Part shown: positions 1 to 64,000 of the stretch, piece after piece | How positions within the stretch are numbered: the stretch's first letter is position 1 | Layout: each line of letters starts with the position of its first letter | Source of the DNA: Daejeonella sp. H1SJ63 | GTDB taxonomy: Bacteria; Bacteroidota; Bacteroidia; Sphingobacteriales; Sphingobacteriaceae | NCBI RefSeq assembly: GCF_029360775.1 | Contig: NZ_JARKMZ010000028.1 | Location: 372,001 to 436,000 of the forward strand | Length of the DNA: 64,000 nucleotides | Direction of reading: 5' to 3' | The notes under the pieces: generated by a model | The model's input: the letters and a program-made list of their open reading frames with translations, nothing else | Told to the model about the DNA's origin: nothing | The model's database searches: none | Program-made: the position numbers and the translations under genes

Positions 1-951
1 AAAATCCTGAGGATGAATATTGATGGTTCTGTGCCGGCTGATAATCCGATGAAGGGTAATCTGGTTTGGGCATGGGGGTTCCGTAATATTCAGGGCATGG
101 TTTTTTCTAAAAGCGGACTTTTATATACATCTGAGCATGGTGATGCAAATGATGATGAAATCAATCTGATTCAAAAAACCAGAAACTATGGCTGGCCAAC
201 AGTTCAGGGTTTTGCTGAAAGTGTTGAAGAAAGCAGTTTTAAAGGGCTGCATCAGACTGTGGATCCATTGAAAGCATGGACTCCGACAATTGGTCCTGCC
301 GGGCTTGATTATTACGCTTCAGATAAGATTCCGGAAATGAAAAACTCCTTGCTTCTTGTAACATTAAAAGGGAAAAGTTTAAGGTCTTTGAAACTTTCTG
401 CCGACGGGAAGCAGATTCTGAGTGAAAGCATATTTTTTGAGAATAAATTCGGCCGCGTCCGCGACCTGTGTGTTTCTCCTGCAGGAGATATTTATATTTC
501 TACCAGTAACCGCGACTGGAATCCTGTTGCAGGTTTTCCAATGCCTGAAGATGATAGGATTATTAAGATTTCAAAACTTAGTAAATCTGATCCTCAGAAT
601 TCCCTTTCCTCTATGCCTCCGGGATCTAAACCGGCGGCACTTTATCAGCAATATTGTGCTTCATGTCACAAAGATGATGGTATGGGAGTAAAGGGCGTGT
701 TTCCTCCATTACAGGGTTCGCAAACAGTAGTTATAAATCCGAAGGTTTTAATCAGGAAAGTGTTGACCGGTTCATCCGGGCCGGCAACAATCAACGGAGT
801 GAATTATGAGGCCCAAATGCCATCATTTGCATTTCTTAAAGACGAAGATATGCTTGAGATTTTAGGCTATGTTCGTTCTCTGGGCTCAAATCATGCAATT
901 CCAATTAAACCTGAGACTGTAAAAGAAGTAAGAGCTTCACTGAATAATTAA
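1..951 (+). CDS. PQQ-type sugar dehydrogenase fused to cytochrome c (5' partial)
   Basis: The reading frame is open from base 1, so the N-terminus lies outside the window. The visible first two thirds resemble the C-terminal blades of a glucose/sorbosone dehydrogenase propeller (AWGFRNIQGM, then SEHGDANDDEIN, typical of the PQQ/Ca-binding face). A short linker leads to a cytochrome c domain with haem site CASCH and a likely Met ligand in QMPSF. Family knowledge: such proteins oxidise aldoses in the periplasm and pass electrons to cytochrome c. A second protein of this architecture lies at 16025-17794. Substrate unknown; the dehydrogenase call is firm at family level only. Confidence 0.85.
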   Translation, partial: KILRMNIDGSVPADNPMKGNLVWAWGFRNIQGMVFSKSGLLYTSEHGDANDDEINLIQKTRNYGWPTVQGFAESVEESSFKGLHQTVDPLKAWTPTIGPAGLDYYASDKIPEMKNSLLLVTLKGKSLRSLKLSADGKQILSESIFFENKFGRVRDLCVSPAGDIYISTSNRDWNPVAGFPMPEDDRIIKISKLSKSDPQNSLSSMPPGSKPAALYQQYCASCHKDDGMGVKGVFPPLQGSQTVVINPKVLIRKVLTGSSGPATINGVNYEAQMPSFAFLKDEDMLEILGYVRSLGSNHAIPIKPETVKEVRASLNN

Positions 952-974
952 TCTAAACATTTTAATTTTTTTCC

Positions 975-2930
975 TTGAAACTAATCCGTATTATTCTTTT
1001 ATTAAGCTGTTCTGTTCTTTCTTTAAATGCTCAGAATATTAAGGGGCGTTTAACTAATCTTGGGCCGCAAATTTATGCTTCTGTTATTCAGGGAAGTACT
1101 TTCCTGCAGGATAAAAATGGTCGTCAGCTTGTTTATACGGTAGTCAGGGGCAATCCGGCCCGATTGCTTGCATATACCATTGATACCCGCCAAATGGTAT
1201 TGAATGAGGCTCTTCCAGGTACAGATGGTGCATGGGATATGGCTGTTTCTTCAGATGGATGGCTTTATGTTCCGGGAGCAAAAGGTATGCTTTACAGACA
1301 TATGCCGGGTACAGAAACTGTTGAAAATCTCGGTCTGGTATTGCCTGAGCAAACAACAGTATGGAATCTGGCGGCTGGTAAGAACGGTGAGATGTTTGGA
1401 GCTACCTATCCCGGATGCCGCGTATTCCGTTATCACCCCAATGATGGCTTTGCAGATATTGGAAAGGGACCGTTAGTTGAAACTGAGAATTATGTCAGAA
1501 GTCTGGCTTATTATGAAAAGACCGGGAAATTATATGCCGGCGTAGGATCGCATGCAGAACTTATTGAGCTGGATCCGAAAACCGGGTCAAAAAAGTCAAT
1601 TCTTCCTCAGGAATTTAAGAATAAGGAGTTTGTTTACAGTATTGAGATCATTAAAGGTTCTTCGGGTGCTGACAGAATGCTCACATTAATCACTAATGGC
1701 AGCTTTACACTGGTTTATAATCTTCAAACCGGGAAGTTTGATTATCAGATTGATGAAATGGATATGAAAGCCCTTAGTCAGGAAAATGAGAATGGCAGGA
1801 TGTATTATACTTTCAAATCCGGTTTGTACAGCCGTGATCTGGCGAAACCGCAGCAAGCACCGGTAAAGCACTATGATGAAGCCGGATCAGCAAATGCGAT
1901 GCTAATCAGGAAAGAAAAACTTTATATTCTGAATTCAGATGCAGTTCTTTTGGTGAAAGATCTGAAAAGTGGGAAAGTGGAGACACATAAACTGGAAATA
2001 CCGGGTCAGCCAATAACTATTCAAAGTATTATGAAGGGGCCGGATGGCAGGATATGGTCGGGCGGATATCTTGCCGGAGGACATGCAGCCTACGATCCTA
2101 AGGCCAATAAATTAACGGCATATCCCGGCCTGCATCAAACAGAGGGAATGACCGTTAAGGATCAGTTTATTTATTTCGGAATTTACCCCAAAGGACATAT
2201 GTATGAGTATGATACCAGAAAGGAATGGGATGTCAAAAAATCTAATCCCCGTTTTTTAGGGCAAATTCATGATCAAAGTCGCCCGTTTGCAGTTCTCAAT
2301 GAGAAGCTAAGCGGAAAAATATTTTTTGGCATGGTTCCCGAATATGGTAAACTGGGTGGAGCTTTGGTGAGTTATGATCCTTTCAAAAAGGAGTTGAAAT
2401 CCTATGGTACTGTTATTCAGGATCAATCTATAGTTAGTTTGGTTGCATCAAAAGGTGTGGTTTGGGGTGGTACAAGCGTTTCGGGCGGATTGGGTGTTAT
2501 GCACTCAACTAAAGAAGCTAAATTGTTTTCGTGGGATGTTCAAAAGGGACAGAAAACTGATGAAATTGTGCCTGTAGAAGGTGCATATGCAATTACCAGT
2601 TTGATTCAGGGGCCGGATGGAAATATATGGGGAATGGCTGGAGGTACTCTTTTTGTTTTTGATCCGCTTAATAAAAAGGTTTTGCGAAAAAAGGAAATTT
2701 ACCCAACACGTGCATTGAAGAGTCATGTCTGGAGGGATGCATTTCTGATTTTACATCCATCCGGAATGATTTATGGAACCGGAGGTAGTCAGCTGTTCAG
2801 GGTTAATCCTTTAACAATGGATTTTGAGATTCTGGAGAAGCCTGCCAGTTTACTGGCTATGGATGATCAGGGCATGCTTTATTTCCATCGATCAGCAGAA
2901 TTATGGCAGTATGATCCTGGTACTGAATGA
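975..2930 (+). CDS. exported beta-propeller protein, function unknown
   Basis: This is a 651-residue protein with a Sec signal peptide ending at LNAQ. It is built of repeated blades with motifs such as DGAWDMAVSSDGWLYV, GPDGRIWSGG and GPDGNIWGMA, like PQQ/WD40-type propellers or bacterial sugar-lactone lyases. The first in-frame start that keeps the signal peptide is TTG at 975; no ATG serves. It begins 23 bases after the sugar dehydrogenase stop and probably shares its transcript. No catalytic motif can be assigned. It could be a periplasmic binding or lyase partner of the dehydrogenase, which is inference from position alone. Confidence 0.7.
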   Translation: MKLIRIILLLSCSVLSLNAQNIKGRLTNLGPQIYASVIQGSTFLQDKNGRQLVYTVVRGNPARLLAYTIDTRQMVLNEALPGTDGAWDMAVSSDGWLYVPGAKGMLYRHMPGTETVENLGLVLPEQTTVWNLAAGKNGEMFGATYPGCRVFRYHPNDGFADIGKGPLVETENYVRSLAYYEKTGKLYAGVGSHAELIELDPKTGSKKSILPQEFKNKEFVYSIEIIKGSSGADRMLTLITNGSFTLVYNLQTGKFDYQIDEMDMKALSQENENGRMYYTFKSGLYSRDLAKPQQAPVKHYDEAGSANAMLIRKEKLYILNSDAVLLVKDLKSGKVETHKLEIPGQPITIQSIMKGPDGRIWSGGYLAGGHAAYDPKANKLTAYPGLHQTEGMTVKDQFIYFGIYPKGHMYEYDTRKEWDVKKSNPRFLGQIHDQSRPFAVLNEKLSGKIFFGMVPEYGKLGGALVSYDPFKKELKSYGTVIQDQSIVSLVASKGVVWGGTSVSGGLGVMHSTKEAKLFSWDVQKGQKTDEIVPVEGAYAITSLIQGPDGNIWGMAGGTLFVFDPLNKKVLRKKEIYPTRALKSHVWRDAFLILHPSGMIYGTGGSQLFRVNPLTMDFEILEKPASLLAMDDQGMLYFHRSAELWQYDPGTE

Positions 2931-2964
2931 TCAGGGTATGAAAATTTGAAAGCCTGATTTTTTT
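2930..2964 (+). terminator. probable intrinsic terminator
   Basis: A short stem (ATCAGG with CCTGAT) is followed directly by a run of T at the end of the propeller gene. It separates that gene from the Nramp gene. Confidence 0.5.
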
Positions 2965-3034
2965 ACCTATTATTAAAGAAACTAAACTATGATCATATTA
3001 GCTTTATCATTACTGACCAAATTCATCAATTAAA

Positions 3035-4297
3035 ATGAGCAAAAAGAGTGTATTTAAAAAATTTGCACGTTTTTGGAAGAAACTTGGTCCCGGACTGATT
3101 ACAGGTGCCAGTGATGATGATCCATCAGGAATAGCTACATATTCACAAGCCGGCGCGCAATATGGCCTGTCAACGCTCTGGACTGCTTTGATAACGTTTC
3201 CATTGATGGCTGCAATACAGGAAATGTGTGCCCGTATAGGCTATGTGACGGGGAAAGGCTTAACGGGGACCCTGAGAGATCATTATTCCAGACCTGTATT
3301 ATACCTCATGGTTATGTTTAGCTTCCCGGCTATTATCATGAATATCGGTGCTGATATTGCAAGTATGGGAGCGGTTGGTAATCTGCTTTTTCCCTCTGTT
3401 AATGCCGGATATTTCAGTGTTGGCTTCACGGTACTGCTGTTGGTACTGATTATTTATCTTCCTTATCGAAAGTTTGCATCCACACTTAAATATCTTTGTG
3501 CGGTGTTGCTGGTCTATTTAATCGTGCCGTTTTTATACAAGCAGGATTGGATTACAATTTTAAAGGGAACAGTAATTCCTTCGATTACTTTCGATAAAGA
3601 TTTTATTAGTATTCTGGTAGGTATTCTGGGTACTACTATTTCTCCATACCTTTTCTTCTGGCAGGCAACGATGGTTGCTGAAGACAGAAATCATAAGAGA
3701 AAGATTATTGTGGATAAGAAGATCATGGAGGAGATAAAGCAGGATGTTGATTTTGGTATGCTATTCTCAAATGTGGTCATGTTTTTTATTATTCTGACTT
3801 CAGGTACTGTTTTATTTAATGGGGGAATACATCATATCGAAACTGTTGAACAGGCAGCACAGGCTTTAAGACCATTGGCCGGTGATTCAGCTTATTTGCT
3901 GTTTGCTCTTGGAGTTTTGGGAACGGGCTTGCTTGCAGTCCCGGTACTTTGCGGTGCATTATCTTATATTGTGACCGAGACTTTCGGCTGGCAAAGAGGA
4001 ATGGATAAAAAGTTTCATCAGGCAAAGGCATTTTATCTGATTACTGCAGTTTCACTTTTACTTGGCCTGATGATGAATTATGTAGGGATATCCCCTATAA
4101 AAGCACTGATATGGTCTGCTATTTTGTACGGACTGACAGCCCCCGTTATGATCGCAATTATTCTGCATATTGCTAATAATAAGCTGGTTATGGGTGATTT
4201 TACCAATAATAAATTATCTAATTTTCTTGGTTCGGCGGCACTGATATTGATGAGTATTGCTGCAGTGATTCTGATATACCTTCAGATCTTTGACTGA
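3035..4297 (+). CDS. divergent Nramp-family divalent metal transporter
   Basis: This 420-residue, roughly eleven-helix membrane protein matches the Nramp family along its length (GPGLITGASDDDPSG at the start of helix 1). The metal-site motifs differ from classical Mn/Fe transporters. The helix 1 DPGN motif reads DPSG (Asp29, Gly32), and the helix 6 A/MPH motif reads SPY at residues 203-205, so the metal-selecting Met is a Ser. Family knowledge: losing that Met relaxes discrimination against Mg or Ca, as in Nramp-related Mg transporters. It is a single gene between the dehydrogenase and the AGE operon. The substrate metal is uncertain. Confidence 0.8.
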   Translation: MSKKSVFKKFARFWKKLGPGLITGASDDDPSGIATYSQAGAQYGLSTLWTALITFPLMAAIQEMCARIGYVTGKGLTGTLRDHYSRPVLYLMVMFSFPAIIMNIGADIASMGAVGNLLFPSVNAGYFSVGFTVLLLVLIIYLPYRKFASTLKYLCAVLLVYLIVPFLYKQDWITILKGTVIPSITFDKDFISILVGILGTTISPYLFFWQATMVAEDRNHKRKIIVDKKIMEEIKQDVDFGMLFSNVVMFFIILTSGTVLFNGGIHHIETVEQAAQALRPLAGDSAYLLFALGVLGTGLLAVPVLCGALSYIVTETFGWQRGMDKKFHQAKAFYLITAVSLLLGLMMNYVGISPIKALIWSAILYGLTAPVMIAIILHIANNKLVMGDFTNNKLSNFLGSAALILMSIAAVILIYLQIFD

Positions 4298-4434
4298 TTT
4301 TCTGAATAATCAAGCAGAGGATACAGTAATTATACTCAATGTATGGTATACAATTGGTTTTTCTTGTTAATTTTCTATTAATTAGAGGAACAACAGACTT
4401 TCTGAAAGAAGTTTTAAATCTCTAAGCTAACCCA

Positions 4435-5613
4435 ATGAATTACAGGCAATACGCAGAAAAATACCAGGATAACCTAATAAAAGATGTTATTCCTTTTTGG
4501 TTGAAGAACTCCGGAGATAAAGAATTTGGGGGTTTTTTTACTTGTCTTGACAGAAATGGGAAGGTATTTGATACTGATAAATTTGCCTGGCTTCAGTTCA
4601 GACAGGTTTGGTGTTTCAGTATGCTTTACAACCAGGTAGAGCAGAAAAAAGAATGGCTTGATTTCGCCATTCAGGGTGCTGAATTTATGAAGAATCATGG
4701 CCGGGATAGTGAGGGTAATTTCTACTTTTCGCTTACACGTGAGGGGCAAGCCCTGATTCAGCCTTATAATATATTTTCAGACTGTTTTGCAGCAATGGCA
4801 TATGCTCAGCTTTACCGGGCAACAGGTACTGAGGAGTACGCTCAGCTTGCCATAAATACATTTAATAATATTCTCAGAAAGCGGGATAATCCTAAAGGTC
4901 ACTATAATAAAGCCTATCCCGGTACAAGACCACTTCAGGGATTTTCATTGCCAATGATTCTCTGTAATCTGGTTCTGGAACTGGAACATCTGCTGGATAA
5001 GGATCTGATCGAACAGACGATTGATGATGGAATTTACTCCGTAATGGAGGTTTTTTATCAGAAAGATCTTGGAATTATTCTTGAAAATGTGATGCCTGAT
5101 GGCTCTTTCTCAGATTCATTTGAAGGCCGTTTGGTTAATCCGGGGCATGGATTGGAGTCGATGTGGTTTATCATGGATATTGCCGAACGCAGAAATGATC
5201 AGGCATTGATTAAAAAGGCTGTAGATGTAAGTATTAATATTCTGGAATATGGCTGGGACAAGGAGTATGAAGGTATTTTATACTTTATGGACGTTAAAGG
5301 TCATCCGCCGCAACAGTTGGAATGGGATCAGAAATTATGGTGGGTGCATATGGAGACTTTGATCACTCTCCTTAAAGGGTTTTATCATACCGGAGATCAG
5401 CGCTGCTGGAACTGGTTTGAGAAGGTTCATAAATATACCTGGGATCACTTTCCGGATGCAGAAATGGGAGAATGGTATGGTTATCTGAACCGGCGTGGAG
5501 AAGTACTGCTTCCTTTAAAGGGAGGCAAATGGAAAGGATGTTTTCATGTTCCGAGAGGCTTATACCAATGCTGGAAGACTTTGGAGAAAATCGAAACAAA
5601 ATATTCAAGATAA
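4435..5613 (+). CDS. AGE-family sugar 2-epimerase (N-acylglucosamine 2-epimerase-like), cytosolic
   Basis: This 392-residue protein has no signal peptide and shows the alpha/alpha-barrel AGE signatures: GGFFTCLDR near the N-terminus, [10 protein letters not shown] holding a catalytic-region His, and KGCFHVPR near the C-terminus. Family members interconvert N-acetylmannosamine and N-acetylglucosamine, or mannose and glucose, or cellobiose derivatives. It precedes a FucP-type permease by 64 bases and a sialidase-like gene follows, so the N-acetylmannosamine step of sialic acid use is the best guess. It differs from the two Tat-exported AGE proteins at 42941 and 44287 in lacking an export signal. 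Confidence 0.85.
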
Positions 5614-5677
5614 CCCTGGCAATTTGGCTTAAAGTCAAAAGCTTAAAGCCGAAAGCAATAACGAAAAGAAAACATAT

Positions 5678-6925
5678 ATGGCAAATATACCTTTACAGAA
5701 CACGGTAATCTCTGATCAGGAGAATGCCGGACAGAATTACATGCCCGCCCTCATTTCGCTGGCGGTATTGTATTTTATGAACGGGTTCATTACCTGTCTG
5801 AATGATACTCTTGTGCCATTTTTTAAGGAAGGATTTACTCTAAGCTATGCAGATTCATCTCTGGTGCAGTTTTATTTTTTCCTAACCTACGGGCTTATGT
5901 CTTTCCCTGCCGGAATGATCGTTGAAAAGATAGGGTATAAGAATGGAATGGTTCTTGGATTTGCTATTGCAGCAATTGGAGCTTTGTTATTCTATCCTGC
6001 TGCAGATATGCACCTCTACTATTTATTTCTTGCAGCTTTATTTGTTCTGGCTATCGGTATAGTGGTACTTCAGGTTGCGTCCAATCCCTATATCACGGCA
6101 CTTGGCCCTGCAAAAACAGCTTCTTCCCGGCTTACCCTTATTCAGGCTGTAGGCTCTATCGGAACGACTGTTGCGCCTATTTTCGGAGCACATTTTATCT
6201 TGTCAAAATTGCAGGAATCAGATACCTCAAGTGATGCGGTAAAATATCCTTATCTGGGAATTGCTGCTTTACTGATTTGCATAGCCCTGGTAGTTTATAA
6301 TTTAAAACTGCCAAAAATCAGTACAGGTACAGAAGGCTTTCAGGCCAGTCCGGAAGAAAGAATCAGCATCTTCTCTTTCCGTAACCTTAATTTTGGAGCC
6401 TGGGCAATCTTCGCTTATGTCGGGGCAGAAGTTTCAATAGGAACTTTCCTGACCAATTATATTGCCGATACATTAAGTGTGGGTGTTGAACAGGCTAATT
6501 CTTATGTTTCTTATTATTGGGGAGGTATGCTTGTTGGCCGTCTGCTTGGTTCCTTCCTGCTAAAAACTATCAGGCCTTCATTTGTGCTGACAGTTTGTGC
6601 TGCTGCAGCGATTCTTCTGCTTGTTCTTTCTGTAAGTTCTTCGGGATTATTCGCGATTTGGTCAATGATAGGGGTTGGCCTTTTTAACTCGGTGATGTTT
6701 GCTATTATTTTTTCACTTTCAGTACATGGTTTGGGTAAATATACCACTAAGGCTTCCGGTATTTTGTCAACAGCGATTGCCGGTGGTGCAATTGTATCCT
6801 TTTCACAAGGTTATATAAAGGATCATTCAACATGGGCAGTAGCTTTTATGATCCCCGTTCTTTGTTATTTATATATCGTTTTTTTTGGTGTTAACGGCTA
6901 TAAATCAAAAGCTGTGAGATTATGA
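5678..6925 (+). CDS. MFS sugar permease, FucP/GluP-type
   Basis: This 415-residue protein with about twelve hydrophobic helices resembles the fucose/glucose/galactose H+ symporter family used by Bacteroidota (LQVASNPYITALGP is the typical helix 4/5 loop). It sits between the AGE epimerase and a FAD oxidoreductase whose ATG overlaps its stop as ATGA, so the genes are likely translationally coupled. In Bacteroidota sialic acid loci a permease of this family imports the free sugar. The cargo is inferred from neighbours; N-acetylneuraminate, N-acetylmannosamine or another hexose derivative are all possible. Confidence 0.85.
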   Translation: MANIPLQNTVISDQENAGQNYMPALISLAVLYFMNGFITCLNDTLVPFFKEGFTLSYADSSLVQFYFFLTYGLMSFPAGMIVEKIGYKNGMVLGFAIAAIGALLFYPAADMHLYYLFLAALFVLAIGIVVLQVASNPYITALGPAKTASSRLTLIQAVGSIGTTVAPIFGAHFILSKLQESDTSSDAVKYPYLGIAALLICIALVVYNLKLPKISTGTEGFQASPEERISIFSFRNLNFGAWAIFAYVGAEVSIGTFLTNYIADTLSVGVEQANSYVSYYWGGMLVGRLLGSFLLKTIRPSFVLTVCAAAAILLLVLSVSSSGLFAIWSMIGVGLFNSVMFAIIFSLSVHGLGKYTTKASGILSTAIAGGAIVSFSQGYIKDHSTWAVAFMIPVLCYLYIVFFGVNGYKSKAVRL

Positions 6926-8634
6926 AAAGAAGAAATTTTATTGGTTTGACAGGGTTGGGAGCGACAGGATTAGCTTCAGGGGCACTTTCGGCATTCCCAT
7001 CTGATATATTTGCTTCGGCTTCCCGGAAGGATCTGAATGCATCTGAACTAAGAGCAACTCTGGTAATTGCCGGAGGAGGGATAGGTGGTTGCGCAGCTGC
7101 ATTATCGGCTTTACGTAATGGACTGGATGTGATTATGACTGAAGAAACCGAATGGATTGGCGGGCAGCTTACTTCACAGGGTGTACCACCTGATGAACAT
7201 TCCTGGATTGAAACTCATGGTGCCCCAAAATCTTATCGTGATTACAGAAATGCTGTCAGAGATTATTATAAAAAGAATTATCCGATAACTGCTGCTGCAA
7301 AATCCAGACAATATCTGAATCCGGGCAATGCGGTAGTTTCGGCTCTTTGTCATGAACCAAGGGTATCACTTGCAGTGTTGCATGATATGCTGGCACCCTT
7401 TATCAGTTCAGGTAAGCTGACATTACTTACTGAACATAAGATCCGCTCTGCAGAATATTCAGGAAATAAAGTGAAGGCCCTGAAGGCTCAGAGTCTCAGA
7501 AGCGGCCGCACTTATATTCTTAGCGGGATGTATTTTGTAGACGCTACAGAAACTGGTGAGCTACTCCCAATGACAGGTACTGAGTTTGTGATGGGCACAG
7601 AATCGCGTAATGAAACCCGTGAACTTCATGCCCCACTAAAGGCTGACCCTGATAACCAACAGGCATTTACGGTATGTTTTGCCATGGATTATGTGCCTGG
7701 GTCAAATAATGTTGGGGATAAACCGGTTGAATATGACTTCTGGCGTAATCTGACACCTAAAATGAACCCTGCCTGGTCGGGCAAATTACTGGATCTGAAT
7801 TATTCAAATCCCAAAACACTCGAAAAGAAAACACTGGGCTTTAATCCGAATGGAAGCCCTACCGATCCATACCTGAATCTCTGGAATTATCGACGCATAC
7901 TGGCAAAAGATAATTTTATGCCCGGAGCGTTCAGCGGAGATATTTGCACGGTTAACTGGCCTCAGAATGATTATACGTTAGGCAATCTGGTGGGTGTATC
8001 TCAAAAGGAATTTGATCATCATCTCGGACGGGCAAAGCAACTCAGCCTGTCATTATTTCACTGGCTGCAAACCGAAGCTCCCCGTCCGGATGGAAAGCAG
8101 GGATGGCCCGGACTTCGTTTGAGAAAAGATATCATGGGAACTGAAGATGGTATGGCAAAATATCCATATATCCGTGAATCAAGACGTATCAAAGCTATAT
8201 TTACAGTTTTGGAAGAGCATGTCGGGCTGGAAAACCGTATTCAGGTAGCAGGACCCGAGGCAGGAAAGAAAGCTGCTGATTTTTACGATAGTGTAGGTAT
8301 TGGTTACTACCATATTGATCTGCATCCAAGCAGTCGCGGCAACAATTATATCGATTTTGCATCTCTTCCTTTTCAGATCCCATTGGGCACTTTATTGCCG
8401 GTTCGTATGGAAAATCTTTTGCCTGCTAATAAGAATATCGGAACAACGCATATTACCAATGGCTGTTATCGTTTGCATCCTGTTGAATGGAGTATCGGCG
8501 AAGCAGTAGGCTTATTGGTTAGTTATTCTTTGAAAAAGCAGGTAATCCCTCAGAAAGTCAGGGAAGGGAAGCAATTACTGGAAGAGTTTCAGGAGTTTAT
8601 CGCCAAGCAGGGGATAGATACAAAGTGGAGGTAA
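6922..8634 (+). CDS. Tat-exported FAD-dependent oxidoreductase (FAD_oxidored family)
   Basis: The 570-residue product begins with a twin-arginine signal (MKRRNFIG then a small-residue hydrophobic stretch). A Rossmann FAD-binding motif follows at about residues 51-56 (GGGIGG), with EETEWIGGQLTSQGV typical of the PF12831-like family. The start overlaps the permease stop by 4 bases. Family knowledge: these proteins accompany sugar-degrading operons and are rarely characterised. Tat export fits a pre-folded FAD enzyme working in the periplasm. Its place suggests it oxidises the sugar or sugar acid handled by the epimerase and permease; this is inference. Confidence 0.8.
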   Translation: MKRRNFIGLTGLGATGLASGALSAFPSDIFASASRKDLNASELRATLVIAGGGIGGCAAALSALRNGLDVIMTEETEWIGGQLTSQGVPPDEHSWIETHGAPKSYRDYRNAVRDYYKKNYPITAAAKSRQYLNPGNAVVSALCHEPRVSLAVLHDMLAPFISSGKLTLLTEHKIRSAEYSGNKVKALKAQSLRSGRTYILSGMYFVDATETGELLPMTGTEFVMGTESRNETRELHAPLKADPDNQQAFTVCFAMDYVPGSNNVGDKPVEYDFWRNLTPKMNPAWSGKLLDLNYSNPKTLEKKTLGFNPNGSPTDPYLNLWNYRRILAKDNFMPGAFSGDICTVNWPQNDYTLGNLVGVSQKEFDHHLGRAKQLSLSLFHWLQTEAPRPDGKQGWPGLRLRKDIMGTEDGMAKYPYIRESRRIKAIFTVLEEHVGLENRIQVAGPEAGKKAADFYDSVGIGYYHIDLHPSSRGNNYIDFASLPFQIPLGTLLPVRMENLLPANKNIGTTHITNGCYRLHPVEWSIGEAVGLLVSYSLKKQVIPQKVREGKQLLEEFQEFIAKQGIDTKWR

Positions 8635-8719
8635 GTTGTAAGTAATAAATTTTGGATTGTGCTTTGTTTTTGAAGATAATCTTAATTAATGGACTTATTT
8701 ACAGGCAGAACAGATTGAT

Positions 8720-9760
8720 ATGAAAAGTTTGAGGCTCGCTGTATTTTTTATATTTCTATTATCATCGGGGTTTTTATCTGCGCAAAGTCAGTTTATAAAA
8801 GTCAGGGAGGAGTTGATTTTTCAGGATGCGCCATTTGCACAATGTCATGCATCTACCTTATTGGAAACCGGCAATAGAGATATTTTAGCTGCCTGGTTTG
8901 GCGGTTCTCATGAAGGGAACAGGGATGTGAAGGTCTGGACTGCAGTAAATCATAAAGGTAAATGGACTTCTCCGGTAGCTGTTGCGGATGGTAATTTTGC
9001 TGAACTTGGAACTTTTCCACTATGGAATCCTGTATTGTTTAAAAGTTCAGGGAATAAGCTTTTCCTGTTTTATAAGGCAGGACCTAATCCCAGAGAGTGG
9101 TGGGGAATGTATAAGGTGTCTGCTGATAATGGCAAAACCTGGTCTGAGGCTGTTCGTTTACCTGATGGTATTCTGGGGCCGATAAAAAATAAACCCATTC
9201 AGCTTTCTGATGGTACAATTCTTTCACCCTCAAGTACCGAAAGCTTAGAAAACTGGAAAGTTCATATTGAGCGTTCAACAGATCAGGGTAAAACATGGCA
9301 GAAGATACCGGTTGATCCGGAAACGGAGTTTGGTGTAATTCAACCCAGTATTCTGACATATCCGGATGGCCGGCTTCAGATTTTGTGCAGAAGTAAAGAG
9401 GGTAATGTAATAGAATCGTGGTCAGATGATCAGGGACTTAGCTGGACTAAAATGAAGCGAACTGAATTGCTCAATCCAAATTCAGGAACTGATGCAGTTA
9501 CATTGAAGGATGGATCTCAGTTAATTGTTTACAATCCATTGATTCCCGGAAAGGAATGGTTCAATGGTCGGTTCAAGTTAAATCTTGCAGGGTCAGAAGA
9601 TGGAGTAAACTGGAAAGATATTATGGTTCTTGAAAACGGAACTAAGGAAGAATATAGTTATCCTGCCATCATACAATCAAAAGATGGGAAGGTGCATATT
9701 AGCTATACTTTTGATCGTAAGAATATCAAGTATATCATTCTTAAAAACAAACGATTTTGA
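8720..9760 (+). CDS. exported BNR/Asp-box hydrolase, sialidase-like
   Basis: This 346-residue protein has a Sec signal peptide ending near LSAQ and a six-bladed propeller with Asp boxes (SADNGKTW, STDQGKTW, SDDQGLSW). It matches the BNR_2 sialidase-like group rather than classical GH33: the YRIP arginine motif seen in the protein at 26086 is replaced here by ASTLLE near the N-terminus. It probably cleaves or binds an acidic sugar outside the cell. It follows the FAD oxidoreductase by 85 bases on the same strand. A strict exo-sialidase call is unsafe; other Asp-box glycosidases have the same fold. Confidence 0.75.
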   Translation: MKSLRLAVFFIFLLSSGFLSAQSQFIKVREELIFQDAPFAQCHASTLLETGNRDILAAWFGGSHEGNRDVKVWTAVNHKGKWTSPVAVADGNFAELGTFPLWNPVLFKSSGNKLFLFYKAGPNPREWWGMYKVSADNGKTWSEAVRLPDGILGPIKNKPIQLSDGTILSPSSTESLENWKVHIERSTDQGKTWQKIPVDPETEFGVIQPSILTYPDGRLQILCRSKEGNVIESWSDDQGLSWTKMKRTELLNPNSGTDAVTLKDGSQLIVYNPLIPGKEWFNGRFKLNLAGSEDGVNWKDIMVLENGTKEEYSYPAIIQSKDGKVHISYTFDRKNIKYIILKNKRF

Positions 9761-9818
9761 GCAGAATTAATTCCGGTGAACAATTCGTTTACATAAGTTT
9801 TCAAATAATAAATAACCC

Positions 9819-10310
9819 ATGAAAAGAAGAGAAATATTAAAAAGCCTTACCATTCTTCCCTTAGCAGGTGCTATAGGTACAAAAACAGCAGAGGCCGAAG
9901 CTGTACAGAAATCTGAATGGACCCCAAAAAAAGTTGCGATTCCAAGTCCCTATCCAAGCACCAGTCCGCTTTCTGCCTGCATCCGTTCAGGGCATCTGGT
10001 ATTTCTCAGTGGTATTGGTGGCTGGTATGCCGACAGAAGAAAGGAACCTGGCGATATTCAGGTGCAGATAAGAAGTGCGCTTGAGCACATGAGAAACATG
10101 CTTGAACGAGCCGGAACGAATATGGGTAATGTTTTGAAAGTTCACATGACCCTGGCAGAGCCTAACAAGAATATCAAGGCACTTAATGAAGTGTATGGAG
10201 AATATTTTCCTGATCCAAAGCCGGTGCGTTCTTATAGTGGTTGCGGTACAGATCAGATGGGAAGAGACGGTATACTTGTTCAGATTGATTGTATCGCTTA
10301 TATCGACTAA
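9819..10310 (+). CDS. Tat-exported Rid (YjgF/RidA-family) protein
   Basis: The 163-residue product is a Rid-family domain (GHLVFLSGIGGW, then NVLKVHMTLAE, PKPVRSYSG) preceded by a twin-arginine signal, MKRREILKSLTILPLAGA. Cytosolic RidA hydrolyses reactive enamines/imines released by PLP dehydratases; an exported copy is unusual and fits the Tat-type PLP enzymes at 14203 and 49783. The Arg equivalent to E. coli RidA Arg105, needed for imine deamination, does not align: the segment reads CGTDQMGRDG. A different Rid subfamily activity is therefore possible. It is the last gene of the 4435-10310 group. Confidence 0.8.
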   Translation: MKRREILKSLTILPLAGAIGTKTAEAEAVQKSEWTPKKVAIPSPYPSTSPLSACIRSGHLVFLSGIGGWYADRRKEPGDIQVQIRSALEHMRNMLERAGTNMGNVLKVHMTLAEPNKNIKALNEVYGEYFPDPKPVRSYSGCGTDQMGRDGILVQIDCIAYID

Positions 10311-10394
10311 GTTCTTTAATATTTTCGTTGGCAGACGAAGCTTATTTCCCAAATCTCATTGATTTAAATCAATACTATTTCTTAATCAAAATCA

Positions 10395-10425
10395 TTGCCT
10401 GAGCATATTGCAGACTCTAATTTTG
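10395..10425 (+). promoter_or_regulatory. Bacteroidota-type promoter (TTG-N20-TAATTTTG)
   Basis: A -33 TTG at 10395-10397 is followed after 20 bases by TAATTTTG at 10418-10425, matching the Bacteroidota consensus TAnnTTTG and its spacing. The start codon of the next gene lies 21 bases downstream. It is the best-formed promoter in the window and should drive the 10447-11552 pair. Confidence 0.65.
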
Positions 10426-10446
10426 TAAATAGAAATTTGAATCAGA

Positions 10447-10950
10447 ATGGTTAAAAGCATCGCTGTATTTGGAGTAAGCAGAAAATATGGTTCGGTCATA
10501 GCTGAAAAGCTGGCTGCACATTCTTTCAGACTCTTATTGGTAACTGAAGAAAATGATAATTGTTCATCGTTGCTCTTAAGGTTTCCGGAGGCAGATATTC
10601 AAATTCTGAATTGCCCGGCTCAGTCGGGCTGGGAGGCTGATATCATTGTGCTGGATGTTCCGGCAGAGGATCAGTTAGAGCTTATTGATTCGATTCGGGG
10701 TTTCGTAACTCAAAAGATTGTTTTAAATATCACTGAATTAAATACAGATGATGCATTGAGCTATTCAGCGGATATTAAATCTTTATTGCCATATTCTAAA
10801 GTTATCAATTTAAGTTTTATTGAAAGTAAAGAGGGGCAGCTGATGTTTTCTATTTCCGGAAGACACAGGGATGCACTTGATGAAACAGAAGCATTACTTA
10901 AACAGGTTGGATTTGCACATGCTCCTGTTGATTTATTAGCAACAAATTAA
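10447..10950 (+). CDS. small NAD(P)-binding protein, F420-NADP-reductase-like
   Basis: The 167-residue product has a Rossmann-like start (KSIAVFGVSRKYGSVIAEKLA) and the shape of the NADP-oxidoreductase coenzyme F420-dependent family, without a separate substrate domain. It has no signal peptide. It is followed after 23 bases by a yceI-like gene, and both probably come from the promoter at 10395. No substrate can be proposed. The similarity is weak beyond the nucleotide-binding half. Confidence 0.55.
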   Translation: MVKSIAVFGVSRKYGSVIAEKLAAHSFRLLLVTEENDNCSSLLLRFPEADIQILNCPAQSGWEADIIVLDVPAEDQLELIDSIRGFVTQKIVLNITELNTDDALSYSADIKSLLPYSKVINLSFIESKEGQLMFSISGRHRDALDETEALLKQVGFAHAPVDLLATN

Positions 10951-10973
10951 TTATAAACCATAAACAAACAAAA

Positions 10974-11552
10974 ATGAAAAAAACAATTTTAATCGCTCTT
11001 GTAGCATTATTAAGTCAGGCAGCAGTTCAGGCACAAACCATCATCTGGAAATCAGACAAAGCCCATTCGAAATTAACGTTTTCAGTTGTACACCTTGGTA
11101 TTTCAGATGTTGAAGGTCTGTTCAGAAATTTTGATGCAAGTATTACTGCTTCGAAAGCTGATTTCAGTGATGGTGTTTTTGAATTGACTGCCGACGTAAA
11201 GTCAATTGACACAGAAATCGAAATGAGGGATAATCACCTGAAAAGCCCTGACTTTTTTGATGCAGAGAAGTTCGATAAAATTACTTTCAAAAGTACTTCA
11301 ATCAAATCTGCAGGTAAGAATAAATATACTCTGAGTGGTAATTTAACTATGCATGGGGTGACTAAACCTGTCAGCATGAATCTGGTTTACCGGGGTACTA
11401 TCGTTCATCCAATGAATAAGACTAATGTTGCCGGTTTTCAGTTAACGGGTACTCTTAATCGTTCTGATTTCAATATTGGGCCAAACTTTAAAGCACCAAT
11501 GATCAGCGATGAAGTTGAGATTAAAGCTGACGGAGAATTTTCAGGCAAATAA
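10974..11552 (+). CDS. YceI-family periplasmic protein
   Basis: This is a 192-residue protein with a Sec signal peptide (cleavage near AVQA/QT) and a lipocalin-like YceI fold. The diagnostic segments are SKLTFSVVHLGISDVEG, MRDNHLKSPDFFDAEKF and LTMHGVTKP. Family members bind isoprenoid or other amphiphilic ligands and are linked to stress or quinone supply. It forms a two-gene unit with the NAD(P)-binding gene upstream and is closed by a strong bidirectional terminator. Confidence 0.9.
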   Translation: MKKTILIALVALLSQAAVQAQTIIWKSDKAHSKLTFSVVHLGISDVEGLFRNFDASITASKADFSDGVFELTADVKSIDTEIEMRDNHLKSPDFFDAEKFDKITFKSTSIKSAGKNKYTLSGNLTMHGVTKPVSMNLVYRGTIVHPMNKTNVAGFQLTGTLNRSDFNIGPNFKAPMISDEVEIKADGEFSGK

Positions 11553-11567
11553 ATTACTTCCAGTCTA

Positions 11568-11610
11568 AATAAGAATGGGTTTTGATTTAATCAAAGCCCA
11601 TTCTTATTTT
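11568..11610. terminator. bidirectional terminator between yceI-like gene and crp-like gene
   Basis: A long stem (AATAAGAATGGG pairing with CCCATTCTTATT, extended through G-T pairs towards a short loop) lies between convergent genes, with A/T runs on both sides. Confidence 0.8.
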
Positions 11611-11641
11611 AAATACAGGTTGATTTTTGATCAGTATGAAC

Positions 11642-12217
11642 TTAGGAAACGATTCGTTTTCTTACTCTGCTCAGAGTTTCAGGTGTTATTCCAAGATAGG
11701 AGGCAATCATATGCTGAGGGACTCTTGCAACGATATTGGGGTATGCAGATAGTAGTCTGAGGTATTTTTCATCTGCACTGGCGCTTAAGGTGGCTGTAAG
11801 GCGCCTGTGTGTAGCAATCATGTTTGACTGAGTCAGAATTCTGAAATATCTTTCAAACTTTGGTACTCTTTCATATAATTCATCAAGCGCAGATTTAGAG
11901 ATCTGCAATAGTTCTGAATCTTCGATTGCATCAATATTGTATACCGCTTCTTCTCCTGTCAGGAAGCTGTATATATCTGCTATCCACCAGCCTTCAAGGG
12001 CAAACTGAATAATATGCTCATTCCCTTTATTATCTACACTGTATGAGCGCAGAATTCCCTTCTCAACAAAAACCAGATTTTTGCAGACATCATCCTGCTG
12101 CAAAATATATTGTCGTTTTCTGAGTTTTTTAGGACTGAACAGACTTTTACAGATCTCTTTTTCAGTATCGGTAAGCTTAATTTTCTCTTCAATTTTTGAA
12201 AATAGTACTTCAAACAT
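11642..12217 (-). CDS. Crp/Fnr-family transcriptional regulator
   Basis: This 191-residue protein has an N-terminal cyclic-nucleotide-binding beta-roll (GILRSYSVDNKGNEHIIQFA) and a C-terminal helix-turn-helix (MIASYLGITPETLSRVRKR), the short form common in Bacteroidota. ATG at 12217 is preferred over TTG at 12241 because it gives the usual family length. It has no cysteine cluster of Fnr type, so an oxygen-sensing role is unlikely. It is divergent from the hybrid histidine kinase across about 145 bases, so the two may share control. Confidence 0.85.
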   Translation of the reverse strand: MFEVLFSKIEEKIKLTDTEKEICKSLFSPKKLRKRQYILQQDDVCKNLVFVEKGILRSYSVDNKGNEHIIQFALEGWWIADIYSFLTGEEAVYNIDAIEDSELLQISKSALDELYERVPKFERYFRILTQSNMIATHRRLTATLSASADEKYLRLLSAYPNIVARVPQHMIASYLGITPETLSRVRKRIVS

Positions 12218-12361
12218 CTGTCTGCAATTTATTGTTTTCAAAGATGGTATTTTGAATTTACTAATTATTAATTCATTATTAATCGTACGTAACTATGACA
12301 GAAACTAATAATTAGGAAGAATTGTTCGCTTATTTTATTACTTTTAAAGACCTGAAAAATC

Positions 12362-14131
12362 ATGCCTGAACAACCTGCCTTCTTCAATTGGTCATTAAAA
12401 AAATTACTCTTAACTATACCCGATTCTTTGGAGCAATCCAGAGTTAAGATTTTGTATACTTTTCTGATTTTTTCTCTGATAAAGGTATTAATTATCATAC
12501 CGATCGCTTATCAGAATAATCAGGTTCCGCAATTAAAGATTACCCTGATATTGTTGATTGCTTATGCTTTTATGACAAAGTTATTGTTAAGTCATAGAAA
12601 ATACGCGGTAATGATTTCTCATCTCATGATTATCGTGGGAATGCTGATTGTATTATCTATTTTTTTTGGAATTGCAAAAACCATTAATATCATGGCTTTG
12701 CAGTTTATCTTCATGATGATTTTAAGCGGGTTTTATTTATTGAGCCGCAGTTATGGTATTTTTTATTCGATAGTAGCGATTTCGCCGGTTATTGTATTCA
12801 TGATTAATAACGGGAATCTTCAGAATCTTAACAATAGTCCCGAAGGTTTGGGTTCACCTGCTTATGAGATTCTGGTTTTCTTGAATTTTGTCACAATTAT
12901 ACTGGCTCATTATTTATTTCATCAGGCACTGAACCGAAATGTGAAGGAGAAGGAATTGCTAAATGAGAAACTGCAGATCGCAGTAATGGAAGCTAATATT
13001 GCGGCTCAGTCAAAATCAGATTTTTTATCAACCATGTCGCATGAGCTGAGAACACCGCTTAACTCTGTTATCGGGATGGCTGAGCTACTTAGTGATGAAC
13101 TTACCAGCCCTGAGCAGGAAGAAAACCTGAAAATTCTGAATTTTTCTGCAGCCAGTCTTCATACATTGATTAATGATATACTCGACTATAATAAGCTGGG
13201 CTCTGAAAAACTATATCTGGAGGCTATTAGTGTTAACCTTCATTCGCTGATGCATGATATTTGTTCAGGTTTAAGGATACAGGCAAAGGAAAAGGGGCTG
13301 AATTTAATACTTGACATTGATGAAGATATTGAGTATACCCCGGTTTCAACAGATCCAACCCGTATAAGTCAGATTATATTTAACCTGACGGGTAATGCAA
13401 TTAAATTTACATCTATTGGTAGTGTAAAGATTAAGCTTAAGATACTTAATAAGAATACAGATGACATCAGCGTTCGTTTTTTGATAACAGATACCGGCAT
13501 TGGTATTAATGCTGAAAAGGTAGAAACCATATTTGAGCCTTTTACACAGGCTTCAACCAGTACAACCCGAAATTACGGAGGAACTGGTCTCGGACTGGCT
13601 ATCGTTAAGCGTTTATTAACTCTTTTTGAAAGTTCAATACATCTTGAGAGTGATGAGGGTATTGGTTCTGAATTCTGGTTTGATATTACCTTTAAGCGTA
13701 ATACTCAGCCAACAGACAATATAATCTCAGATAAAGATCATGTATATGATCTTAACGGGCTAAGAGTACTGGTGGTTGAAGATAATCCGGTAAACAGCTT
13801 ATTACTGAAAAAAATCTTCCAGAAATGGAGTAATATACCTGATTTTGCCAAGGATGGATACGATGCTTTAGAGAAGATTGTTGCAAATACGTATGATTTG
13901 ATTTTAATGGATATTCATATGCCAATACTTGATGGCTATGAAACCACAAAGAAAATACGTGAACTGGCGGATAAAGAAAAATCAAAGGTACATATCATTG
14001 CGTTAACAGCATCTGTGTCGAGTAATCTGAATGAAAAAATACATGAAGCGGGAATGAATGATTACTTATCAAAGCCATATAATCCCAGAGAGCTGTATGC
14101 AAAACTCAGAGAGATTTCACTTAAGAAATAA
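12362..14131 (+). CDS. hybrid sensor histidine kinase with receiver domain
   Basis: The 589-residue product has about six membrane helices in residues 20-200 and no periplasmic sensor domain. It then has a HisKA domain with phospho-acceptor His227 (MSHELRTPLNS), a HATPase with N box (NLTGNAIKF) and G boxes (DTGIGI, GGTGLGLAI), and a C-terminal receiver with phospho-acceptor Asp517 (LILMDIHMP). No partner regulator or output domain is adjacent, so the phosphorelay target is elsewhere. The signal is probably read by the membrane domain. It ends at a strong terminator. Confidence 0.92.
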   Translation: MPEQPAFFNWSLKKLLLTIPDSLEQSRVKILYTFLIFSLIKVLIIIPIAYQNNQVPQLKITLILLIAYAFMTKLLLSHRKYAVMISHLMIIVGMLIVLSIFFGIAKTINIMALQFIFMMILSGFYLLSRSYGIFYSIVAISPVIVFMINNGNLQNLNNSPEGLGSPAYEILVFLNFVTIILAHYLFHQALNRNVKEKELLNEKLQIAVMEANIAAQSKSDFLSTMSHELRTPLNSVIGMAELLSDELTSPEQEENLKILNFSAASLHTLINDILDYNKLGSEKLYLEAISVNLHSLMHDICSGLRIQAKEKGLNLILDIDEDIEYTPVSTDPTRISQIIFNLTGNAIKFTSIGSVKIKLKILNKNTDDISVRFLITDTGIGINAEKVETIFEPFTQASTSTTRNYGGTGLGLAIVKRLLTLFESSIHLESDEGIGSEFWFDITFKRNTQPTDNIISDKDHVYDLNGLRVLVVEDNPVNSLLLKKIFQKWSNIPDFAKDGYDALEKIVANTYDLILMDIHMPILDGYETTKKIRELADKEKSKVHIIALTASVSSNLNEKIHEAGMNDYLSKPYNPRELYAKLREISLKK

Positions 14132-14146
14132 TAATATTTTGTAAAG

Positions 14147-14184
14147 AAAAGGCTCCGTACTAATTTAAATACGGAGCCTTTTTT
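14147..14184. terminator. bidirectional terminator between kinase and SelA-like gene
   Basis: A 9-bp perfect stem, GGCTCCGTA with TACGGAGCC, is flanked by an A-rich left side and a T run on the right. It lies between two convergent genes and should work in both directions. Confidence 0.85.
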
Positions 14185-14202
14185 ATGGAATTACCGAACC
14201 AG

Positions 14203-15876
14203 TTAGCTCGATAATGGCGGGCCTACCGGAACATTGATTTTCTGGCGGCTGCTTGGCTGTACATATCTCTTTGCAGTGAAGGTAGAGGTCAGGTATTCAC
14301 CGTGATGGATTTTACCTTTGATTGTATCTCCTTCAAGTGTTCCTGAGAAAGTGAATGGCACATTGTCGGCCAGCATTCTTGAAGCACTTCTGAATTTAAC
14401 TTCATTTCCTTCAATAGTTCCCTCAAGCTCATTGGTTGTAAATGCGCTCTTGTGCGAACCTTTCAGCCAGTTTGTATCCTGCTGTTCGATAGAGAAGGTA
14501 TGCTTACTGGTTTCAGTGAAGTACTCGATAGTTACATCCCAGCGTCCTTTCAAATCTGCTCCCGGAGCTTTCATTTCTGGTACTGCAGGGCGCTTCATTG
14601 AAAGGGCAGCGTGAATACGGTCAGCAACGATCTTGTCATCGCCAGGCTGCATCATCCATGCTGCAACTGTGATAGAGGTAGAGTTTTCAGCACCTCCATT
14701 ACCACGACCACCGCCTGCACTTAGCGCAATACGCGGTTTGGTTGTAGAAAGGTAAGTCGCAATATCTTGTCCTGTAGCATTGAATTTTGCAGGATCCCAT
14801 GAAATAGTTAAGTTAGGTGTGCGGTTATCCAATCCTTTTGGCTGACGGATATTAGCAGTTACACCACTGATTGTTCCTATTTTTTTGGCTATGGTCTCCA
14901 GATAACCTGTCCAGGTAATTTCTTCCTGCGGATGATCACGCTTAGTCCATGCTTCAACGGCAGCAACCATACCGATCTGCTCTTCTTTTCCTACTTTATT
15001 ATCGCGGCCTGCACCATGGTGAGGAGCACTTGACTGCCATGCAGCCATCAGTAATTTTTTATCACCTAACAATAATCCGGCACTCTGAGGTCCACGGATT
15101 GCCTTACCTCCACTGTAAGCAACAACAGTTGCTCCGTCAGCAAGGTGTACGTTTGGTTTTAAAGTAAGGGCTTCTGCAGCAGCATCCACAAGTACAGGGA
15201 TACCTTTTTTCTTGGCAGCCTGTGAAATTGCATAAACAGAAAGTGGTCCTTTATCGCCAGGTTCTGTAGGCATCAGGTAAATCATTGCAGTACGTGGATT
15301 CATTGCAGCTTCAAGCTCTTCCTGTGTATCAACAGTAATTACCTTTACCCCAACATTACGTACAGCATGATCATAAGTATTACGTGAACTGCGTGGAATA
15401 ATTACTTCATTTTTTTCGAATCCGGTAAGATCCGGAATACGAACAAGTTTTTCAGGATTGCCACCGGTTACTGAGGCCATGGTTGTAATTTTGATACCTC
15501 CGGCACAGCCACAGGAAACTACACCCCATTCAGCACCTGAAAGGTCTGCAAGTTTTTGACCCACACCCATAGCAAGTTCATCTAACTGTACATAGTTTGA
15601 TTGAGCATTGTACATGGCTTCCTTTGCTTCAGGAACAAGGGTTGATGCACCAATGATTGTAAATGTTCCGCGGCAATTAATTACCGGCTCAACACCCAAT
15701 GCACGATACACTTCAGGACCAGCAAGCACAGAATTTGTGGCAGCCTTTTCTCCACCCAACACTCCAAGTAATCCTGCACCTTCAGCAGGTGCAGACATTG
15801 CTGCCTGAGCGCTTCCAACAACACCACCTGCTAATGGTAGCATTGTAAGACCTTTAATAACGTCTCTACGTTTCAT
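14203..15876 (-). CDS. Tat-exported SelA-fold PLP enzyme with C-terminal beta domain
   Basis: The 557-residue protein starts with a twin-arginine signal (MKRRDVIKGLTMLPLAGG). Residues 55-425 form a SelA/DgaE-like fold-type I PLP domain with the likely Schiff-base Lys258 (SGGKAIRGPQ) and Asp231 (VLVDAAAEA). Residues about 441-540 add a small all-beta domain absent from the paralog at 49783. The best known relatives act as D-glucosaminate-6-phosphate ammonia-lyase; selenocysteine synthesis is ruled out by export and context. Tat export would allow PLP loading before translocation. The gene follows a sugar dehydrogenase-cytochrome c gene by 148 bases on the minus strand. Substrate unknown. Confidence 0.85.
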   Translation of the reverse strand: MKRRDVIKGLTMLPLAGGVVGSAQAAMSAPAEGAGLLGVLGGEKAATNSVLAGPEVYRALGVEPVINCRGTFTIIGASTLVPEAKEAMYNAQSNYVQLDELAMGVGQKLADLSGAEWGVVSCGCAGGIKITTMASVTGGNPEKLVRIPDLTGFEKNEVIIPRSSRNTYDHAVRNVGVKVITVDTQEELEAAMNPRTAMIYLMPTEPGDKGPLSVYAISQAAKKKGIPVLVDAAAEALTLKPNVHLADGATVVAYSGGKAIRGPQSAGLLLGDKKLLMAAWQSSAPHHGAGRDNKVGKEEQIGMVAAVEAWTKRDHPQEEITWTGYLETIAKKIGTISGVTANIRQPKGLDNRTPNLTISWDPAKFNATGQDIATYLSTTKPRIALSAGGGRGNGGAENSTSITVAAWMMQPGDDKIVADRIHAALSMKRPAVPEMKAPGADLKGRWDVTIEYFTETSKHTFSIEQQDTNWLKGSHKSAFTTNELEGTIEGNEVKFRSASRMLADNVPFTFSGTLEGDTIKGKIHHGEYLTSTFTAKRYVQPSSRQKINVPVGPPLSS

Positions 15877-16024
15877 TTAATTATTTAATTTAAGTTTATT
15901 GTGTTGATTTTACATTAACAGAGATCCGTTAAAGAATAATCTAATTTAAGGACTTCAATAAAAAATGCAACCTAATATAGGTACTATTCATGTTACATCA
16001 TTCCTTATCCGGGTTAATTCTTTT

Positions 16025-17794
16025 TTACTTATTTAACTTTCTGTACTCCATCACTTCCTGTACACTTACCGCACTTGCCGTATTGCCAAAACTTGAGCGT
16101 ATATAAGTTAAGATATCAGCAACTTCTTCATCTTTCAGGAAGTTATGCGCCGGCATCAGACCATTGTAAGGTTTGCCGTTCACAACTATTTCTCCGTTTA
16201 AGCCTTTTAATACTACATTCAATAATCGGGTTTTATCGCCTGTTACCCAGTCTGCTCCACCAAGAGGAGGGAAGCGATTACCGTCGCCCTTACCATCATT
16301 CTGATGACATGCTGAACAATAAGTATTATAAAGTGCGGCTTCAGGTTTAATTTTTCCTTTTTCCAGGTCGTCTTTAATGATGTCGGGAGTACGAATATGG
16401 GAAAGCTGTTTGTGCTTCTCCATTTTCGCCAGTTGAGCCGTTCCAAATGTCTTTTTATCTCCTTTGTACATCACACGCCATATTCTTCCTTTCTCTGTTT
16501 CGCTGATATATAATGAGCCATCCGGACCTTCTGCAAGTCCCATCGGGCGCAATTTGGCATCCCTTACATTGACAATCGGGTCAACACCTGCAAATCCATC
16601 AGCGAATACTTCCCAATCGCCGGAAGGTGCTCCGTTTTTAAATGGTACGAAAGCTACAAAATATCCTGATTGCGGATATGGAGCACGATTGGTTGAACCA
16701 TGAAATGCGATAAATGCGCCATTCTTATAACGCTCAGGAAACTGGCTACCCTGATAGAATAACAGATCGTTCGGTGCCCAATGGCCCGGGAACCCGATCA
16801 GAGGCTGAGCAAGTTCCCTGCCCTTTCCTTCTTTCTTTCCATCCCCGCCATATTCAGGAGTAAGTAATTTCTTTTTCTTAATCTGATCATAATAGTAGTA
16901 TGGCCATCCGGCATCATCGCCTTCCTTAATTTTAAGGAATTCTTCAGCAGGTAATACAGCACTTTCCCATGGAGTGTAAAGTTCAGGGAAGAGGCGGTGA
17001 AGGTTATCCCGTCCATGCTGAACTACATAAAGACTTTTATCGGCTTTATTCCAGTCCATTGCTACAATACTTCGTAATCCTGTAGCGAATAATGTTCCGT
17101 CTTTTTGTTTTAATCCTGTTTTATTTGCATCAAAGCGCCAGATACCACCATGTTGTACCAGTTCAGGACATGGGTTAATACCAGGCTGACCAGGCTTGCC
17201 GCCGGGAGTATTATTCATATCCATGCAATTGTTGGATGGAGTTCCGAACGGAACATACATAAATCCTTTATCATCAAACTCCATTGGTTTGGTAATATGC
17301 CAGTGTGCTCCATGTCCATGATCGTCGGTCAGTATTGTTTCAATTGGGCTGTCGGGAATCAGTTTCCCCGGACTTAGTTTGTTTCTGTAAATAGCCAGCG
17401 AAGAACTGTAATAAAGATATCCATTGTGGATACGCATGCCATTTGCTAAGCTGCCAAAATCTTTGTAGTCGCCAAAATGCTGAATGATATCTGCTTTCCC
17501 ATCATTGTCAGTATCGCGCATAGCTACGTTGCCACCTTTGGGAGAGAATCGAAGTTTTACATAGATATCACCATTGCTGTTAACTGCCAGATGTCGTGCC
17601 GGACCAATACTGTCGGCAACAACCACTGCTCCAAAGCCATCAGGAAAAGTTAGACCTCCATTATCTTTGTCGAAAGCAGGGAGGCCTCCCGGGTTTCTCA
17701 TCAGTGTGTGTCCAAGCAGAGCTATGAACAGCAGGAATGCTGAAGTATAAAAAGCCGGTTTTCTGAAAACAGTAGAATTGAAGTTAAGTTTCAT
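16025..17794 (-). CDS. PQQ-type sugar (sorbosone-like) dehydrogenase with cytochrome c domain
   Basis: The 589-residue protein has an N-terminal membrane or signal helix and a propeller of the sorbosone/glucose dehydrogenase type (GLRSIVAMDWN, VQHGRDNLHR, EGDDAGWPYYYYD). It ends in a cytochrome c domain with haem ligands Cys493, Cys496 and His497 and probable Met547. It would oxidise an aldose or aldehyde in the periplasm and feed electrons to the respiratory chain. It lies between the SelA-fold gene and the Gfo/Idh gene on the same strand, which places sugar oxidation next to PLP chemistry. Its paralog is the partial gene at 1-951. Confidence 0.88.
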   Translation of the reverse strand: MKLNFNSTVFRKPAFYTSAFLLFIALLGHTLMRNPGGLPAFDKDNGGLTFPDGFGAVVVADSIGPARHLAVNSNGDIYVKLRFSPKGGNVAMRDTDNDGKADIIQHFGDYKDFGSLANGMRIHNGYLYYSSSLAIYRNKLSPGKLIPDSPIETILTDDHGHGAHWHITKPMEFDDKGFMYVPFGTPSNNCMDMNNTPGGKPGQPGINPCPELVQHGGIWRFDANKTGLKQKDGTLFATGLRSIVAMDWNKADKSLYVVQHGRDNLHRLFPELYTPWESAVLPAEEFLKIKEGDDAGWPYYYYDQIKKKKLLTPEYGGDGKKEGKGRELAQPLIGFPGHWAPNDLLFYQGSQFPERYKNGAFIAFHGSTNRAPYPQSGYFVAFVPFKNGAPSGDWEVFADGFAGVDPIVNVRDAKLRPMGLAEGPDGSLYISETEKGRIWRVMYKGDKKTFGTAQLAKMEKHKQLSHIRTPDIIKDDLEKGKIKPEAALYNTYCSACHQNDGKGDGNRFPPLGGADWVTGDKTRLLNVVLKGLNGEIVVNGKPYNGLMPAHNFLKDEEVADILTYIRSSFGNTASAVSVQEVMEYRKLNK

Positions 17795-17953
17795 TTTTTA
17801 TGAGTTCTATTTAAGCGGGAAATAATTTCTGAGAATTAAAGATGCAAATAATGCTGTTTTAATTCAAATTAGAGGAGGTATAACTGTTTGTCTTTATGTA
17901 ACAATCGTAAACAGTAATTTAAGAGGGAGTATTTACTGTAAGGCAGGAAGTTT

Positions 17954-17998
17954 ATTCAGCAGCAGAGTCTACATTTTGTGAGGATTCTGCTGCTGAAT
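17954..17998. terminator. terminator-like hairpin after Gfo/Idh gene
   Basis: A 13-bp stem (ATTCAGCAGCAGA with TCTGCTGCTGAAT) lies just downstream of the minus-strand Gfo/Idh gene and upstream of the sugar dehydrogenase gene. There is only a weak T tract on the minus side, so it may act as a processing or partial termination site. Confidence 0.55.
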
Positions 17999-18011
17999 TT
18001 TAATTCTGAAT

Positions 18012-19346
18012 TTAAACCTTCTTTGCCTGAGGCTTAATGGAGGTTAGGTCGGCAATTTTTACAGGTTTTCCACTGTCAATACTGTTTCTGGCAGCAATAC
18101 CGGTAAGAATAGCTAACGCTCCGTCTCTCAAGCCTGCCGCCTGACGATGCGGGTCGCTTTGGTTTGGCAGAAAAATATGCTGTTTCATGCGCTCATCGCC
18201 ACCACCATGACCACCTTCAGTATTTGATATTTTAAAAATCTCACGTTTGCCGAAGTTGCTGGTTAGTTGTATTTCATCAAAACCTTCTTCTTCCCAGGGC
18301 TGTTTTTCTTTAATCCAGGCATCCAGCTTGCCTTTTGTACCATTGAATGAAATGCGGTAACCTTCATAAGGAGAGTAGGTGGTTAATGAATAGCTCACCT
18401 GAACATTATTTGCATATTTGATCTGTACAGCCATTTTGTCGAAAATATCAATATCTTCTTTCCAGACACAGCCATCGCGCAGATAGCCGTCATATTTTTC
18501 ATTTTCTACGTAAAGCTTCATCAATGATGGATTTTTGGTAATGTCCCAAAAGAAATCGCATTGTTTGGTATGCGGACAAGTGCGGCAATTAGTATGTCTG
18601 AATGAATTATTCTTGCCATAAAATTCTAATGCACCATTTGCGAAAACTTCTTCCGGATCTGAATCGATCCACCAGTTTAAAAGATCAAAATGATGTGATG
18701 CCTTATGTACCAGTAATGACCCGCCTTTTGATCTCAGACGATGCCATCTTCTGAAATAATCTGCACCATGGCTGGTGTCCAGATACCAGTGAAAATCAAC
18801 AGAGGTGATCTTGCCAATAGCTCCTGATCGGAGTAATTCATAGATCTTTGCCCGATGAGGCGAATAGCGGTAGTTGAATGTTACCCTTACACTTTTGCCT
18901 GTTTTCTTTTCAGTATCCAATATCGCCTGACATTTGGTTTCATCAGTAGTTAATGGCTTTTCGGTGATTATATCAGCACCCATTTCCATGCCTTTGATAA
19001 TGAATTCATGATGCGTATTGTCTACAGTTGTTACCATCAGAAGCTCAGGTTTGGTCTCACGCATCATCTGATCAAAATCAGTGAATGTCGGACAGCTAAC
19101 TCCCATGTCTGATTTACCATATTTCAGGCGACCTTCATTGATATCGCAGAGACCAACGAATTCAATTTCATTCCCATATTTCTGAACTACCGATTTACCC
19201 CACATACCAAGCCCCCTTCCACCAAGCCCTACCATTGCAATTCTTTTCTTTTTGATGGGTTTTAACAAAGTTTCTGCCGAAGCAGGTAAAATAGTAGAAC
19301 CGGCAAGCACAGTTCCGGTTTGTAGCAGGAATTTTCTTCTTTTCAT
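18012..19346 (-). CDS. Tat-exported Gfo/Idh/MocA-family oxidoreductase
   Basis: The 444-residue product has a twin-arginine signal (MKRRKFLLQTGTVLAGS) and an NAD(P)-binding Rossmann start (RIAMVGLGGRGLGMWGK). The EKPLTTD segment holds the family's conserved Lys, and GGHGGGDERM lies near the C-terminus. It also carries a Cys cluster, NCRTCPHTKQC, plus a later Cys, which may bind a metal. Family members include Tat-exported glucose-fructose oxidoreductase and GH109 N-acetylgalactosaminidases, which keep a tightly bound NAD. A bound-cofactor sugar oxidoreductase or glycosidase in the periplasm is likely. It probably heads the 14203-19346 minus-strand group. Confidence 0.85.
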   Translation of the reverse strand: MKRRKFLLQTGTVLAGSTILPASAETLLKPIKKKRIAMVGLGGRGLGMWGKSVVQKYGNEIEFVGLCDINEGRLKYGKSDMGVSCPTFTDFDQMMRETKPELLMVTTVDNTHHEFIIKGMEMGADIITEKPLTTDETKCQAILDTEKKTGKSVRVTFNYRYSPHRAKIYELLRSGAIGKITSVDFHWYLDTSHGADYFRRWHRLRSKGGSLLVHKASHHFDLLNWWIDSDPEEVFANGALEFYGKNNSFRHTNCRTCPHTKQCDFFWDITKNPSLMKLYVENEKYDGYLRDGCVWKEDIDIFDKMAVQIKYANNVQVSYSLTTYSPYEGYRISFNGTKGKLDAWIKEKQPWEEEGFDEIQLTSNFGKREIFKISNTEGGHGGGDERMKQHIFLPNQSDPHRQAAGLRDGALAILTGIAARNSIDSGKPVKIADLTSIKPQAKKV

Positions 19347-19444
19347 AGTGTAGAATTATCTGTTCAATTTGTTCAGACTGAAAATACAGATATTTCCTGA
19401 ATTATAATGATGTAAACCAAATTAAGGGTTAAGCACTATTAGTC

Positions 19445-19617
19445 CTAGTCCGGCTTATTGCCATCCTCCCCGGGGGGCTTGAAAATATTAACAAAGCAAG
19501 GTGCCGTTGTTTGACCACACTGATTAATTCCAGTTTAGCCTGAAGTGCGTTTTGTTGCGCAAATAACCCTTCCCGGAAAGCCTGGTCCGGCCGGCTCTGA
19601 ACGGTTCTGTATAAGTA
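19445..19617 (-). pseudogene. remnant of an outer-membrane efflux protein C-terminus (TolC/OprM-type)
   Basis: The minus strand encodes FAQQNALQAKLELISVVKQ followed by RHLAL, and after a frameshift VNIFKPPGEDG and a stop. This matches the C-terminal end of NodT/OprM-type efflux proteins (..NALQAKL..LVNLYKALGGGW), with the final motif decayed. An in-frame stop lies upstream at 19618-19620 and there is no start. It fills most of the otherwise gene-free stretch 19347-19665. The assignment rests on a pattern I recognise by eye. Confidence 0.45.
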
Positions 19618-19665
19618 TTAATAAGTAGTCAGAATATACTTGCTCATTTAGATTATGCAGAGGTC

Positions 19666-19878
19666 TTACAGGTTACATAGCTTTTGCATAGGCATTATAT
19701 GGTAACCACTGATTGCAAAATCATTAATATAACCTCTAACCCGTACCCATCCCAAATATGCACGTTTGTCGGGAATGATTTCCGGTATTCGGGCATAAGT
19801 CCAGCCGCCTTTACCAGGAAATTTCCCTAAAAGATATTCACGGTCTGCGAGAGGTTTATCTGCATCAGAAATCTTCAT
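19666..19878 (-). pseudogene. truncated DUF1905 protein
   Basis: The 70-residue frame carries the N-terminal half of a DUF1905 domain (FPGKGGWTYARIPEI, GWVRVRGYINDFAISGYHIMPM). It then diverges and stops at QKLCNL, where family members continue with a second half of about 60-80 residues. It is best read as a truncated gene. It sits between the efflux remnant and a four-helix membrane protein in a zone of decayed genes. It could still be expressed as a short protein, but the fold would be incomplete. Confidence 0.6.
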
Positions 19879-19893
19879 GACAGGAGAATTTGA

Positions 19894-20319
19894 CTAATTG
19901 CTTGTATCTGTCTTTTTTATAGCCAGTTTTCCGGCAAAATAAGCCATGGGGATATATGCAAGGCTCAGATCAACAATACTAAACCATAAGGGACCCGGAA
20001 GCATGTAAACATTAGCGATCCCGCCAGCAAGGAAAAATGCAGAGATGCCCATTGCAAACTTCATTTGATGACCTGTTGCGAATTTTGCTGCTACAAATGC
20101 ACCTGTAAAGGTACCAATAGCATGAGCGACAAAGGGCATCAGAAAATGCCGGGGACCAAATAAATGCATGCTGGCTCTTAAACCTTCCATATTAGTTATA
20201 TCCGCACCGTCGGGTGGAGGGATGATTGAGCCACCAACCATGATGATTCCCATATTAACCAGACTCCCTAAAAAGCATGCTGCCAGTACAACAAGGATGT
20301 TATTAATAATTGAGCCCAT
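19894..20319 (-). CDS. small four-helix membrane protein, unknown function
   Basis: The 141-residue protein has four predicted membrane helices (around residues 5-30, 58-80, 88-108 and 112-132) and a central loop with GPRHFLMPFVAHA. It begins with ATG 15 bases or so upstream of the truncated DUF1905 frame on the same strand. I do not recognise a characterised family, although similar small integral membrane proteins occur in Bacteroidota. The frame is intact, unlike its neighbours on either side. Confidence 0.65.
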   Translation of the reverse strand: MGSIINNILVVLAACFLGSLVNMGIIMVGGSIIPPPDGADITNMEGLRASMHLFGPRHFLMPFVAHAIGTFTGAFVAAKFATGHQMKFAMGISAFFLAGGIANVYMLPGPLWFSIVDLSLAYIPMAYFAGKLAIKKTDTSN

Positions 20320-20387
20320 TTATTTCAATTGATTTAATTAAAATTAGAGAAAATTAAGTCATTCACTGAGATTTAGATAAGATTAAA

Positions 20388-20537
20388 CTAATCACAGGTT
20401 CTCAATAGGCTTATGGTCAGTTGCATCACCCCTTGGGTTTCGGTTAAGGGAGTCCATCCCGGAATGCCTGAATAGAAATTTTTCATAGCCTGGAGATCAT
20501 CAGCGCCGATAGTTAATACACTTATTCTTTGCTCCAT
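20388..20537 (-). pseudogene. truncated VOC/glyoxalase-fold protein
   Basis: A 49-residue frame begins MEQRISVLTIGADDLQAM and continues KNFYSGIPGWTPLTETQGV before a premature stop. This is the first beta-alpha-beta unit of a vicinal oxygen chelate (glyoxalase/bleomycin resistance) protein of usually 120-140 residues. The rest is missing. It lies in the 20320-20606 gap, which holds nothing else I can support. Confidence 0.6.
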
Positions 20538-20606
20538 ACTAATTATATTAAGCCTTTACTGAATTGTTCCTGCCGACGAACAGAACCGGAAATGAGTTTA
20601 AAAACT

Positions 20607-20948
20607 TTAAGCTTTTCTTACAAACTCCGACTTTAAGGCCATTGAACCAAATCCGTCAATTTTACAGGAAATGTTATGATCGCCATCGCTAAGATGGATG
20701 TTTTTAACTTTGGTTCCGGCTTTTATAGGTTTAGGTGCACCTTTGACAGGAAGATCTTTAATAACAATAACTGAATCGCCATCTTTTAATTCGTTACCAT
20801 TTGAATCTAAAACTTTAAGGCTGCTGTCGGTTTCAATTTTTTCTTCGCTGGGGTCCCATTCATGAAAACATTGCGAACAAATCATCAGATTTTGATCAGG
20901 ATAGGTGAATTCTGAATTACATTTAGGGCAGTGGATAGTATCGCTCAT
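20607..20948 (-). CDS. yjdM: YjdM (PhnA-family) zinc-ribbon protein
   Basis: This 113-residue protein has an N-terminal zinc ribbon ([21 protein letters not shown]) and the conserved C-terminal domain of the PhnA/YjdM family ([23 protein letters not shown]). The old name refers to alkylphosphonate uptake, but the true role is not known. It has a perfect -7 element 20 bases upstream of its start. It is intact and at family length. Confidence 0.9.
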
Positions 20949-20967
20949 CTTTTTGTGTTTGAAAGTC

Positions 20968-20975
20968 CAAAGATA
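20968..20975 (-). promoter_or_regulatory. -7 element of yjdM promoter (TATCTTTG)
   Basis: Read on the minus strand, TATCTTTG matches TAnnTTTG exactly and lies about 19 bases before the yjdM start. No TTG is seen at the usual -33 distance, so the upstream half is unsupported. Confidence 0.45.
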
Positions 20976-21169
20976 AAAAAAGCATTGTCGTTCTTCGGGG
21001 ATATTTACTTCGTTCCTCGAATTTTCACTAACAATATTCGATTTTTTAATTTTTATTATATCATCGGATATATATGGTGTTCGAAAAAGAAATGAACATG
21101 AATATTAAATTTTCTTGTTAGCCTGATTATCCTTTCAGAACAGGGATCAGGAAACTTTTTATTCAGATT

Positions 21170-21835
21170 TTATGTTTTTGCAGGCTTTTTTAGCTTGGCT
21201 GTTAATACTCCTCTGGTAGAATTCTCATCAACCAACTTGCTATTTCTTACATTGGTATAAATTCTATAGGTTTTGGTTCTTTCCAAATGTTTCTCTTCCA
21301 AAATTTCAAATTCCGGAAAGTAATCACGGATAAAATTCCAGTTCATGGTTTGCGGTTCAGTCAAGGTGGGTCTGGTATGAATATCTACCAGCAGCAAAAA
21401 AAGACCATCAGGCTTCAGTGTTCTGCTAATTTCCCTGCAGGCAAGTTCCATATTTTCAACATGATCCAATGAATTGAATGAGGAAATGATGTCGAAATAA
21501 TTATCGGGGAAGGGGATGTCTTCAACATAGGCTTTAAGATAGCTCATTTTATGTTCTTTTGCACCCATTTTGAGGTATTGATCAGCAAGCGGGTCGATTC
21601 CTATCCTTTCCTTTACCATATCCGCCCATTCTAAAGAACCTCTCGGGCCGCAACCGATATCCAGTATGATTTTGTCATTATAAAACTCTTCAGATAATGA
21701 AAAGTTGCTTGTGTAAAAATGTTTATAATGGGAATTGTCATTAAGCTTTTTAGAAAATAGCTTAACTATTTTCCAGTAACTCAGTTCAAAAATCTCTTTA
21801 AAGGATAAGGAGCTATTGGTCGATTGGGAATTCAT
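21170..21835 (-). CDS. class I SAM-dependent methyltransferase
   Basis: The protein of 221 residues has the SAM-binding motif I (ILDIGCGPRGS), an acidic loop (ERIGIDPLA), motif II (FPDNYFDIISSFNSLDH) and LKPDGLFLLLVD. These mark a Methyltransf_11-type enzyme. ATG at 21835 is preferred to a TTG at 21871. The substrate cannot be told; it has no signal peptide and no related neighbour. The 221-base gap between it and yjdM holds only AT-rich sequence and the yjdM -7 element. Confidence 0.8.
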   Translation of the reverse strand: MNSQSTNSSLSFKEIFELSYWKIVKLFSKKLNDNSHYKHFYTSNFSLSEEFYNDKIILDIGCGPRGSLEWADMVKERIGIDPLADQYLKMGAKEHKMSYLKAYVEDIPFPDNYFDIISSFNSLDHVENMELACREISRTLKPDGLFLLLVDIHTRPTLTEPQTMNWNFIRDYFPEFEILEEKHLERTKTYRIYTNVRNSKLVDENSTRGVLTAKLKKPAKT

Positions 21836-21971
21836 TATTTTGCGTTGAAACGTTCCGGCGAATTTATTCAAATGAATCAGGATTTAGGCACAATCTTATA
21901 TTGAATTATTTTTTATTTAAGATTGTCTGGTGGTAGTTCTCTTTAGGATTGTATAGTGAAAATAAATTTCT

Positions 21972-22012
21972 AAAAAAAAAAAGCTCCCGAATGGACTAAA
22001 TACGGGAGCTTT
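21972..22012 (-). terminator. strong terminator of the amidohydrolase operon
   Basis: The stem AGCTCCCG with CGGGAGCT is followed, on the minus strand, by an unbroken run of about eleven T. It lies 22 bases beyond the stop of the last amidohydrolase gene. Confidence 0.85.
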
Positions 22013-22033
22013 TCAGATTTGTAGCTTTCACTT

Positions 22034-23293
22034 TTATTTCAAGGCCTTACTCCATGGCACCCCAGCCATCCCATTCAAATCCCAAACAATTCTTCCGGCA
22101 CGGATAGTCATTTCAGCCTGAAACTTTTTATTTCCTTCCAGCTTAAAGCCTCCGGCATCGAGAAATCCGAATTTGCCGTCCAGCACCTTAATCACAGCAA
22201 TATCTGCAACAGAGCCCTCACTCAGGTTGCCCAGATCTGGACGTTTGATGGCATTGGCAGCACCCCAGGAGGCACGCTCAATAATATCTTCGGTTTGCAT
22301 GCCCATGTTCAGATATTTCGACATCAGATTCAGCATATCCTTCATCCCCGAGTTCACACTGTTATGGTGCATATCGGTGCCAAAAGTGTCAGGAGCGAGT
22401 CCCTGTTTTACTGCAGGTATTCCCTGATTGAACCAAAATCCTACACCACCATGGCCTACATCAAACAGGATTCCTCTTTTGCGGGCTTCCAAAACAAAGG
22501 GGTGTACTTTGCCATTCTCATCCACTACCGGCATACGTTCTGAAACGTTTTCATAAGCATGGGTCAGGATATCACCTGCTTTCATATGTTTCAGCTGATC
22601 TTCCAGCGAGAACGCAGTGATATGGCATTCCACAAACAAGGGTCTGTTGTTTTCATGTGCCAATGCAGCTGCCTCATCAAATGGCTTCCAGTCCTTGCCC
22701 GAATAATGCCCGATTTTTACTCCGACAATATTATCCGAATATTTTTTGATCGCCTCATCAGCTTTTTCAATTTCCAGAGCTTTCATATCTTCCTGTTCAG
22801 TAGCTGTACCCATCATTCCCGGTGCAAATGCATTCAGATAAGCAAGCACGCGAGTGCGTGAGCGGTCAATAATCTGTTCTTTAAACAGGGGGAAGGTCTT
22901 GTATCCGGATGTGCCGGCATCTACTACCGTAGTAATACCTGCACGGAAGGTGAAGTCGTCAGGCTTCACACTCGAAGAGCCATGTCCGAAGCCGGCATTG
23001 GGTCCGGTGAAAACATGGGTATGAATATCAATCAGACCCGGAGTAACATACATCCCGCTCAGATCCACCACTTTTTTGGCTCCGGCTACAGGAATATTTG
23101 GCGCAACTTTCAGGATTTTTCCATTGCTGACAGCAATATCCATTTTGGCATTGATCTTATTTTTGGCGTCAATCACATGCCCGCCTTTCAGTAATATGTC
23201 GATTTCCTGTGCAGATACAAACTGTGCGGAAACTGACAGGCAGATCGCGAAAATGCCGGATCTGCCTGTCAAAATAATTTTATTGATGTTCAT
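22034..23293 (-). CDS. exported cog3964 amidohydrolase/deacetylase, copy 1
   Basis: The 419-residue protein has a Sec signal peptide (cleavage near FVSAQ) and an amidohydrolase TIM barrel. Visible metal-site residues are the HTH of GLIDIHTH, the carboxylation Lys in VGVKIGHYSG, the His of ILTHAYE and the Asp of GTDMHH. At the strand 5 position, where family members carry His, it has Glu followed by Cys-His (FVECHI). Relatives (EF0837, Atu3266) hydrolyse acyl esters or amides, not dihydroorotate. It is the last of three tandem copies, 1 base after copy 2. Likely a periplasmic deacylase of unknown substrate. Confidence 0.85.
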   Translation of the reverse strand: MNINKIILTGRSGIFAICLSVSAQFVSAQEIDILLKGGHVIDAKNKINAKMDIAVSNGKILKVAPNIPVAGAKKVVDLSGMYVTPGLIDIHTHVFTGPNAGFGHGSSSVKPDDFTFRAGITTVVDAGTSGYKTFPLFKEQIIDRSRTRVLAYLNAFAPGMMGTATEQEDMKALEIEKADEAIKKYSDNIVGVKIGHYSGKDWKPFDEAAALAHENNRPLFVECHITAFSLEDQLKHMKAGDILTHAYENVSERMPVVDENGKVHPFVLEARKRGILFDVGHGGVGFWFNQGIPAVKQGLAPDTFGTDMHHNSVNSGMKDMLNLMSKYLNMGMQTEDIIERASWGAANAIKRPDLGNLSEGSVADIAVIKVLDGKFGFLDAGGFKLEGNKKFQAEMTIRAGRIVWDLNGMAGVPWSKALK

Positions 23294-23294
23294 T

Positions 23295-24593
23295 TTATTT
23301 TGCTATTGGAGCACTAAGGGCATTCAGATCCCATACAACTTTACCATTTCTCAGGGTCAGTTCAGCCTCCAGTTTATGTTTTCCTCTGATAGACATTCCG
23401 CTTGCATCGATGTATCCAAAATCGCCTTCTCTCAATCTGAAGACTGCAATGTCAGCCTCGCTGCCTACACTCAGGTTTCCTAAGTCGGTGCGTTGAATTA
23501 CTTTTGCAGGATTCCAGGTTGATGCAGCAATTACATCAGCCAGAGGCATGCCTAATACAAGGAATTTAGAGGCCAGATTCGCCATATCTTTGAACCCGGC
23601 ATTCATACTTCCTGTATGTAAGTCAGAACTTAATACATCCGGCTGAAACCCTTGCTGCATTGCAGGTACTGCCTGGCTCCACATAAAGCTTCCTCCACCA
23701 TGACCTATGTCAAAAATGAGCCCCTTTTTGCGTGCTTCCCAAACATATGGCTTTACTTTTTGGGTTTTTACATCCACAATAGCCTGCTTATGTTCAAGCA
23801 TTGTGCCATTCTTGTCAAATTCCTGATCGTAACGGTAAGCATGTGTAAGAATATCTCCCGGACGAAGATGCTTTAATAAAAGGTCTTCAAGAGGTAGTGG
23901 AGGAAGTGCTTTTCCAAAATCCACCATCACCGGAATGCTTGCAATTTTGCCGGCAGCAACAGCTTTGTCTGTTGGATCCCAATCGTGTCCAATGTAGTGA
24001 GCCAGTTTAATGCCAACAACAATATCCTTATGCTTTAATGCAATTGCACCGGTCAGTTTTGCATCCATATCTGCTTCATCCTGCTCATAGGCCTCAATTC
24101 CGCGCATTCCACTGCCTACGATGTTCATGAAGGCAAGTACACGGGTTTTTGAAGGTTCAACTATATTCTTTCTGAATAAGTCGATATTCCTCCACCCCGG
24201 TCCGCCGGCATCCACAATAGTGGTAACTCCTGAACGGAAGGTAAATCCATCGGGAGGTAATGCCAAAAGTCCGTCACTCAGGTAATTGTCGGGCTGAGTG
24301 CCATGGAATACGTGTCCGTGGATGTCGATCATCCCTGGTGTAACATAAAGTCCGCTAACATCTACTGTTTTTTTGGCACTGCTTGCAGGGATATCCGCTG
24401 CGATGCGGTAAACCTTACCGCCTTTAACGGCAACATCCATTTTAGAATTGATCTTGTTCTTTGCATCGATCACATGACCGCCTTTTAAAAGCAGGTCGAT
24501 TTCCTGAGCGTTTACTGCTGAAGCAAATAACAAACAGATTGCTGTTGAAATGGAGAATATACTGTTTCTCTTGTTGAAAAAATTGTTACGCAT
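23295..24593 (-). CDS. exported cog3964 amidohydrolase/deacetylase, copy 2
   Basis: This is a 432-residue paralog with a Sec signal peptide (ASAVNAQ) and the same barrel: HGH in MIDIHGHVF, Lys in VGIKLAHYIG, His in ILTHAYR and Asp in SSDLHTG. The strand 5 ligand position is Asp (VMVDFG) instead of the usual His. It shares the YEQ..DMDA insertion with the copy at 51012, so these two are probably the closest pair although 27 kb apart. It lies 24 bases after copy 3 and is almost fused in position to copy 1. Substrate unknown. Confidence 0.85.
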   Translation of the reverse strand: MRNNFFNKRNSIFSISTAICLLFASAVNAQEIDLLLKGGHVIDAKNKINSKMDVAVKGGKVYRIAADIPASSAKKTVDVSGLYVTPGMIDIHGHVFHGTQPDNYLSDGLLALPPDGFTFRSGVTTIVDAGGPGWRNIDLFRKNIVEPSKTRVLAFMNIVGSGMRGIEAYEQDEADMDAKLTGAIALKHKDIVVGIKLAHYIGHDWDPTDKAVAAGKIASIPVMVDFGKALPPLPLEDLLLKHLRPGDILTHAYRYDQEFDKNGTMLEHKQAIVDVKTQKVKPYVWEARKKGLIFDIGHGGGSFMWSQAVPAMQQGFQPDVLSSDLHTGSMNAGFKDMANLASKFLVLGMPLADVIAASTWNPAKVIQRTDLGNLSVGSEADIAVFRLREGDFGYIDASGMSIRGKHKLEAELTLRNGKVVWDLNALSAPIAK

Positions 24594-24617
24594 AGTTTAT
24601 GTTGTTTTATTCTTTTC

Positions 24618-25895
24618 TTATTTAAGTGCTTCGGGAGAGTCCCATGCCAGTCCGCTAACACCATTCAGGTCCCAAACAATCTTTCCGGCACGGATAGTCA
24701 GTTCTGCATCCATTTTCTGGGTTCCCTTTAGCGTATATCTGCGTACATCCGTAAATCCGAAATCGCCTTTTTTTACACTGAATACGGCAACATCAGCATC
24801 AGAACCTACACTCAGGTTTCCAAGCTCCGGGCGCTTGATTACGTTTGCCGGATTGACAGTTGAACGTTCAATTACTTCCTCTAAAGTCAGTCCTATATTC
24901 AGGAATTTTGACATCACATTGGCCATGTCTTTCATTCCTCCGTTCATACTGTCTGAATGCAGGTCGGTACTGATCACATTCGGTTTGAATCCCTGCTGGA
25001 TTGAAGGAATAGCCTGACGCCAGAAAAATGCACCACCACCGTGTCCAACATCAAATATAATTCCTCTTTTCTGAGCTTCAAAAACAAATGGTTTAACTGT
25101 TCCCTTTGCATCTGCAACAGTCTCACGGTCATTCGGACCATAAGCAAAGGTATGTGTGAAAATATCACCCGGACGCATATGCTCCAGGAACAATGATTTA
25201 ATAGAATTTGTTGGTTGATGTTCGCCAAAATCTACCATCACCGGCACATTTGCCAGCTTACCTGCCTCAATTGCTCTGTCAACCTGTGTGAAGTCTCCCC
25301 AATAATGTGCGGCTTTAATACCAACGATATACTTTGGAAAAAGTTTGGTGATCATATAGGAAGTCATCTCAGGATTGAAATCAGTTTTGTCCTGCTCCTC
25401 AAAACGACCGTACATTCCGTTTCCGGTAATATTCAGTAAGGCAAGGATACGGGTTTGTGAACGATCAATGCTCTGTTCTTTAAACTTCCGGAAGTTTCTC
25501 CAACCGGAAGAACCGGCATCGACTACTGTGGTTACACCGGCCCTGAAGGTAAATGCATCAGCCGGAACAGCTGTTTGGCCGTTAGCGATATAAGAACCAA
25601 GGTCATTACCCTGAAATACGTGCGCATGCATGTCGATAATTCCCGGAGTTACGTACAAGCCATTCACATCCACAGTTTTTTTGGCTGAATTTGATGGAAT
25701 GTTTGCCGCTACACGATATATTTTGCCATCTTTTATGGCTACATCCATTTTGGCGTTTATTTTGTTTTTAGGATCAATTACCTGACCGCCTTTTAGTAAG
25801 AGGTCTATCTCCTGAGCACTCAGTGTCATGCTGCTGAATACTAAAAGGAAACTTAGAATGCTCAGTAGTGAAAAAATCGTTTTGTTGTTTCTCAT
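24618..25895 (-). CDS. exported cog3964 amidohydrolase/deacetylase, copy 3
   Basis: The 425-residue protein starts at ATG 25895 (MRNNKTIFSLLS), which gives a clean Sec signal peptide ending SAQ; an upstream alternative at 25952 would bury it. The metal site shows HAH in IIDMHAHVF, Lys in VGIKAAHYWG, His in IFTHTFA and Asp in STDLHSD. The strand 5 position is Asp (VMVDFGEHQ). It is the first gene of the three-copy operon and is divergent from the GH33 sialidase across 190 bases, which suggests shared induction. Confidence 0.85.
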   Translation of the reverse strand: MRNNKTIFSLLSILSFLLVFSSMTLSAQEIDLLLKGGQVIDPKNKINAKMDVAIKDGKIYRVAANIPSNSAKKTVDVNGLYVTPGIIDMHAHVFQGNDLGSYIANGQTAVPADAFTFRAGVTTVVDAGSSGWRNFRKFKEQSIDRSQTRILALLNITGNGMYGRFEEQDKTDFNPEMTSYMITKLFPKYIVGIKAAHYWGDFTQVDRAIEAGKLANVPVMVDFGEHQPTNSIKSLFLEHMRPGDIFTHTFAYGPNDRETVADAKGTVKPFVFEAQKRGIIFDVGHGGGAFFWRQAIPSIQQGFKPNVISTDLHSDSMNGGMKDMANVMSKFLNIGLTLEEVIERSTVNPANVIKRPELGNLSVGSDADVAVFSVKKGDFGFTDVRRYTLKGTQKMDAELTIRAGKIVWDLNGVSGLAWDSPEALK

Positions 25896-26085
25896 TGTTA
25901 ATTGCGTGTTAATTATTCTCCAATATAAATCAAGATTTTTAACGACAGGCATCTCAACCGAAGATTTCTTTCAGATTAGCCTGAAAAGCTTTGAAAATTG
26001 CCATTTGTTGAAGATTTTGATTTTATAACATATTTATTACATTTAAATTAAGGCCACCATTTAGTTCAATTCACATCAATATCCT

Positions 26086-27162
26086 ATGAAATATTTCCTT
26101 TCAGCTTTTCTCCTTATTACCTCCGTTCTGAAAGCTCAGGAGCCCGTGCCAGTGCGAAGCGGAGGGTTAAATCAGCTTGATCTTTTTAATGTGAAAATGA
26201 AAAACAATGTTACCTGTTACCGTATCCCTGCATTGGTTGTTGCAAATAACGGTGATCTGATCGCTGCTATTGATGAAAGGGGGCCTTCCTGTGCTGATCT
26301 GAAGACAAACGACAATATTAATATAGTAATGCGAAAAAGTAAAGATAATGGTAAAACATGGACAGCTATCCGCACTGTAATTGACTATCCCTCTGGAAAA
26401 TCAGCATCTGATCCTTCTTTTATTAATGACAGCAAAACAGGTACGGTTTTCATGTTTTATAATTTTATGGATCTGGATCAGGAGAAAGATATTTATTATT
26501 TACATGTAATAAGGAGTACAGATAATGGTGAAACCTGGTCGAAACCGCAGGATATTACGCCCCGGATTACTAAGCCTGAATGGCATAAAGATTTTAAATT
26601 TATCACCTCCGGGAAAGGTTTCCAAACTTCTTCCGGTGTTTTGTTGCACACTTTGGTAAACTTAAAATACGGAGTATTTGTTTTTGGATCTGATGATCAT
26701 GGGAAGACCTGGTTCTTACGGGATACTCCTTTGAAACCTGCCGATGAATCCAAGATTATTGAACTTGGAGATGGCTCCTGGATGGTAAATTCAAGAGTAA
26801 ATGGTGCCGGAATGCGTTATGTGCATATTTCAGGTGATCAGGGGAATAGCTGGATGAGCAGGGCTGAGCCTGATTTGACTGATCCGTCATGTAACGCAGC
26901 TATTATCCCGTATGTTTTTAAAAAGAAAAAGTGTTTATTATTTGTGAATGCAGATGATAAGGATGACCGTAAAAATCTGACGGTGAAGCTTAGTTATGAC
27001 GAAGGCAAAACCTGGACTAAAGGCAGGACTATTTACGCGGGTTCAGCAGCATATTCTGATCTTGTTGTTATGAAGAATGGAGAGATCGGAATTTTATTTG
27101 AGAAAAATGAATATAGTGAAAATGTATTCGTGAGTTTTTCTTTGAAGTGGCTGCTCACTTAG
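26086..27162 (+). CDS. exported GH33 exo-alpha-sialidase
   Basis: The 358-residue protein has a Sec signal peptide (VLKAQ) and all main sialidase marks. The first active-site Arg is in YRIPAL (Arg46), a likely acid/base Asp lies in CADLKTND, and five Asp boxes are present (SKDNGKTW, STDNGETW, SDDHGKTW, SGDQGNSW, SYDEGKTW). A second Arg lies in VNSRVNG, a Tyr in SAAYSDL and a Glu in ILFEKN. It would release sialic acid outside the cytoplasm. It is transcribed away from the amidohydrolase operon. The match is much better than for the BNR protein at 8720. Confidence 0.9.
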   Translation: MKYFLSAFLLITSVLKAQEPVPVRSGGLNQLDLFNVKMKNNVTCYRIPALVVANNGDLIAAIDERGPSCADLKTNDNINIVMRKSKDNGKTWTAIRTVIDYPSGKSASDPSFINDSKTGTVFMFYNFMDLDQEKDIYYLHVIRSTDNGETWSKPQDITPRITKPEWHKDFKFITSGKGFQTSSGVLLHTLVNLKYGVFVFGSDDHGKTWFLRDTPLKPADESKIIELGDGSWMVNSRVNGAGMRYVHISGDQGNSWMSRAEPDLTDPSCNAAIIPYVFKKKKCLLFVNADDKDDRKNLTVKLSYDEGKTWTKGRTIYAGSAAYSDLVVMKNGEIGILFEKNEYSENVFVSFSLKWLLT

Positions 27163-27361
27163 CTATTGTTTTTGAACAGTACCCGCTAATTTCGTTCAGG
27201 CTGTTTTATTTCTCTGATTATTTTCGCAGTTCGGACTGAATTCGGTTGGTTTTATATATTTCTATATTCTTAGAGGTATCAGGAAACAAAAATATCACAT
27301 CCATTCACTTGATTAATTCCTTCTTTTTTAATTAACTTAGCTTTTAATCAAACTAATACTT

Positions 27362-27820
27362 ATGGCTATTTACAAACTTCAGGTTAACGGAAAGACCTTG
27401 CAGGCAGATGTAGAGGCAGATACCCCATTGTTATGGGTTTTGCGTGATCATTTAGGCCTGGTAGGAACCAAATATGGTTGTGGTGTCGCACAGTGCGGTG
27501 CCTGCACAGTACATGTTAATGGTGCACCAACCCGTTCATGTGTTTATCCTGTTTCTGCAGTAGGAACTTCTCAGGTAATTACTATAGAAGGATTATCTGA
27601 AAAAGGTGATCATCCGCTTCAGCAGGCATGGGATGAGATTGATGTTGCTCAATGCGGATATTGTCAGGCAGGTCAGATCATGACAGCTGCAGCACTTCTT
27701 AAACAAAATCCTAAACCAAGCATAGACGAGATTGAGGTAACTATGAATGCTAATATCTGTCGTTGCGGTGCTTATCATCGTATTCGTGAAGCAGTAAAAC
27801 TGGCCAGTACTAAAATTTGA
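27362..27820 (+). CDS. [2Fe-2S] subunit of xanthine-oxidase-family dehydrogenase
   Basis: The 152-residue protein has the plant-type ferredoxin cluster Cys40, Cys45, Cys48 and Cys60, and the second cluster Cys98, Cys101, Cys133 and Cys135. It is the small subunit of the two-subunit isoquinoline 1-oxidoreductase/aldehyde dehydrogenase group. It has no signal of its own, so it would be carried across with the Tat-bearing large subunit (piggyback export). The large subunit ATG follows its stop by 5 bases. Confidence 0.93.
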
Positions 27821-27825
27821 TTCCT

Positions 27826-29961
27826 ATGACAAATGAAACTAATAATAGCAGGCGCGATTTTTTAAAAATGACCGCTATAGCCGGTGGAGGTCTTGTATTA
27901 GGCTTTAACTGGTTCAGTGCTGAGGCAGCTCCGGCAATGGTGTCGAATGCAGCAGCAGGAGGCATCGGATTTAACAGTTATCTGTCTATCGCTACAGACG
28001 GTACAATTACCATTATGTCTCCAAATCCGGAACTGGGTCAGAATATCATGACTTCATTCCCAATGGTGGTAGCTGAAGAGCTTGAAGCCGACTGGAAAAA
28101 GGTAAAGGTATTGCAGGCTAATCTGGATAATAAATATGACCGTCAGCTTACCGGGGGTAGCGGAGCCGTTCCTCATTCCTGGAAATTGTTGAGAAATGCA
28201 GGAGCAACAGCGAAATTCATGCTGATTGAAGCTGCAGCTAAAAAATGGTCAGTTCAGGCATCTGAATGTACAGCAGCTAACGGCTTCGTTTTGCATGCAC
28301 GTACCGGTAAGAAGTTAAGCTATGGCGAGCTTGCAGAGGCTGCATCCAAAGTTCCTGTTCCGGCAAATGTTAAGTTAAAAGATCGTAAGGATTTCAAACT
28401 GATTGGCAAATCAGTACGAAACGTTGAGAATAAAAAGATTGTAACGGGTCAGCCATTGTTTGGCCTGGATTTTTACCGTGAGGGCATGCTTTATGCGATG
28501 ATTCAGCGTCCGGCTCAGTTCGGAATGAAGCTGAAGTCAGTAGATGCTGCTTTTGCAAAGTCAATGCCGGGTATTGTTGATGTGGTAACATTTAAGAACA
28601 ATGTTGCAGTAGTAGGTAAATCTACCTGGGAAGTGCTTAAGGCCAGAAAGATGCTGAGAATTGAGTACGAGAAGGAGGGAGCGCTGGAAAGCACAGAGGA
28701 TCATGATAAGCTGTTCCTCGACCTGATGGATAATGGTAAAGCAACGGTCAGACGTAAAGACGGAGATGTAGACGCTGCTTTCAAAAATGCAGCAAAAATT
28801 GTGAAGGGAGAATATCAGTGTCCATTCATCTCTCATAGCCCGATGGAGCCGATGAATTTCTTCGCACATGTTCGTCCTGATGGAGTTGAGCTTGTTGGTC
28901 CGACACAAACCCCTGCCAGAGCCCGTGCAGAAGTATCACAATTGCTGAAAGTACCTGAAGATAAGATCACCCTTCAGTTAACCCGTTTGGGTGGAGGCTT
29001 TGGAAGAAGGCTCAAGAATGATTTTGCAACGGAGGCTGCAGAACTTTCAAGTATTGTTAAGGCGCCAGTTAAATTGATCTGGACGAAGGAAGATGATATG
29101 ACAGGCGGAACGTATCGTCCGGCTTGTCGTTACCGCTTTGAAGCTGCTTTGGATGCTTCCGGTAATATGACAGGATATAAATTAAGGGGAGTAGGTATCA
29201 ATTCAGGAAATCCAACGCGTGAGCATAATTTTCCTTCAGGGGCCGTAGATAATTTACTGATTGATTCGGTTGAGCATGCATCTCCGATCACTACCGGTGC
29301 ATGGAGAGCTCCGATCACTAATTTCCTTGCTTTTGCCGAACAGGCTTTCCTTGATGAGGTTGCTCATACAGCAGGAAAAGATCCGGTTCAGTTCAGACTT
29401 GACCTTTTAGCTAAAGCAAAAAAATCGCCGGTTGGTGAAATCCGTTATGACATTAACAGGATGGATGCGGTAATCCGTTTAGCTGCTGAAAAATCAGGAT
29501 GGGGCAAGAAGAAAGATGTATCACAGGGATTCAGCGTTTATTTCTCTCATGCATCTTATGTAGCACAGGTAGCAGATGTAATTATGCGTGGTGGTTTGCC
29601 GGTAGTAAAGAAGATTTATGCAGTCTCAGATTGTGGGCAGGTAGTTGCGCATAATGGCGCGGTTCATCAAGTAATGGGGGGCGTTGTCGACGGACTGGGC
29701 CATGCAATGTACAGCAAACTGACATTCAGAGATGGTGCAGCCGATCAGAATAACTATAATTCATACCGTTTAATCAGAATGAAGGAAGTTCCTGAAATAG
29801 AAACTCATTTTGTTCAGAATGATTTTGACCCTACAGGTTTGGGAGAGCCTGCTCTGCCACCTACAGGAGGTGCTGTTGCGAATGCTATATTTAAGGCAAC
29901 GGGTAAACGTGTAAGAAATCAACCTTTTATTGAGGAAGACGTATTTAAGACAGTTTCATAA
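27826..29961 (+). CDS. Tat-exported molybdopterin-binding subunit of xanthine-oxidase-family dehydrogenase
   Basis: ATG at 27826 is chosen over an overlapping TTG at 27817 because it gives a near-perfect Tat motif (NNSRRDFLKM). The 711-residue protein has Moco-binding segments (RLGGGFGRRLKNDF, GAWRAPITN) and the catalytic Glu in GLGEPALPPTGGA. Family members oxidise aldehydes or N-heterocycles with water and pass electrons to a cytochrome c. No cytochrome subunit is adjacent; the cytochrome c domains of the sugar dehydrogenases may serve. It ends at a strong terminator. The presence of moaCB 2.3 kb away agrees with Moco need. Confidence 0.92.
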   Translation: MTNETNNSRRDFLKMTAIAGGGLVLGFNWFSAEAAPAMVSNAAAGGIGFNSYLSIATDGTITIMSPNPELGQNIMTSFPMVVAEELEADWKKVKVLQANLDNKYDRQLTGGSGAVPHSWKLLRNAGATAKFMLIEAAAKKWSVQASECTAANGFVLHARTGKKLSYGELAEAASKVPVPANVKLKDRKDFKLIGKSVRNVENKKIVTGQPLFGLDFYREGMLYAMIQRPAQFGMKLKSVDAAFAKSMPGIVDVVTFKNNVAVVGKSTWEVLKARKMLRIEYEKEGALESTEDHDKLFLDLMDNGKATVRRKDGDVDAAFKNAAKIVKGEYQCPFISHSPMEPMNFFAHVRPDGVELVGPTQTPARARAEVSQLLKVPEDKITLQLTRLGGGFGRRLKNDFATEAAELSSIVKAPVKLIWTKEDDMTGGTYRPACRYRFEAALDASGNMTGYKLRGVGINSGNPTREHNFPSGAVDNLLIDSVEHASPITTGAWRAPITNFLAFAEQAFLDEVAHTAGKDPVQFRLDLLAKAKKSPVGEIRYDINRMDAVIRLAAEKSGWGKKKDVSQGFSVYFSHASYVAQVADVIMRGGLPVVKKIYAVSDCGQVVAHNGAVHQVMGGVVDGLGHAMYSKLTFRDGAADQNNYNSYRLIRMKEVPEIETHFVQNDFDPTGLGEPALPPTGGAVANAIFKATGKRVRNQPFIEEDVFKTVS

Positions 29962-29980
29962 ATATGGAACAGATATGTGA

Positions 29981-30010
29981 GCCGGCAGATGATATTTGCC
30001 GGCTTTTTTT
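29981..30010 (+). terminator. intrinsic terminator after Mo hydroxylase
   Basis: Stem GCCGGCA with TGCCGGC is followed by seven T. Confidence 0.85.
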
Positions 30011-30047
30011 GTTTTAAATTCACAGAACTGTCAATTTATGATAAGTG

Positions 30048-30055
30048 TATGTTTG
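30048..30055 (+). promoter_or_regulatory. -7 element TATGTTTG
   Basis: An exact TAnnTTTG match lies about 50 bases before the zinc-ribbon gene. No TTG is found at the standard -33 spacing. Confidence 0.4.
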
Positions 30056-30105
30056 GGATGATGGGTTTTATTAATTTGTGTGTTTTATAACCCAAAAGAT
30101 TATTT

Positions 30106-30366
30106 ATGAAGTGCCCCACTTGTCAGACTACATTACTGATTGCCGATAAAAAAGGAGTTGAAATTGATTATTGCCCGGATTGCCGTGGTATCTGGCTTGA
30201 TCGCGGTGAACTGGAAAAGATACTGGAACGTTCAGCTGATCACTACTCCAATCGCAGTAATTATGAATCGGATGTTAAGAAATATCATTACAGTGATAAT
30301 GACCATTATAAAAGCCATCCTCACAAAAAGAAAAAGTCATTTCTGGATGATATATTCGATTTTTGA
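30106..30366 (+). CDS. TFIIB-type zinc-ribbon protein
   Basis: The 86-residue protein has two CxxC pairs (KCPTCQ and DYCPDCRGIWLDRGELEKI), the zf-TFIIB signature. A charged, His/Lys-rich tail ends in the hydrophobic SFLDDIFDF. Proteins of this kind are widespread, small and of unknown role. It is a single-gene unit with its own -7 element and terminator. Confidence 0.85.
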   Translation: MKCPTCQTTLLIADKKGVEIDYCPDCRGIWLDRGELEKILERSADHYSNRSNYESDVKKYHYSDNDHYKSHPHKKKKSFLDDIFDF

Positions 30367-30388
30367 TGATCTTCAAATGGAAAGTCTG

Positions 30389-30418
30389 AACAGGGAATCT
30401 TATTCCCTGTTTTTTTAT
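30389..30418 (+). terminator. intrinsic terminator after zinc-ribbon gene
   Basis: Stem AACAGGGAAT with ATTCCCTGTT is followed by a T run. The -7 element of the next gene begins immediately after it. Confidence 0.8.
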
Positions 30419-30421
30419 GCC

Positions 30422-30429
30422 TACCTTTG
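30422..30429 (+). promoter_or_regulatory. -7 element TACCTTTG
   Basis: An exact TAnnTTTG match, followed by C as is common, lies 62 bases before the DnaJ-KTSC gene. It is placed directly against the upstream terminator. Confidence 0.55.
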
Positions 30430-30491
30430 CAAAATTGTTTTTTGAAAACCTGCATTTTGCTTCTCTTCGCTGACAATAAATTAATAGAATT

Positions 30492-30941
30492 ATGAAAAAG
30501 ATTGTCGAGTACAGAAAAGTATTGGGAGTTGATAAAAATGCAGAGCTGCATGATTTAAAGACGGTTTATCGTCAAATGATGAAAACCTGGCATCCTGATA
30601 AATTTGCTGAATCTGAGGAGAGTAAATCCCTTGCTGAAGAAAAGAGCAAATCCATTATTGAAGCTTACCATTTTTTGGTCAGTATTGCCTCAGAAACGCG
30701 TTTACAGACAATTGATATCTACCGGCAGACCACTTCAGCTTCAGCTTTGCTCGATTTTGAATTTATTGATCAGGTACTTACCGTTTATTTTGCTGATGGG
30801 AGTGTTTACGAATACTTTGACGTGCCCAGATCCGTTTATATTAAACTGATAAATGCTGATTCGCCGGCGAGATTTGCCAGAAGACACATTTACAATGCTT
30901 ATGTTTACAGAAGTACAAGTAAGCTGGTAGCCAGCGCATAA
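30492..30941 (+). CDS. J-domain protein fused to a KTSC domain
   Basis: The 149-residue protein has an N-terminal J domain with the HPD tripeptide (KTWHPDKFAE), which stimulates DnaK-type ATPases. It is joined to a C-terminal KTSC domain (TVYFADGSVYEYFDVP, then RHIYNAYVYR). KTSC domains are small RNA- or nucleic-acid-linked modules found at the C-terminus of some lysyl-tRNA synthetases. There is no signal peptide. Role unknown; a chaperone adaptor directed to a nucleic acid process is one reading. Confidence 0.8.
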   Translation: MKKIVEYRKVLGVDKNAELHDLKTVYRQMMKTWHPDKFAESEESKSLAEEKSKSIIEAYHFLVSIASETRLQTIDIYRQTTSASALLDFEFIDQVLTVYFADGSVYEYFDVPRSVYIKLINADSPARFARRHIYNAYVYRSTSKLVASA

Positions 30942-30989
30942 TGGTTTTCTTGCCAGAAAATATTGTTCAGTATGCCAAATGTTCATACT

Positions 30990-31490
30990 ATGAGAATTTT
31001 AAGATCTTTCTTTCAATTGTTAGTACTGATTCTTTTGTTTGCTATAAATGTTCAGGCACAAAATAATACCAGTACCAAAGAGCAGAAAAAAGAGCAGTTA
31101 AAGCAATTGCTTGAAAGTAAAAACTATATTTTCGTGGCTCAGTCAGCCTATACCGCAAGCGGAAGGATGATTCAGCTTACTTCTGAGTATTTTTTGAAAA
31201 TAAAGGGAGATTCTCTCGAAAGTCATCTGCCATTTTTTGGAGTTGCATTTAATGCTCCTTTTTCAAGTACAGTAAGTCCACTGAGTTTTATTTCTTCAGA
31301 CTTCAATTATTCGATGGTGGAAAGTAAGAAAGGCAGATTTGAGATTACAATACGTTTAAATGAGCCCGATGATCCAAATGTTATTAACCTCTCTGTCTCC
31401 CCCGGTGCTTATGCAGATTTAAGAGTAATCAGCACAAACAGGCAGGCTATGTCGTTTTATGGTGAAGTGCGGCCCCTTGAGAAGAAGTAA
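30990..31490 (+). CDS. exported DUF4251 protein
   Basis: ATG at 30990 (MRILRSFFQLLVL) gives a Sec signal peptide ending NVQAQ; the earlier TTG at 30963 is less likely. The 166-residue product matches the DUF4251 family found in Bacteroidota (YIFVAQSAYTASGRMIQLT, GVAFNAPF). Members are predicted periplasmic and uncharacterised. It follows the J-domain gene closely and ends at a bidirectional terminator. Confidence 0.8.
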   Translation: MRILRSFFQLLVLILLFAINVQAQNNTSTKEQKKEQLKQLLESKNYIFVAQSAYTASGRMIQLTSEYFLKIKGDSLESHLPFFGVAFNAPFSSTVSPLSFISSDFNYSMVESKKGRFEITIRLNEPDDPNVINLSVSPGAYADLRVISTNRQAMSFYGEVRPLEKK

Positions 31491-31518
31491 AGCTTTAGTT
31501 GAGTAAAGATCCTAATGA

Positions 31519-31559
31519 AATAAGCCCCGTTCCGGATTAAATTCCGGACGGGGCTTATT
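31519..31559. terminator. bidirectional terminator
   Basis: A long GC-rich stem (AATAAGCCCCGT.CCGGA with TCCGGACGGGGCTTATT) lies between the convergent DUF4251 and NTF2-like genes. Confidence 0.85.
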
Positions 31560-31577
31560 GGTTCGGGGAATAACTAT

Positions 31578-32003
31578 TTAGATAAATGATGTAGCAATGC
31601 TGGTAATTTTCCATCCATCGGCGGTATTTGCCATGTTCAGATAGGTGATTTTTGAAAATCCATCGTACTTCATTGTTACTTTTACAACGCTGATTGTTGG
31701 AGTACTTTCAACTACATTGTATTCTGTGGTACAGTTTTGCTCTACTCCTCTGATACCTTCAATAGATTTCAGCATTTCTGCTTTGTTGAAACTAAGGATC
31801 TTTTTGCCGTGAGTGGTAGTGTATTTAATTTCTTTGTCAAGTACCTCAGGCAGGGCGTTGATCTTTCCATGAGCCATTGCATCAACATAGGTTTGTGCCG
31901 GATAGCTCAACTTTAATTTGTCATTTCTGATTCCGTTTGCTGCGAAGGCTGAGAATGAAACTACTGTTAATACTGCTGCGGTGATAGTTTTTAAAGTTTT
32001 CAT
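31578..32003 (-). CDS. exported NTF2-like (SnoaL/lumazine-binding-type) protein
   Basis: The 141-residue protein has a Sec signal peptide (SFSAFAAN) and an NTF2-like cone fold: YVDAMAHGKINALPEVLDKEIKY then WKITSIATSFI at the C-terminus. Many members are uncharacterised; none of the catalytic residues of known isomerases can be assigned. It has an exact -7 promoter element upstream. Confidence 0.75.
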   Translation of the reverse strand: MKTLKTITAAVLTVVSFSAFAANGIRNDKLKLSYPAQTYVDAMAHGKINALPEVLDKEIKYTTTHGKKILSFNKAEMLKSIEGIRGVEQNCTTEYNVVESTPTISVVKVTMKYDGFSKITYLNMANTADGWKITSIATSFI

Positions 32004-32066
32004 GATTTTGTTTTTTTATTGTTAATAATTTTTTGTGAATAGCTTTCTTTGTTTGATTTGTTGACT

Positions 32067-32074
32067 CAAAGGTA
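32067..32074 (-). promoter_or_regulatory. -7 element of NTF2-like gene (TACCTTTG)
   Basis: On the minus strand the sequence reads TACCTTTG, identical to the -7 element at 30422. It lies about 63 bases before the start codon; the -33 TTG is not at standard spacing. Confidence 0.5.
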
Positions 32075-32248
32075 TAGAGCCTGTCAACGCAGCAGAATAG
32101 CAATTAGGCAGGTGGCAGTAAGTTTTCGGTAAACGGCGGAAAATAGCAGGTGAAATCTGGGCAGGAAATTTTCACCGAAGTGGTTTTAGGGAGTAGTATT
32201 GAGATGAAGGATGGTGCTGAATATTAAATTAGCTGGCTTTGTTCAGGT

Positions 32249-32273
32249 AACAGATAACAGGCAACAGATAACA
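32249..32273. repeat. short direct repeat AACAGATAACA x2
   Basis: Two copies of an 11-base repeat start 14 bases apart, at 32249 and 32263, just beyond the moaCB stop. The rest of the 279-base gap 32004-32282 holds only the -7 element of the NTF2-like gene. No function is proposed. Confidence 0.6.
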
Positions 32274-32282
32274 AACAAATGT

Positions 32283-33236
32283 CTAACAATGCCCACCGCC
32301 TTCCAGCATTTTTCTGGCATGAAATACTCCCGGAAGAATGGCTTCAAGTGATTCTTTAGCACCATTACTGCTTCCGGGGAGGGTAATTATCATGGTTTTA
32401 CCGATTGATCCGGCAACAGACCGGCTCATCATAGCAAGCGGGGTACGCATTTGTCCGAAAGTACGCATGGCTTCAGTAATTCCATCTGCATCTCTTTCAA
32501 GTATTTCTTTTACTGCACTTACGGTATTGTCGCGCGGACCGAGTCCTGTGCCTCCGGTAGTAAAGATGAATTGGATATCTTCAGCCACCCAGTCTTTAAT
32601 CTGTTGTTGAATGGCATCTTTTTCATCCGGAAGGATCTTGTAATGTATAACATTGCCGTTTACCTGCTCCAGCATCTCTGAGATTATTAATCCGCTTTTA
32701 TCTTCACGCTCACCCCTCGCTGTAGAGTCAGAGCAAACGAGTACCGCACAGGTAGGCGATTCTTCGGTATACCGGCTCCGGTCGCTTTTGCCGCCTTTCT
32801 TTTCCAGAAGTCTGATATGTCCAATTTCAAGTGCGGTATCCACTGGCTTTAGCATGTCGTATATTTCCAGTGCTGCTACTGATGCGGCAGTTAATGTTTC
32901 CATTTCGATGCCGGTACGACCAATGGATTTTGCTTCAGCAAGGATAACAATACCGGTTCTGCTGAATATCTCGTTATCAAACAGTTCAGTATGCTGATCC
33001 TTGTTCAGAAATTCAAAACTAAATTTCATGCCATCTATCGTAACCGGATGGCAATGGGGAAGGAGCTGAGGGGTAAGTTTAGCTCCTAAAAACCCTGCTG
33101 CACGCGCCACATCAAACAAATTGCCTTTTGGAAGTTCATTAGTATTGATCAGATCAATGCTCTTCTCTGAACAAAAAATAATGGCTACAGCTCTGGCAGT
33201 ACGTAAAGTGATTTGTTTGTGACTAATATCGCGCAT
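32283..33236 (-). CDS. moaCB: bifunctional molybdenum cofactor protein MoaC-MoaB
   Basis: The 317-residue protein joins two Moco enzymes. Residues 1-150 are MoaC (cyclic pyranopterin monophosphate synthase), with LLPHCHPVTIDG, GIEMETLTAASVAAL and IRLLEKKGGKS. Residues about 160-317 are a MogA/MoaB-type molybdopterin adenylyltransferase, with FTTGGTGLGPRDNT and LPGSSNGAKESL. The fusion is known in Bacteroidota. It supplies cofactor for enzymes such as the Mo hydroxylase at 27362-29961. It lies about 70 bases downstream of the esterase gene on the same strand. Confidence 0.92.
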   Translation of the reverse strand: MRDISHKQITLRTARAVAIIFCSEKSIDLINTNELPKGNLFDVARAAGFLGAKLTPQLLPHCHPVTIDGMKFSFEFLNKDQHTELFDNEIFSRTGIVILAEAKSIGRTGIEMETLTAASVAALEIYDMLKPVDTALEIGHIRLLEKKGGKSDRSRYTEESPTCAVLVCSDSTARGEREDKSGLIISEMLEQVNGNVIHYKILPDEKDAIQQQIKDWVAEDIQFIFTTGGTGLGPRDNTVSAVKEILERDADGITEAMRTFGQMRTPLAMMSRSVAGSIGKTMIITLPGSSNGAKESLEAILPGVFHARKMLEGGGHC

Positions 33237-33305
33237 ATTAAGTTTTACTTACAGGTTTCAGACTTTAAAATCTTAGGTAGTATGTATCAATAAGCTAACT
33301 AAGCT

Positions 33306-34217
33306 CTACTTATAAGACATTATAAAATCCCAGACAGTTTCAAAAGAGTTATAATCCATGTTCAGACCTTTCACCAAAGGCTTTCCAGCAGCTCTTAACG
33401 TTGGGTGTGTATGGGCACCACCAATGATTTTATAAAGGATTACATCGTTTTTGCCTTTATAATGCCGGACTTCAACCGTTGAATTATCCCCTGGTTCCAC
33501 ATCCGGTAAATGACTGATGACGGCTTTCTTTTTCGCTCCATTTCTGGCTACCCAATAAGAAACATTTTCATCTCCGGAAAGTATTACGGGGGTTTGAGTT
33601 ACTTTAATTGAACCACCATTCCATTTTATCACAGAATCTGCGGTACCGCTGGTAATGATAATTGGCATTGGTTTAGCTCCCGCAAATTCTTTGGCTACCT
33701 GCGGACTAATAGTTGAAACAAAGGGAGCAATGGCTCTGATCTTATCGGGAATATCGCAACTAAGCCTGTAGGTCATCATTCCACCGTTTGAGCTGCCCGA
33801 AAAATAGATTCTACCCGGATCTCCTTTGAAATCACTGATGAAATAGTTAATCAGGTTTGTAAGGTATCCAACATCATCAATATTGTCTGTCAGTGGGTAG
33901 CTTCCACCCAATTTATCATTCCAGTGTTTGGATGTGGCCTCAGGATAAACCACAATTGCCTTATCACGTTCAGCGCGTGCATGATATTGAGGTCCGAGTA
34001 CATTGACACCAATTTGTGCACTTGCACCCATTCCATGCAGAAAGAAGACCACAGGGACCTTTTTAAGGTTTTCAATTCCCTGAGGAATATAGTACATGTA
34101 TTTGCGGTCTAATCCTCCATGTTTCATAGAGCCGGTATGTAAACCCGCAGTCTTTTCTGCCTGGGCAAAAGTATTTTGAGCCAAAAACAGACTTATAAAC
34201 AGGTAAAATAATTTCAT
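33306..34217 (-). CDS. exported alpha/beta-hydrolase, CE1/LpqC-type esterase
   Basis: The 303-residue protein has a Sec signal peptide (NTFAQA). It has the oxyanion-loop segment VVFFLHGMGASAQ and a nucleophile elbow GSSNGG in YFSGSSNGGMMTY, typical of the PHB depolymerase/feruloyl esterase group. A Cys follows in RLSCDIP. The probable Asp lies near ADSVIKWNGG and the His in GAHTHPTL. It may remove acyl or aromatic esters from polysaccharides. The natural substrate is unknown. Confidence 0.85.
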   Translation of the reverse strand: MKLFYLFISLFLAQNTFAQAEKTAGLHTGSMKHGGLDRKYMYYIPQGIENLKKVPVVFFLHGMGASAQIGVNVLGPQYHARAERDKAIVVYPEATSKHWNDKLGGSYPLTDNIDDVGYLTNLINYFISDFKGDPGRIYFSGSSNGGMMTYRLSCDIPDKIRAIAPFVSTISPQVAKEFAGAKPMPIIITSGTADSVIKWNGGSIKVTQTPVILSGDENVSYWVARNGAKKKAVISHLPDVEPGDNSTVEVRHYKGKNDVILYKIIGGAHTHPTLRAAGKPLVKGLNMDYNSFETVWDFIMSYK

Positions 34218-34392
34218 ATAGTGAAAATTATGCTTTGTTCTGATTGATATTCAAGTATCTGAAATATTTCTTTAAAATGCTTAAAAAAATGGTAACAAAC
34301 ACGGTTGTTAATTTTTAATTTTTGAAAATAAGTGTAATTTGTTAGCGGATTGATCAGTGCTTTGGAATTATTATATGGAATAACAAATATTT

Positions 34393-35136
34393 ATGAAAAT
34401 CGGACTTTTTATACCCTGTTACGTTAACCAGTTGTATCCATCAGCTGCTATCGCAACACTTGAGCTGCTTCAAAAGCTGGGAATGGATGTTTCATATCCT
34501 GCAAAGCAAACCTGCTGCGGGCAGCCAATGGCTAATTCAGGCTATGAACATCTTACACAATCCTGTAATGACCTGTTTGTTGAGAATTTTTCAGGGTTTG
34601 ATTATATCGTTGCCCCTTCGGCAAGTTGTGTTTTGCATGTAAAAGATCATCTTCATGGTAATGATGAGGCTGCAGCTAAAGAAATCAGAACCCGGATTTA
34701 CGAACTTGTTGAATTTCTTACTGATGTGCTAAAAATAGAAAATCTGGATGCTCATTTTCCTCATAAAGTTGGGATTCATCAAAGCTGTCATGGTTTAAGA
34801 GGATTGCATCTGGCGCAAATGTCTGAGCTTGTGGCTCCTGATTTTTCAAAGCCACGTAAGCTTTTAAATATGGTTAAGGGGCTTGAGATCACTGATCTTG
34901 ACAGGGTTGATGAATGTTGTGGCTTTGGTGGATTATTTTGTATCGCAGAGGAGGCCGTTTCTGTGAAAATGGGAAAAGATCGGGTTGCAGATCATAGTAA
35001 ACATGGGGCAGAGTACATTACCTCCCCGGATCTTTCCTGTCTGATGCATATGGAAGGTATTTTACAGAGAAATAAAAGCAATGTGAAAATCATTCATATT
35101 GCAGAAATATTAAACAGTTCATCCAAATCGCTATGA
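34393..35136 (+). CDS. lutA: LutA, lactate utilization Fe-S oxidoreductase subunit
   Basis: The 247-residue protein has two CCG domains (TCCGQPMANSGY and ECCGFGGLF) that bind an Fe-S cofactor as in heterodisulfide reductase. It is the first gene of lutABC, with a 4-base ATGA overlap with lutB. LutABC oxidises L-lactate to pyruvate in Bacillus. The 175-base gap upstream holds no clear promoter. Confidence 0.93.
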   Translation: MKIGLFIPCYVNQLYPSAAIATLELLQKLGMDVSYPAKQTCCGQPMANSGYEHLTQSCNDLFVENFSGFDYIVAPSASCVLHVKDHLHGNDEAAAKEIRTRIYELVEFLTDVLKIENLDAHFPHKVGIHQSCHGLRGLHLAQMSELVAPDFSKPRKLLNMVKGLEITDLDRVDECCGFGGLFCIAEEAVSVKMGKDRVADHSKHGAEYITSPDLSCLMHMEGILQRNKSNVKIIHIAEILNSSSKSL

Positions 35137-36518
35137 AAAGCACTTTAGATCACGCAGCATTAGCAGAAGAATTTAACAAGGATGAGGAACGTGTCGACTG
35201 GCATGATGGTGCCCTTTGGTGGATCAGGCAGAAGCGCGATCGTTCTGCCCATCGAACGCCTCAGTGGGAAGAACTGAGAGAAACCGCATCGGCCATTAAA
35301 GCAAATGTGATATCCAATCTTCATGATTATCTGATTCAGTTTGAATCTAATCTCAAGAAGAATGGGGTTAATGTTTACTGGGCAGCCGATGCTGATGAAC
35401 ACAATCAGATTGTTTATAATATTCTGAAAGCAAAGAATATCAATCAGATGGTTAAAAGTAAGTCGATGCTTACTGAAGAATGCCATTTGAATGAATACCT
35501 CGCCGAACGTGGAATTGATGTAATCAATTCTGACCTTGGGGAGTACATTCAGCAAATAGATAATGAACCGCCAAGCCATATCGTTTTACCCTGCATTCAT
35601 AAGCGTAAAGAGGAGATAGGAGAGTTGTTTCATGAACATCTTGGTACAGAAAAAGGACTTTCAGACCCTACCTTACTTACCCGCGTAGCACGGAAACACT
35701 TAAGAAATGTTTTCCTCACCAGACGTGCCGCTTTAACGGGGGTGAATTTTGCAGTTGCCGAAACAGGTGAGTATGTGGTTTGTACCAATGAGGGAAATGC
35801 TGATATGGGTGCTCATTTATCTGAAGTTCAGATTGCATCCATGGGGCTTGAAAAATTGGTGCCTGAACGTAAGCATCTGGGTGTGTTTTTGAGACTTCTT
35901 GCGCGCAGTGCAATAGGGCAACCGATTACTATTTATTCAAGTCATTTCAGAAAACCTCGTCCCGGTCAGGAGATGCACCTTATTCTGGTGGATAAAGGAC
36001 GCAGTGCATTGATGGCACGTCCTGATTTCCGTGAGTCGCTTAAGTGTATTAAATGTGGTGGATGTATGAATACCTGTCCTGTTTATCGCAAGAGCGGTGG
36101 TTTAAGTTATCATAATACAATATCCGGACCGATCGGAGCAATTCTGGCTCCTAATCTTGATATGAAACAGCATGCAGATCTTCCGTTTGCATCCACTCTT
36201 TGCGGATCCTGCTCGAATGTTTGTCCGGTTAAGATTCCGATTCATGATCAGCTGTATAAATGGCGTCAGGAAATTGTAAAACAGGGTTATTCTGCAAGTC
36301 GCAAGACCTTTAGTATGAAGGCTATGGCTTTAACTCTGTCTTCTCCTGAAATGTATAAAGCAGCAGGGAAAACCGGTCGCTGGATATTAAATCATGCTCC
36401 TTTTGCAATCAACAATAAGTTGAATCCATGGTATAAGCAGCGCGATATGCCGGATAGCCCGAAACAATCTTTTGGTGAATGGTATGCAAAAAATGGCCCG
36501 AAAAGGGTTGATAATTAG
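35133..36518 (+). CDS. lutB: LutB, lactate utilization Fe-S protein
   Basis: The 461-residue protein has the LUD domain at the N-terminus (NFAVAETGEYVVCTNEGNAD) and two [4Fe-4S] clusters (CIKCGGCMNTCPVY and CGSCSNVCPVKIP). It is coupled to lutA by overlapping start and stop codons and is followed by lutC after 12 bases. It forms the electron-transfer core of the lactate oxidation complex. Confidence 0.94.
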   Translation: MKSTLDHAALAEEFNKDEERVDWHDGALWWIRQKRDRSAHRTPQWEELRETASAIKANVISNLHDYLIQFESNLKKNGVNVYWAADADEHNQIVYNILKAKNINQMVKSKSMLTEECHLNEYLAERGIDVINSDLGEYIQQIDNEPPSHIVLPCIHKRKEEIGELFHEHLGTEKGLSDPTLLTRVARKHLRNVFLTRRAALTGVNFAVAETGEYVVCTNEGNADMGAHLSEVQIASMGLEKLVPERKHLGVFLRLLARSAIGQPITIYSSHFRKPRPGQEMHLILVDKGRSALMARPDFRESLKCIKCGGCMNTCPVYRKSGGLSYHNTISGPIGAILAPNLDMKQHADLPFASTLCGSCSNVCPVKIPIHDQLYKWRQEIVKQGYSASRKTFSMKAMALTLSSPEMYKAAGKTGRWILNHAPFAINNKLNPWYKQRDMPDSPKQSFGEWYAKNGPKRVDN

Positions 36519-36530
36519 AACGATATTAAA

Positions 36531-37115
36531 ATGAGTAGCAGAGATAGTATACTGGCAGCTGTACTTAAAAATCAGCCGCCCATATCAGCCCTTCCGGATA
36601 TTTCCATGTTTAAGGTGCCTGAGTCTGATTTAAGAGGGAAATATATCGATATGTTCAATGAGATTGGCGGCTTTGCCTATGCTGTTGAAAGTATGGATGA
36701 TATAAAATCAAGGATTAAAGCAGGTTTTGATACAGAAAAGCGGGTTATCAGTACCCTTCCTGCATTGAGTGACATTGCTGAATTCTGTTCTTCTTCAGTT
36801 GACCCTCATAGTTTTGAAGATGTGGAACTGGCTATTATTGAAGGACGTCTGGCCGTTGCAGAAAACGGGGCGGTCTGGCTTACTGAGGAAGTAATGGGAC
36901 AGCGCATAATTCCTTACATATCGCAGCATTTGGCCGTTATTGTCAGGGAATCTGACATAGTTTCGACAATGCACGATGCTTATGCCCGGATTGCAAGTGA
37001 AGATTATGGTTTTGGAGGCTTTATTGGAGGTCCGTCGAAAACAGCTGATATTGAACAGGCACTGGTGCTTGGGGCTCATGGTCCTTTAAGCATGACAGTT
37101 TACATTATTAAATAA
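36531..37115 (+). CDS. lutC: LutC, LUD-domain protein
   Basis: The 194-residue LUD-domain protein has the pattern AIIEGRLAVAENGAVWLTEE and ends in LVLGAHGPLSMTVYII. It is the third component of lactate oxidation. Its stop is 21 bases before a malate synthase gene, so both are probably on one transcript. Confidence 0.92.
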   Translation: MSSRDSILAAVLKNQPPISALPDISMFKVPESDLRGKYIDMFNEIGGFAYAVESMDDIKSRIKAGFDTEKRVISTLPALSDIAEFCSSSVDPHSFEDVELAIIEGRLAVAENGAVWLTEEVMGQRIIPYISQHLAVIVRESDIVSTMHDAYARIASEDYGFGGFIGGPSKTADIEQALVLGAHGPLSMTVYIIK

Positions 37116-37136
37116 ATTACCAGAAGACCTATAAAA

Positions 37137-39023
37137 ATGAAAAGTGATTCAATAATCATTCGGGATAACCTGAAAGAAGAATACAAAGATATTTATACCA
37201 ATGATGCTGTGTCTGCATTAAATGCACTGGCCCGTTTCAATAAAGAAGTTAAGAATATGATGTCTGAGCGTATTAAGCTCAGAAATGATCGTCATAAGAA
37301 TAAATCAAGAATTACCTTTCTTGATCCTGAAAGTACTATTGCAGGAACAAATATTAAAGTTAAAGATGCCCGTGAAGGCAGATTTGAAGGTTCTGTCATT
37401 CCTCCTGATTTACAAAGGCAGTGGATTCAGGGAACCGGCCCTGCCTCAAAGCCTAATGCAAGTCTTGAAAGCAGTATCAGAAATGCAGCTTATGCTCTTT
37501 TATCAGGTGCCGACGGATGGATGTTTGATGGGGAAGATGCTCTGGGCCAGATCGACAGTATGTCGCTGGATAATCAGCGTAATCTCAAACTGGCAATCTC
37601 AAAAGATCCGGTATTCCTGAAAGTAGCTGAGCAGGTTGCCGGAGAAATGAACCGCTGGGCCGAAGGATTTCTGGGATATCCAACCATTAAGGATTGGAAA
37701 TCACAGCTTGATTTTACAACCAAAATTTTCCGTTGTCGCGGATTACATTTAGACGATCGTCATATCCGTGATGCAGATGGAGTGGCTCTGGCAGCTTCCA
37801 TTGCTGATCTTTGTTTGTACGTGGTAAATAACCATAAACAACTGCGGGCTGCCGGTTCATCGATTGTACTTTATATACCTAAAGTGCAGAGAGCTGCTGA
37901 AGCTGCTTTATGGAACAGAATGTTAACTGCGCTTGAAGAGCATCTCGGGCTTGAAATAGGAACAATCAAAGTTTATCTTCTTGTTGAACAACTTGAAGCT
38001 ACCTATCAGCTGATGGAGATTCGTGCAGTGCTGGGTAAGCATTTTGTGGGGTATAATACAGGCCGCTGGGACTATATCAACAGCGTTTCAGATGCCATGG
38101 CATGGGATAAGACCTTCATTAATCCCAATATTGAGTCTGTTACCATGACCTATGGTTATATGCGTAATTATGAAGACAGGGTCCGCCGCACTGTGAATAC
38201 TCCCGATATTAATGGCAACTGTGCTATATGGCAGGGAGGGATGGAACCTAATATTCCTGTCGGATCAGCAGAGGGGGTAGCTGCAAGTATGAAAAAGGCT
38301 TTGACTGGTGCAGAGAGAGAACAGCGTGAAGGAGCCAGCGGTAAATGGGTGGCACACTGGAAAATGGTAAATATTGTAAGGCCGGTATGGGAAAAGGTTG
38401 GAGAAGCAAATCAGGTTGGACGTAAGTTTCCTGCGCTTTCCTATACCCAGGCAGATGCTGATGGCCTGATTCTGCTGGAGCCTGCTCCGATTACTATACG
38501 CGGTGCAAGAAACCTCCTGAGCGTTGCAATTCAATACGGTAATGCATTTGCCCAGGGAATGCAGGCAGCGGCTCTTAAAGCGGCAGATGACTTTGGTAAT
38601 GATGACATTCTTTACCTAATGGAAGATATGGCTACCGGTGAGATCAGATTAAGTATCGTTTGGGAATGGGTGCATAAAGGTGCAGCATTTACAGAAGGTG
38701 ATGCAGAGACCGGTGTGAAGGTTGGCGATACTTTTAGCTTTGAACTGCTGAAAAGATTGATTGATGAGGAGTATACCAAGCTTTTGAAGGCAGATAATAA
38801 AGATGTTTACGACGCATCGAAAACAACAACTCTGCCTATTGCAAGAGAAATAGCTGAGATATATGTCTTTAATGAATTTAAAATTCCATGGTATATTGAT
38901 CTGTTAAATATTAATCTGAATAACGAAAATCTGGAGGAGGCTAAAAAGCGAATCGCAGACTATATACAGGCTTTTAAAACTGAAGGAAAGCGTATCACTG
39001 AAAATCCTGATTTTAAATTATAA
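37137..39023 (+). CDS. malate synthase (A-type-like)
   Basis: The 628-residue protein has malate synthase signatures: WMFDGEDALGQ, LLVEQLEATYQLMEIRAVL, NTGRWDYINS, SGKWVAHWKMVNI and LMEDMATGEIRLS (with the candidate catalytic Asp) followed by EWVHKGAAF. It would condense glyoxylate and acetyl-CoA to malate. It is longer than AceB (about 530) with an unusual N-terminal 60 residues. No isocitrate lyase is adjacent; it is joined to lutABC instead, so its glyoxylate may come from another route such as glycolate oxidation. Confidence 0.8.
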   Translation: MKSDSIIIRDNLKEEYKDIYTNDAVSALNALARFNKEVKNMMSERIKLRNDRHKNKSRITFLDPESTIAGTNIKVKDAREGRFEGSVIPPDLQRQWIQGTGPASKPNASLESSIRNAAYALLSGADGWMFDGEDALGQIDSMSLDNQRNLKLAISKDPVFLKVAEQVAGEMNRWAEGFLGYPTIKDWKSQLDFTTKIFRCRGLHLDDRHIRDADGVALAASIADLCLYVVNNHKQLRAAGSSIVLYIPKVQRAAEAALWNRMLTALEEHLGLEIGTIKVYLLVEQLEATYQLMEIRAVLGKHFVGYNTGRWDYINSVSDAMAWDKTFINPNIESVTMTYGYMRNYEDRVRRTVNTPDINGNCAIWQGGMEPNIPVGSAEGVAASMKKALTGAEREQREGASGKWVAHWKMVNIVRPVWEKVGEANQVGRKFPALSYTQADADGLILLEPAPITIRGARNLLSVAIQYGNAFAQGMQAAALKAADDFGNDDILYLMEDMATGEIRLSIVWEWVHKGAAFTEGDAETGVKVGDTFSFELLKRLIDEEYTKLLKADNKDVYDASKTTTLPIAREIAEIYVFNEFKIPWYIDLLNINLNNENLEEAKKRIADYIQAFKTEGKRITENPDFKL

Positions 39024-39028
39024 AAGAA

Positions 39029-39925
39029 ATGAAAAGATCCCTGCTGATTATTGGTTTTTGCATTGTCAACCTGACTGCTTTTGCTCAGTTATCGGCAAGG
39101 GATATTCTCAAACAAAAGACTGAGAAGGATTTGCAAAAAATCATTGATTCTTCTCCTTCTCTAACCGGGTTGATGGCTGTCGACCTGACAAGTGGGGAAT
39201 CAATCAGTATCAATGCCGATCTTATTTTTACGCAGGCCAGTGCCATTAAAATTCCCATTTTGATGGAGGTTTATAAACAGGCTCATGAAAAGAAGTTTGC
39301 ATTATCAGATATCAGACCATTGTCAGCATCAAACACGGTGGCCGGCTCAGGGATCCTCAATGCTATGGTCGATCCTGTTCATCTCAGTATCCGTAACTTC
39401 TGTATGCTGATGATTGGACTGAGTGATAATTCAGCAACCAATACTTTGATTGAATTAGTCGGGATGAAAAATGTCAGTAATACGATGCAATCTCTGGGTT
39501 TTGTAAATACCAGGTTGCAGCGTAAAATGATTGATCAACAGGCTTCATTGAGAAATGAGGAGAATATATCAAACCCGGCAGAAGCTGTCAGAATCATGAA
39601 GCTATTGCACGAAGGTAAATTCATTGATAAGGCCACTTCAGAAGATGTGCTTTCTATATTGAAAAAGAATCCGATTGAGAACAGCAAGATTGCCTCAGGT
39701 GTTCCGGCTAATGTAAAACTTGCATTTAAAACAGGCGGAATGGGAGGGGTATCTACCGAATGGGCTATTGTTTATTTACAAAACAGGCCTTACGCCATTG
39801 CAATTATGGAAAATTATAAAACAGCTGCCAGCCCTTCAAATATATTCAGTTTACTCTCCAAACGGGTTTTTGATCATTTCTCCATGATGAAGGCGACCAG
39901 GTATGGGGTGCTGATTGAGAATTAA
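39029..39925 (+). CDS. exported class A beta-lactamase-like serine hydrolase
   Basis: The 298-residue protein has a Sec signal peptide (TAFAQ) and class A motifs: Ser71-x-x-Lys74, Ser132-Asp133-Asn134 (SDN), a candidate general base Glu178 with Asn182, and Lys234-Thr-Gly. It begins 5 bases after the malate synthase stop. It could hydrolyse beta-lactams or act on other amides or esters. Its operon with central metabolism genes is odd for a dedicated resistance gene. Confidence 0.85.
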   Translation: MKRSLLIIGFCIVNLTAFAQLSARDILKQKTEKDLQKIIDSSPSLTGLMAVDLTSGESISINADLIFTQASAIKIPILMEVYKQAHEKKFALSDIRPLSASNTVAGSGILNAMVDPVHLSIRNFCMLMIGLSDNSATNTLIELVGMKNVSNTMQSLGFVNTRLQRKMIDQQASLRNEENISNPAEAVRIMKLLHEGKFIDKATSEDVLSILKKNPIENSKIASGVPANVKLAFKTGGMGGVSTEWAIVYLQNRPYAIAIMENYKTAASPSNIFSLLSKRVFDHFSMMKATRYGVLIEN

Positions 39926-39942
39926 CCGGTAAAACTTAAATC

Positions 39943-42573
39943 TCAATTATTGGGTTTTGATCCTCCCCCAAACTTATTTAACCTCATCGTAAACGAAAGC
40001 ATAAAATATCTTCCTAAACGGTTTATTTGGCGGTCAATAATTATATTGTCGAATACATCTCTTGAAATACCAGTGTTCTGGTTAAAAAGGTCATTACCTT
40101 CAAGGCGAATCATGCCTCTTTTACCTTTAAAGAAACGGTATTCAGTATATAAACGGAGGATTGTTGGATTTCTCACAATTCCGTTGTCAAATCCATAGTT
40201 CATTGTTTTTCTAAGATCATAACCCAGTGTTAAATCCTTAAAGAAGTAATTTCTGCCACGTAACTGAAAGCTCACCGTATTGGTCTTTCTATCACTGAAG
40301 CTTTGCTGAGAATACTCGGTCTTATTAATGGCATAAGAGGTTTCAAGTTCGACATCGATTACATCTTTGATATCAACTTCGAATTCTATTTCCTGCCTTA
40401 TCATATAGTTTTTTGCAATGTTTTTATCCTGATTGATAAAAGCCACGTTGTTATTCAGGTAAGCAGAACCTGAGTAGGTTAGGGTGTATTTACGTTCAGC
40501 GAAAGGTTTACCATAAGAATAATCCCCTCTTAATGAGTAGAACCCATCGGTATTGGTATAGCTGGTAACCTGATTAATTGTATTGGGTATCAGGATTTTT
40601 GTAGTAACAATCTTGTCCTGTGTTTTATTGAATGATAGGTTAGCATGCAATACATGCCCCATATTCCAGTCGGATTGGTTGTATTTTGCATTCAGGTAAT
40701 GAATGAATTCAGGTTTCAGGTCAGGGTTACCTGTAAGCGTGTTTTGCAGGTTCGAATTATCGGTAATAGGTTGCAATTGAAGAAAGCTTGGCTGATTGTT
40801 TCGCCCCCAGTAGTTAACCTGTAATGCCTGCTGTTTCGAAAATTTATATACCATACGCGCTGATGGTATATAATTGAAAGTTTTATTCCTTGTATTTATT
40901 CCTCTGGTAAGATTTTGACCTTCCAGTAATGCAGGTTGTGCATTCAGACCCAGAGTATAATTATATTTATTTTCAATATAGCGGTAATTGATACCGAATC
41001 GGTTCGTTGTAAACTGATATTCATAATTATTACTCAGATCATTATTGAAAATTTTACTTCCGTTGATTATATCGTTTGTTTCACGGTCTGTAGTGGTACT
41101 TGAATGGCTGTAACTATAATTGAATTCTATAAAGTTCTTTTTCCATAGAGGTTCCATATAGGTTATGTTTGCCCAGGTAGAAAAATTATTGTTGGTATTT
41201 GCGATCAGCTGGTTTTGTACACGTGTTGAGTCTTTACCGGCCTGTTTGATCAGATAATTATTCAGAATTTCCCTGTTATTATCCCCGTTCGAATAGTTGA
41301 GATTTGTGCTAAGGCTCATATTTCTGCCCTTTTTATGAAACCTGTGATTGTAGTAAATATTGGTTCCAAGATTTGCTGAAAAAGAGTTAGTTCCCGATAA
41401 ATTGTTTCTAAGGGTAGTCAGATTCTCCTGTGTGATGTCAATAACACCCTGATTATCATAGTTGTTTGAGTTGTATGAAAATCTTGGGGATATTTTAATA
41501 TAATTAAGTGTATCGGGCTTCATTGTCAGGTTTCCCGAGAAATTATGACCGTAGTTATCACTACTGTTATTGGAAACTGCATTTTCAAGCCGGGTATAAT
41601 TTGAAAGGAAGTTTTGTGAGTAGGTCTTTGTCAGTGTTGTATTCTTGCGATTGTTAAAATTATAACCTGCATCAGCAGAAAGTTTTTTACTCCATTCATT
41701 TCGGTAATTCATACTGGCAGAGTTTGTACTGGTAATACCGTTATTATCACCACCCCGCATATTAATATTGTTAACAGTTCCGTCAAATGAAATCTGCTGT
41801 TCTCCTTTGAATGTATTTCCTCTCAGACTGGTATTGTACCTGTCTTCATTTCCCAGTCCGCCAAACATTCTGACAGAGTACCCTTTTTTCTTGTCTTCCT
41901 GAATGGTAATATTAAGAATCTTCTCAGATTCGCCACTTTTAACTCCCGTCAGATTAGCATGGTCTCCGTAGTCATCAATTATCTGAAGGTTTTTGATAAT
42001 ATCGGCCGGCAGGTTTTTAATGGCTGTAGCTACATCTGTTCCGAAAAAATCTTTACCATTGATTCTGATTTTTGTGATGGGCTCGCCCTGGGTGCTTACA
42101 TTTCCATCTGCATCAACTTTTACTCCCGGTAGTTTTCGCAAAACTTCGTCTACAGCATCCCCTTGTCTGACCGGGAATGACGAAGCATTGAAAGTAACAG
42201 TGTCTTCACTCACCTTAATAGCAGTTACGCCGGTAATAACCACTTCGTTTAATGTGTTAGAGGCAGTTTTTAAAGTAATCTCAGGAATATCCAGTGTTTT
42301 ACCCTCAGTAATTTTGTATTTATTCATGAAGGTTTCGAAGCCGATAAATGCAGCAGAAAGGGTAAATTCAGGCCACTTAACACTGTTTAAGATGAAAGCT
42401 CCATTAATATCAACTGCGGTTGCTACACTGTCCTTTTCAAATTTCAATTTAATGAGCGTACCGGTAAGCGGAATCCCTGCGGTGTCTTTAACAGTCCCTT
42501 TAACAGTAAAGTTTTGTGAATAACTGATCTTAAAGCTTAATAAAATAGCAAGTATAAAAAGTAGTCGCTTCAT
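39943..42573 (-). CDS. TonB-dependent-receptor-like outer membrane barrel (OMP_b-brl_3 type)
   Basis: ATG at 42573 (MKRLLFILAILLS) starts a clean signal peptide; an upstream GTG at 42597 is less likely. The 876-residue protein has a CarboxypepD_reg-like domain (VKGTVKDTAGIPLTG), a plug (VDEVLRKLPGVKVDADGNV, then ITKIRINGKDFFG) and a long barrel. This group lacks SusD partners and often transports siderophores or peptides. It is convergent with the beta-lactamase-like gene, with 17 bases between. Confidence 0.88.
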   Translation of the reverse strand: MKRLLFILAILLSFKISYSQNFTVKGTVKDTAGIPLTGTLIKLKFEKDSVATAVDINGAFILNSVKWPEFTLSAAFIGFETFMNKYKITEGKTLDIPEITLKTASNTLNEVVITGVTAIKVSEDTVTFNASSFPVRQGDAVDEVLRKLPGVKVDADGNVSTQGEPITKIRINGKDFFGTDVATAIKNLPADIIKNLQIIDDYGDHANLTGVKSGESEKILNITIQEDKKKGYSVRMFGGLGNEDRYNTSLRGNTFKGEQQISFDGTVNNINMRGGDNNGITSTNSASMNYRNEWSKKLSADAGYNFNNRKNTTLTKTYSQNFLSNYTRLENAVSNNSSDNYGHNFSGNLTMKPDTLNYIKISPRFSYNSNNYDNQGVIDITQENLTTLRNNLSGTNSFSANLGTNIYYNHRFHKKGRNMSLSTNLNYSNGDNNREILNNYLIKQAGKDSTRVQNQLIANTNNNFSTWANITYMEPLWKKNFIEFNYSYSHSSTTTDRETNDIINGSKIFNNDLSNNYEYQFTTNRFGINYRYIENKYNYTLGLNAQPALLEGQNLTRGINTRNKTFNYIPSARMVYKFSKQQALQVNYWGRNNQPSFLQLQPITDNSNLQNTLTGNPDLKPEFIHYLNAKYNQSDWNMGHVLHANLSFNKTQDKIVTTKILIPNTINQVTSYTNTDGFYSLRGDYSYGKPFAERKYTLTYSGSAYLNNNVAFINQDKNIAKNYMIRQEIEFEVDIKDVIDVELETSYAINKTEYSQQSFSDRKTNTVSFQLRGRNYFFKDLTLGYDLRKTMNYGFDNGIVRNPTILRLYTEYRFFKGKRGMIRLEGNDLFNQNTGISRDVFDNIIIDRQINRLGRYFMLSFTMRLNKFGGGSKPNN

Positions 42574-42615
42574 ATAAAATAACCGGGATCTTGTCACTGC
42601 TTAAATTTAAAGTAC

Positions 42616-42623
42616 CAAATATA
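42616..42623 (-). promoter_or_regulatory. -7 element of barrel gene (TATATTTG)
   Basis: On the minus strand TATATTTG matches TAnnTTTG exactly, about 42 bases before the chosen start. The rest of the 343-base gap 42598-42940, between divergent genes, holds no gene that I can support and no clear promoter for the plus strand. Confidence 0.5.
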
Positions 42624-42940
42624 ACCCTGACACGATATCAATTCTTTACAAATCAGCATTGTTACACAGTTTGATTGTTTAAATCGCCGTTTGTTTTCCT
42701 TCGAACATTAAATAAATTCTGTCCCTTCAGCCGATTTTCCGGAAGCTATGTGAATAGCAGGGTGTCAGAGAAGCCATTTCTTCTTTGATAGGGCAATGTT
42801 TACGTACCCAATCAATAAAAATGCAATTATTAAAATGAAAATAACATAGGTAATATCAAATAAATTGTATTTTTAGTTCGGTGACACCGGGGTTTTAATA
42901 ATTGCCCTCCAATGATTTAAACTCATCTAAAATATATACT

Positions 42941-44257
42941 ATGAAAAGAAGAAAATTCATGACAAATACGCTTTTAGCAGGTTTGGGAAGCATCAGTCTT
43001 GGTGCGTATGGATTTGGTCATGCTAATGAGCCTGAAGGTACCGCTAACACATTAATATCGGGTTTGGATTTAAACAAACTTCATGAATTTTATCGTTCTG
43101 AGATTTTTAATCGCTTTGTGCCAAATATGGACAAATATGTGATTGATCATCAAAATGGTGGTTTTATGACTTCCATAGATATTACCAATGGACAGCAGGC
43201 AACTTCTAATAAAACTGCCTGGTTTGAGGGGCGTGGCATGTGGACTTATTCTTTTCTGTATAATAACCTTGATAAAAATCCTGAATACCTGGAAATCGCA
43301 AGAAAATCTAAAGATTTTATCCTGAAGTCGCAGCCAAAGGATAACAGCTTCTGGACCTCTTCATTTGATAAATCAGGTAAGCCACTCGGTGGTCCCGGAG
43401 ATATTTACAGCAGTTTATTTGTTGCTGAAGGCTTAGCCGAATATGCAAAAGCTTCGGGCGAAAAGCAGTACCATGATCTTGCAAAGAAGATCATATTATC
43501 CTGTCTCGACAGATACGATAGCCCTGATTACGATTATTATGTTGCCTATTTAAATCCCGGAGCAACTAAAATAAAGGCACCAAGGGTTCTGGGACACTGG
43601 ATGGTTTTCCTCAGAGCAGCGACCCAGATGCTGGAAAGAGGGCCGGATGCAGATATGCAAAAACTTGCTGACCGTTGTTTAGATGCCTGCCTGAATCATC
43701 ACCTTAATCCTGAGTATGGATTGTTTAATGAGGTGTTAAACCATGATTTCAGTCGCCCTGATAATTCTTACAAAGACTTTGCATACACCGGTCATGGTAT
43801 CGAGACCTGCTGGATGCTGCATTTTGAGGCAGCCAGAAGGAAAGACAGAAAGCTTTTTGACAGAATTACTGAGGTGTTTAAAAGACATGTTACTGTTGCA
43901 CATGATGATGTTTTTGGCGGGTATTTCAGAGCACTTGATCATGTAGATAATAATATCTGGAAGGTTGATAAAGTTTTATGGCTTCAGGAGGAGGTCTTGA
44001 TTGGCAGTATGTTTATTGCCGAGCATACAGGAGATAAATGGGCGGTACAACGCTTCAATGAGACTCTCAAATACGTTCGTGAAAAATTTGCCAAGCCGGG
44101 TAATTTGTTCTGGGCATCGGCAGGCGACAGATATCTGAAAGATTACGCTAAATTGAGAGCCGAACATTATCATCATCCCAGACATTTAATGCTGAATCTG
44201 ATCTCATTAAAAAGAATGATCAAACGTGGTGGTAAAACATCCAATATATTCGGGTAA
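42941..44257 (+). CDS. Tat-exported AGE-family epimerase, copy 1
   Basis: ATG at 42941 gives a twin-arginine signal (MKRRKFMTNTLLAGLGS); TTG at 42902 is rejected. The 438-residue product keeps AGE marks: a TGHGIETCW segment with the active-site His and EHYHHPRHLM near the C-terminus. AGE enzymes are normally cytosolic, so an exported form is unusual. It is 54% or so alike by eye to the next gene in key blocks, showing a tandem duplication. Probable role: sugar or amino-sugar 2-epimerase or isomerase acting in the periplasm. Confidence 0.8.
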   Translation: MKRRKFMTNTLLAGLGSISLGAYGFGHANEPEGTANTLISGLDLNKLHEFYRSEIFNRFVPNMDKYVIDHQNGGFMTSIDITNGQQATSNKTAWFEGRGMWTYSFLYNNLDKNPEYLEIARKSKDFILKSQPKDNSFWTSSFDKSGKPLGGPGDIYSSLFVAEGLAEYAKASGEKQYHDLAKKIILSCLDRYDSPDYDYYVAYLNPGATKIKAPRVLGHWMVFLRAATQMLERGPDADMQKLADRCLDACLNHHLNPEYGLFNEVLNHDFSRPDNSYKDFAYTGHGIETCWMLHFEAARRKDRKLFDRITEVFKRHVTVAHDDVFGGYFRALDHVDNNIWKVDKVLWLQEEVLIGSMFIAEHTGDKWAVQRFNETLKYVREKFAKPGNLFWASAGDRYLKDYAKLRAEHYHHPRHLMLNLISLKRMIKRGGKTSNIFG

Positions 44258-44286
44258 TTAGTATCCGGTATTTGAAAAAGAATTAT

Positions 44287-45633
44287 ATGATAGATAAAGA
44301 ATATTCAAGACGCGACTTTTTAAAACGGAATTCGACTGCCGGATTAGGAATTTTTGGCGGGGCAGGTCTTGCAACTTCATTGGTGCCTGAAAAGGCTGAA
44401 GCTGCAATAGCCGGGAATGAGCAGCAAATCGGTAAAATTTCAGATCTTAATCTCAAGCAGCTTCGCGAAACTTACAGAGAAGCCCTTCTCGGGAAGTTTA
44501 TTCCTAATATGAATAAGTATGTGGTTGACCATGAACTGGGTGGTTTTATGTGTTCTGTTGATATTCTTACAAGAAAACTGATTAATACCAATAAAAGAGC
44601 GTGGTTTGAAGGCAGAGGGATCTGGATGTACTCATTTTTATATAATAATCTGGATAAAAATCCATTATATCTCGGGATCGCAAGAAAGTCTAAAGATTTT
44701 ATTTTAAAGTTATTGCCTTCGGATGGCAGCTATTATATTTCAGGCTTTACAAAAGAAGGTCAGCCTTTAGGTAATACAGAAGGGGATATTTACGGGAATC
44801 TGTTTGTAGCTGAAGGTCTGGCAGAATATGCAAAGGCCAGTGGTGAAAGACAATATTTTGATCAGGCAAAGGAAATTATGCTCAAGGCTGTTCAAAGATA
44901 TGACAGGCCCGAATTTACCTATGCCTACAAAGCAGAGAAAAGAGAATCCGGTCCGCGAATTCTTGGACACTGGATGATTCTTTTAAGTTTGTGTACACAA
45001 ATGCTTCGTCAGCGTTCTGATAAAGAGGTCAGAGCTTTAGCCGACCGTTGTGTGGATGCGATTATGAATCACCATCTCAATAAAGACTTCAGACTTTTAA
45101 ATGAGGCTTTGGCTCATGATCTGAGTCCTTTGACCGATCCTGTTGCATCGCAGTTTGCTGATATTGGTCATGGATGTGAAACACTGGCTTTTGTGATGAA
45201 TTATGCGGTATTGATTAAAGATAAGGCTTTGTTCAACAGAGCCGCAGCAGAGTTTAAAAGGCATGTTGATATAGCCTGGGATGATGTATATGGCGGGCAT
45301 TTCCATGCGATGGATCATGTAGCTACCAATACATGGCAGTTAAATAAACTGCGCTGGCTGCAGGAAGAGATTCTGATCGGGGCAATGATTTTGATCGAAC
45401 ATACCGGGGATGAATGGGCAATTAATTGTTATGCAAAAACTGAAGCCTATATCCGCGAGAAATATGTACGCCCTCAGTTTGCTTTTGTGATTGATAGCGG
45501 AGACCGAAAGATGGAAAAGCATACACAGGTACGTGCAGAACATTATCATTATCCTCGTCAGCTAATGGTGGGTATTCTGGCTATTGACAGAATTATAGCC
45601 CGTGGAGGGAAACCTTCAGGCATTTTTGCCTGA
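44287..45633 (+). CDS. Tat-exported AGE-family epimerase, copy 2
   Basis: ATG at 44287 is preferred to TTG at 44272 because it leaves an ideal Tat motif near the N-terminus (YSRRDFLKRN). The 448-residue paralog of copy 1 shares whole blocks such as YNNLDKNP, RKSKDFILK and EGLAEYAKASGE. In the active-site helix it has GHGCETLAF where copy 1 has GHGIETCW, so a conserved Trp is lost. Substrate preference may have shifted. It follows copy 1 by 29 bases. Confidence 0.8.
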   Translation: MIDKEYSRRDFLKRNSTAGLGIFGGAGLATSLVPEKAEAAIAGNEQQIGKISDLNLKQLRETYREALLGKFIPNMNKYVVDHELGGFMCSVDILTRKLINTNKRAWFEGRGIWMYSFLYNNLDKNPLYLGIARKSKDFILKLLPSDGSYYISGFTKEGQPLGNTEGDIYGNLFVAEGLAEYAKASGERQYFDQAKEIMLKAVQRYDRPEFTYAYKAEKRESGPRILGHWMILLSLCTQMLRQRSDKEVRALADRCVDAIMNHHLNKDFRLLNEALAHDLSPLTDPVASQFADIGHGCETLAFVMNYAVLIKDKALFNRAAAEFKRHVDIAWDDVYGGHFHAMDHVATNTWQLNKLRWLQEEILIGAMILIEHTGDEWAINCYAKTEAYIREKYVRPQFAFVIDSGDRKMEKHTQVRAEHYHYPRQLMVGILAIDRIIARGGKPSGIFA

Positions 45634-45684
45634 TTCTAAGTAATAATTAAGATTGGTGCTATTTTACAGCAAAGCATAAAATTG

Positions 45685-46737
45685 ATGGCAAATACAAAGT
45701 ATGAAGGACAGGCGTTTTATAATGCGCCATTCGTGGTTAATAGTTTTAAAGAAATGCCTTACCGGGTTCTGGGTAAATCAGGTCTGAAGGTGTCGGATAT
45801 TGGTTTGGGTACCTGGAAAATGGGCTATCCTGAAAGTGGAGATGGTTCGCGCATAGACGAAAAGAGTTCTTTTAAAATATTTGACCGGGCCCTTGAACTG
45901 GGAGTGACATTCTGGGACACAGCAAACCGGTATAATAATGCTTCCGGAAATTCTGAGCGGATCATAGGGAAGTGGTTTAAGAAAAATCCTGACCAGAGGC
46001 GCAATGTGGTGCTTGCGACAAAAATGGCCGGAACAATGGACGGATTAAGTCCGAATCACTGTGGGCTTTCAAGAGGAAATATCATGGAAGCAGTATACGC
46101 TAGTCTCGAAAGGCTTCAAACTGATCATATTGACCTGCTTTATTTTCACAGATTTGATGGAATAACCCCTCCTGAAGAGAGTTTGATAGCAATTGAAGAT
46201 CTGGTAAAGCAGGATCTGATACGTTATTTTGCCGTGTCAAATGCCAGTGTTGAGATTCTTAAAACCTTCCAGGCTGTACAGTCTCAGATGTCTGTCAGAA
46301 GCCGGATACTTGCTGTACAGAATCAGTTTGATCTGCTCGATGGAGAAGCAGCAGAAGATAGGGGTGTTTTGAATTATGCTACCGAACAAGGGATATCGTT
46401 CATTGGCTGGAGCCCGATGGCAAGGGGGCTGCTGACAAACCGGTACCTAAATCCTGTAAATGCAGGCCCTGGTGACCGTTTGTTCGACGAGGGGGACCTG
46501 AAAGCAAAAATAAGTCCTGAAAATATGGGTAAACTGCATGCACTTGCGGCTGTTTCTGATGAAATGGGAGTTGAGCTCAGTCAGCTTGTTATGGCATATA
46601 TGCTGACAATGAAGGGTATGGGGCCAATCATTCCTTCATCCTCCAGTGTGAAGCAGCTTGAATCAAATGCTGCAGCAGGTAAGATTGTGCTTAGCGAAGA
46701 GCAGATTGAAAAAGTTAAAGCTATCGTAAAGTATTAA
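45685..46737 (+). CDS. aldo/keto reductase
   Basis: The 350-residue TIM-barrel protein has AKR signatures: WDTANRYNNASGNSERIIG with the catalytic Asp and Tyr, the catalytic Lys in LATKMAG, and HIDLLYFHRFD with the His. It ends with IIPSSSSVKQLESNAAA. ATG at 45685 is used rather than the TTG one codon earlier. There is no signal peptide, so it is cytosolic. It would reduce or oxidise a sugar aldehyde or ketone with NADP(H). It sits between the exported epimerases and a lyase. Confidence 0.88.
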   Translation: MANTKYEGQAFYNAPFVVNSFKEMPYRVLGKSGLKVSDIGLGTWKMGYPESGDGSRIDEKSSFKIFDRALELGVTFWDTANRYNNASGNSERIIGKWFKKNPDQRRNVVLATKMAGTMDGLSPNHCGLSRGNIMEAVYASLERLQTDHIDLLYFHRFDGITPPEESLIAIEDLVKQDLIRYFAVSNASVEILKTFQAVQSQMSVRSRILAVQNQFDLLDGEAAEDRGVLNYATEQGISFIGWSPMARGLLTNRYLNPVNAGPGDRLFDEGDLKAKISPENMGKLHALAAVSDEMGVELSQLVMAYMLTMKGMGPIIPSSSSVKQLESNAAAGKIVLSEEQIEKVKAIVKY

Positions 46738-46749
46738 TTCAGAAGATAA

Positions 46750-48318
46750 ATGGAAAAAATAAAAAGCATTTTTGCTGTTTTTATAGTCACTTTTTCACTT
46801 ATTCCTGCTGTTTTTTCTCAAACTAAAAGACCGGATCAGGAGGCTCGTTCTGCAATGCTCAGAGCCACCCGATTTATGGTTGAGAAAGCAAGTGTAAACG
46901 GAGGCTATGTTGCACATTATTTGCCTGATTTTTCACGCAGATGGGGAGAGCTGGAAGCATTTCCCACACAGGTTTGGGTACAGGATCCGGGTACAGTAAG
47001 TATGGGTAATATTTTTCTTGATGCGTACGACGCAACCGCTGATGAATATTATTATCAGGCTGCTGAAAAAGTTGCTGCTGCGCTTATCTGGGGGCAGCGT
47101 CCTGAAGGTGGCTGGAATTATATGATTGATTTTGGCGGTGACCGTTCTCTGAAAGAATGGTATAATACAATCGGTAAGAATGCATGGGGTTTTGAAGAGT
47201 ATTATTATTACTATGCCAATACAACTTTTGACGATTCCAATACGTCAGGACCAGCAACATTTTTGCTGAGACTTTTTCTGCAGAAAATGGATGTTAAATA
47301 CAAGCCGGCACTCGATAAAGCAATTCAGTTGATTATTGATAGCCAATATCCGCTTGGAGGATGGCCGCAGCGTTACCCCCTGAAGAATAATCATCCTAAA
47401 AACGGAAAGGAGGATTATTCGGCATATTATACCTTTAATGATGAAGTTACTTCCGGAAATATCGATTTTCTGATTCTTTGTTATTCTTTATTGGGAGAAG
47501 AACGTCTTTTAGATCCTATCCGCAGAGGGATGAATTTTTATCTGATTACTCAGCAGGGTAATCCTTATGGAGGCTGGGGGCAGCAATATAATATGGACCT
47601 TCAGATTGCTCATGCACGGAGCTATGAACCTCCTGCTTTGATGCCGGGATTCACATATACACATTGTTTGCTACTGATGAAATACTATCAGCTTACCGGC
47701 GACAGGAAGTTTCTTGCCAGAATTCCGGATGCTATTAAATGGTTGGAAGATTCTAAACTGCCAGCTGATAAAACTTTAGGCGGAACACGTACTCATGCTA
47801 CATTTGTTGAAGCAGGAACCAATAAGGGGATTTATGCCCACCGTACAGGTACAGGTGTAGCTGATGGGAAATATTGGTGGGATTATGATGACAATAATCT
47901 GCTGGCCCATTATGGTGGAAAAGCTAATATCAATATTCAGTTCCTAAAGGATGAGTATAAAAGGATTAGCACACTTTCGCCGGAAGAGGCTACCAGAAAC
48001 TCTCTATTGAAAGCCGGAAAGATTTCAGTTTCACAACTACCTCAACGATATTTTTCTTCTCTTACTTCTGCAGTAGTCATGCCCTCTGATCAGGCTGTTA
48101 ACGATATTATTCGTGCACTGGATCAGGACAGATGGCTGGTTAAACACATTCAGATCAGCAGACCATATTCTGTTGCAGCAGATGGTAAAGAAATGAACAC
48201 AGCCAAGCTGAGCGATGAAAATGGAAAGGGAATTGTGGATTCTTCAGATCAGCAGTATATATCAACCAGAGAGTATGAAAAGAATATGTCTCTTCTCATC
48301 CGGTATTTAAAGCGCTGA
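46750..48318 (+). CDS. exported PL10-like pectate lyase
   Basis: The 522-residue protein has a Sec signal peptide (AVFSQ) and alpha/alpha-barrel pectate lyase segments: GGWPQRYPL, YYTFNDEVTSGNIDF, then LPADKTLGGTRTHATF. These fit polysaccharide lyase family 10 and its relatives. It would cleave uronic-acid-containing chains and supply unsaturated sugars to the exported enzymes. It starts 12 bases after the reductase stop. Proteins with this fold but other substrates exist. Confidence 0.75.
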   Translation: MEKIKSIFAVFIVTFSLIPAVFSQTKRPDQEARSAMLRATRFMVEKASVNGGYVAHYLPDFSRRWGELEAFPTQVWVQDPGTVSMGNIFLDAYDATADEYYYQAAEKVAAALIWGQRPEGGWNYMIDFGGDRSLKEWYNTIGKNAWGFEEYYYYYANTTFDDSNTSGPATFLLRLFLQKMDVKYKPALDKAIQLIIDSQYPLGGWPQRYPLKNNHPKNGKEDYSAYYTFNDEVTSGNIDFLILCYSLLGEERLLDPIRRGMNFYLITQQGNPYGGWGQQYNMDLQIAHARSYEPPALMPGFTYTHCLLLMKYYQLTGDRKFLARIPDAIKWLEDSKLPADKTLGGTRTHATFVEAGTNKGIYAHRTGTGVADGKYWWDYDDNNLLAHYGGKANINIQFLKDEYKRISTLSPEEATRNSLLKAGKISVSQLPQRYFSSLTSAVVMPSDQAVNDIIRALDQDRWLVKHIQISRPYSVAADGKEMNTAKLSDENGKGIVDSSDQQYISTREYEKNMSLLIRYLKR

Positions 48319-48501
48319 TGAAATGAGAACAGTTGGGTTGGTCTGATTTAATCAGTTTTTGGATGATGTATTGTTGCTGTATATACTGTAAACAGACCTG
48401 AAGAAAACAATTTTTAATATAAATAAACTGATACTCAGATCTGTCAGCATAGCTTTTTTATTGTACATTAGTTTTTAACAACATAAAATCAAACTGAAAA
48501 A

Positions 48502-48966
48502 ATGAAATCAACCATTTTATTTGGCTCCTTGCTTATTCTTGGATTAACTTCCTGCATTAACAATCAGACAACCGAAACGAAGAAAGCTATCTCAGAGAAA
48601 AAGTTTATCATGCCTGAAGGGTATAATCGGGGACTCCCATTTACTCCGGGAATATTGGTTGACGGAACACTTTATGTTGCCGGCTTTAGCGGTGAAGATG
48701 CAAAGACCGGTGTAATTCCTGAAGATTTTGAAACTGAGGTAAAGCAGGCTCTTGATAAGATCGGGGTTATCCTTAAAGAAGCTGATATGGATTATAAAGA
48801 TGTAGTATCTGTTCAGGTTTATCTTACTGATATGACGCTATTTGATCGTATGAATAAAGTATATCGTACTTATTTCGATGAGCCACGTCCAACCAGGTCA
48901 ATAATGGGGCTTAAGGAATTAATTGGTCCGGCAAGATTTGAGATAACAGTAACCGCACGTAAATAA
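48502..48966 (+). CDS. Rid-family (YjgF-like) lipoprotein
   Basis: The 154-residue product starts with a lipoprotein signal; the lipobox is LTSC (Cys18). A Rid domain follows (GILVDGTLYVAGFSGED, YKDVVSVQVYLTD, EPRPTRSIMG). The Arg matching E. coli RidA Arg105 is not present: the aligned stretch reads LKELIGPARFEI. It is the second exported Rid protein in the window, here tethered to a membrane. It is followed by nagB after 62 bases. Confidence 0.85.
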   Translation: MKSTILFGSLLILGLTSCINNQTTETKKAISEKKFIMPEGYNRGLPFTPGILVDGTLYVAGFSGEDAKTGVIPEDFETEVKQALDKIGVILKEADMDYKDVVSVQVYLTDMTLFDRMNKVYRTYFDEPRPTRSIMGLKELIGPARFEITVTARK

Positions 48967-49028
48967 TCAGAATAAATAGATCAGAAAGATCAGGCCCCAA
49001 ATCAGGGCGAAAAATTAACATTAATTTT

Positions 49029-49766
49029 ATGAAAGTAGTAATTTCCGAAAATCCGGTTGAATTAGGTAAAGTATCAGCAATTGCAGCAGCAGAAGGAATT
49101 ATCAATGCAATAAAGGAAAAAGGACAAGCAAATATTATTCTGGCTACAGGAGCAAGCCAGTTTGAAACCCTGAAAAATCTTATAGAAAATAAAGAAATAG
49201 ACTGGTCAAAAGTGGTGATGTTCCACCTTGATGAGTATATAGGATTACCTGAAAGCCACCCGGCAAGTTTCAGAAAGTATTTAAAAGAACGTTTTCTTCA
49301 AAAGGTTAGTACTCTGAAGGCAAGTTATCTGGTTAATGGAGAAAACGATCCTGAGGCAGAATGTTCGCGTTTAAACAAAATTATTCAGGAGCATCCCATT
49401 GATGTTGCATTGGTAGGAATAGGTGAAAACGGACATCTGGCATTTAATGATCCCCCTGCCGATTTTGATATTGAAGATCCTTACATTATTGTAAACCTTG
49501 ATGCAAAATGTCGTTTACAACAATTTAACGAAGGCTGGTTTGAAACCCTCGAGCTTGTTCCGCAAAGGGCAATCAGCATGTCTGTAAAGCAGATTTGCAA
49601 ATCTAAACTGATTATTTGTTCAGTTCCTGATACTAGAAAAGCTGAAGCGGTAAGAGATACAATTGAAAATGAAGTAAGTAATCTTTATCCTGCTTCAATT
49701 TTGCAGAAGCATTCAAATTGTATTTGCTATCTGGATAAATCTTCAGCTTCCTTATTGTCTGAATAA
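49029..49766 (+). CDS. nagB: glucosamine-6-phosphate deaminase-like protein
   Basis: The 245-residue protein matches NagB: FHLDEYIGLPESHPASFRKY, with the LDEY motif, and VGIGENGHLAFNDPPADF with the catalytic loop. It would turn glucosamine-6-phosphate into fructose-6-phosphate and ammonia in the cytoplasm. It is slightly shorter than E. coli NagB (266). It ties the surrounding exported enzymes to amino sugar use. It is followed by the SelA-fold gene after 16 bases. Confidence 0.88.
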   Translation: MKVVISENPVELGKVSAIAAAEGIINAIKEKGQANIILATGASQFETLKNLIENKEIDWSKVVMFHLDEYIGLPESHPASFRKYLKERFLQKVSTLKASYLVNGENDPEAECSRLNKIIQEHPIDVALVGIGENGHLAFNDPPADFDIEDPYIIVNLDAKCRLQQFNEGWFETLELVPQRAISMSVKQICKSKLIICSVPDTRKAEAVRDTIENEVSNLYPASILQKHSNCICYLDKSSASLLSE

Positions 49767-49782
49767 TTAGCATTTAATTGTC

Positions 49783-50991
49783 ATGAAACGTAGAGACCTC
49801 ATAAAATATTTATCTGTTGCTCCTCTTGCAGGCGGACTTACAGGTGTGCCTTTTAAATCAGCAGCAGCTTCAACAGCTCTAAAAAGAGATTTGATACAGG
49901 AGCTTGGACTCAGGACTTTTATCAACGCTTATGGTGTTTATACCACTCATACTGCATCCCTGATGCCTGAAGAAGTTATGGAGGCTATTAATGCTGCTTC
50001 TAAAAAGTATGTACTGATCAATGATTTGCAGGATAAAGTTGGTGAGAAGATTGCCGAAATGTGTCATGCAGAATCTGCAATGGTTACCTCAGGATGCTGG
50101 TCTGCCCTTGTTCTGGGAACAGCAGGTGTTTTAACAGGAATGGATAAAACCAAGGTTGCTAAACTTCCTGATGTTTCAGAATTTGAACGTAATGAAGTCA
50201 TTCTTCAGAAAACACACAGCGGATCTTATGATCATGCATTGACCAATACAGGAATTAAACGGGTATTTGTTGAAACTGCTGAGGAATTTGAGAATGCAAT
50301 CAATCCGAAGACGGCCATGACCTGGTTTTATAATGAAGCTGCACCATGGGGTAAGATTGGTCATGATGAATGGCTCAGGATTTCTAAAAAGCATAAAATA
50401 CCTGCTATGGTAGATATTGCAGCTGATGTTCCTCCGGTTGAAAATCTCTGGAAATTCAATGAAATGGGCTATGACCTGGTTTGCGTTTCAGGAGGCAAGG
50501 CTATCCGCGGACCGCAAAGTGCCGGGATATTGATGGGACGAAAAGAGTTTATCTCTGCAGCCCGTTTAAGCGCTCCTCCGGGAGGTGGAAATATCGGAAG
50601 AGGGATGAAAGTGAACAAGGAAGAGATATTTGGCATGTATGCAGCACTTGATCGCTTTGTGAAGCTTGACCATGGAAAGGAATGGCAGATGTGGGAAGAC
50701 AGGGCCAGAGTTATCCTGAATGCAGTTTCAAAAGTAAAAGGAGTAAAAGCAGAGATCTTTGTTCCGCCAATAGCAAATGTTACCCCAACTCTGAGAATAT
50801 CATGGGATCAGTCGATAATTAAGCTGACACCTAAAGATATGACTCTGAATTTGCGGAACGGAGTGCCTTCCATTGAAGCACCCAAAAGTATCAATGATGC
50901 TATGATTCTTTCTGTATGGATGATGCAGCCTGGCGAAGAGAAAATTGTAGCAAAGCGTTTTGCAGAAGAATTGATCAAGGCCAGTGTTTAA
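49783..50991 (+). CDS. Tat-exported SelA-fold PLP enzyme, short paralog
   Basis: The 402-residue protein starts with a twin-arginine signal (MKRRDLIKYLSVAPLAGG) and has the PLP domain with candidate Lys239 (SGGKAIRGPQSAG) and Asp211 (MVDIAADVPP). It lacks the C-terminal beta domain of the paralog at 14203. The best known relatives are DgaE-type amino-sugar-acid ammonia-lyases. It lies between nagB and an exported amidohydrolase, the pairing seen for cytosolic versions elsewhere. The substrate is probably an aminated sugar acid, which is inference. Confidence 0.87.
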   Translation: MKRRDLIKYLSVAPLAGGLTGVPFKSAAASTALKRDLIQELGLRTFINAYGVYTTHTASLMPEEVMEAINAASKKYVLINDLQDKVGEKIAEMCHAESAMVTSGCWSALVLGTAGVLTGMDKTKVAKLPDVSEFERNEVILQKTHSGSYDHALTNTGIKRVFVETAEEFENAINPKTAMTWFYNEAAPWGKIGHDEWLRISKKHKIPAMVDIAADVPPVENLWKFNEMGYDLVCVSGGKAIRGPQSAGILMGRKEFISAARLSAPPGGGNIGRGMKVNKEEIFGMYAALDRFVKLDHGKEWQMWEDRARVILNAVSKVKGVKAEIFVPPIANVTPTLRISWDQSIIKLTPKDMTLNLRNGVPSIEAPKSINDAMILSVWMMQPGEEKIVAKRFAEELIKASV

Positions 50992-51011
50992 ATTCAATAA
51001 CAGTATCTGAA

Positions 51012-52265
51012 ATGATTCGTAAAATATTTATCCTGTTAACTGCACATTTTTTACTGTTTGCAGTAAGTTATGCACAAAGGCCTTATAGTATTGTAATTAA
51101 GGGTGGGCATGTGATTGATGCAAAGAACAATATCAATGAGCTGATGGATGTTGCAGTTAAGGATAACAAAATTGTTCGTGTAGCTAAAAATATAGATACA
51201 GCACAGGCCTTACAGGTAGTAAATGCAAAGGGAATGTATGTTACCCCGGGCCTGATTGATTTACACGGGCATGTTTTTTATGGTTTTGATCCGGATAGTT
51301 ATCTGAGTGGAGGAACAGTGGCGGTATTACCCGATCAGTCTACTTTCAGGGCGGGTGTAACCACTATTGTAGATGCGGGTGGTGCCGGATGGAGGTCATT
51401 TGGAACTTTTAAGAAGAATATCATAGATGTATCTAAGACCAGAGTTCTTTCATTGCTGAATATAGTAGGAGAGGGAATGAGAGGAATTGAAAAATATGAA
51501 CAGAACGTAAATGACATGGACGCGCGTCGTACAGCCGATACAGCGCTTGCACATAAGGATTATGTTGTTGGATTTAAAGTAGCACATTTTACCGGGTCAG
51601 AATGGACACCTATTCAGCGTGGTGCAGAGGCTGGTAAGCTGGCAGATATGCCTGTAATGATCGATTTGAACAGCCTTTATTTCTCTATTGAAGAACTGTT
51701 TACTAAATACCTCCGCCCCGGAGATATTTATACACACACCTTTATACAGTCATCAAGAGGGGTGGTAGAGCCAATTGTTGACCTTAAAACAAAGAGATTT
51801 AAGCCCTTTGTACTTGAAGCTCAAAGAAAAGGGATCATATTTGATGTTGGTTTCGGCGGCGGGAGTTTCAATTTTAATCAGGCACTTCCTGCTCTTAAGG
51901 CTGGGTTCTATCCTAACACTATGGGTACAGATATTCATCAGGGAAGCGTGAACGGTGCCATGAAGGATCAGATGAATGTATTATCTATATTTTATGCAAT
52001 GGGTATGAAAATTCCCGATCTGATTAAAGCCAGTACCTGGACTCCTGCCCGGGTAATAAAACGTACAGAACTGGGTAATCTCTCGGAAGGTTCAGTTGCA
52101 GATATTGCAATCATCAGTATGCGAAAAGGTAATTTTGGATTCAGAGATGTTGCCGGGAATAAATATTCAGGTACTCAGAAGTTTGAATGCGAGATGACTA
52201 TTCGTGATGGTAAGGTTGTTTATGATCTGAATGCTATAGCCGGACAGGTTCGTAAATCCAATTAA
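51012..52265 (+). CDS. exported cog3964 amidohydrolase/deacetylase, copy 4
   Basis: ATG at 51012 (MIRKIFILLTAHFLL) gives a Sec signal peptide ending SYAQ; starts further upstream would overlap the PLP gene and bury the signal. The 417-residue protein keeps HGH in LIDLHGHVF, Lys in VGFKVAHFTG, His in IYTHTFI and Asp in GTDIHQG. The strand 5 ligand is Asp (VMIDLN), as in copies 2 and 3. It is nearest to copy 2 by shared GMRGIE and DMDA blocks. It starts 20 bases after the SelA-fold gene. Confidence 0.86.
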   Translation: MIRKIFILLTAHFLLFAVSYAQRPYSIVIKGGHVIDAKNNINELMDVAVKDNKIVRVAKNIDTAQALQVVNAKGMYVTPGLIDLHGHVFYGFDPDSYLSGGTVAVLPDQSTFRAGVTTIVDAGGAGWRSFGTFKKNIIDVSKTRVLSLLNIVGEGMRGIEKYEQNVNDMDARRTADTALAHKDYVVGFKVAHFTGSEWTPIQRGAEAGKLADMPVMIDLNSLYFSIEELFTKYLRPGDIYTHTFIQSSRGVVEPIVDLKTKRFKPFVLEAQRKGIIFDVGFGGGSFNFNQALPALKAGFYPNTMGTDIHQGSVNGAMKDQMNVLSIFYAMGMKIPDLIKASTWTPARVIKRTELGNLSEGSVADIAIISMRKGNFGFRDVAGNKYSGTQKFECEMTIRDGKVVYDLNAIAGQVRKSN

Positions 52266-52564
52266 TCTGGTAACTTATTCGATACCAAATCCCTTTTTTA
52301 ACACCTAATAGGCAACTAATTAACATTAGTTGTGATTTGTGAAAAAAAACAGGTATAAATCTCTTGTTTTTTCGGGTACGTAAACGTAAATTACATTAGT
52401 ATTCTAATAAGCTCAGTCTGAGTATTATATAAATAATCTCAGAATACGCTTTTTGATGAGCAAAGAAGGAGGTGTTTGACAAATTCTCCGATTTGATTTT
52501 AACTAAAGAATGATGGAATGTTAGTATAGGTTTAAATGTATATTTTGATTAAAGAACGTTTATA

Positions 52565-53110
52565 ATGGAAAATAATAAGCCGGAACTTCATGATGACGGG
52601 TATTTATTACTCCAGTTGCAACAAGGTTGTAAAACTGCTTTTAATATCCTGTATAACAAGTATTGGGAGCACACCTATTCAAATGCCTATAAACGTTTGC
52701 AGGATACTGAGCAGGCAAAAGATATTGTTCAGGAGATCTTTGTAAGTATCTGGATGAACAGACAAAATTCAATAACAAATCTGCCGGCATATCTTAGTAT
52801 CTCAGTTCGTAATCAGGTATTTAAACTAACTGCAAAAAACAAAAACCTGTCTCCGTTTATTGAGGCTTTTGAAAATATACCGGCTTCTAATCAAAAGACA
52901 GATTCTAATATTCTTTATGATGAATTTTACAGGGCTTATGAAGCCTTGTTGCTTAAACTCCCGCCTAAACGGCAGCAGATATTCAGATTAAGGTTTCATG
53001 AAGATATTCCAACTAAAACAATAGCTGTGCAGATGCGGATTTCCCGCAAGACGGTTCAAAATCAATTGGGGAAAGCAATTGATCAGTTGCGTGTAATACT
53101 TCAGGATTAA
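52565..53110 (+). CDS. ECF RNA polymerase sigma factor
   Basis: The 181-residue protein has region 2 (DIVQEIFVSIWMNR) and region 4 (LPPKRQQIFRLRFHEDIPTKTIA with a helix-turn-helix). It is of the Bacteroidota SusC-linked ECF type. It heads an ECF-FecR-SusC-SusD set, so it probably drives the susCD genes once a signal is relayed through the STN domain and FecR. The gap 52266-52564 upstream has only a near-match to a -7 element (TATATTTT). Confidence 0.92.
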   Translation: MENNKPELHDDGYLLLQLQQGCKTAFNILYNKYWEHTYSNAYKRLQDTEQAKDIVQEIFVSIWMNRQNSITNLPAYLSISVRNQVFKLTAKNKNLSPFIEAFENIPASNQKTDSNILYDEFYRAYEALLLKLPPKRQQIFRLRFHEDIPTKTIAVQMRISRKTVQNQLGKAIDQLRVILQD

Positions 53111-53286
53111 TACTTCATCATTTTATTTAGGTTTCTTTCTTAACAGTTTGCTTAATTTTTGTTTTATCCGGCATTCTTGCCTTTTCATAATTAAACCAGG
53201 GGTTTCAAAAAAAAATATTTTCTTAAACAATAGGACATTCCTGAAAATTAAGGTCTTAATGTAAAGTTCAGTCTTGAATTTTAATT

Positions 53287-54273
53287 ATGAACAGATCTTA
53301 TATACTTGAGTTGTATCATAAATACTTAGCAGGAAAGGCTTCAAAGGAAGAACGCGAACTGCTTTTAAGTCATTATGAACTGTTTGATTCAGAATCTGAC
53401 GGGCTGGATTCACTGTCTGATCTTGAAAAGAAGGTTATTCGTGATGAAATTGAAGAAGAAATCAGACAAAAGATTTCCGCAGCAGAGAAGACAGTTAACT
53501 CACTGTCTAAAAAACGTTATTTATGGATGACTGGAATTACTGTGGCAGCTTCACTGCTTATATTCTTTAGTATTTCCATTGTTCAAAATACCTCTAATAA
53601 ACCTCATGTTTCAGGTTCGGTCTTATCCAGGTTAACTCAGGAAAAGGAAAATCGTTTGATTCGCTTACCTGATGGCAGTTCTGTAATTATCAGTGCGGGC
53701 AGTAAACTGAATTATCCATCATCATTTGATGGATTAGCAAAAAGGGAAGTCTATCTGGATGGGGAGGCTTATTTTGATGTAAAGCACAATTCGGTTAAGC
53801 CATTTGTAATCTATACCGGCAAACTTAAAACAACAGTTTTGGGGACTGCATTTAATATAAGTGCATGGTCAGATTCAGATGATATCACAGTTACAGTTGC
53901 CAGAGGTAAGGTAAAAGTAGAGGATCTTGATAATAAGACTATTGGTGTAATTACTCCTAACCATCAGATTAAATACGACAAAATTAATACGAATATCGTT
54001 GAGAAAGAGGTCAGCAGTCCTGAATACCTTAAATGGAAAGAGGAGGATCTTTTGCTAAGCGATGTTTCTGTTGCTGAGGCAGCTGAATTACTGGAAGATC
54101 GTTATAAAGTGAAGATTCATATCTCTGATAATCAGATTAAATCAAAACGCTTTACAACAATTGTTAGAAAAGAAGAAGCTCTTGATAAAATTTTGAATAG
54201 TATTTCGGAATTTAATGATGCAGTTTATAGTTATGATAATGATAAATCGTCGATTATTATTAATTCGAAATAG
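53287..54273 (+). CDS. FecR-type anti-sigma regulator
   Basis: The 328-residue protein has a cytosolic anti-sigma part (residues 1-75), one membrane helix (YLWMTGITVAASLLIFF, about 77-95), a periplasmic FecR domain (RLPDGSSVIISAGSKLNY, VYLDGEAYFDV) and a C-terminal DUF4974-like domain. It should hold the ECF factor and release it when the SusC STN domain signals. It lies between the ECF gene and susC. Confidence 0.92.
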   Translation: MNRSYILELYHKYLAGKASKEERELLLSHYELFDSESDGLDSLSDLEKKVIRDEIEEEIRQKISAAEKTVNSLSKKRYLWMTGITVAASLLIFFSISIVQNTSNKPHVSGSVLSRLTQEKENRLIRLPDGSSVIISAGSKLNYPSSFDGLAKREVYLDGEAYFDVKHNSVKPFVIYTGKLKTTVLGTAFNISAWSDSDDITVTVARGKVKVEDLDNKTIGVITPNHQIKYDKINTNIVEKEVSSPEYLKWKEEDLLLSDVSVAEAAELLEDRYKVKIHISDNQIKSKRFTTIVRKEEALDKILNSISEFNDAVYSYDNDKSSIIINSK

Positions 54274-54337
54274 ATAAATGATCAACTTTTAAAAACTTAA
54301 ACCTCAGTCTATGTCCCCAGATCTACCACCATGAAAA

Positions 54338-54373
54338 ACCCCTGAACTCCTGATTGCTCAGAGTTTCAGGGGT
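54338..54373 (+). terminator. hairpin between fecR and susC
   Basis: Stem ACCCCTGAA with TTCAGGGGT, extended by CTC/GAG, lies 65 bases after fecR. There is no T run after it. It may act as an attenuator or processing site in the 200-base gap 54274-54473, which shows no small gene. Confidence 0.5.
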
Positions 54374-54473
54374 AGCATTGTTGCCTGACTGCCATCAGGA
54401 TACAATTGTTGTTTTAAATTCTGCATGAAGATTTAATCATGCAATTCGATAACTTTTAAAACGAAGTAAAATT

Positions 54474-57400
54474 ATGATTTTTTTTACACTACTTGCTGAA
54501 CGTCAGCAAACGGACCTGTTTCCATTTGATCTGAAGCTTTTATTCAGATCGATATATCGATTAATTATGCAGCTCAGATTAGCATTTTTTATAATCCTGA
54601 CTACATCAATCCAGCTTTTTTCGGCACCTCCGGTAAAAAGTCAGGCTATTGATAAAGTAGAGATAAGCCTCGAGTTGAAAAACGAGTCTTTGATTAAAGC
54701 TTTTCAAAAAATTGAAAAGCAAAGTCCTTTTCAGTTTATGTATCGTTTGGCTGATGTCAGGGAAATCAATAAACTGGAAATGCCAACAGCAAAAATGTCT
54801 GTTGCTGAAGTGTTGAATCAGCTTCTGGCAAATACCTCGCTTGACTACAGACAGGTTGATAACCGCATCCTTATTATGAGCAATCAGAACAAGCTTAAGG
54901 GTGAATTACAGAATAACTTAGATGTTGTTGTACGCGGACAGGTAACCGATGCCAAAGGTGAAAGCCTTCCGGGTGTTAGTGTTAAAGTTAAAGGTACAGA
55001 AATAGGAGCTTCTACAGATATTGATGGAAGGTATTCTCTGACAGTTCCTGATAATGCAACTCTTGTATTTACCTATATAGGTTATATAACTAAAGAGGTT
55101 GCTGTAAACAGCCAATCCACAATAAATGTTATTCTTGAGTCAACTTCAACTTCTCTCAGCGAAGTTGTTGTAACTGCATTAGGTGTTAAGCGTGAAGCAA
55201 AATCACTGACTTATGCTACACAGGGTGTAAGTGCAAAAGAACTGACAGAGACACGTACTTTGAATGTTATGAATGCCTTACAGGGTAAAGTAGCCGGTAT
55301 GAGTATTGAAACAGCCGGTACAGGTTTGGGTGGCCAGGCTCGTGTTGTTCTGAGAGGAAACCGTTCAATCTCAGGAAACAGTGGTCCCCTTTATGTTGTT
55401 GACGGAGTTCCAATGAGCACAGCAATAGCTAACTTTAGTCCGGATAATATTGAATCTATCAACGTATTGAAAGGTCCAAATGCTGCAGCCTTGTATGGCA
55501 GTGCGGCTCAGAATGGGGTTATTATTATCGAAACTAAAAAAGGTAAAGAAGGTCAGGTTCAAATTAGCGTGAATGAAACATTCCAGACAGGACAACCTCT
55601 TCTATATTTCAAGCCTCAGAATGAGTATGGACAGGGAGTTACAGGTGTATATAATGCAACAGCTGAAGAATCCTGGGGGCCAAAAATGACCGGTCAGATG
55701 GTGAATCATTGGTCAGCTGCTCCCGGTAAAGCAGGAACGCAGTATGCATTCTCACCTCAGCCAAATAATTATAAAGATGTATTCCAGAACTCAACTTATG
55801 TGACGCATAACGTTACTGCCTCAGCAGGTTCTGCAAATACACAAACGGCATTTTCTTATACCAGAGAAGATGCAAAAGGATTGATGCAGACTAATAAGTT
55901 AAGAAGAGATAATGCATCTATCAGGGTAACCAGCAAGTTGAAAAAATGGCTTTCACTGGATACCAAATTAAATTATATCCGGAACGAAATTGATAACCAG
56001 AACGGAACCGGAGATAATGCGGCTAATAACCCATATATGAATATTTATCGTTTACCGCGAAATATTCAGTTTGATGATCTTAAACAATTTGAATATACTG
56101 ACGCAGCCGGTGCTAACAAGCAAAACTTCTGGAATCCGGGCTCTACAATAGGCAGGAATCCATTCTGGATCATGAACCGTGTTGTTAATTATGAAACAAC
56201 AGATCGTATAATTGCCTTGGGTTCATTGACCATTGACTTTACTGATAAATTAAAATTAATGGCAAGAACATCGTTTGATGGAGGATCCAGCACTACTGAA
56301 AGAAAGGCATGGATTGATTCTTATGGTGGCGGACAGGATAATTTTGGTAGCTATAGTGCCAGCATTACCGGTCCGGGTCAAATCTGGAACCATGATGCCC
56401 TTTTGACTTATAATAGTAACATCACCAAAAATCTGAATGTTTCAGCTTTGGCTGGTGGTACTTTAAGAAAGACAGATGGTTCAGGTAGTATCAGTGCGAG
56501 TACACAACAGGGACTGATTATTCCTAACTTCTTCTCATTTGGTAATACAGCCCTCACTCAGGGTGCATTTAATCCGGCCACAAGACAAGAGTTACAATCC
56601 CTGTACTTCTCAGGTAATTTTGGATGGAAGAATTATCTTTATCTTGATATCACCGGACGTAACGACTGGAGTTCAACCCTTCCTGCCAACAGCCGGTCAT
56701 ATTTTTATCCATCTGTAGGTCTTTCTTCAATTCTTACAGATATGATCCCGGGGCTACCTGATGTGATTTCATATGCAAAGCTTAGGGCTTCTTATGCCAA
56801 AGTAGGTAACAGTGCCTCACCTTATCAGTTAAACCGCTCTGCTGCCTTTGCAGGAACCGGTGGAAATTATGGTTTCATCACTTTAGGGGCTATTTTGCCT
56901 AATGCAAATCTTAAACCGGAAACTACTGAAGGATATGAAGTTGGATTGGATACCCGCTTGTTTGATGGTCGTTTAGGACTGGATATCACAGCCTACAAAA
57001 CCAATACTTTTGACCAGCTGTTTACAATTAGCTTACCATCGGGTTCCGGAGCGGCTTCCTTTTTTACTAATGGTGGAGACGTACAGAATACGGGAGTGGA
57101 GGTTGTATTATCGGCCACACCAGTCCAAAATGCAAATGGCTTAACCTGGGACATCAGCACTAATTTCGGAAAAAATAAGAACTGGGTTAATAAGATCTCT
57201 GATGATCGTCCAAGAATAATTGTTGGAGGTGATTCATATATGTCTGATTTCGTAGTAGCTCAGGGACAGGAATTTGGTAATATTTATACCAGAGGATGGG
57301 CCAGAGATGCTCAGGGAAGCGTGATTGTAGGTGCTAATGGTTTGCCAAACCTGACTCCCGGAAGATCTGTATTAGCTGCCAATTTTAACCCTGACTGGAT

Positions 57401-57941
57401 GGGTGCTATCACAAATAATTTTTCTTATAAGAATTTCAATTTTAGTTTCCTGATCGAGCACAGACAAGGTGGTAGTATGGTTTCCATTACCGATGGACTT
57501 CTGTACGGTGAAGGAATTACCAAAGAAACACTTGCGGGAAGAGAAGGTGGTTTAGTATTTGGAGAGAATTTATTTCCAAATGAGACCGGGGTGCTGGCTA
57601 GTGGATCACCGAATACCACTGCTATAAGTTCACAAACATTCTGGAGAACAATTGGAGGTAGAAATGCTCCGATAGGTGAAGCATTTATTGTCAGTGCAAC
57701 AAATACCAGAGTCAGAGAAGCTTCACTTGGCTATACTTTCCCTAAGTCCATGTTGAGCAAGGTCGGATTTATCTCAGGTGCCAAATTATCACTGGTTGGA
57801 AGGAATCTGTTCTTCTTAAAGAGAACAGGTAACTGGGATCCGGAAATTCTTTCAGGAGCAGGTACTGCATCTGCAGGTTTCCAAACCTATGTTCCGCCAA
57901 CTGAAAGAACTTTTGGTTTAAATCTGAAGATAGATTTTTAG
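54474..57941 (+). CDS. SusC/RagA-family TonB-linked outer membrane transporter with STN domain
   Basis: The 1155-residue protein has a signal peptide (about residues 32-55), an STN domain (QSPFQFMYRLADVREI) and a CarboxypepD_reg-like domain (GQVTDAKGESLPGVSVKVKG). The plug follows (VVDGVPMSTAIANFSPDNIES) and then the barrel. The STN domain marks a transducer type that signals to FecR. ATG at 54567 is an alternative start giving a shorter signal peptide. It imports oligosaccharides or peptides with the SusD protein next to it. Confidence 0.94.
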   Translation: MIFFTLLAERQQTDLFPFDLKLLFRSIYRLIMQLRLAFFIILTTSIQLFSAPPVKSQAIDKVEISLELKNESLIKAFQKIEKQSPFQFMYRLADVREINKLEMPTAKMSVAEVLNQLLANTSLDYRQVDNRILIMSNQNKLKGELQNNLDVVVRGQVTDAKGESLPGVSVKVKGTEIGASTDIDGRYSLTVPDNATLVFTYIGYITKEVAVNSQSTINVILESTSTSLSEVVVTALGVKREAKSLTYATQGVSAKELTETRTLNVMNALQGKVAGMSIETAGTGLGGQARVVLRGNRSISGNSGPLYVVDGVPMSTAIANFSPDNIESINVLKGPNAAALYGSAAQNGVIIIETKKGKEGQVQISVNETFQTGQPLLYFKPQNEYGQGVTGVYNATAEESWGPKMTGQMVNHWSAAPGKAGTQYAFSPQPNNYKDVFQNSTYVTHNVTASAGSANTQTAFSYTREDAKGLMQTNKLRRDNASIRVTSKLKKWLSLDTKLNYIRNEIDNQNGTGDNAANNPYMNIYRLPRNIQFDDLKQFEYTDAAGANKQNFWNPGSTIGRNPFWIMNRVVNYETTDRIIALGSLTIDFTDKLKLMARTSFDGGSSTTERKAWIDSYGGGQDNFGSYSASITGPGQIWNHDALLTYNSNITKNLNVSALAGGTLRKTDGSGSISASTQQGLIIPNFFSFGNTALTQGAFNPATRQELQSLYFSGNFGWKNYLYLDITGRNDWSSTLPANSRSYFYPSVGLSSILTDMIPGLPDVISYAKLRASYAKVGNSASPYQLNRSAAFAGTGGNYGFITLGAILPNANLKPETTEGYEVGLDTRLFDGRLGLDITAYKTNTFDQLFTISLPSGSGAASFFTNGGDVQNTGVEVVLSATPVQNANGLTWDISTNFGKNKNWVNKISDDRPRIIVGGDSYMSDFVVAQGQEFGNIYTRGWARDAQGSVIVGANGLPNLTPGRSVLAANFNPDWMGAITNNFSYKNFNFSFLIEHRQGGSMVSITDGLLYGEGITKETLAGREGGLVFGENLFPNETGVLASGSPNTTAISSQTFWRTIGGRNAPIGEAFIVSATNTRVREASLGYTFPKSMLSKVGFISGAKLSLVGRNLFFLKRTGNWDPEILSGAGTASAGFQTYVPPTERTFGLNLKIDF

Positions 57942-57985
57942 TAAATTTTATCATTAATAATATTCAATTAGATAGTATTAATATC

Positions 57986-59653
57986 ATGAAAATATCAAAT
58001 CATATAAATAGAAGCGTGGCCTTTATGGCGATACTTCTTACCTTAGGGACAGGTTCATGTACCGACCAATTCGATGATCTCAATACTCCCCGCGCACAAC
58101 TTACTGTTGAGCAAATGGATGCGAGTATGGTTGGATTTGCGTTCGCTGAGGCTCAGCATTTTGGAATGAGAGCCTGGTATCAGGGCAATAACCTTTTTGC
58201 CGGTGAATACTCACAGTTTCACGCTATTATTCATCCTAACTTTGCATCCGCAAATTTTAACGGTCCGGGCAGCTGGTTAAACTTGTTAATGGAAGGTTTT
58301 TATTCGAATACAGCTTATGGAGCTGCAGCGAACCAGCTTGATTTAGTTCTTAAAACAACCGCAGCAAAAAATCTGAAGGTTGAAAATGCGCTTGCCAAGA
58401 TTTGGAAGGTTGCATTGTACCATCGTCAAACGGATTATTTTGGACCGATCATCTATTCTAATTTTGGTAATGGTAAAACTAGTGTTGCTTTTGATTCTCA
58501 AAAGGATATCTATTACGATTTCTTTAAGATTCTGGATGAGGCAGCAGTAGATTTGAGAGCTGCAAATCCGGCAGTCAAAATTTTCCCGATTAGTGGTGGA
58601 TCTCATGATCTTGTGTACGATGGGAATGTGTTAAAGAATCTTAAATTCTTGAATTCTTTGCGTTTGAGACTGGCGATGAGAATCTCTTATGTTGAACCGG
58701 CTAAAGCTAAACAGGAAGCTGAAAAAGCAGTATCCGCACCGGAAGGTCTTATCACAAACAATGCAGATAATGCACTTTCTAAGGTTAAAATTGACGGTAC
58801 CAATGTAAATAAGCTAAGCACAATTACTTATATCAGTGAATTTGTATTAAGCTCTACTCTTGCAAGTCTGATGAATGGCTATGAGGATCCCAGAATTCCT
58901 GTTTATACTCAGCCATGCTGCGGACGTTTAACTCCTGCCACTGCTGTATTTGGTGGGTTGGTTGGATTAAGAAATGGTAACCCTCCGGGGCAAAGAGGAA
59001 CTAACCTCGATTTGCAATATTCCTATGTTGGGAAAAAATGGTTGCCGATTAATAACGGAGGTACCAATGAGCCCGATCATATTATGGAAGCTGCAGAGGT
59101 GTTTTTCCTGAGAGCTGAGGGTGCATTAAGAGGATGGAATATGGGTGGAACTGCACAGCAGTTTTACAATGAAGGAATCAAAGCATCTCTTAAATTCAGA
59201 GCTAATGCTTCAGATGCTGTAATTGATGCTTATGTTAACAGTACTAAGCTGCCTGCAAAACCATTAGATAGATTCGGTAAGCCGGATGTAAGAAATAGTC
59301 CTCCTGTAACTGATATTCCGGTCCTTTATGAAACAGCTGGAAGTTTTGAGAGACAATTGGAGCAGATCATCACTCAGAAATGGCTTGCGCTTTTCCCAAT
59401 GAATGATACTGAAGCCTGGGCTGAACGTCGCAGAACAGGTTATCCAAGAGGTTATGCGATTATTGAGTCTGCTAATCCAGTTCTTACAAGAACTCAGCTG
59501 GCGAGAAGATTAATCTATCCACCAAACTCTTATTCCACCAATAAGGTGGCAACAGAAGCCGCTTTGGCTTTATTAGGTGGGCCGGATACTTATGCAACCA
59601 GACTTTGGTGGGATGCTAAGCCTTTGGCATCTTATCCAACTCCAACAGATTGA
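57986..59653 (+). CDS. SusD/RagB-family nutrient-binding lipoprotein
   Basis: The 555-residue protein has a lipoprotein signal (lipobox TGSC, Cys26) and a SusD-like helical repeat fold of the SusD-like_2 type (PTRAQLT-like start, QKWLALFPMNDTEAWAERRRTGYP near the C-terminus). It forms the lid over the SusC barrel. It is 44 bases after susC. It is followed by two hairpins that should reduce read-through. Confidence 0.92.
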   Translation: MKISNHINRSVAFMAILLTLGTGSCTDQFDDLNTPRAQLTVEQMDASMVGFAFAEAQHFGMRAWYQGNNLFAGEYSQFHAIIHPNFASANFNGPGSWLNLLMEGFYSNTAYGAAANQLDLVLKTTAAKNLKVENALAKIWKVALYHRQTDYFGPIIYSNFGNGKTSVAFDSQKDIYYDFFKILDEAAVDLRAANPAVKIFPISGGSHDLVYDGNVLKNLKFLNSLRLRLAMRISYVEPAKAKQEAEKAVSAPEGLITNNADNALSKVKIDGTNVNKLSTITYISEFVLSSTLASLMNGYEDPRIPVYTQPCCGRLTPATAVFGGLVGLRNGNPPGQRGTNLDLQYSYVGKKWLPINNGGTNEPDHIMEAAEVFFLRAEGALRGWNMGGTAQQFYNEGIKASLKFRANASDAVIDAYVNSTKLPAKPLDRFGKPDVRNSPPVTDIPVLYETAGSFERQLEQIITQKWLALFPMNDTEAWAERRRTGYPRGYAIIESANPVLTRTQLARRLIYPPNSYSTNKVATEAALALLGGPDTYATRLWWDAKPLASYPTPTD

Positions 59654-59660
59654 TGTTTTT

Positions 59661-59705
59661 AATAGCAGTTATTGATTTTCAATAATCAATAACTGCTATT
59701 TTATT
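59661..59705 (+). terminator. first hairpin after susD
   Basis: A 17-bp stem (AATAGCAGTTATTGATT with AATCAATAACTGCTATT) is followed by T-rich sequence. It is a strong terminator. Confidence 0.8.
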
Positions 59706-59724
59706 CTTAGCATAAAGTTTAATG

Positions 59725-59755
59725 ATACTTTCCCCGAAAGGGGAAAGTATTTCTT
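59725..59755 (+). terminator. second hairpin after susD, GAAA tetraloop
   Basis: A perfect 11-bp stem (ATACTTTCCCC with GGGGAAAGTAT) closes on a GAAA loop and is followed by TTCTTT. It stands in tandem 20 bases after the first. The rest of the 236-base gap 59654-59889 holds nothing I can name. Confidence 0.75.
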
Positions 59756-59889
59756 TAATCAATCTCTGATGTGGGATCTAAATTATTGATTCAGAGCTCA
59801 GAGAGCCTTATTTAAATTCTCTTTATTTATATAAAGAATGTGCTCTCTTGTTAATTTTCTATGATCACAAACTCCATAATCTGATTAAT

Positions 59890-62151
59890 ATGAAAAAAGT
59901 TTTTACCCTTCTTTCATTATTGGTGATAAACTGTTTTACAGCAATCTCATTATTGGCACAGATTACTGTAGAAAGTAAGTCGGGATCTGCCGGCTCATTG
60001 AGAAATGATGATCTGAAAAATAACTCAAAGCTCAGGTTTAAGGAAAGTAAATTGGATGCCACAGGTATTGAGAAAGAAGCTCAACTGATCAGTTTAAAAT
60101 TTGATCAAAGTAAGAATATAATCAGGATTCAGGAAACTGAACTTGTAGAAGATGACGCTCCGGCTGCAGGTCTTCCGGAAGGGTATAAAACATATACCAA
60201 AGGCCCTGTTGAATGGGTTGAAGATCTCAGAAAAGGAATTGTCATAAAAAAGATTTTATCTCTTGAAAATACTGCTGCAGGATCAGCGAGAGTAGTTTTC
60301 AAGGGAATGGAAGTGAAGGGAAACAAAGAACCACTTCATTTTTCTATCAATGGGGAAAAATTTATCAGGCCGGCTTCTCTTATAGCTTATCCTCAGGCCA
60401 GACAATATATAGACATGGCAGGTCTTGATCGCTGGTTTTACGTCGATCTTCCTGTAAATAAACTCCGCAAAGGGAATAATGAATTATTGATGTGGACCGA
60501 AAGTGATTCAACCTCATGGAGAGTTCTGATTGCCCATATCAACGAATTTAAACGAGGATCTCTTACACGTACCAGTCCGAACCGTTCTATGAAAAGTAGT
60601 AACGGAGGCCGGACCTGGAGCGATAAGCGACTGGGTGCAATGGATAATATTGATGGCGAATATTCAGTCAGATTGAGCTTAGATCGTTATTTACCATCCG
60701 GAGAGTATAGTTCTCCTTTAATAGATCTGGTGGATGGTGAAAATGCTTTAAAAAAGAGCATTTCAAATCTTCGGGTGCGCTTTCAGCCTGATTTTAACAT
60801 ACCTGCAAAAACAAGTATCAAAGCCTTCGTTCGTTTTGGATCGGGACCTGTTTTGGGAGATCAGACCTGGACTGAATGGCAGCTTCTTGAAAAAGATCGG
60901 GAGTATGCAATGGCAGACCGTCGTTTTATGCAATGGAAAGCTCAGTTAGAAACAAGTGATCTTTTAGAGAGCCCCTCAATAAAGGGAATGAACTTTATAG
61001 CCGAGTGGGAAGATCATTCATTGAATAAAAACTCCGGTGTTAATGCCAGAATTATCAATAACGGGAAAATCATTCAGTCTTCCTATCCATTCAGCTATGA
61101 AAATCTGAATCACCTAGATCTTAAGAGATACAGAGAAAGCCATAAACTTGATCAGATTGTCAAAGGCGCTTTATCTGAGTTTGAAATCATGATGCGTTTA
61201 TTGAACTGGGCTTACCGGGTACCTCTGAGAAGTGAGGCTTATTCATGGAACTGGAACGATGTAACCCGTACTCCGGTTATTGCTGAGGGTACAGGTATGC
61301 CGCAGTTGAACGGCCCCTTTTTTAAAGGAAGACGAATGGTTGAAATGTGTCTGTATCCAAATCAGGCATTGATTGGTGCCTTGCTTTCTTTAGGTTATCA
61401 GGCACGTCATATTAATATTCATAGCGAAGGTGAGAGTGGGCATGAGGTTACAGAAGTTTGGTCAAACGAATTGAATAAATGGATCTATATGGATGCTACC
61501 CGCGATTACTATTATTTTGATCCGGAAACCGGCATTCCATTTAACCTGCTCGAGATTCATAATCTGCTTGCTGCAAAAATGCCCCGTGTTGAAGACTGGA
61601 AACGTCCATTTGCACCTGAAATTGGTAAGGAGCTGGTCAAAGGTCTGAATGTGGGTCAGCGGCAGGGCAATAATCCATTTTCGATTCAGGAGGGAGGAGG
61701 TACTCACATTCTGGAGATTATGGGACATTTCAGAATTATTCCAAGAAATGATTTTCTGTCAAATCCTTTACCTGTTCCGGTTCATACCGGTGATACGATG
61801 TGGGGCTGGGACGGATTCTTAAACTGGTATGATCAGGTTTTCCCAAAGAGGGATGAGTATCAAAGGTACTCTGACCGGGCCTCCGATTTTTATCAGCCTC
61901 TGAATCAGGCGAAAATCAATTTGATGGAAACCGATAAATCAGGTGTGCTGAAGGTTATCGTGGATAGTTTTACCCCGGGTGGTTCCGATGGCCTTCTGGT
62001 AAAGGTTAATGAAGATAACTGGCAAAGCCAAAGCCAAACGGTTTGGGATTGGCAATTGCTGGCCGGCCTGAATACAATTAAGGTTCGTACCAAAAATACC
62101 CGCGGTATACTTGGCCCGGTAAGCGAGATTCAGGTAAGTTATAATCCATAA
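59890..62151 (+). CDS. exported transglutaminase-like protein, unknown function
   Basis: ATG at 59890 (MKKVFTLLSLLVINC) gives a signal peptide ending SLLAQ; TTG at 59848 is rejected. Residues 25-420 are beta-rich and unassigned. Residues 430-560 contain a transglutaminase-like core with Cys487 (MCLYPNQALIGALLSLGY), His518 (GHEVTEVW) and Asp535 (YMDATRDYYYF), the expected triad. It could be a peptidase or amidase rather than a cross-linker. It is downstream of susCD and upstream of an M28 peptidase. Confidence 0.75.
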   Translation: MKKVFTLLSLLVINCFTAISLLAQITVESKSGSAGSLRNDDLKNNSKLRFKESKLDATGIEKEAQLISLKFDQSKNIIRIQETELVEDDAPAAGLPEGYKTYTKGPVEWVEDLRKGIVIKKILSLENTAAGSARVVFKGMEVKGNKEPLHFSINGEKFIRPASLIAYPQARQYIDMAGLDRWFYVDLPVNKLRKGNNELLMWTESDSTSWRVLIAHINEFKRGSLTRTSPNRSMKSSNGGRTWSDKRLGAMDNIDGEYSVRLSLDRYLPSGEYSSPLIDLVDGENALKKSISNLRVRFQPDFNIPAKTSIKAFVRFGSGPVLGDQTWTEWQLLEKDREYAMADRRFMQWKAQLETSDLLESPSIKGMNFIAEWEDHSLNKNSGVNARIINNGKIIQSSYPFSYENLNHLDLKRYRESHKLDQIVKGALSEFEIMMRLLNWAYRVPLRSEAYSWNWNDVTRTPVIAEGTGMPQLNGPFFKGRRMVEMCLYPNQALIGALLSLGYQARHINIHSEGESGHEVTEVWSNELNKWIYMDATRDYYYFDPETGIPFNLLEIHNLLAAKMPRVEDWKRPFAPEIGKELVKGLNVGQRQGNNPFSIQEGGGTHILEIMGHFRIIPRNDFLSNPLPVPVHTGDTMWGWDGFLNWYDQVFPKRDEYQRYSDRASDFYQPLNQAKINLMETDKSGVLKVIVDSFTPGGSDGLLVKVNEDNWQSQSQTVWDWQLLAGLNTIKVRTKNTRGILGPVSEIQVSYNP

Positions 62152-62202
62152 TAATTCAGAATAATCCCGGGCAGTTTAATACGGACCGGATCAGTCGGGA
62201 AA

Positions 62203-63447
62203 ATGAATAAGATGATAAAAGACAGGAAACTTCAAAGGAGTGAATTTATAAAATTTACAGGCGGACTGGCATTTCTGTTGCTTGGCAGTAAGTGGCTGTT
62301 TGCTGATCCTACCTCTGCAGCTGATCTGGTCAGCACCGCACAGAAACGACAGTCTTATACCCTGGGTTTGTTGAAGAAGCTGGTCACAGACATCGGTCCG
62401 AAGCCAAGCGGAAGTAAAGCCTATGCCAAAGCTGCCCGGATTGTTTTTCAGGAGATGCGCCGGTCCATGGCAAAGGTTAATTATGATAAGTATGAATTTG
62501 ATAATTGGGAGCCCATCAAGTGGACCAATCTCCTGGTTGGCGGACAAGCTATTGAAGCAGTACCTCAGAAAAGAGGATTTGGAACTTCGCCTCAGGGAAT
62601 TAATGGAATTATTGCAAAACGTGGTACTGGATTTGCCATTCTGAATGAGCAAAACGGGGATGTTCTGGCTTATTTTTCTGTCAATCAGTATGGGAAAGCT
62701 ATTGCCGGGTCAGGCCCCGGAGATCTTGACAAATCAGTTCCGGTTTTTGGTATCGGAAAGCAGGATATTCCTTTATTGGATAGAAGTGCCCTGAATAAAT
62801 TACCGGCCGGTATCAGTGCAGAGTATCATCCTTTGCATAAGGCTCCCGGCATCAATGTCATTGGTCAGATCCCCGGAAAAAGTAAAAAGGAAATTCTGGT
62901 CATTGCTCATTTAGATACCATTTTTAATACTCCCGGAGCGAATGATAATACGGCATCGGTCATTGTGATGCTGATGCTTGCCCATGCAGCATCCGGAAGG
63001 CAAAATAACCATACCCTTACTTTTGTTGCTTCTGATTCGGAGGAGTATGTTTATGAAGGTGCTTATCATTATGCTAAGGGACGTATCGCAAACAATACGA
63101 TTGAAGATATCCGGTATGTTCTGAATTTCGACTCATTGACTTATGGCCCGAATTTATGGATAAATTCTAAAGATCAGGGAGTTAAAGATCTGATCCGGGA
63201 TATTCATCGGGATCTTAAGCTTCAAACTACCCCGATCTACTCTGAGAATGATGGGTTCGTCATGGACTCACTTCCTTTCAGGCCATCAGGTGCCAAAGCC
63301 CTGCACGCAAACAGCAGGGGGTATGATGAAAAAACACTGCCTGTTTATCACCGGCCTGATGATACCGCAGATAAAGTACCTCTTGATTGCGTAGAAATCG
63401 CCTTTCAGGTGTTTGACGAATTTATCAGGAGAATAGATAAAGAATGA
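62203..63447 (+). CDS. exported M28-family zinc peptidase
   Basis: The 414-residue protein keeps the M28 two-zinc site: His236 and Asp238 (AHLDTIF), bridging Asp248 (GANDNTAS), Glu280/Glu281 (SDSEEYV), Asp310 (NFDSL) and His383 (YHRPDDT). The N-terminus looks like a Tat signal with one arginine lost (LQRSEFIKFTGG). It would act as an aminopeptidase or carboxypeptidase outside the cytoplasm. It follows the transglutaminase-like gene by 51 bases. Confidence 0.88.
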   Translation: MNKMIKDRKLQRSEFIKFTGGLAFLLLGSKWLFADPTSAADLVSTAQKRQSYTLGLLKKLVTDIGPKPSGSKAYAKAARIVFQEMRRSMAKVNYDKYEFDNWEPIKWTNLLVGGQAIEAVPQKRGFGTSPQGINGIIAKRGTGFAILNEQNGDVLAYFSVNQYGKAIAGSGPGDLDKSVPVFGIGKQDIPLLDRSALNKLPAGISAEYHPLHKAPGINVIGQIPGKSKKEILVIAHLDTIFNTPGANDNTASVIVMLMLAHAASGRQNNHTLTFVASDSEEYVYEGAYHYAKGRIANNTIEDIRYVLNFDSLTYGPNLWINSKDQGVKDLIRDIHRDLKLQTTPIYSENDGFVMDSLPFRPSGAKALHANSRGYDEKTLPVYHRPDDTADKVPLDCVEIAFQVFDEFIRRIDKE

Positions 63448-63496
63448 TTTAATGTTTAATAAGACAATTACCAAATACACAATTAATAATTATACT

Positions 63497-64000
63497 ATGT
63501 TTTTTAAATTCAAGAAGAAGATCGCCGTATTAGGCTTGCTGATGCTGTCAGCAGGTATGGCAGATGCCCAGTCCAAAGCAGGATGGTACACAGAGGGAAA
63601 GGATTACGCACCTACCAGAAGGATCAAAATCAATGTAAGCAATCCTTTAAGTATTGCAGTAAAAGGAGCTCCGGTAGTAGTTCCAAGAAAGAGCCTTCCG
63701 TTTCAGAATATTCCTGAACGCTGGATAGGCATAGTTGATCCCAATGGCCCTTCTGATCCTGAACCAACGATGGAAGAATTGAAAAAGAATAGTGGTTATG
63801 TTAGAAGAAAGGAAACCTACGGACATTATGTAGAACTTCAGGTTGACGATAAGGATAAAGATGGTGTCTGGGATGAGATTTTTTTCATGACCGATCTTGC
63901 ACCAAGAGAATCCAAAGATTTTTATATCTATATCGATCATTATGAGCGTGGAATGTATGAGCATAAGGTTCATGCCAACATTGCCAATTATGGACGCCAT
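63497..64000 (+). CDS. exported DUF4861-like protein (3' partial)
   Basis: A frame of 168 codons opens at ATG 63497 and runs off the window. It has a Sec signal peptide (MADAQ), then ITRRIKINVSNPLSI-like text near the start (RIKINVSNPLS), ERWIGIVDPNG and DDKDKDGVWDEIFFMTDLAP. This resembles the DUF4861 family found in polysaccharide utilisation loci, with no settled function. It is probably in one operon with the M28 peptidase, 49 bases upstream. Confidence 0.65.
   Translation, partial: MFFKFKKKIAVLGLLMLSAGMADAQSKAGWYTEGKDYAPTRRIKINVSNPLSIAVKGAPVVVPRKSLPFQNIPERWIGIVDPNGPSDPEPTMEELKKNSGYVRRKETYGHYVELQVDDKDKDGVWDEIFFMTDLAPRESKDFYIYIDHYERGMYEHKVHANIANYGRH

Follow-up and report, generated by a model that had tools for sequence, protein, structure and literature searches.

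Tandem AGE-superfamily proteins with Tat-type leaders in Daejeonella: candidate exported epimerases of amino sugars

Enzymes of the AGE superfamily are usually described as cytosolic. What, then, might two adjoining superfamily members with Tat-type leaders be doing in the genome of Daejeonella sp. H1SJ63, and do both of them work? The window that we analysed (the whole stretch of 64,000 nucleotides, C21:372001-436000, of a 3.65 Mb genome) contains the following genes of this superfamily:

4435-5613, a canonical cytosolic AGE
42941..44257, + strand, AGE_A (copy 1, here A), 438 aa from its ATG; the ORF starts at a TTG at 42902
43793-43795, + strand, catalytic His codon of A, in the motif GHGIETCW
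44287..45633, + strand, AGE_B (copy 2, here B), 448 aa from an ATG that is the likelier start
44272-45633, + strand, ORF of B with the alternative start, a TTG
45169-45171, + strand, catalytic His codon of B, in the motif GHGCETLAF

As the first-pass annotation proposed, A and B form a tandem of AGE-superfamily proteins: they are adjoining, co-oriented ORFs on the plus strand, 50% identical across 447 columns, and in a profile search both score above the PF07221 cut-off of 23.4 bits (A 80.7 bits, B 73.9 bits). The genome has six PF07221 genes–the canonical AGE, A, B, and a triple cluster. Neither the canonical AGE nor the triple cluster figured in the earlier annotation. This second cluster (L008) lies outside the window, about 47 kb away, directly behind a SusC/SusD pair, and has the order A-C-B, with an SRRxF leader on each protein:

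L008:10051-11394, A'
L008:11411-12763, C
L008:12834-14177, B'

The leaders of the window pair read MKRRKFM... in A and EYSRRDFLK... in B, with a hydrophobic stretch in each. An RRx[FILMV] motif is found near the N terminus in 13 of the 14 A rows from the genus, the fourteenth being broken by a contig end, and in all 15 genus B rows; the L080 B row starts too early in the ORF table, and there we took, by eye, the second RR as the true motif. Thirteen sister rows have no such motif, and their N-terminal start is far nearer to the catalytic domain. TatC is encoded by one copy in the genome. From the RR motif, the hydrophobic stretch and the comparison of orthologues we infer that A and B are exported by Tat, which would move them to the periplasm after they have folded in the cytosol. 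The Tat-type leaders that had been reported for both copies are thereby upheld, and the earlier suggestion that an exported epimerase implies a change of sugars before uptake, in a periplasmic step, is supported. Export of an AGE-like fold alone has a precedent, because the solved AGE-like fold 7tem (Z 29.3 against the model of B) is titled 'putative exported protein'. Among the matches listed from the open-licence literature we saw no exported AGE-family epimerase, which does not imply that none is in print.

The pairing is conserved in the genus. Our sample comprised 60 genomes, including this one and 19 genus-mates, together with 351 genomes from the family and 395 from the phylum; the aligned genome searches scored at most four candidates per genome, so counts of members are lower bounds. 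A is directly upstream of B in all 12 of the other genus-mates that have B, and the pair is present in 13 of the 20 genus genomes including our own (one of the seven without it is 68% complete). One genome, G006, has a solitary B (L077) besides its pair, and a solitary further member occurs in each of G006 (L076) and G019 (L083). At E 1e-60, with the best candidates per genome considered among the 395 phylum genomes, we found matches in our own genome and two others only, and those two are leaderless. G106, a genome from another genus of the same family, carries genes like A, B and C, with the C-like gene adjoining the A-like one.

We collected 63 hits, which gave 61 rows after contained or identical sequences were dropped; the truncated row L032_2 was excluded from the count of leader changes. 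In the maximum likelihood tree of these 61 rows, the 15 genus B rows and one G106 row form a clade (support 100/100), as do the 14 genus A rows (99/93), which two further G106 rows join (97/98); one of these two, long-branched, is the C-like row. Because end branches in the tree are long and the joins among them doubtful, we used only the A and B clades. The C-like rows of our genome (G000) and G106 are not each other's nearest relatives by BLAST, and a common clade of the two is not rejected (AU p 0.20). The G106 C-like row has no RR motif.

In the numbering of nAGE10, which we use throughout, Arg58, His240, Glu243, Glu309 and His373 all align in both A and B, and none of the 14 A and 15 B rows from the genus has lost a mapped catalytic residue. 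The closest solved relatives of both proteins are the GlcNAc 2-epimerases 2gz6 and 6f04 (113-117 bits); cellobiose epimerases (CE) score at most 39.5 bits with A and 22 bits with B. An AlphaFold (AF2) model made for B only, from 48 rows (pLDDT 91.3, pTM 0.87), is predicted to be an (alpha/alpha)6 barrel like the solved AGE members, and its nearest folds (Foldseek, VIA-align) are AGEs at Z 42.9-46.7 followed by cellobiose epimerases at Z 41.0-42.4. Fold scores hardly tell AGE from CE. Neither equivalog model is reached: with the GlcNAc 2-epimerase model NF052547 (cut-off 600) A scores 158.8 and B 159.4 bits, and with the cellobiose 2-epimerase model NF041848 (EpiA; cut-off 800) they score 50.4 and 29.8 bits. 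We place A and B in the AGE superfamily, and we do not file them as GlcNAc 2-epimerases proper because the equivalog cut-off is clearly missed.

Residues around the catalytic set bear on the substrate. According to PMC6333288, AGEs have Phe116, Ala173 and Ile177 where CE and YihS have Tyr, Asn and His, and Trp368 of the Gly-rich loop is given as strictly conserved in AGEs. The three columns read Y/G/V in A, Y/G/I in B and F/S/I in the canonical AGE of the window, so that the Asn and the third His of the CE/YihS C2 site are absent from A and B, with G and V/I in their places. Two of the three residues in A and B are small and aliphatic, and the other one is Tyr. The C2 pocket of both proteins therefore looks open as in AGEs, but elsewhere the site differs. 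The Gly-rich loop with Trp368, the proposed ATP site, is present in the canonical AGE; in A and B it is a gap with no Trp. We rejected the idea that the loop was lost as an adaptation to export or to an ATP-free compartment, because it is missing from the leaderless sisters too. Compared with the GlcNAc epimerases of Anabaena (2gz6), Nostoc (nAGE10, 6f04) and Pedobacter heparinus (8bry), A and B share the superfamily, the fold, the catalytic Arg/His/Glu/Glu/His and the best sequence scores, but differ in their Tat leader, Tyr for Phe116, Gly for Ala173, tandem pairing, lack of the GGKWKG loop and scores far under the equivalog cut-off. With cellobiose 2-epimerase and YihS they share the superfamily, the fold and the C2-site Tyr; unlike these, they have no C2-site Asn/His, carry Glu rather than Gln at 309, and score low.

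Downstream of the pair, the window continues on the same strand with a run of genes and an adjoining SusC/SusD unit:

45685..46737, + strand, aldo/keto reductase (AKR), no leader seen
46750..48318, + strand, PL10-like pectate-lyase-family protein, Sec-type leader (by eye)
48502..48966, + strand, RidA-family protein, lipoprotein leader LTSC
49029..49766, + strand, NagB-like protein (glucosamine-6-phosphate deaminase family), leaderless, below the equivalog cut-off
49783..50991, + strand, DgaE-like PLP ammonia-lyase-family protein, Tat leader, PLP Lys kept
51012..52265, + strand, amidohydrolase/deacetylase family metallohydrolase, Sec-type leader (ORF opens at 50916; 409.3 bits, cut-off 371)
52565..53110, + strand, ECF sigma factor of the adjoining SusC/SusD unit
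53287..54273, + strand, FecR anti-sigma factor
54474..57941, + strand, SusC-like TonB-dependent receptor
57986..59653, + strand, SusD-like lipoprotein

This gene order recurs, where the contig is long enough, in eight genomes including our own. The AKR is downstream of the pair in all 12 other genus-mates that carry the pair (directly in 10, and after one to three genes in G003 and G018); behind our genome's second cluster, L008, it is absent. Behind the pair of the diverged genus-mates G003 and G018 come a sulfatase, the AKR and a sulfatase-modifying-factor-like protein, with no DgaE in the available stretch. Among the genes behind the G003 pair are those for NagA (316.9 bits against a cut-off of 225.65), for a NagB-like protein (139 bits against 236.9) and for an MFS carrier. 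NagP is the best model for this carrier, at 366.5 bits and under its cut-off of 625; the only cut-off that the carrier passes is the one of gluP, a glucose/galactose model (227.7 against 202.55 bits). The 13 loci of leaderless sister AGEs have an SSS-type symporter (12 loci), NagB-like (9), LacI-like (9) and NagA-like (4) genes, with none of these at L090; the labels are best phmmer hits, with a profile check for L087, L088 and L089 only. NagB-like proteins of the window and of relatives are under the equivalog cut-off, and among the operon genes scanned we found no HexNAc-releasing glycosidase. The neighbouring genes favour N-acetylhexosamine substrates.

We therefore propose, with about even confidence, that A and B are Tat-exported, probably active C2-epimerases of N-acetylated hexosamines (GlcNAc/ManNAc type) that act in the periplasm, A and B each specialised in its own way. 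Their substrates would be free N-acetylated hexosamines or sugars that end in them, and they would work by the proton transfer at C2 that is customary for AGEs, via Arg58, His240, Glu243, Glu309 and His373. (The acid and base roles among the AGE catalytic residues are debated in the literature.) The epimerised product could then be taken up, as a NagP-like carrier, NagA and a NagB-like protein in one relative would allow, or could pass to the exported oxidation, deacetylation and deamination enzymes downstream in the gene run. We infer N-acetylhexosamines because the catalytic set is kept, GlcNAc-epimerase scores far exceed CE scores, the CE/YihS Asn/His pair is absent, amino-sugar genes are found near relatives, and an exported amidohydrolase, a DgaE-like protein and RidA are encoded downstream. 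Against this reading count the missed NF052547 cut-off, the Tyr for Phe116 and the missing Trp368 loop, as well as the G003 carrier and NagB-like protein below their cut-offs, the lack of a HexNAc-releasing glycosidase among the scanned operon genes, and the closeness of the fold scores. If the conserved exported pair is real, sugars would be epimerised in the periplasm and glycan-degrading bacteria would have an extra amino-sugar step; A and B would also offer a case in which to learn how an enzyme of AGE type can do without the Trp368 loop and, being periplasmic, without ATP.

Several of these points would also suit exported C2-epimerases whose substrates are neutral and not N-acetylated, either sugars such as Glc/Man or ends of oligosaccharides of the cellobiose or mannobiose type, an alternative that we consider rather doubtful. 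The Tyr at the Phe116 position is like that of CE and YihS, the Trp368 loop is missing, CE folds score near AGE folds, one neighbour is PL10-like, and the G003 carrier passes the glucose/galactose cut-off and fails that of NagP; on the other side, the Asn and His of the CE/YihS C2 site are absent, CE sequence scores are far lower (EpiA included), and amino-sugar genes surround the relatives.

In the C protein of the second cluster Leu stands in place of His240, Gln in place of Glu243 and Val in place of Glu219, and because these residues are replaced C is probably inactive. Another alternative is that A and B are one hetero-oligomeric enzyme, or that B modulates A, with C as a dead partner. 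Such an arrangement would account for the A/B pairing seen in all 12 other genus-mates with B; it would suit the position of C, without His240 and Glu243, between A and B in L008, the C-like row that adjoins an A-like gene in G106, and the AGE dimers reported in PMC6333288. We think it unlikely, however, since A and B each have a full catalytic set, so that neither has to act as an accessory of the other, and since solitary members exist (the B of L077, and L076 and L083). Far less probable still is that the A/B subfamily has left epimerisation and consists of lyases or hydrolases of unsaturated or oxidised sugars with the same (alpha/alpha)6 barrel: A has a weak GH88 match (20.1 bits, below the cut-off of 26.6), barrels of the unsaturated-uronyl-hydrolase type come further down among the fold matches (Z 23.9-24.5) and heparinase-like lyases are encoded close to relatives, but the whole AGE catalytic set is retained and AGEs stand about 20 Z units above those barrels.

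Returning to A and B as candidate N-acetylhexosamine epimerases, we asked what the difference between their motifs means. The first-pass annotation had noted that they differ at a conserved position, GHGIETCW against GHGCETLAF, and had suggested that copy 2 has a new substrate or has lost activity. The motifs were quoted correctly and the His and Glu of GHxxE are identical in both; the I/C position, however, is not conserved, being I, L, M, V, F or C over the 61 rows. Two other sites near the pocket do separate the copies: position 246, three residues past the Glu, is Trp in 14/14 genus A rows and Ala in the B clade, and position 304, the first W of KxWW, is Leu in 14/14 genus A rows and Arg, fixed, in B. 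Because these sites are fixed differently near the active site, a different substrate for B is possible, and A and B would perform one reaction, probably on different substrates or substrate forms; the Arg at 304 in B hints at a negatively charged partner. Loss of activity in copy 2 finds no support: the catalytic residues are present in 15/15 B rows, the model has a confident AGE fold, and the close pair L034/L030, whose dS is unsaturated, gives a dN/dS of 0.056 in B and 0.052 in A. Over all pairs, where dS is mostly saturated, the ratio spans 0.05-0.16 in A and 0.06-0.08 in B. By these codon comparisons both copies are under strong purifying selection. We rejected decay of a duplicate copy 2, which has the changed motif in its favour and to which we give next to no credence, on residue conservation (GHGCETLAF is fixed in 15/15 genus B rows, and the catalytic residues are retained), selection (dN/dS near 0.06) and the tree (a separate B clade with 100/100 support).

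The exported enzymes downstream form a set of their own. At E 1e-40, DgaE-like proteins occur in 8 of the 395 phylum genomes including ours, by best candidates per genome. Our comparison used 28 rows from 20 loci, eight of which were selected for carrying the AGE pair, and an RR leader is present in all 28. In a radius of 10 kb around these rows we found an amidohydrolase in 26 cases, some RidA-type gene in 25, a glucose/sorbosone-dehydrogenase-cytochrome c (GSDH) gene in 20, an SMP-30-like gene in 9 and an RraA-like gene in 7; the rows at L130 and L131 have none of these five families nearby. The window RidA retains the Arg and Glu that we take to be the RidA active site.

The DgaE-like protein of the window scores 143.5 bits with the DgaE model and shares the PLP fold family and catalytic Lys with DGL/DgaE, but unlike DGL it has a Tat leader and lacks His163 and the phosphate-site Arg301 and Arg332 (DGL numbering of PMC9529869). 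It has N/E at His162/163 and T and P at Arg301/Arg332; an Arg two columns past 301 is kept, and Arg346 lies beyond the alignment. His163, Arg301 and Arg332 are absent in 28/28 rows, one of which (L124_7059) is short, with a gap at Arg332, whereas His162 is kept in 2/28, the Arg two columns past 301 in 13/28 and the catalytic Lys in 28/28. Because His163 and the phosphate-site arginines are absent, the substrate is probably not phosphorylated, which is what export of the enzyme would require.

A comparable cluster is the chitin oxidation (ong) pathway of Pseudoalteromonas, in which, according to PMC9537276, genes for an N-acetyl-aldonate deacetylase, a PLP deaminase and a RidA are clustered, the substrate is non-phosphorylated, and OngB and OngC are predicted to be cytoplasmic. 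The window set resembles it in having a deacetylase-like protein, a PLP-enzyme-like protein and RidA in one cluster, and differs in that leaders are present on all three of these proteins, the PLP one being lyase-like, and that AGEs stand in front. We rejected OngB as the nearest relative of the window amidohydrolase (23.8 bits, against 170.8 for 8je0), which by sequence is of another subfamily. No exported DgaE/RidA/amidohydrolase set was seen among the matches listed from the open-licence literature, which again says nothing of whether one has been printed.

We tentatively suggest, as a possibility that we would sooner bet against, that some Bacteroidota degrade N-acetylated amino sugars beyond the cytoplasmic membrane by an exported chain of enzymes that runs from AGE to RidA. 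In such a chain the Tat-exported AGE pair would set the C2 configuration, the exported GSDH would oxidise C1, an SMP-30-type lactonase would open the lactone, the exported amidohydrolase would take off the acyl group, and the Tat-exported DgaE-like PLP enzyme and exported RidA would release ammonia; some families would add an exported aldolase of the RraA type to cleave the keto acid. Its later steps presume that the DgaE/RidA/amidohydrolase set acts on hexosaminates. If the leader-bearing deacetylase-like, PLP-lyase-like, RidA and dehydrogenase set is true, amino-sugar nitrogen would be released outside the cytosol.

The GSDH gene lies between the PL10 and RidA genes in the seven other genomes with the same gene order, but not in the window. 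Our genome has an 81% identical copy elsewhere (C54:88881-90602) and five full-length or nearly full-length paralogues, which disfavour a loss; the window dehydrogenase is more likely to have been relocated. L033 has a short dehydrogenase frame, of 504 aa, and an amidohydrolase frame broken into two pieces.

Besides A and B, the tandem Tat-leader AGE-superfamily proteins, five further features were noted in the window and in loci cut from this and other genomes:
window 4435-10310, a gene row encoding a canonical cytosolic AGE, an MFS-type carrier, an FAD oxidoreductase, a BNR-repeat protein and RidA
window 14203-25952, minus strand, a group encoding a Tat DgaE-like protein, a GSDH-cytochrome c, a Gfo/Idh protein and three amidohydrolases
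L008:11411-12763 (G000:C21, beyond the window), a third AGE, copy C, flanked by A' and B', the counterparts of A and B
L067:8799-10157, AGE type X, with a Tat leader and kin in G007 (L092) and the genus-mate G019 (L082)
window 59848-62151, a 767-aa protein

The row with the canonical AGE is perhaps a sialic-acid or amino-sugar unit. Its FAD oxidoreductase (PF12831) and RidA both carry Tat leaders, and the putative MFS-type carrier was assigned by look only. The minus-strand group, in which the DgaE-like protein is 557 aa long and the amidohydrolases are consecutive, is a second leader-bearing enzyme set within the window.

Copy C is missing both catalytic His240 and Glu243 (nAGE10 numbering); its reading frame is still intact and its SRRDFL leader is retained. 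A C-like sequence without an RR motif adjoins an A-like gene in G106, from another genus of the family (L084:17230-18480). Type X differs from the A/B type by Gln for Glu243 and Asp for Glu309, and has His in the Ile177 column; heparinase II/III-like, ceramidase-like and kelch genes lie upstream of it in L067.

A Pfam scan of the 767-aa protein gave zero matches. A relative lies at L008 147-2159, and one stretch of this relative resembles a transglutaminase core by eye.
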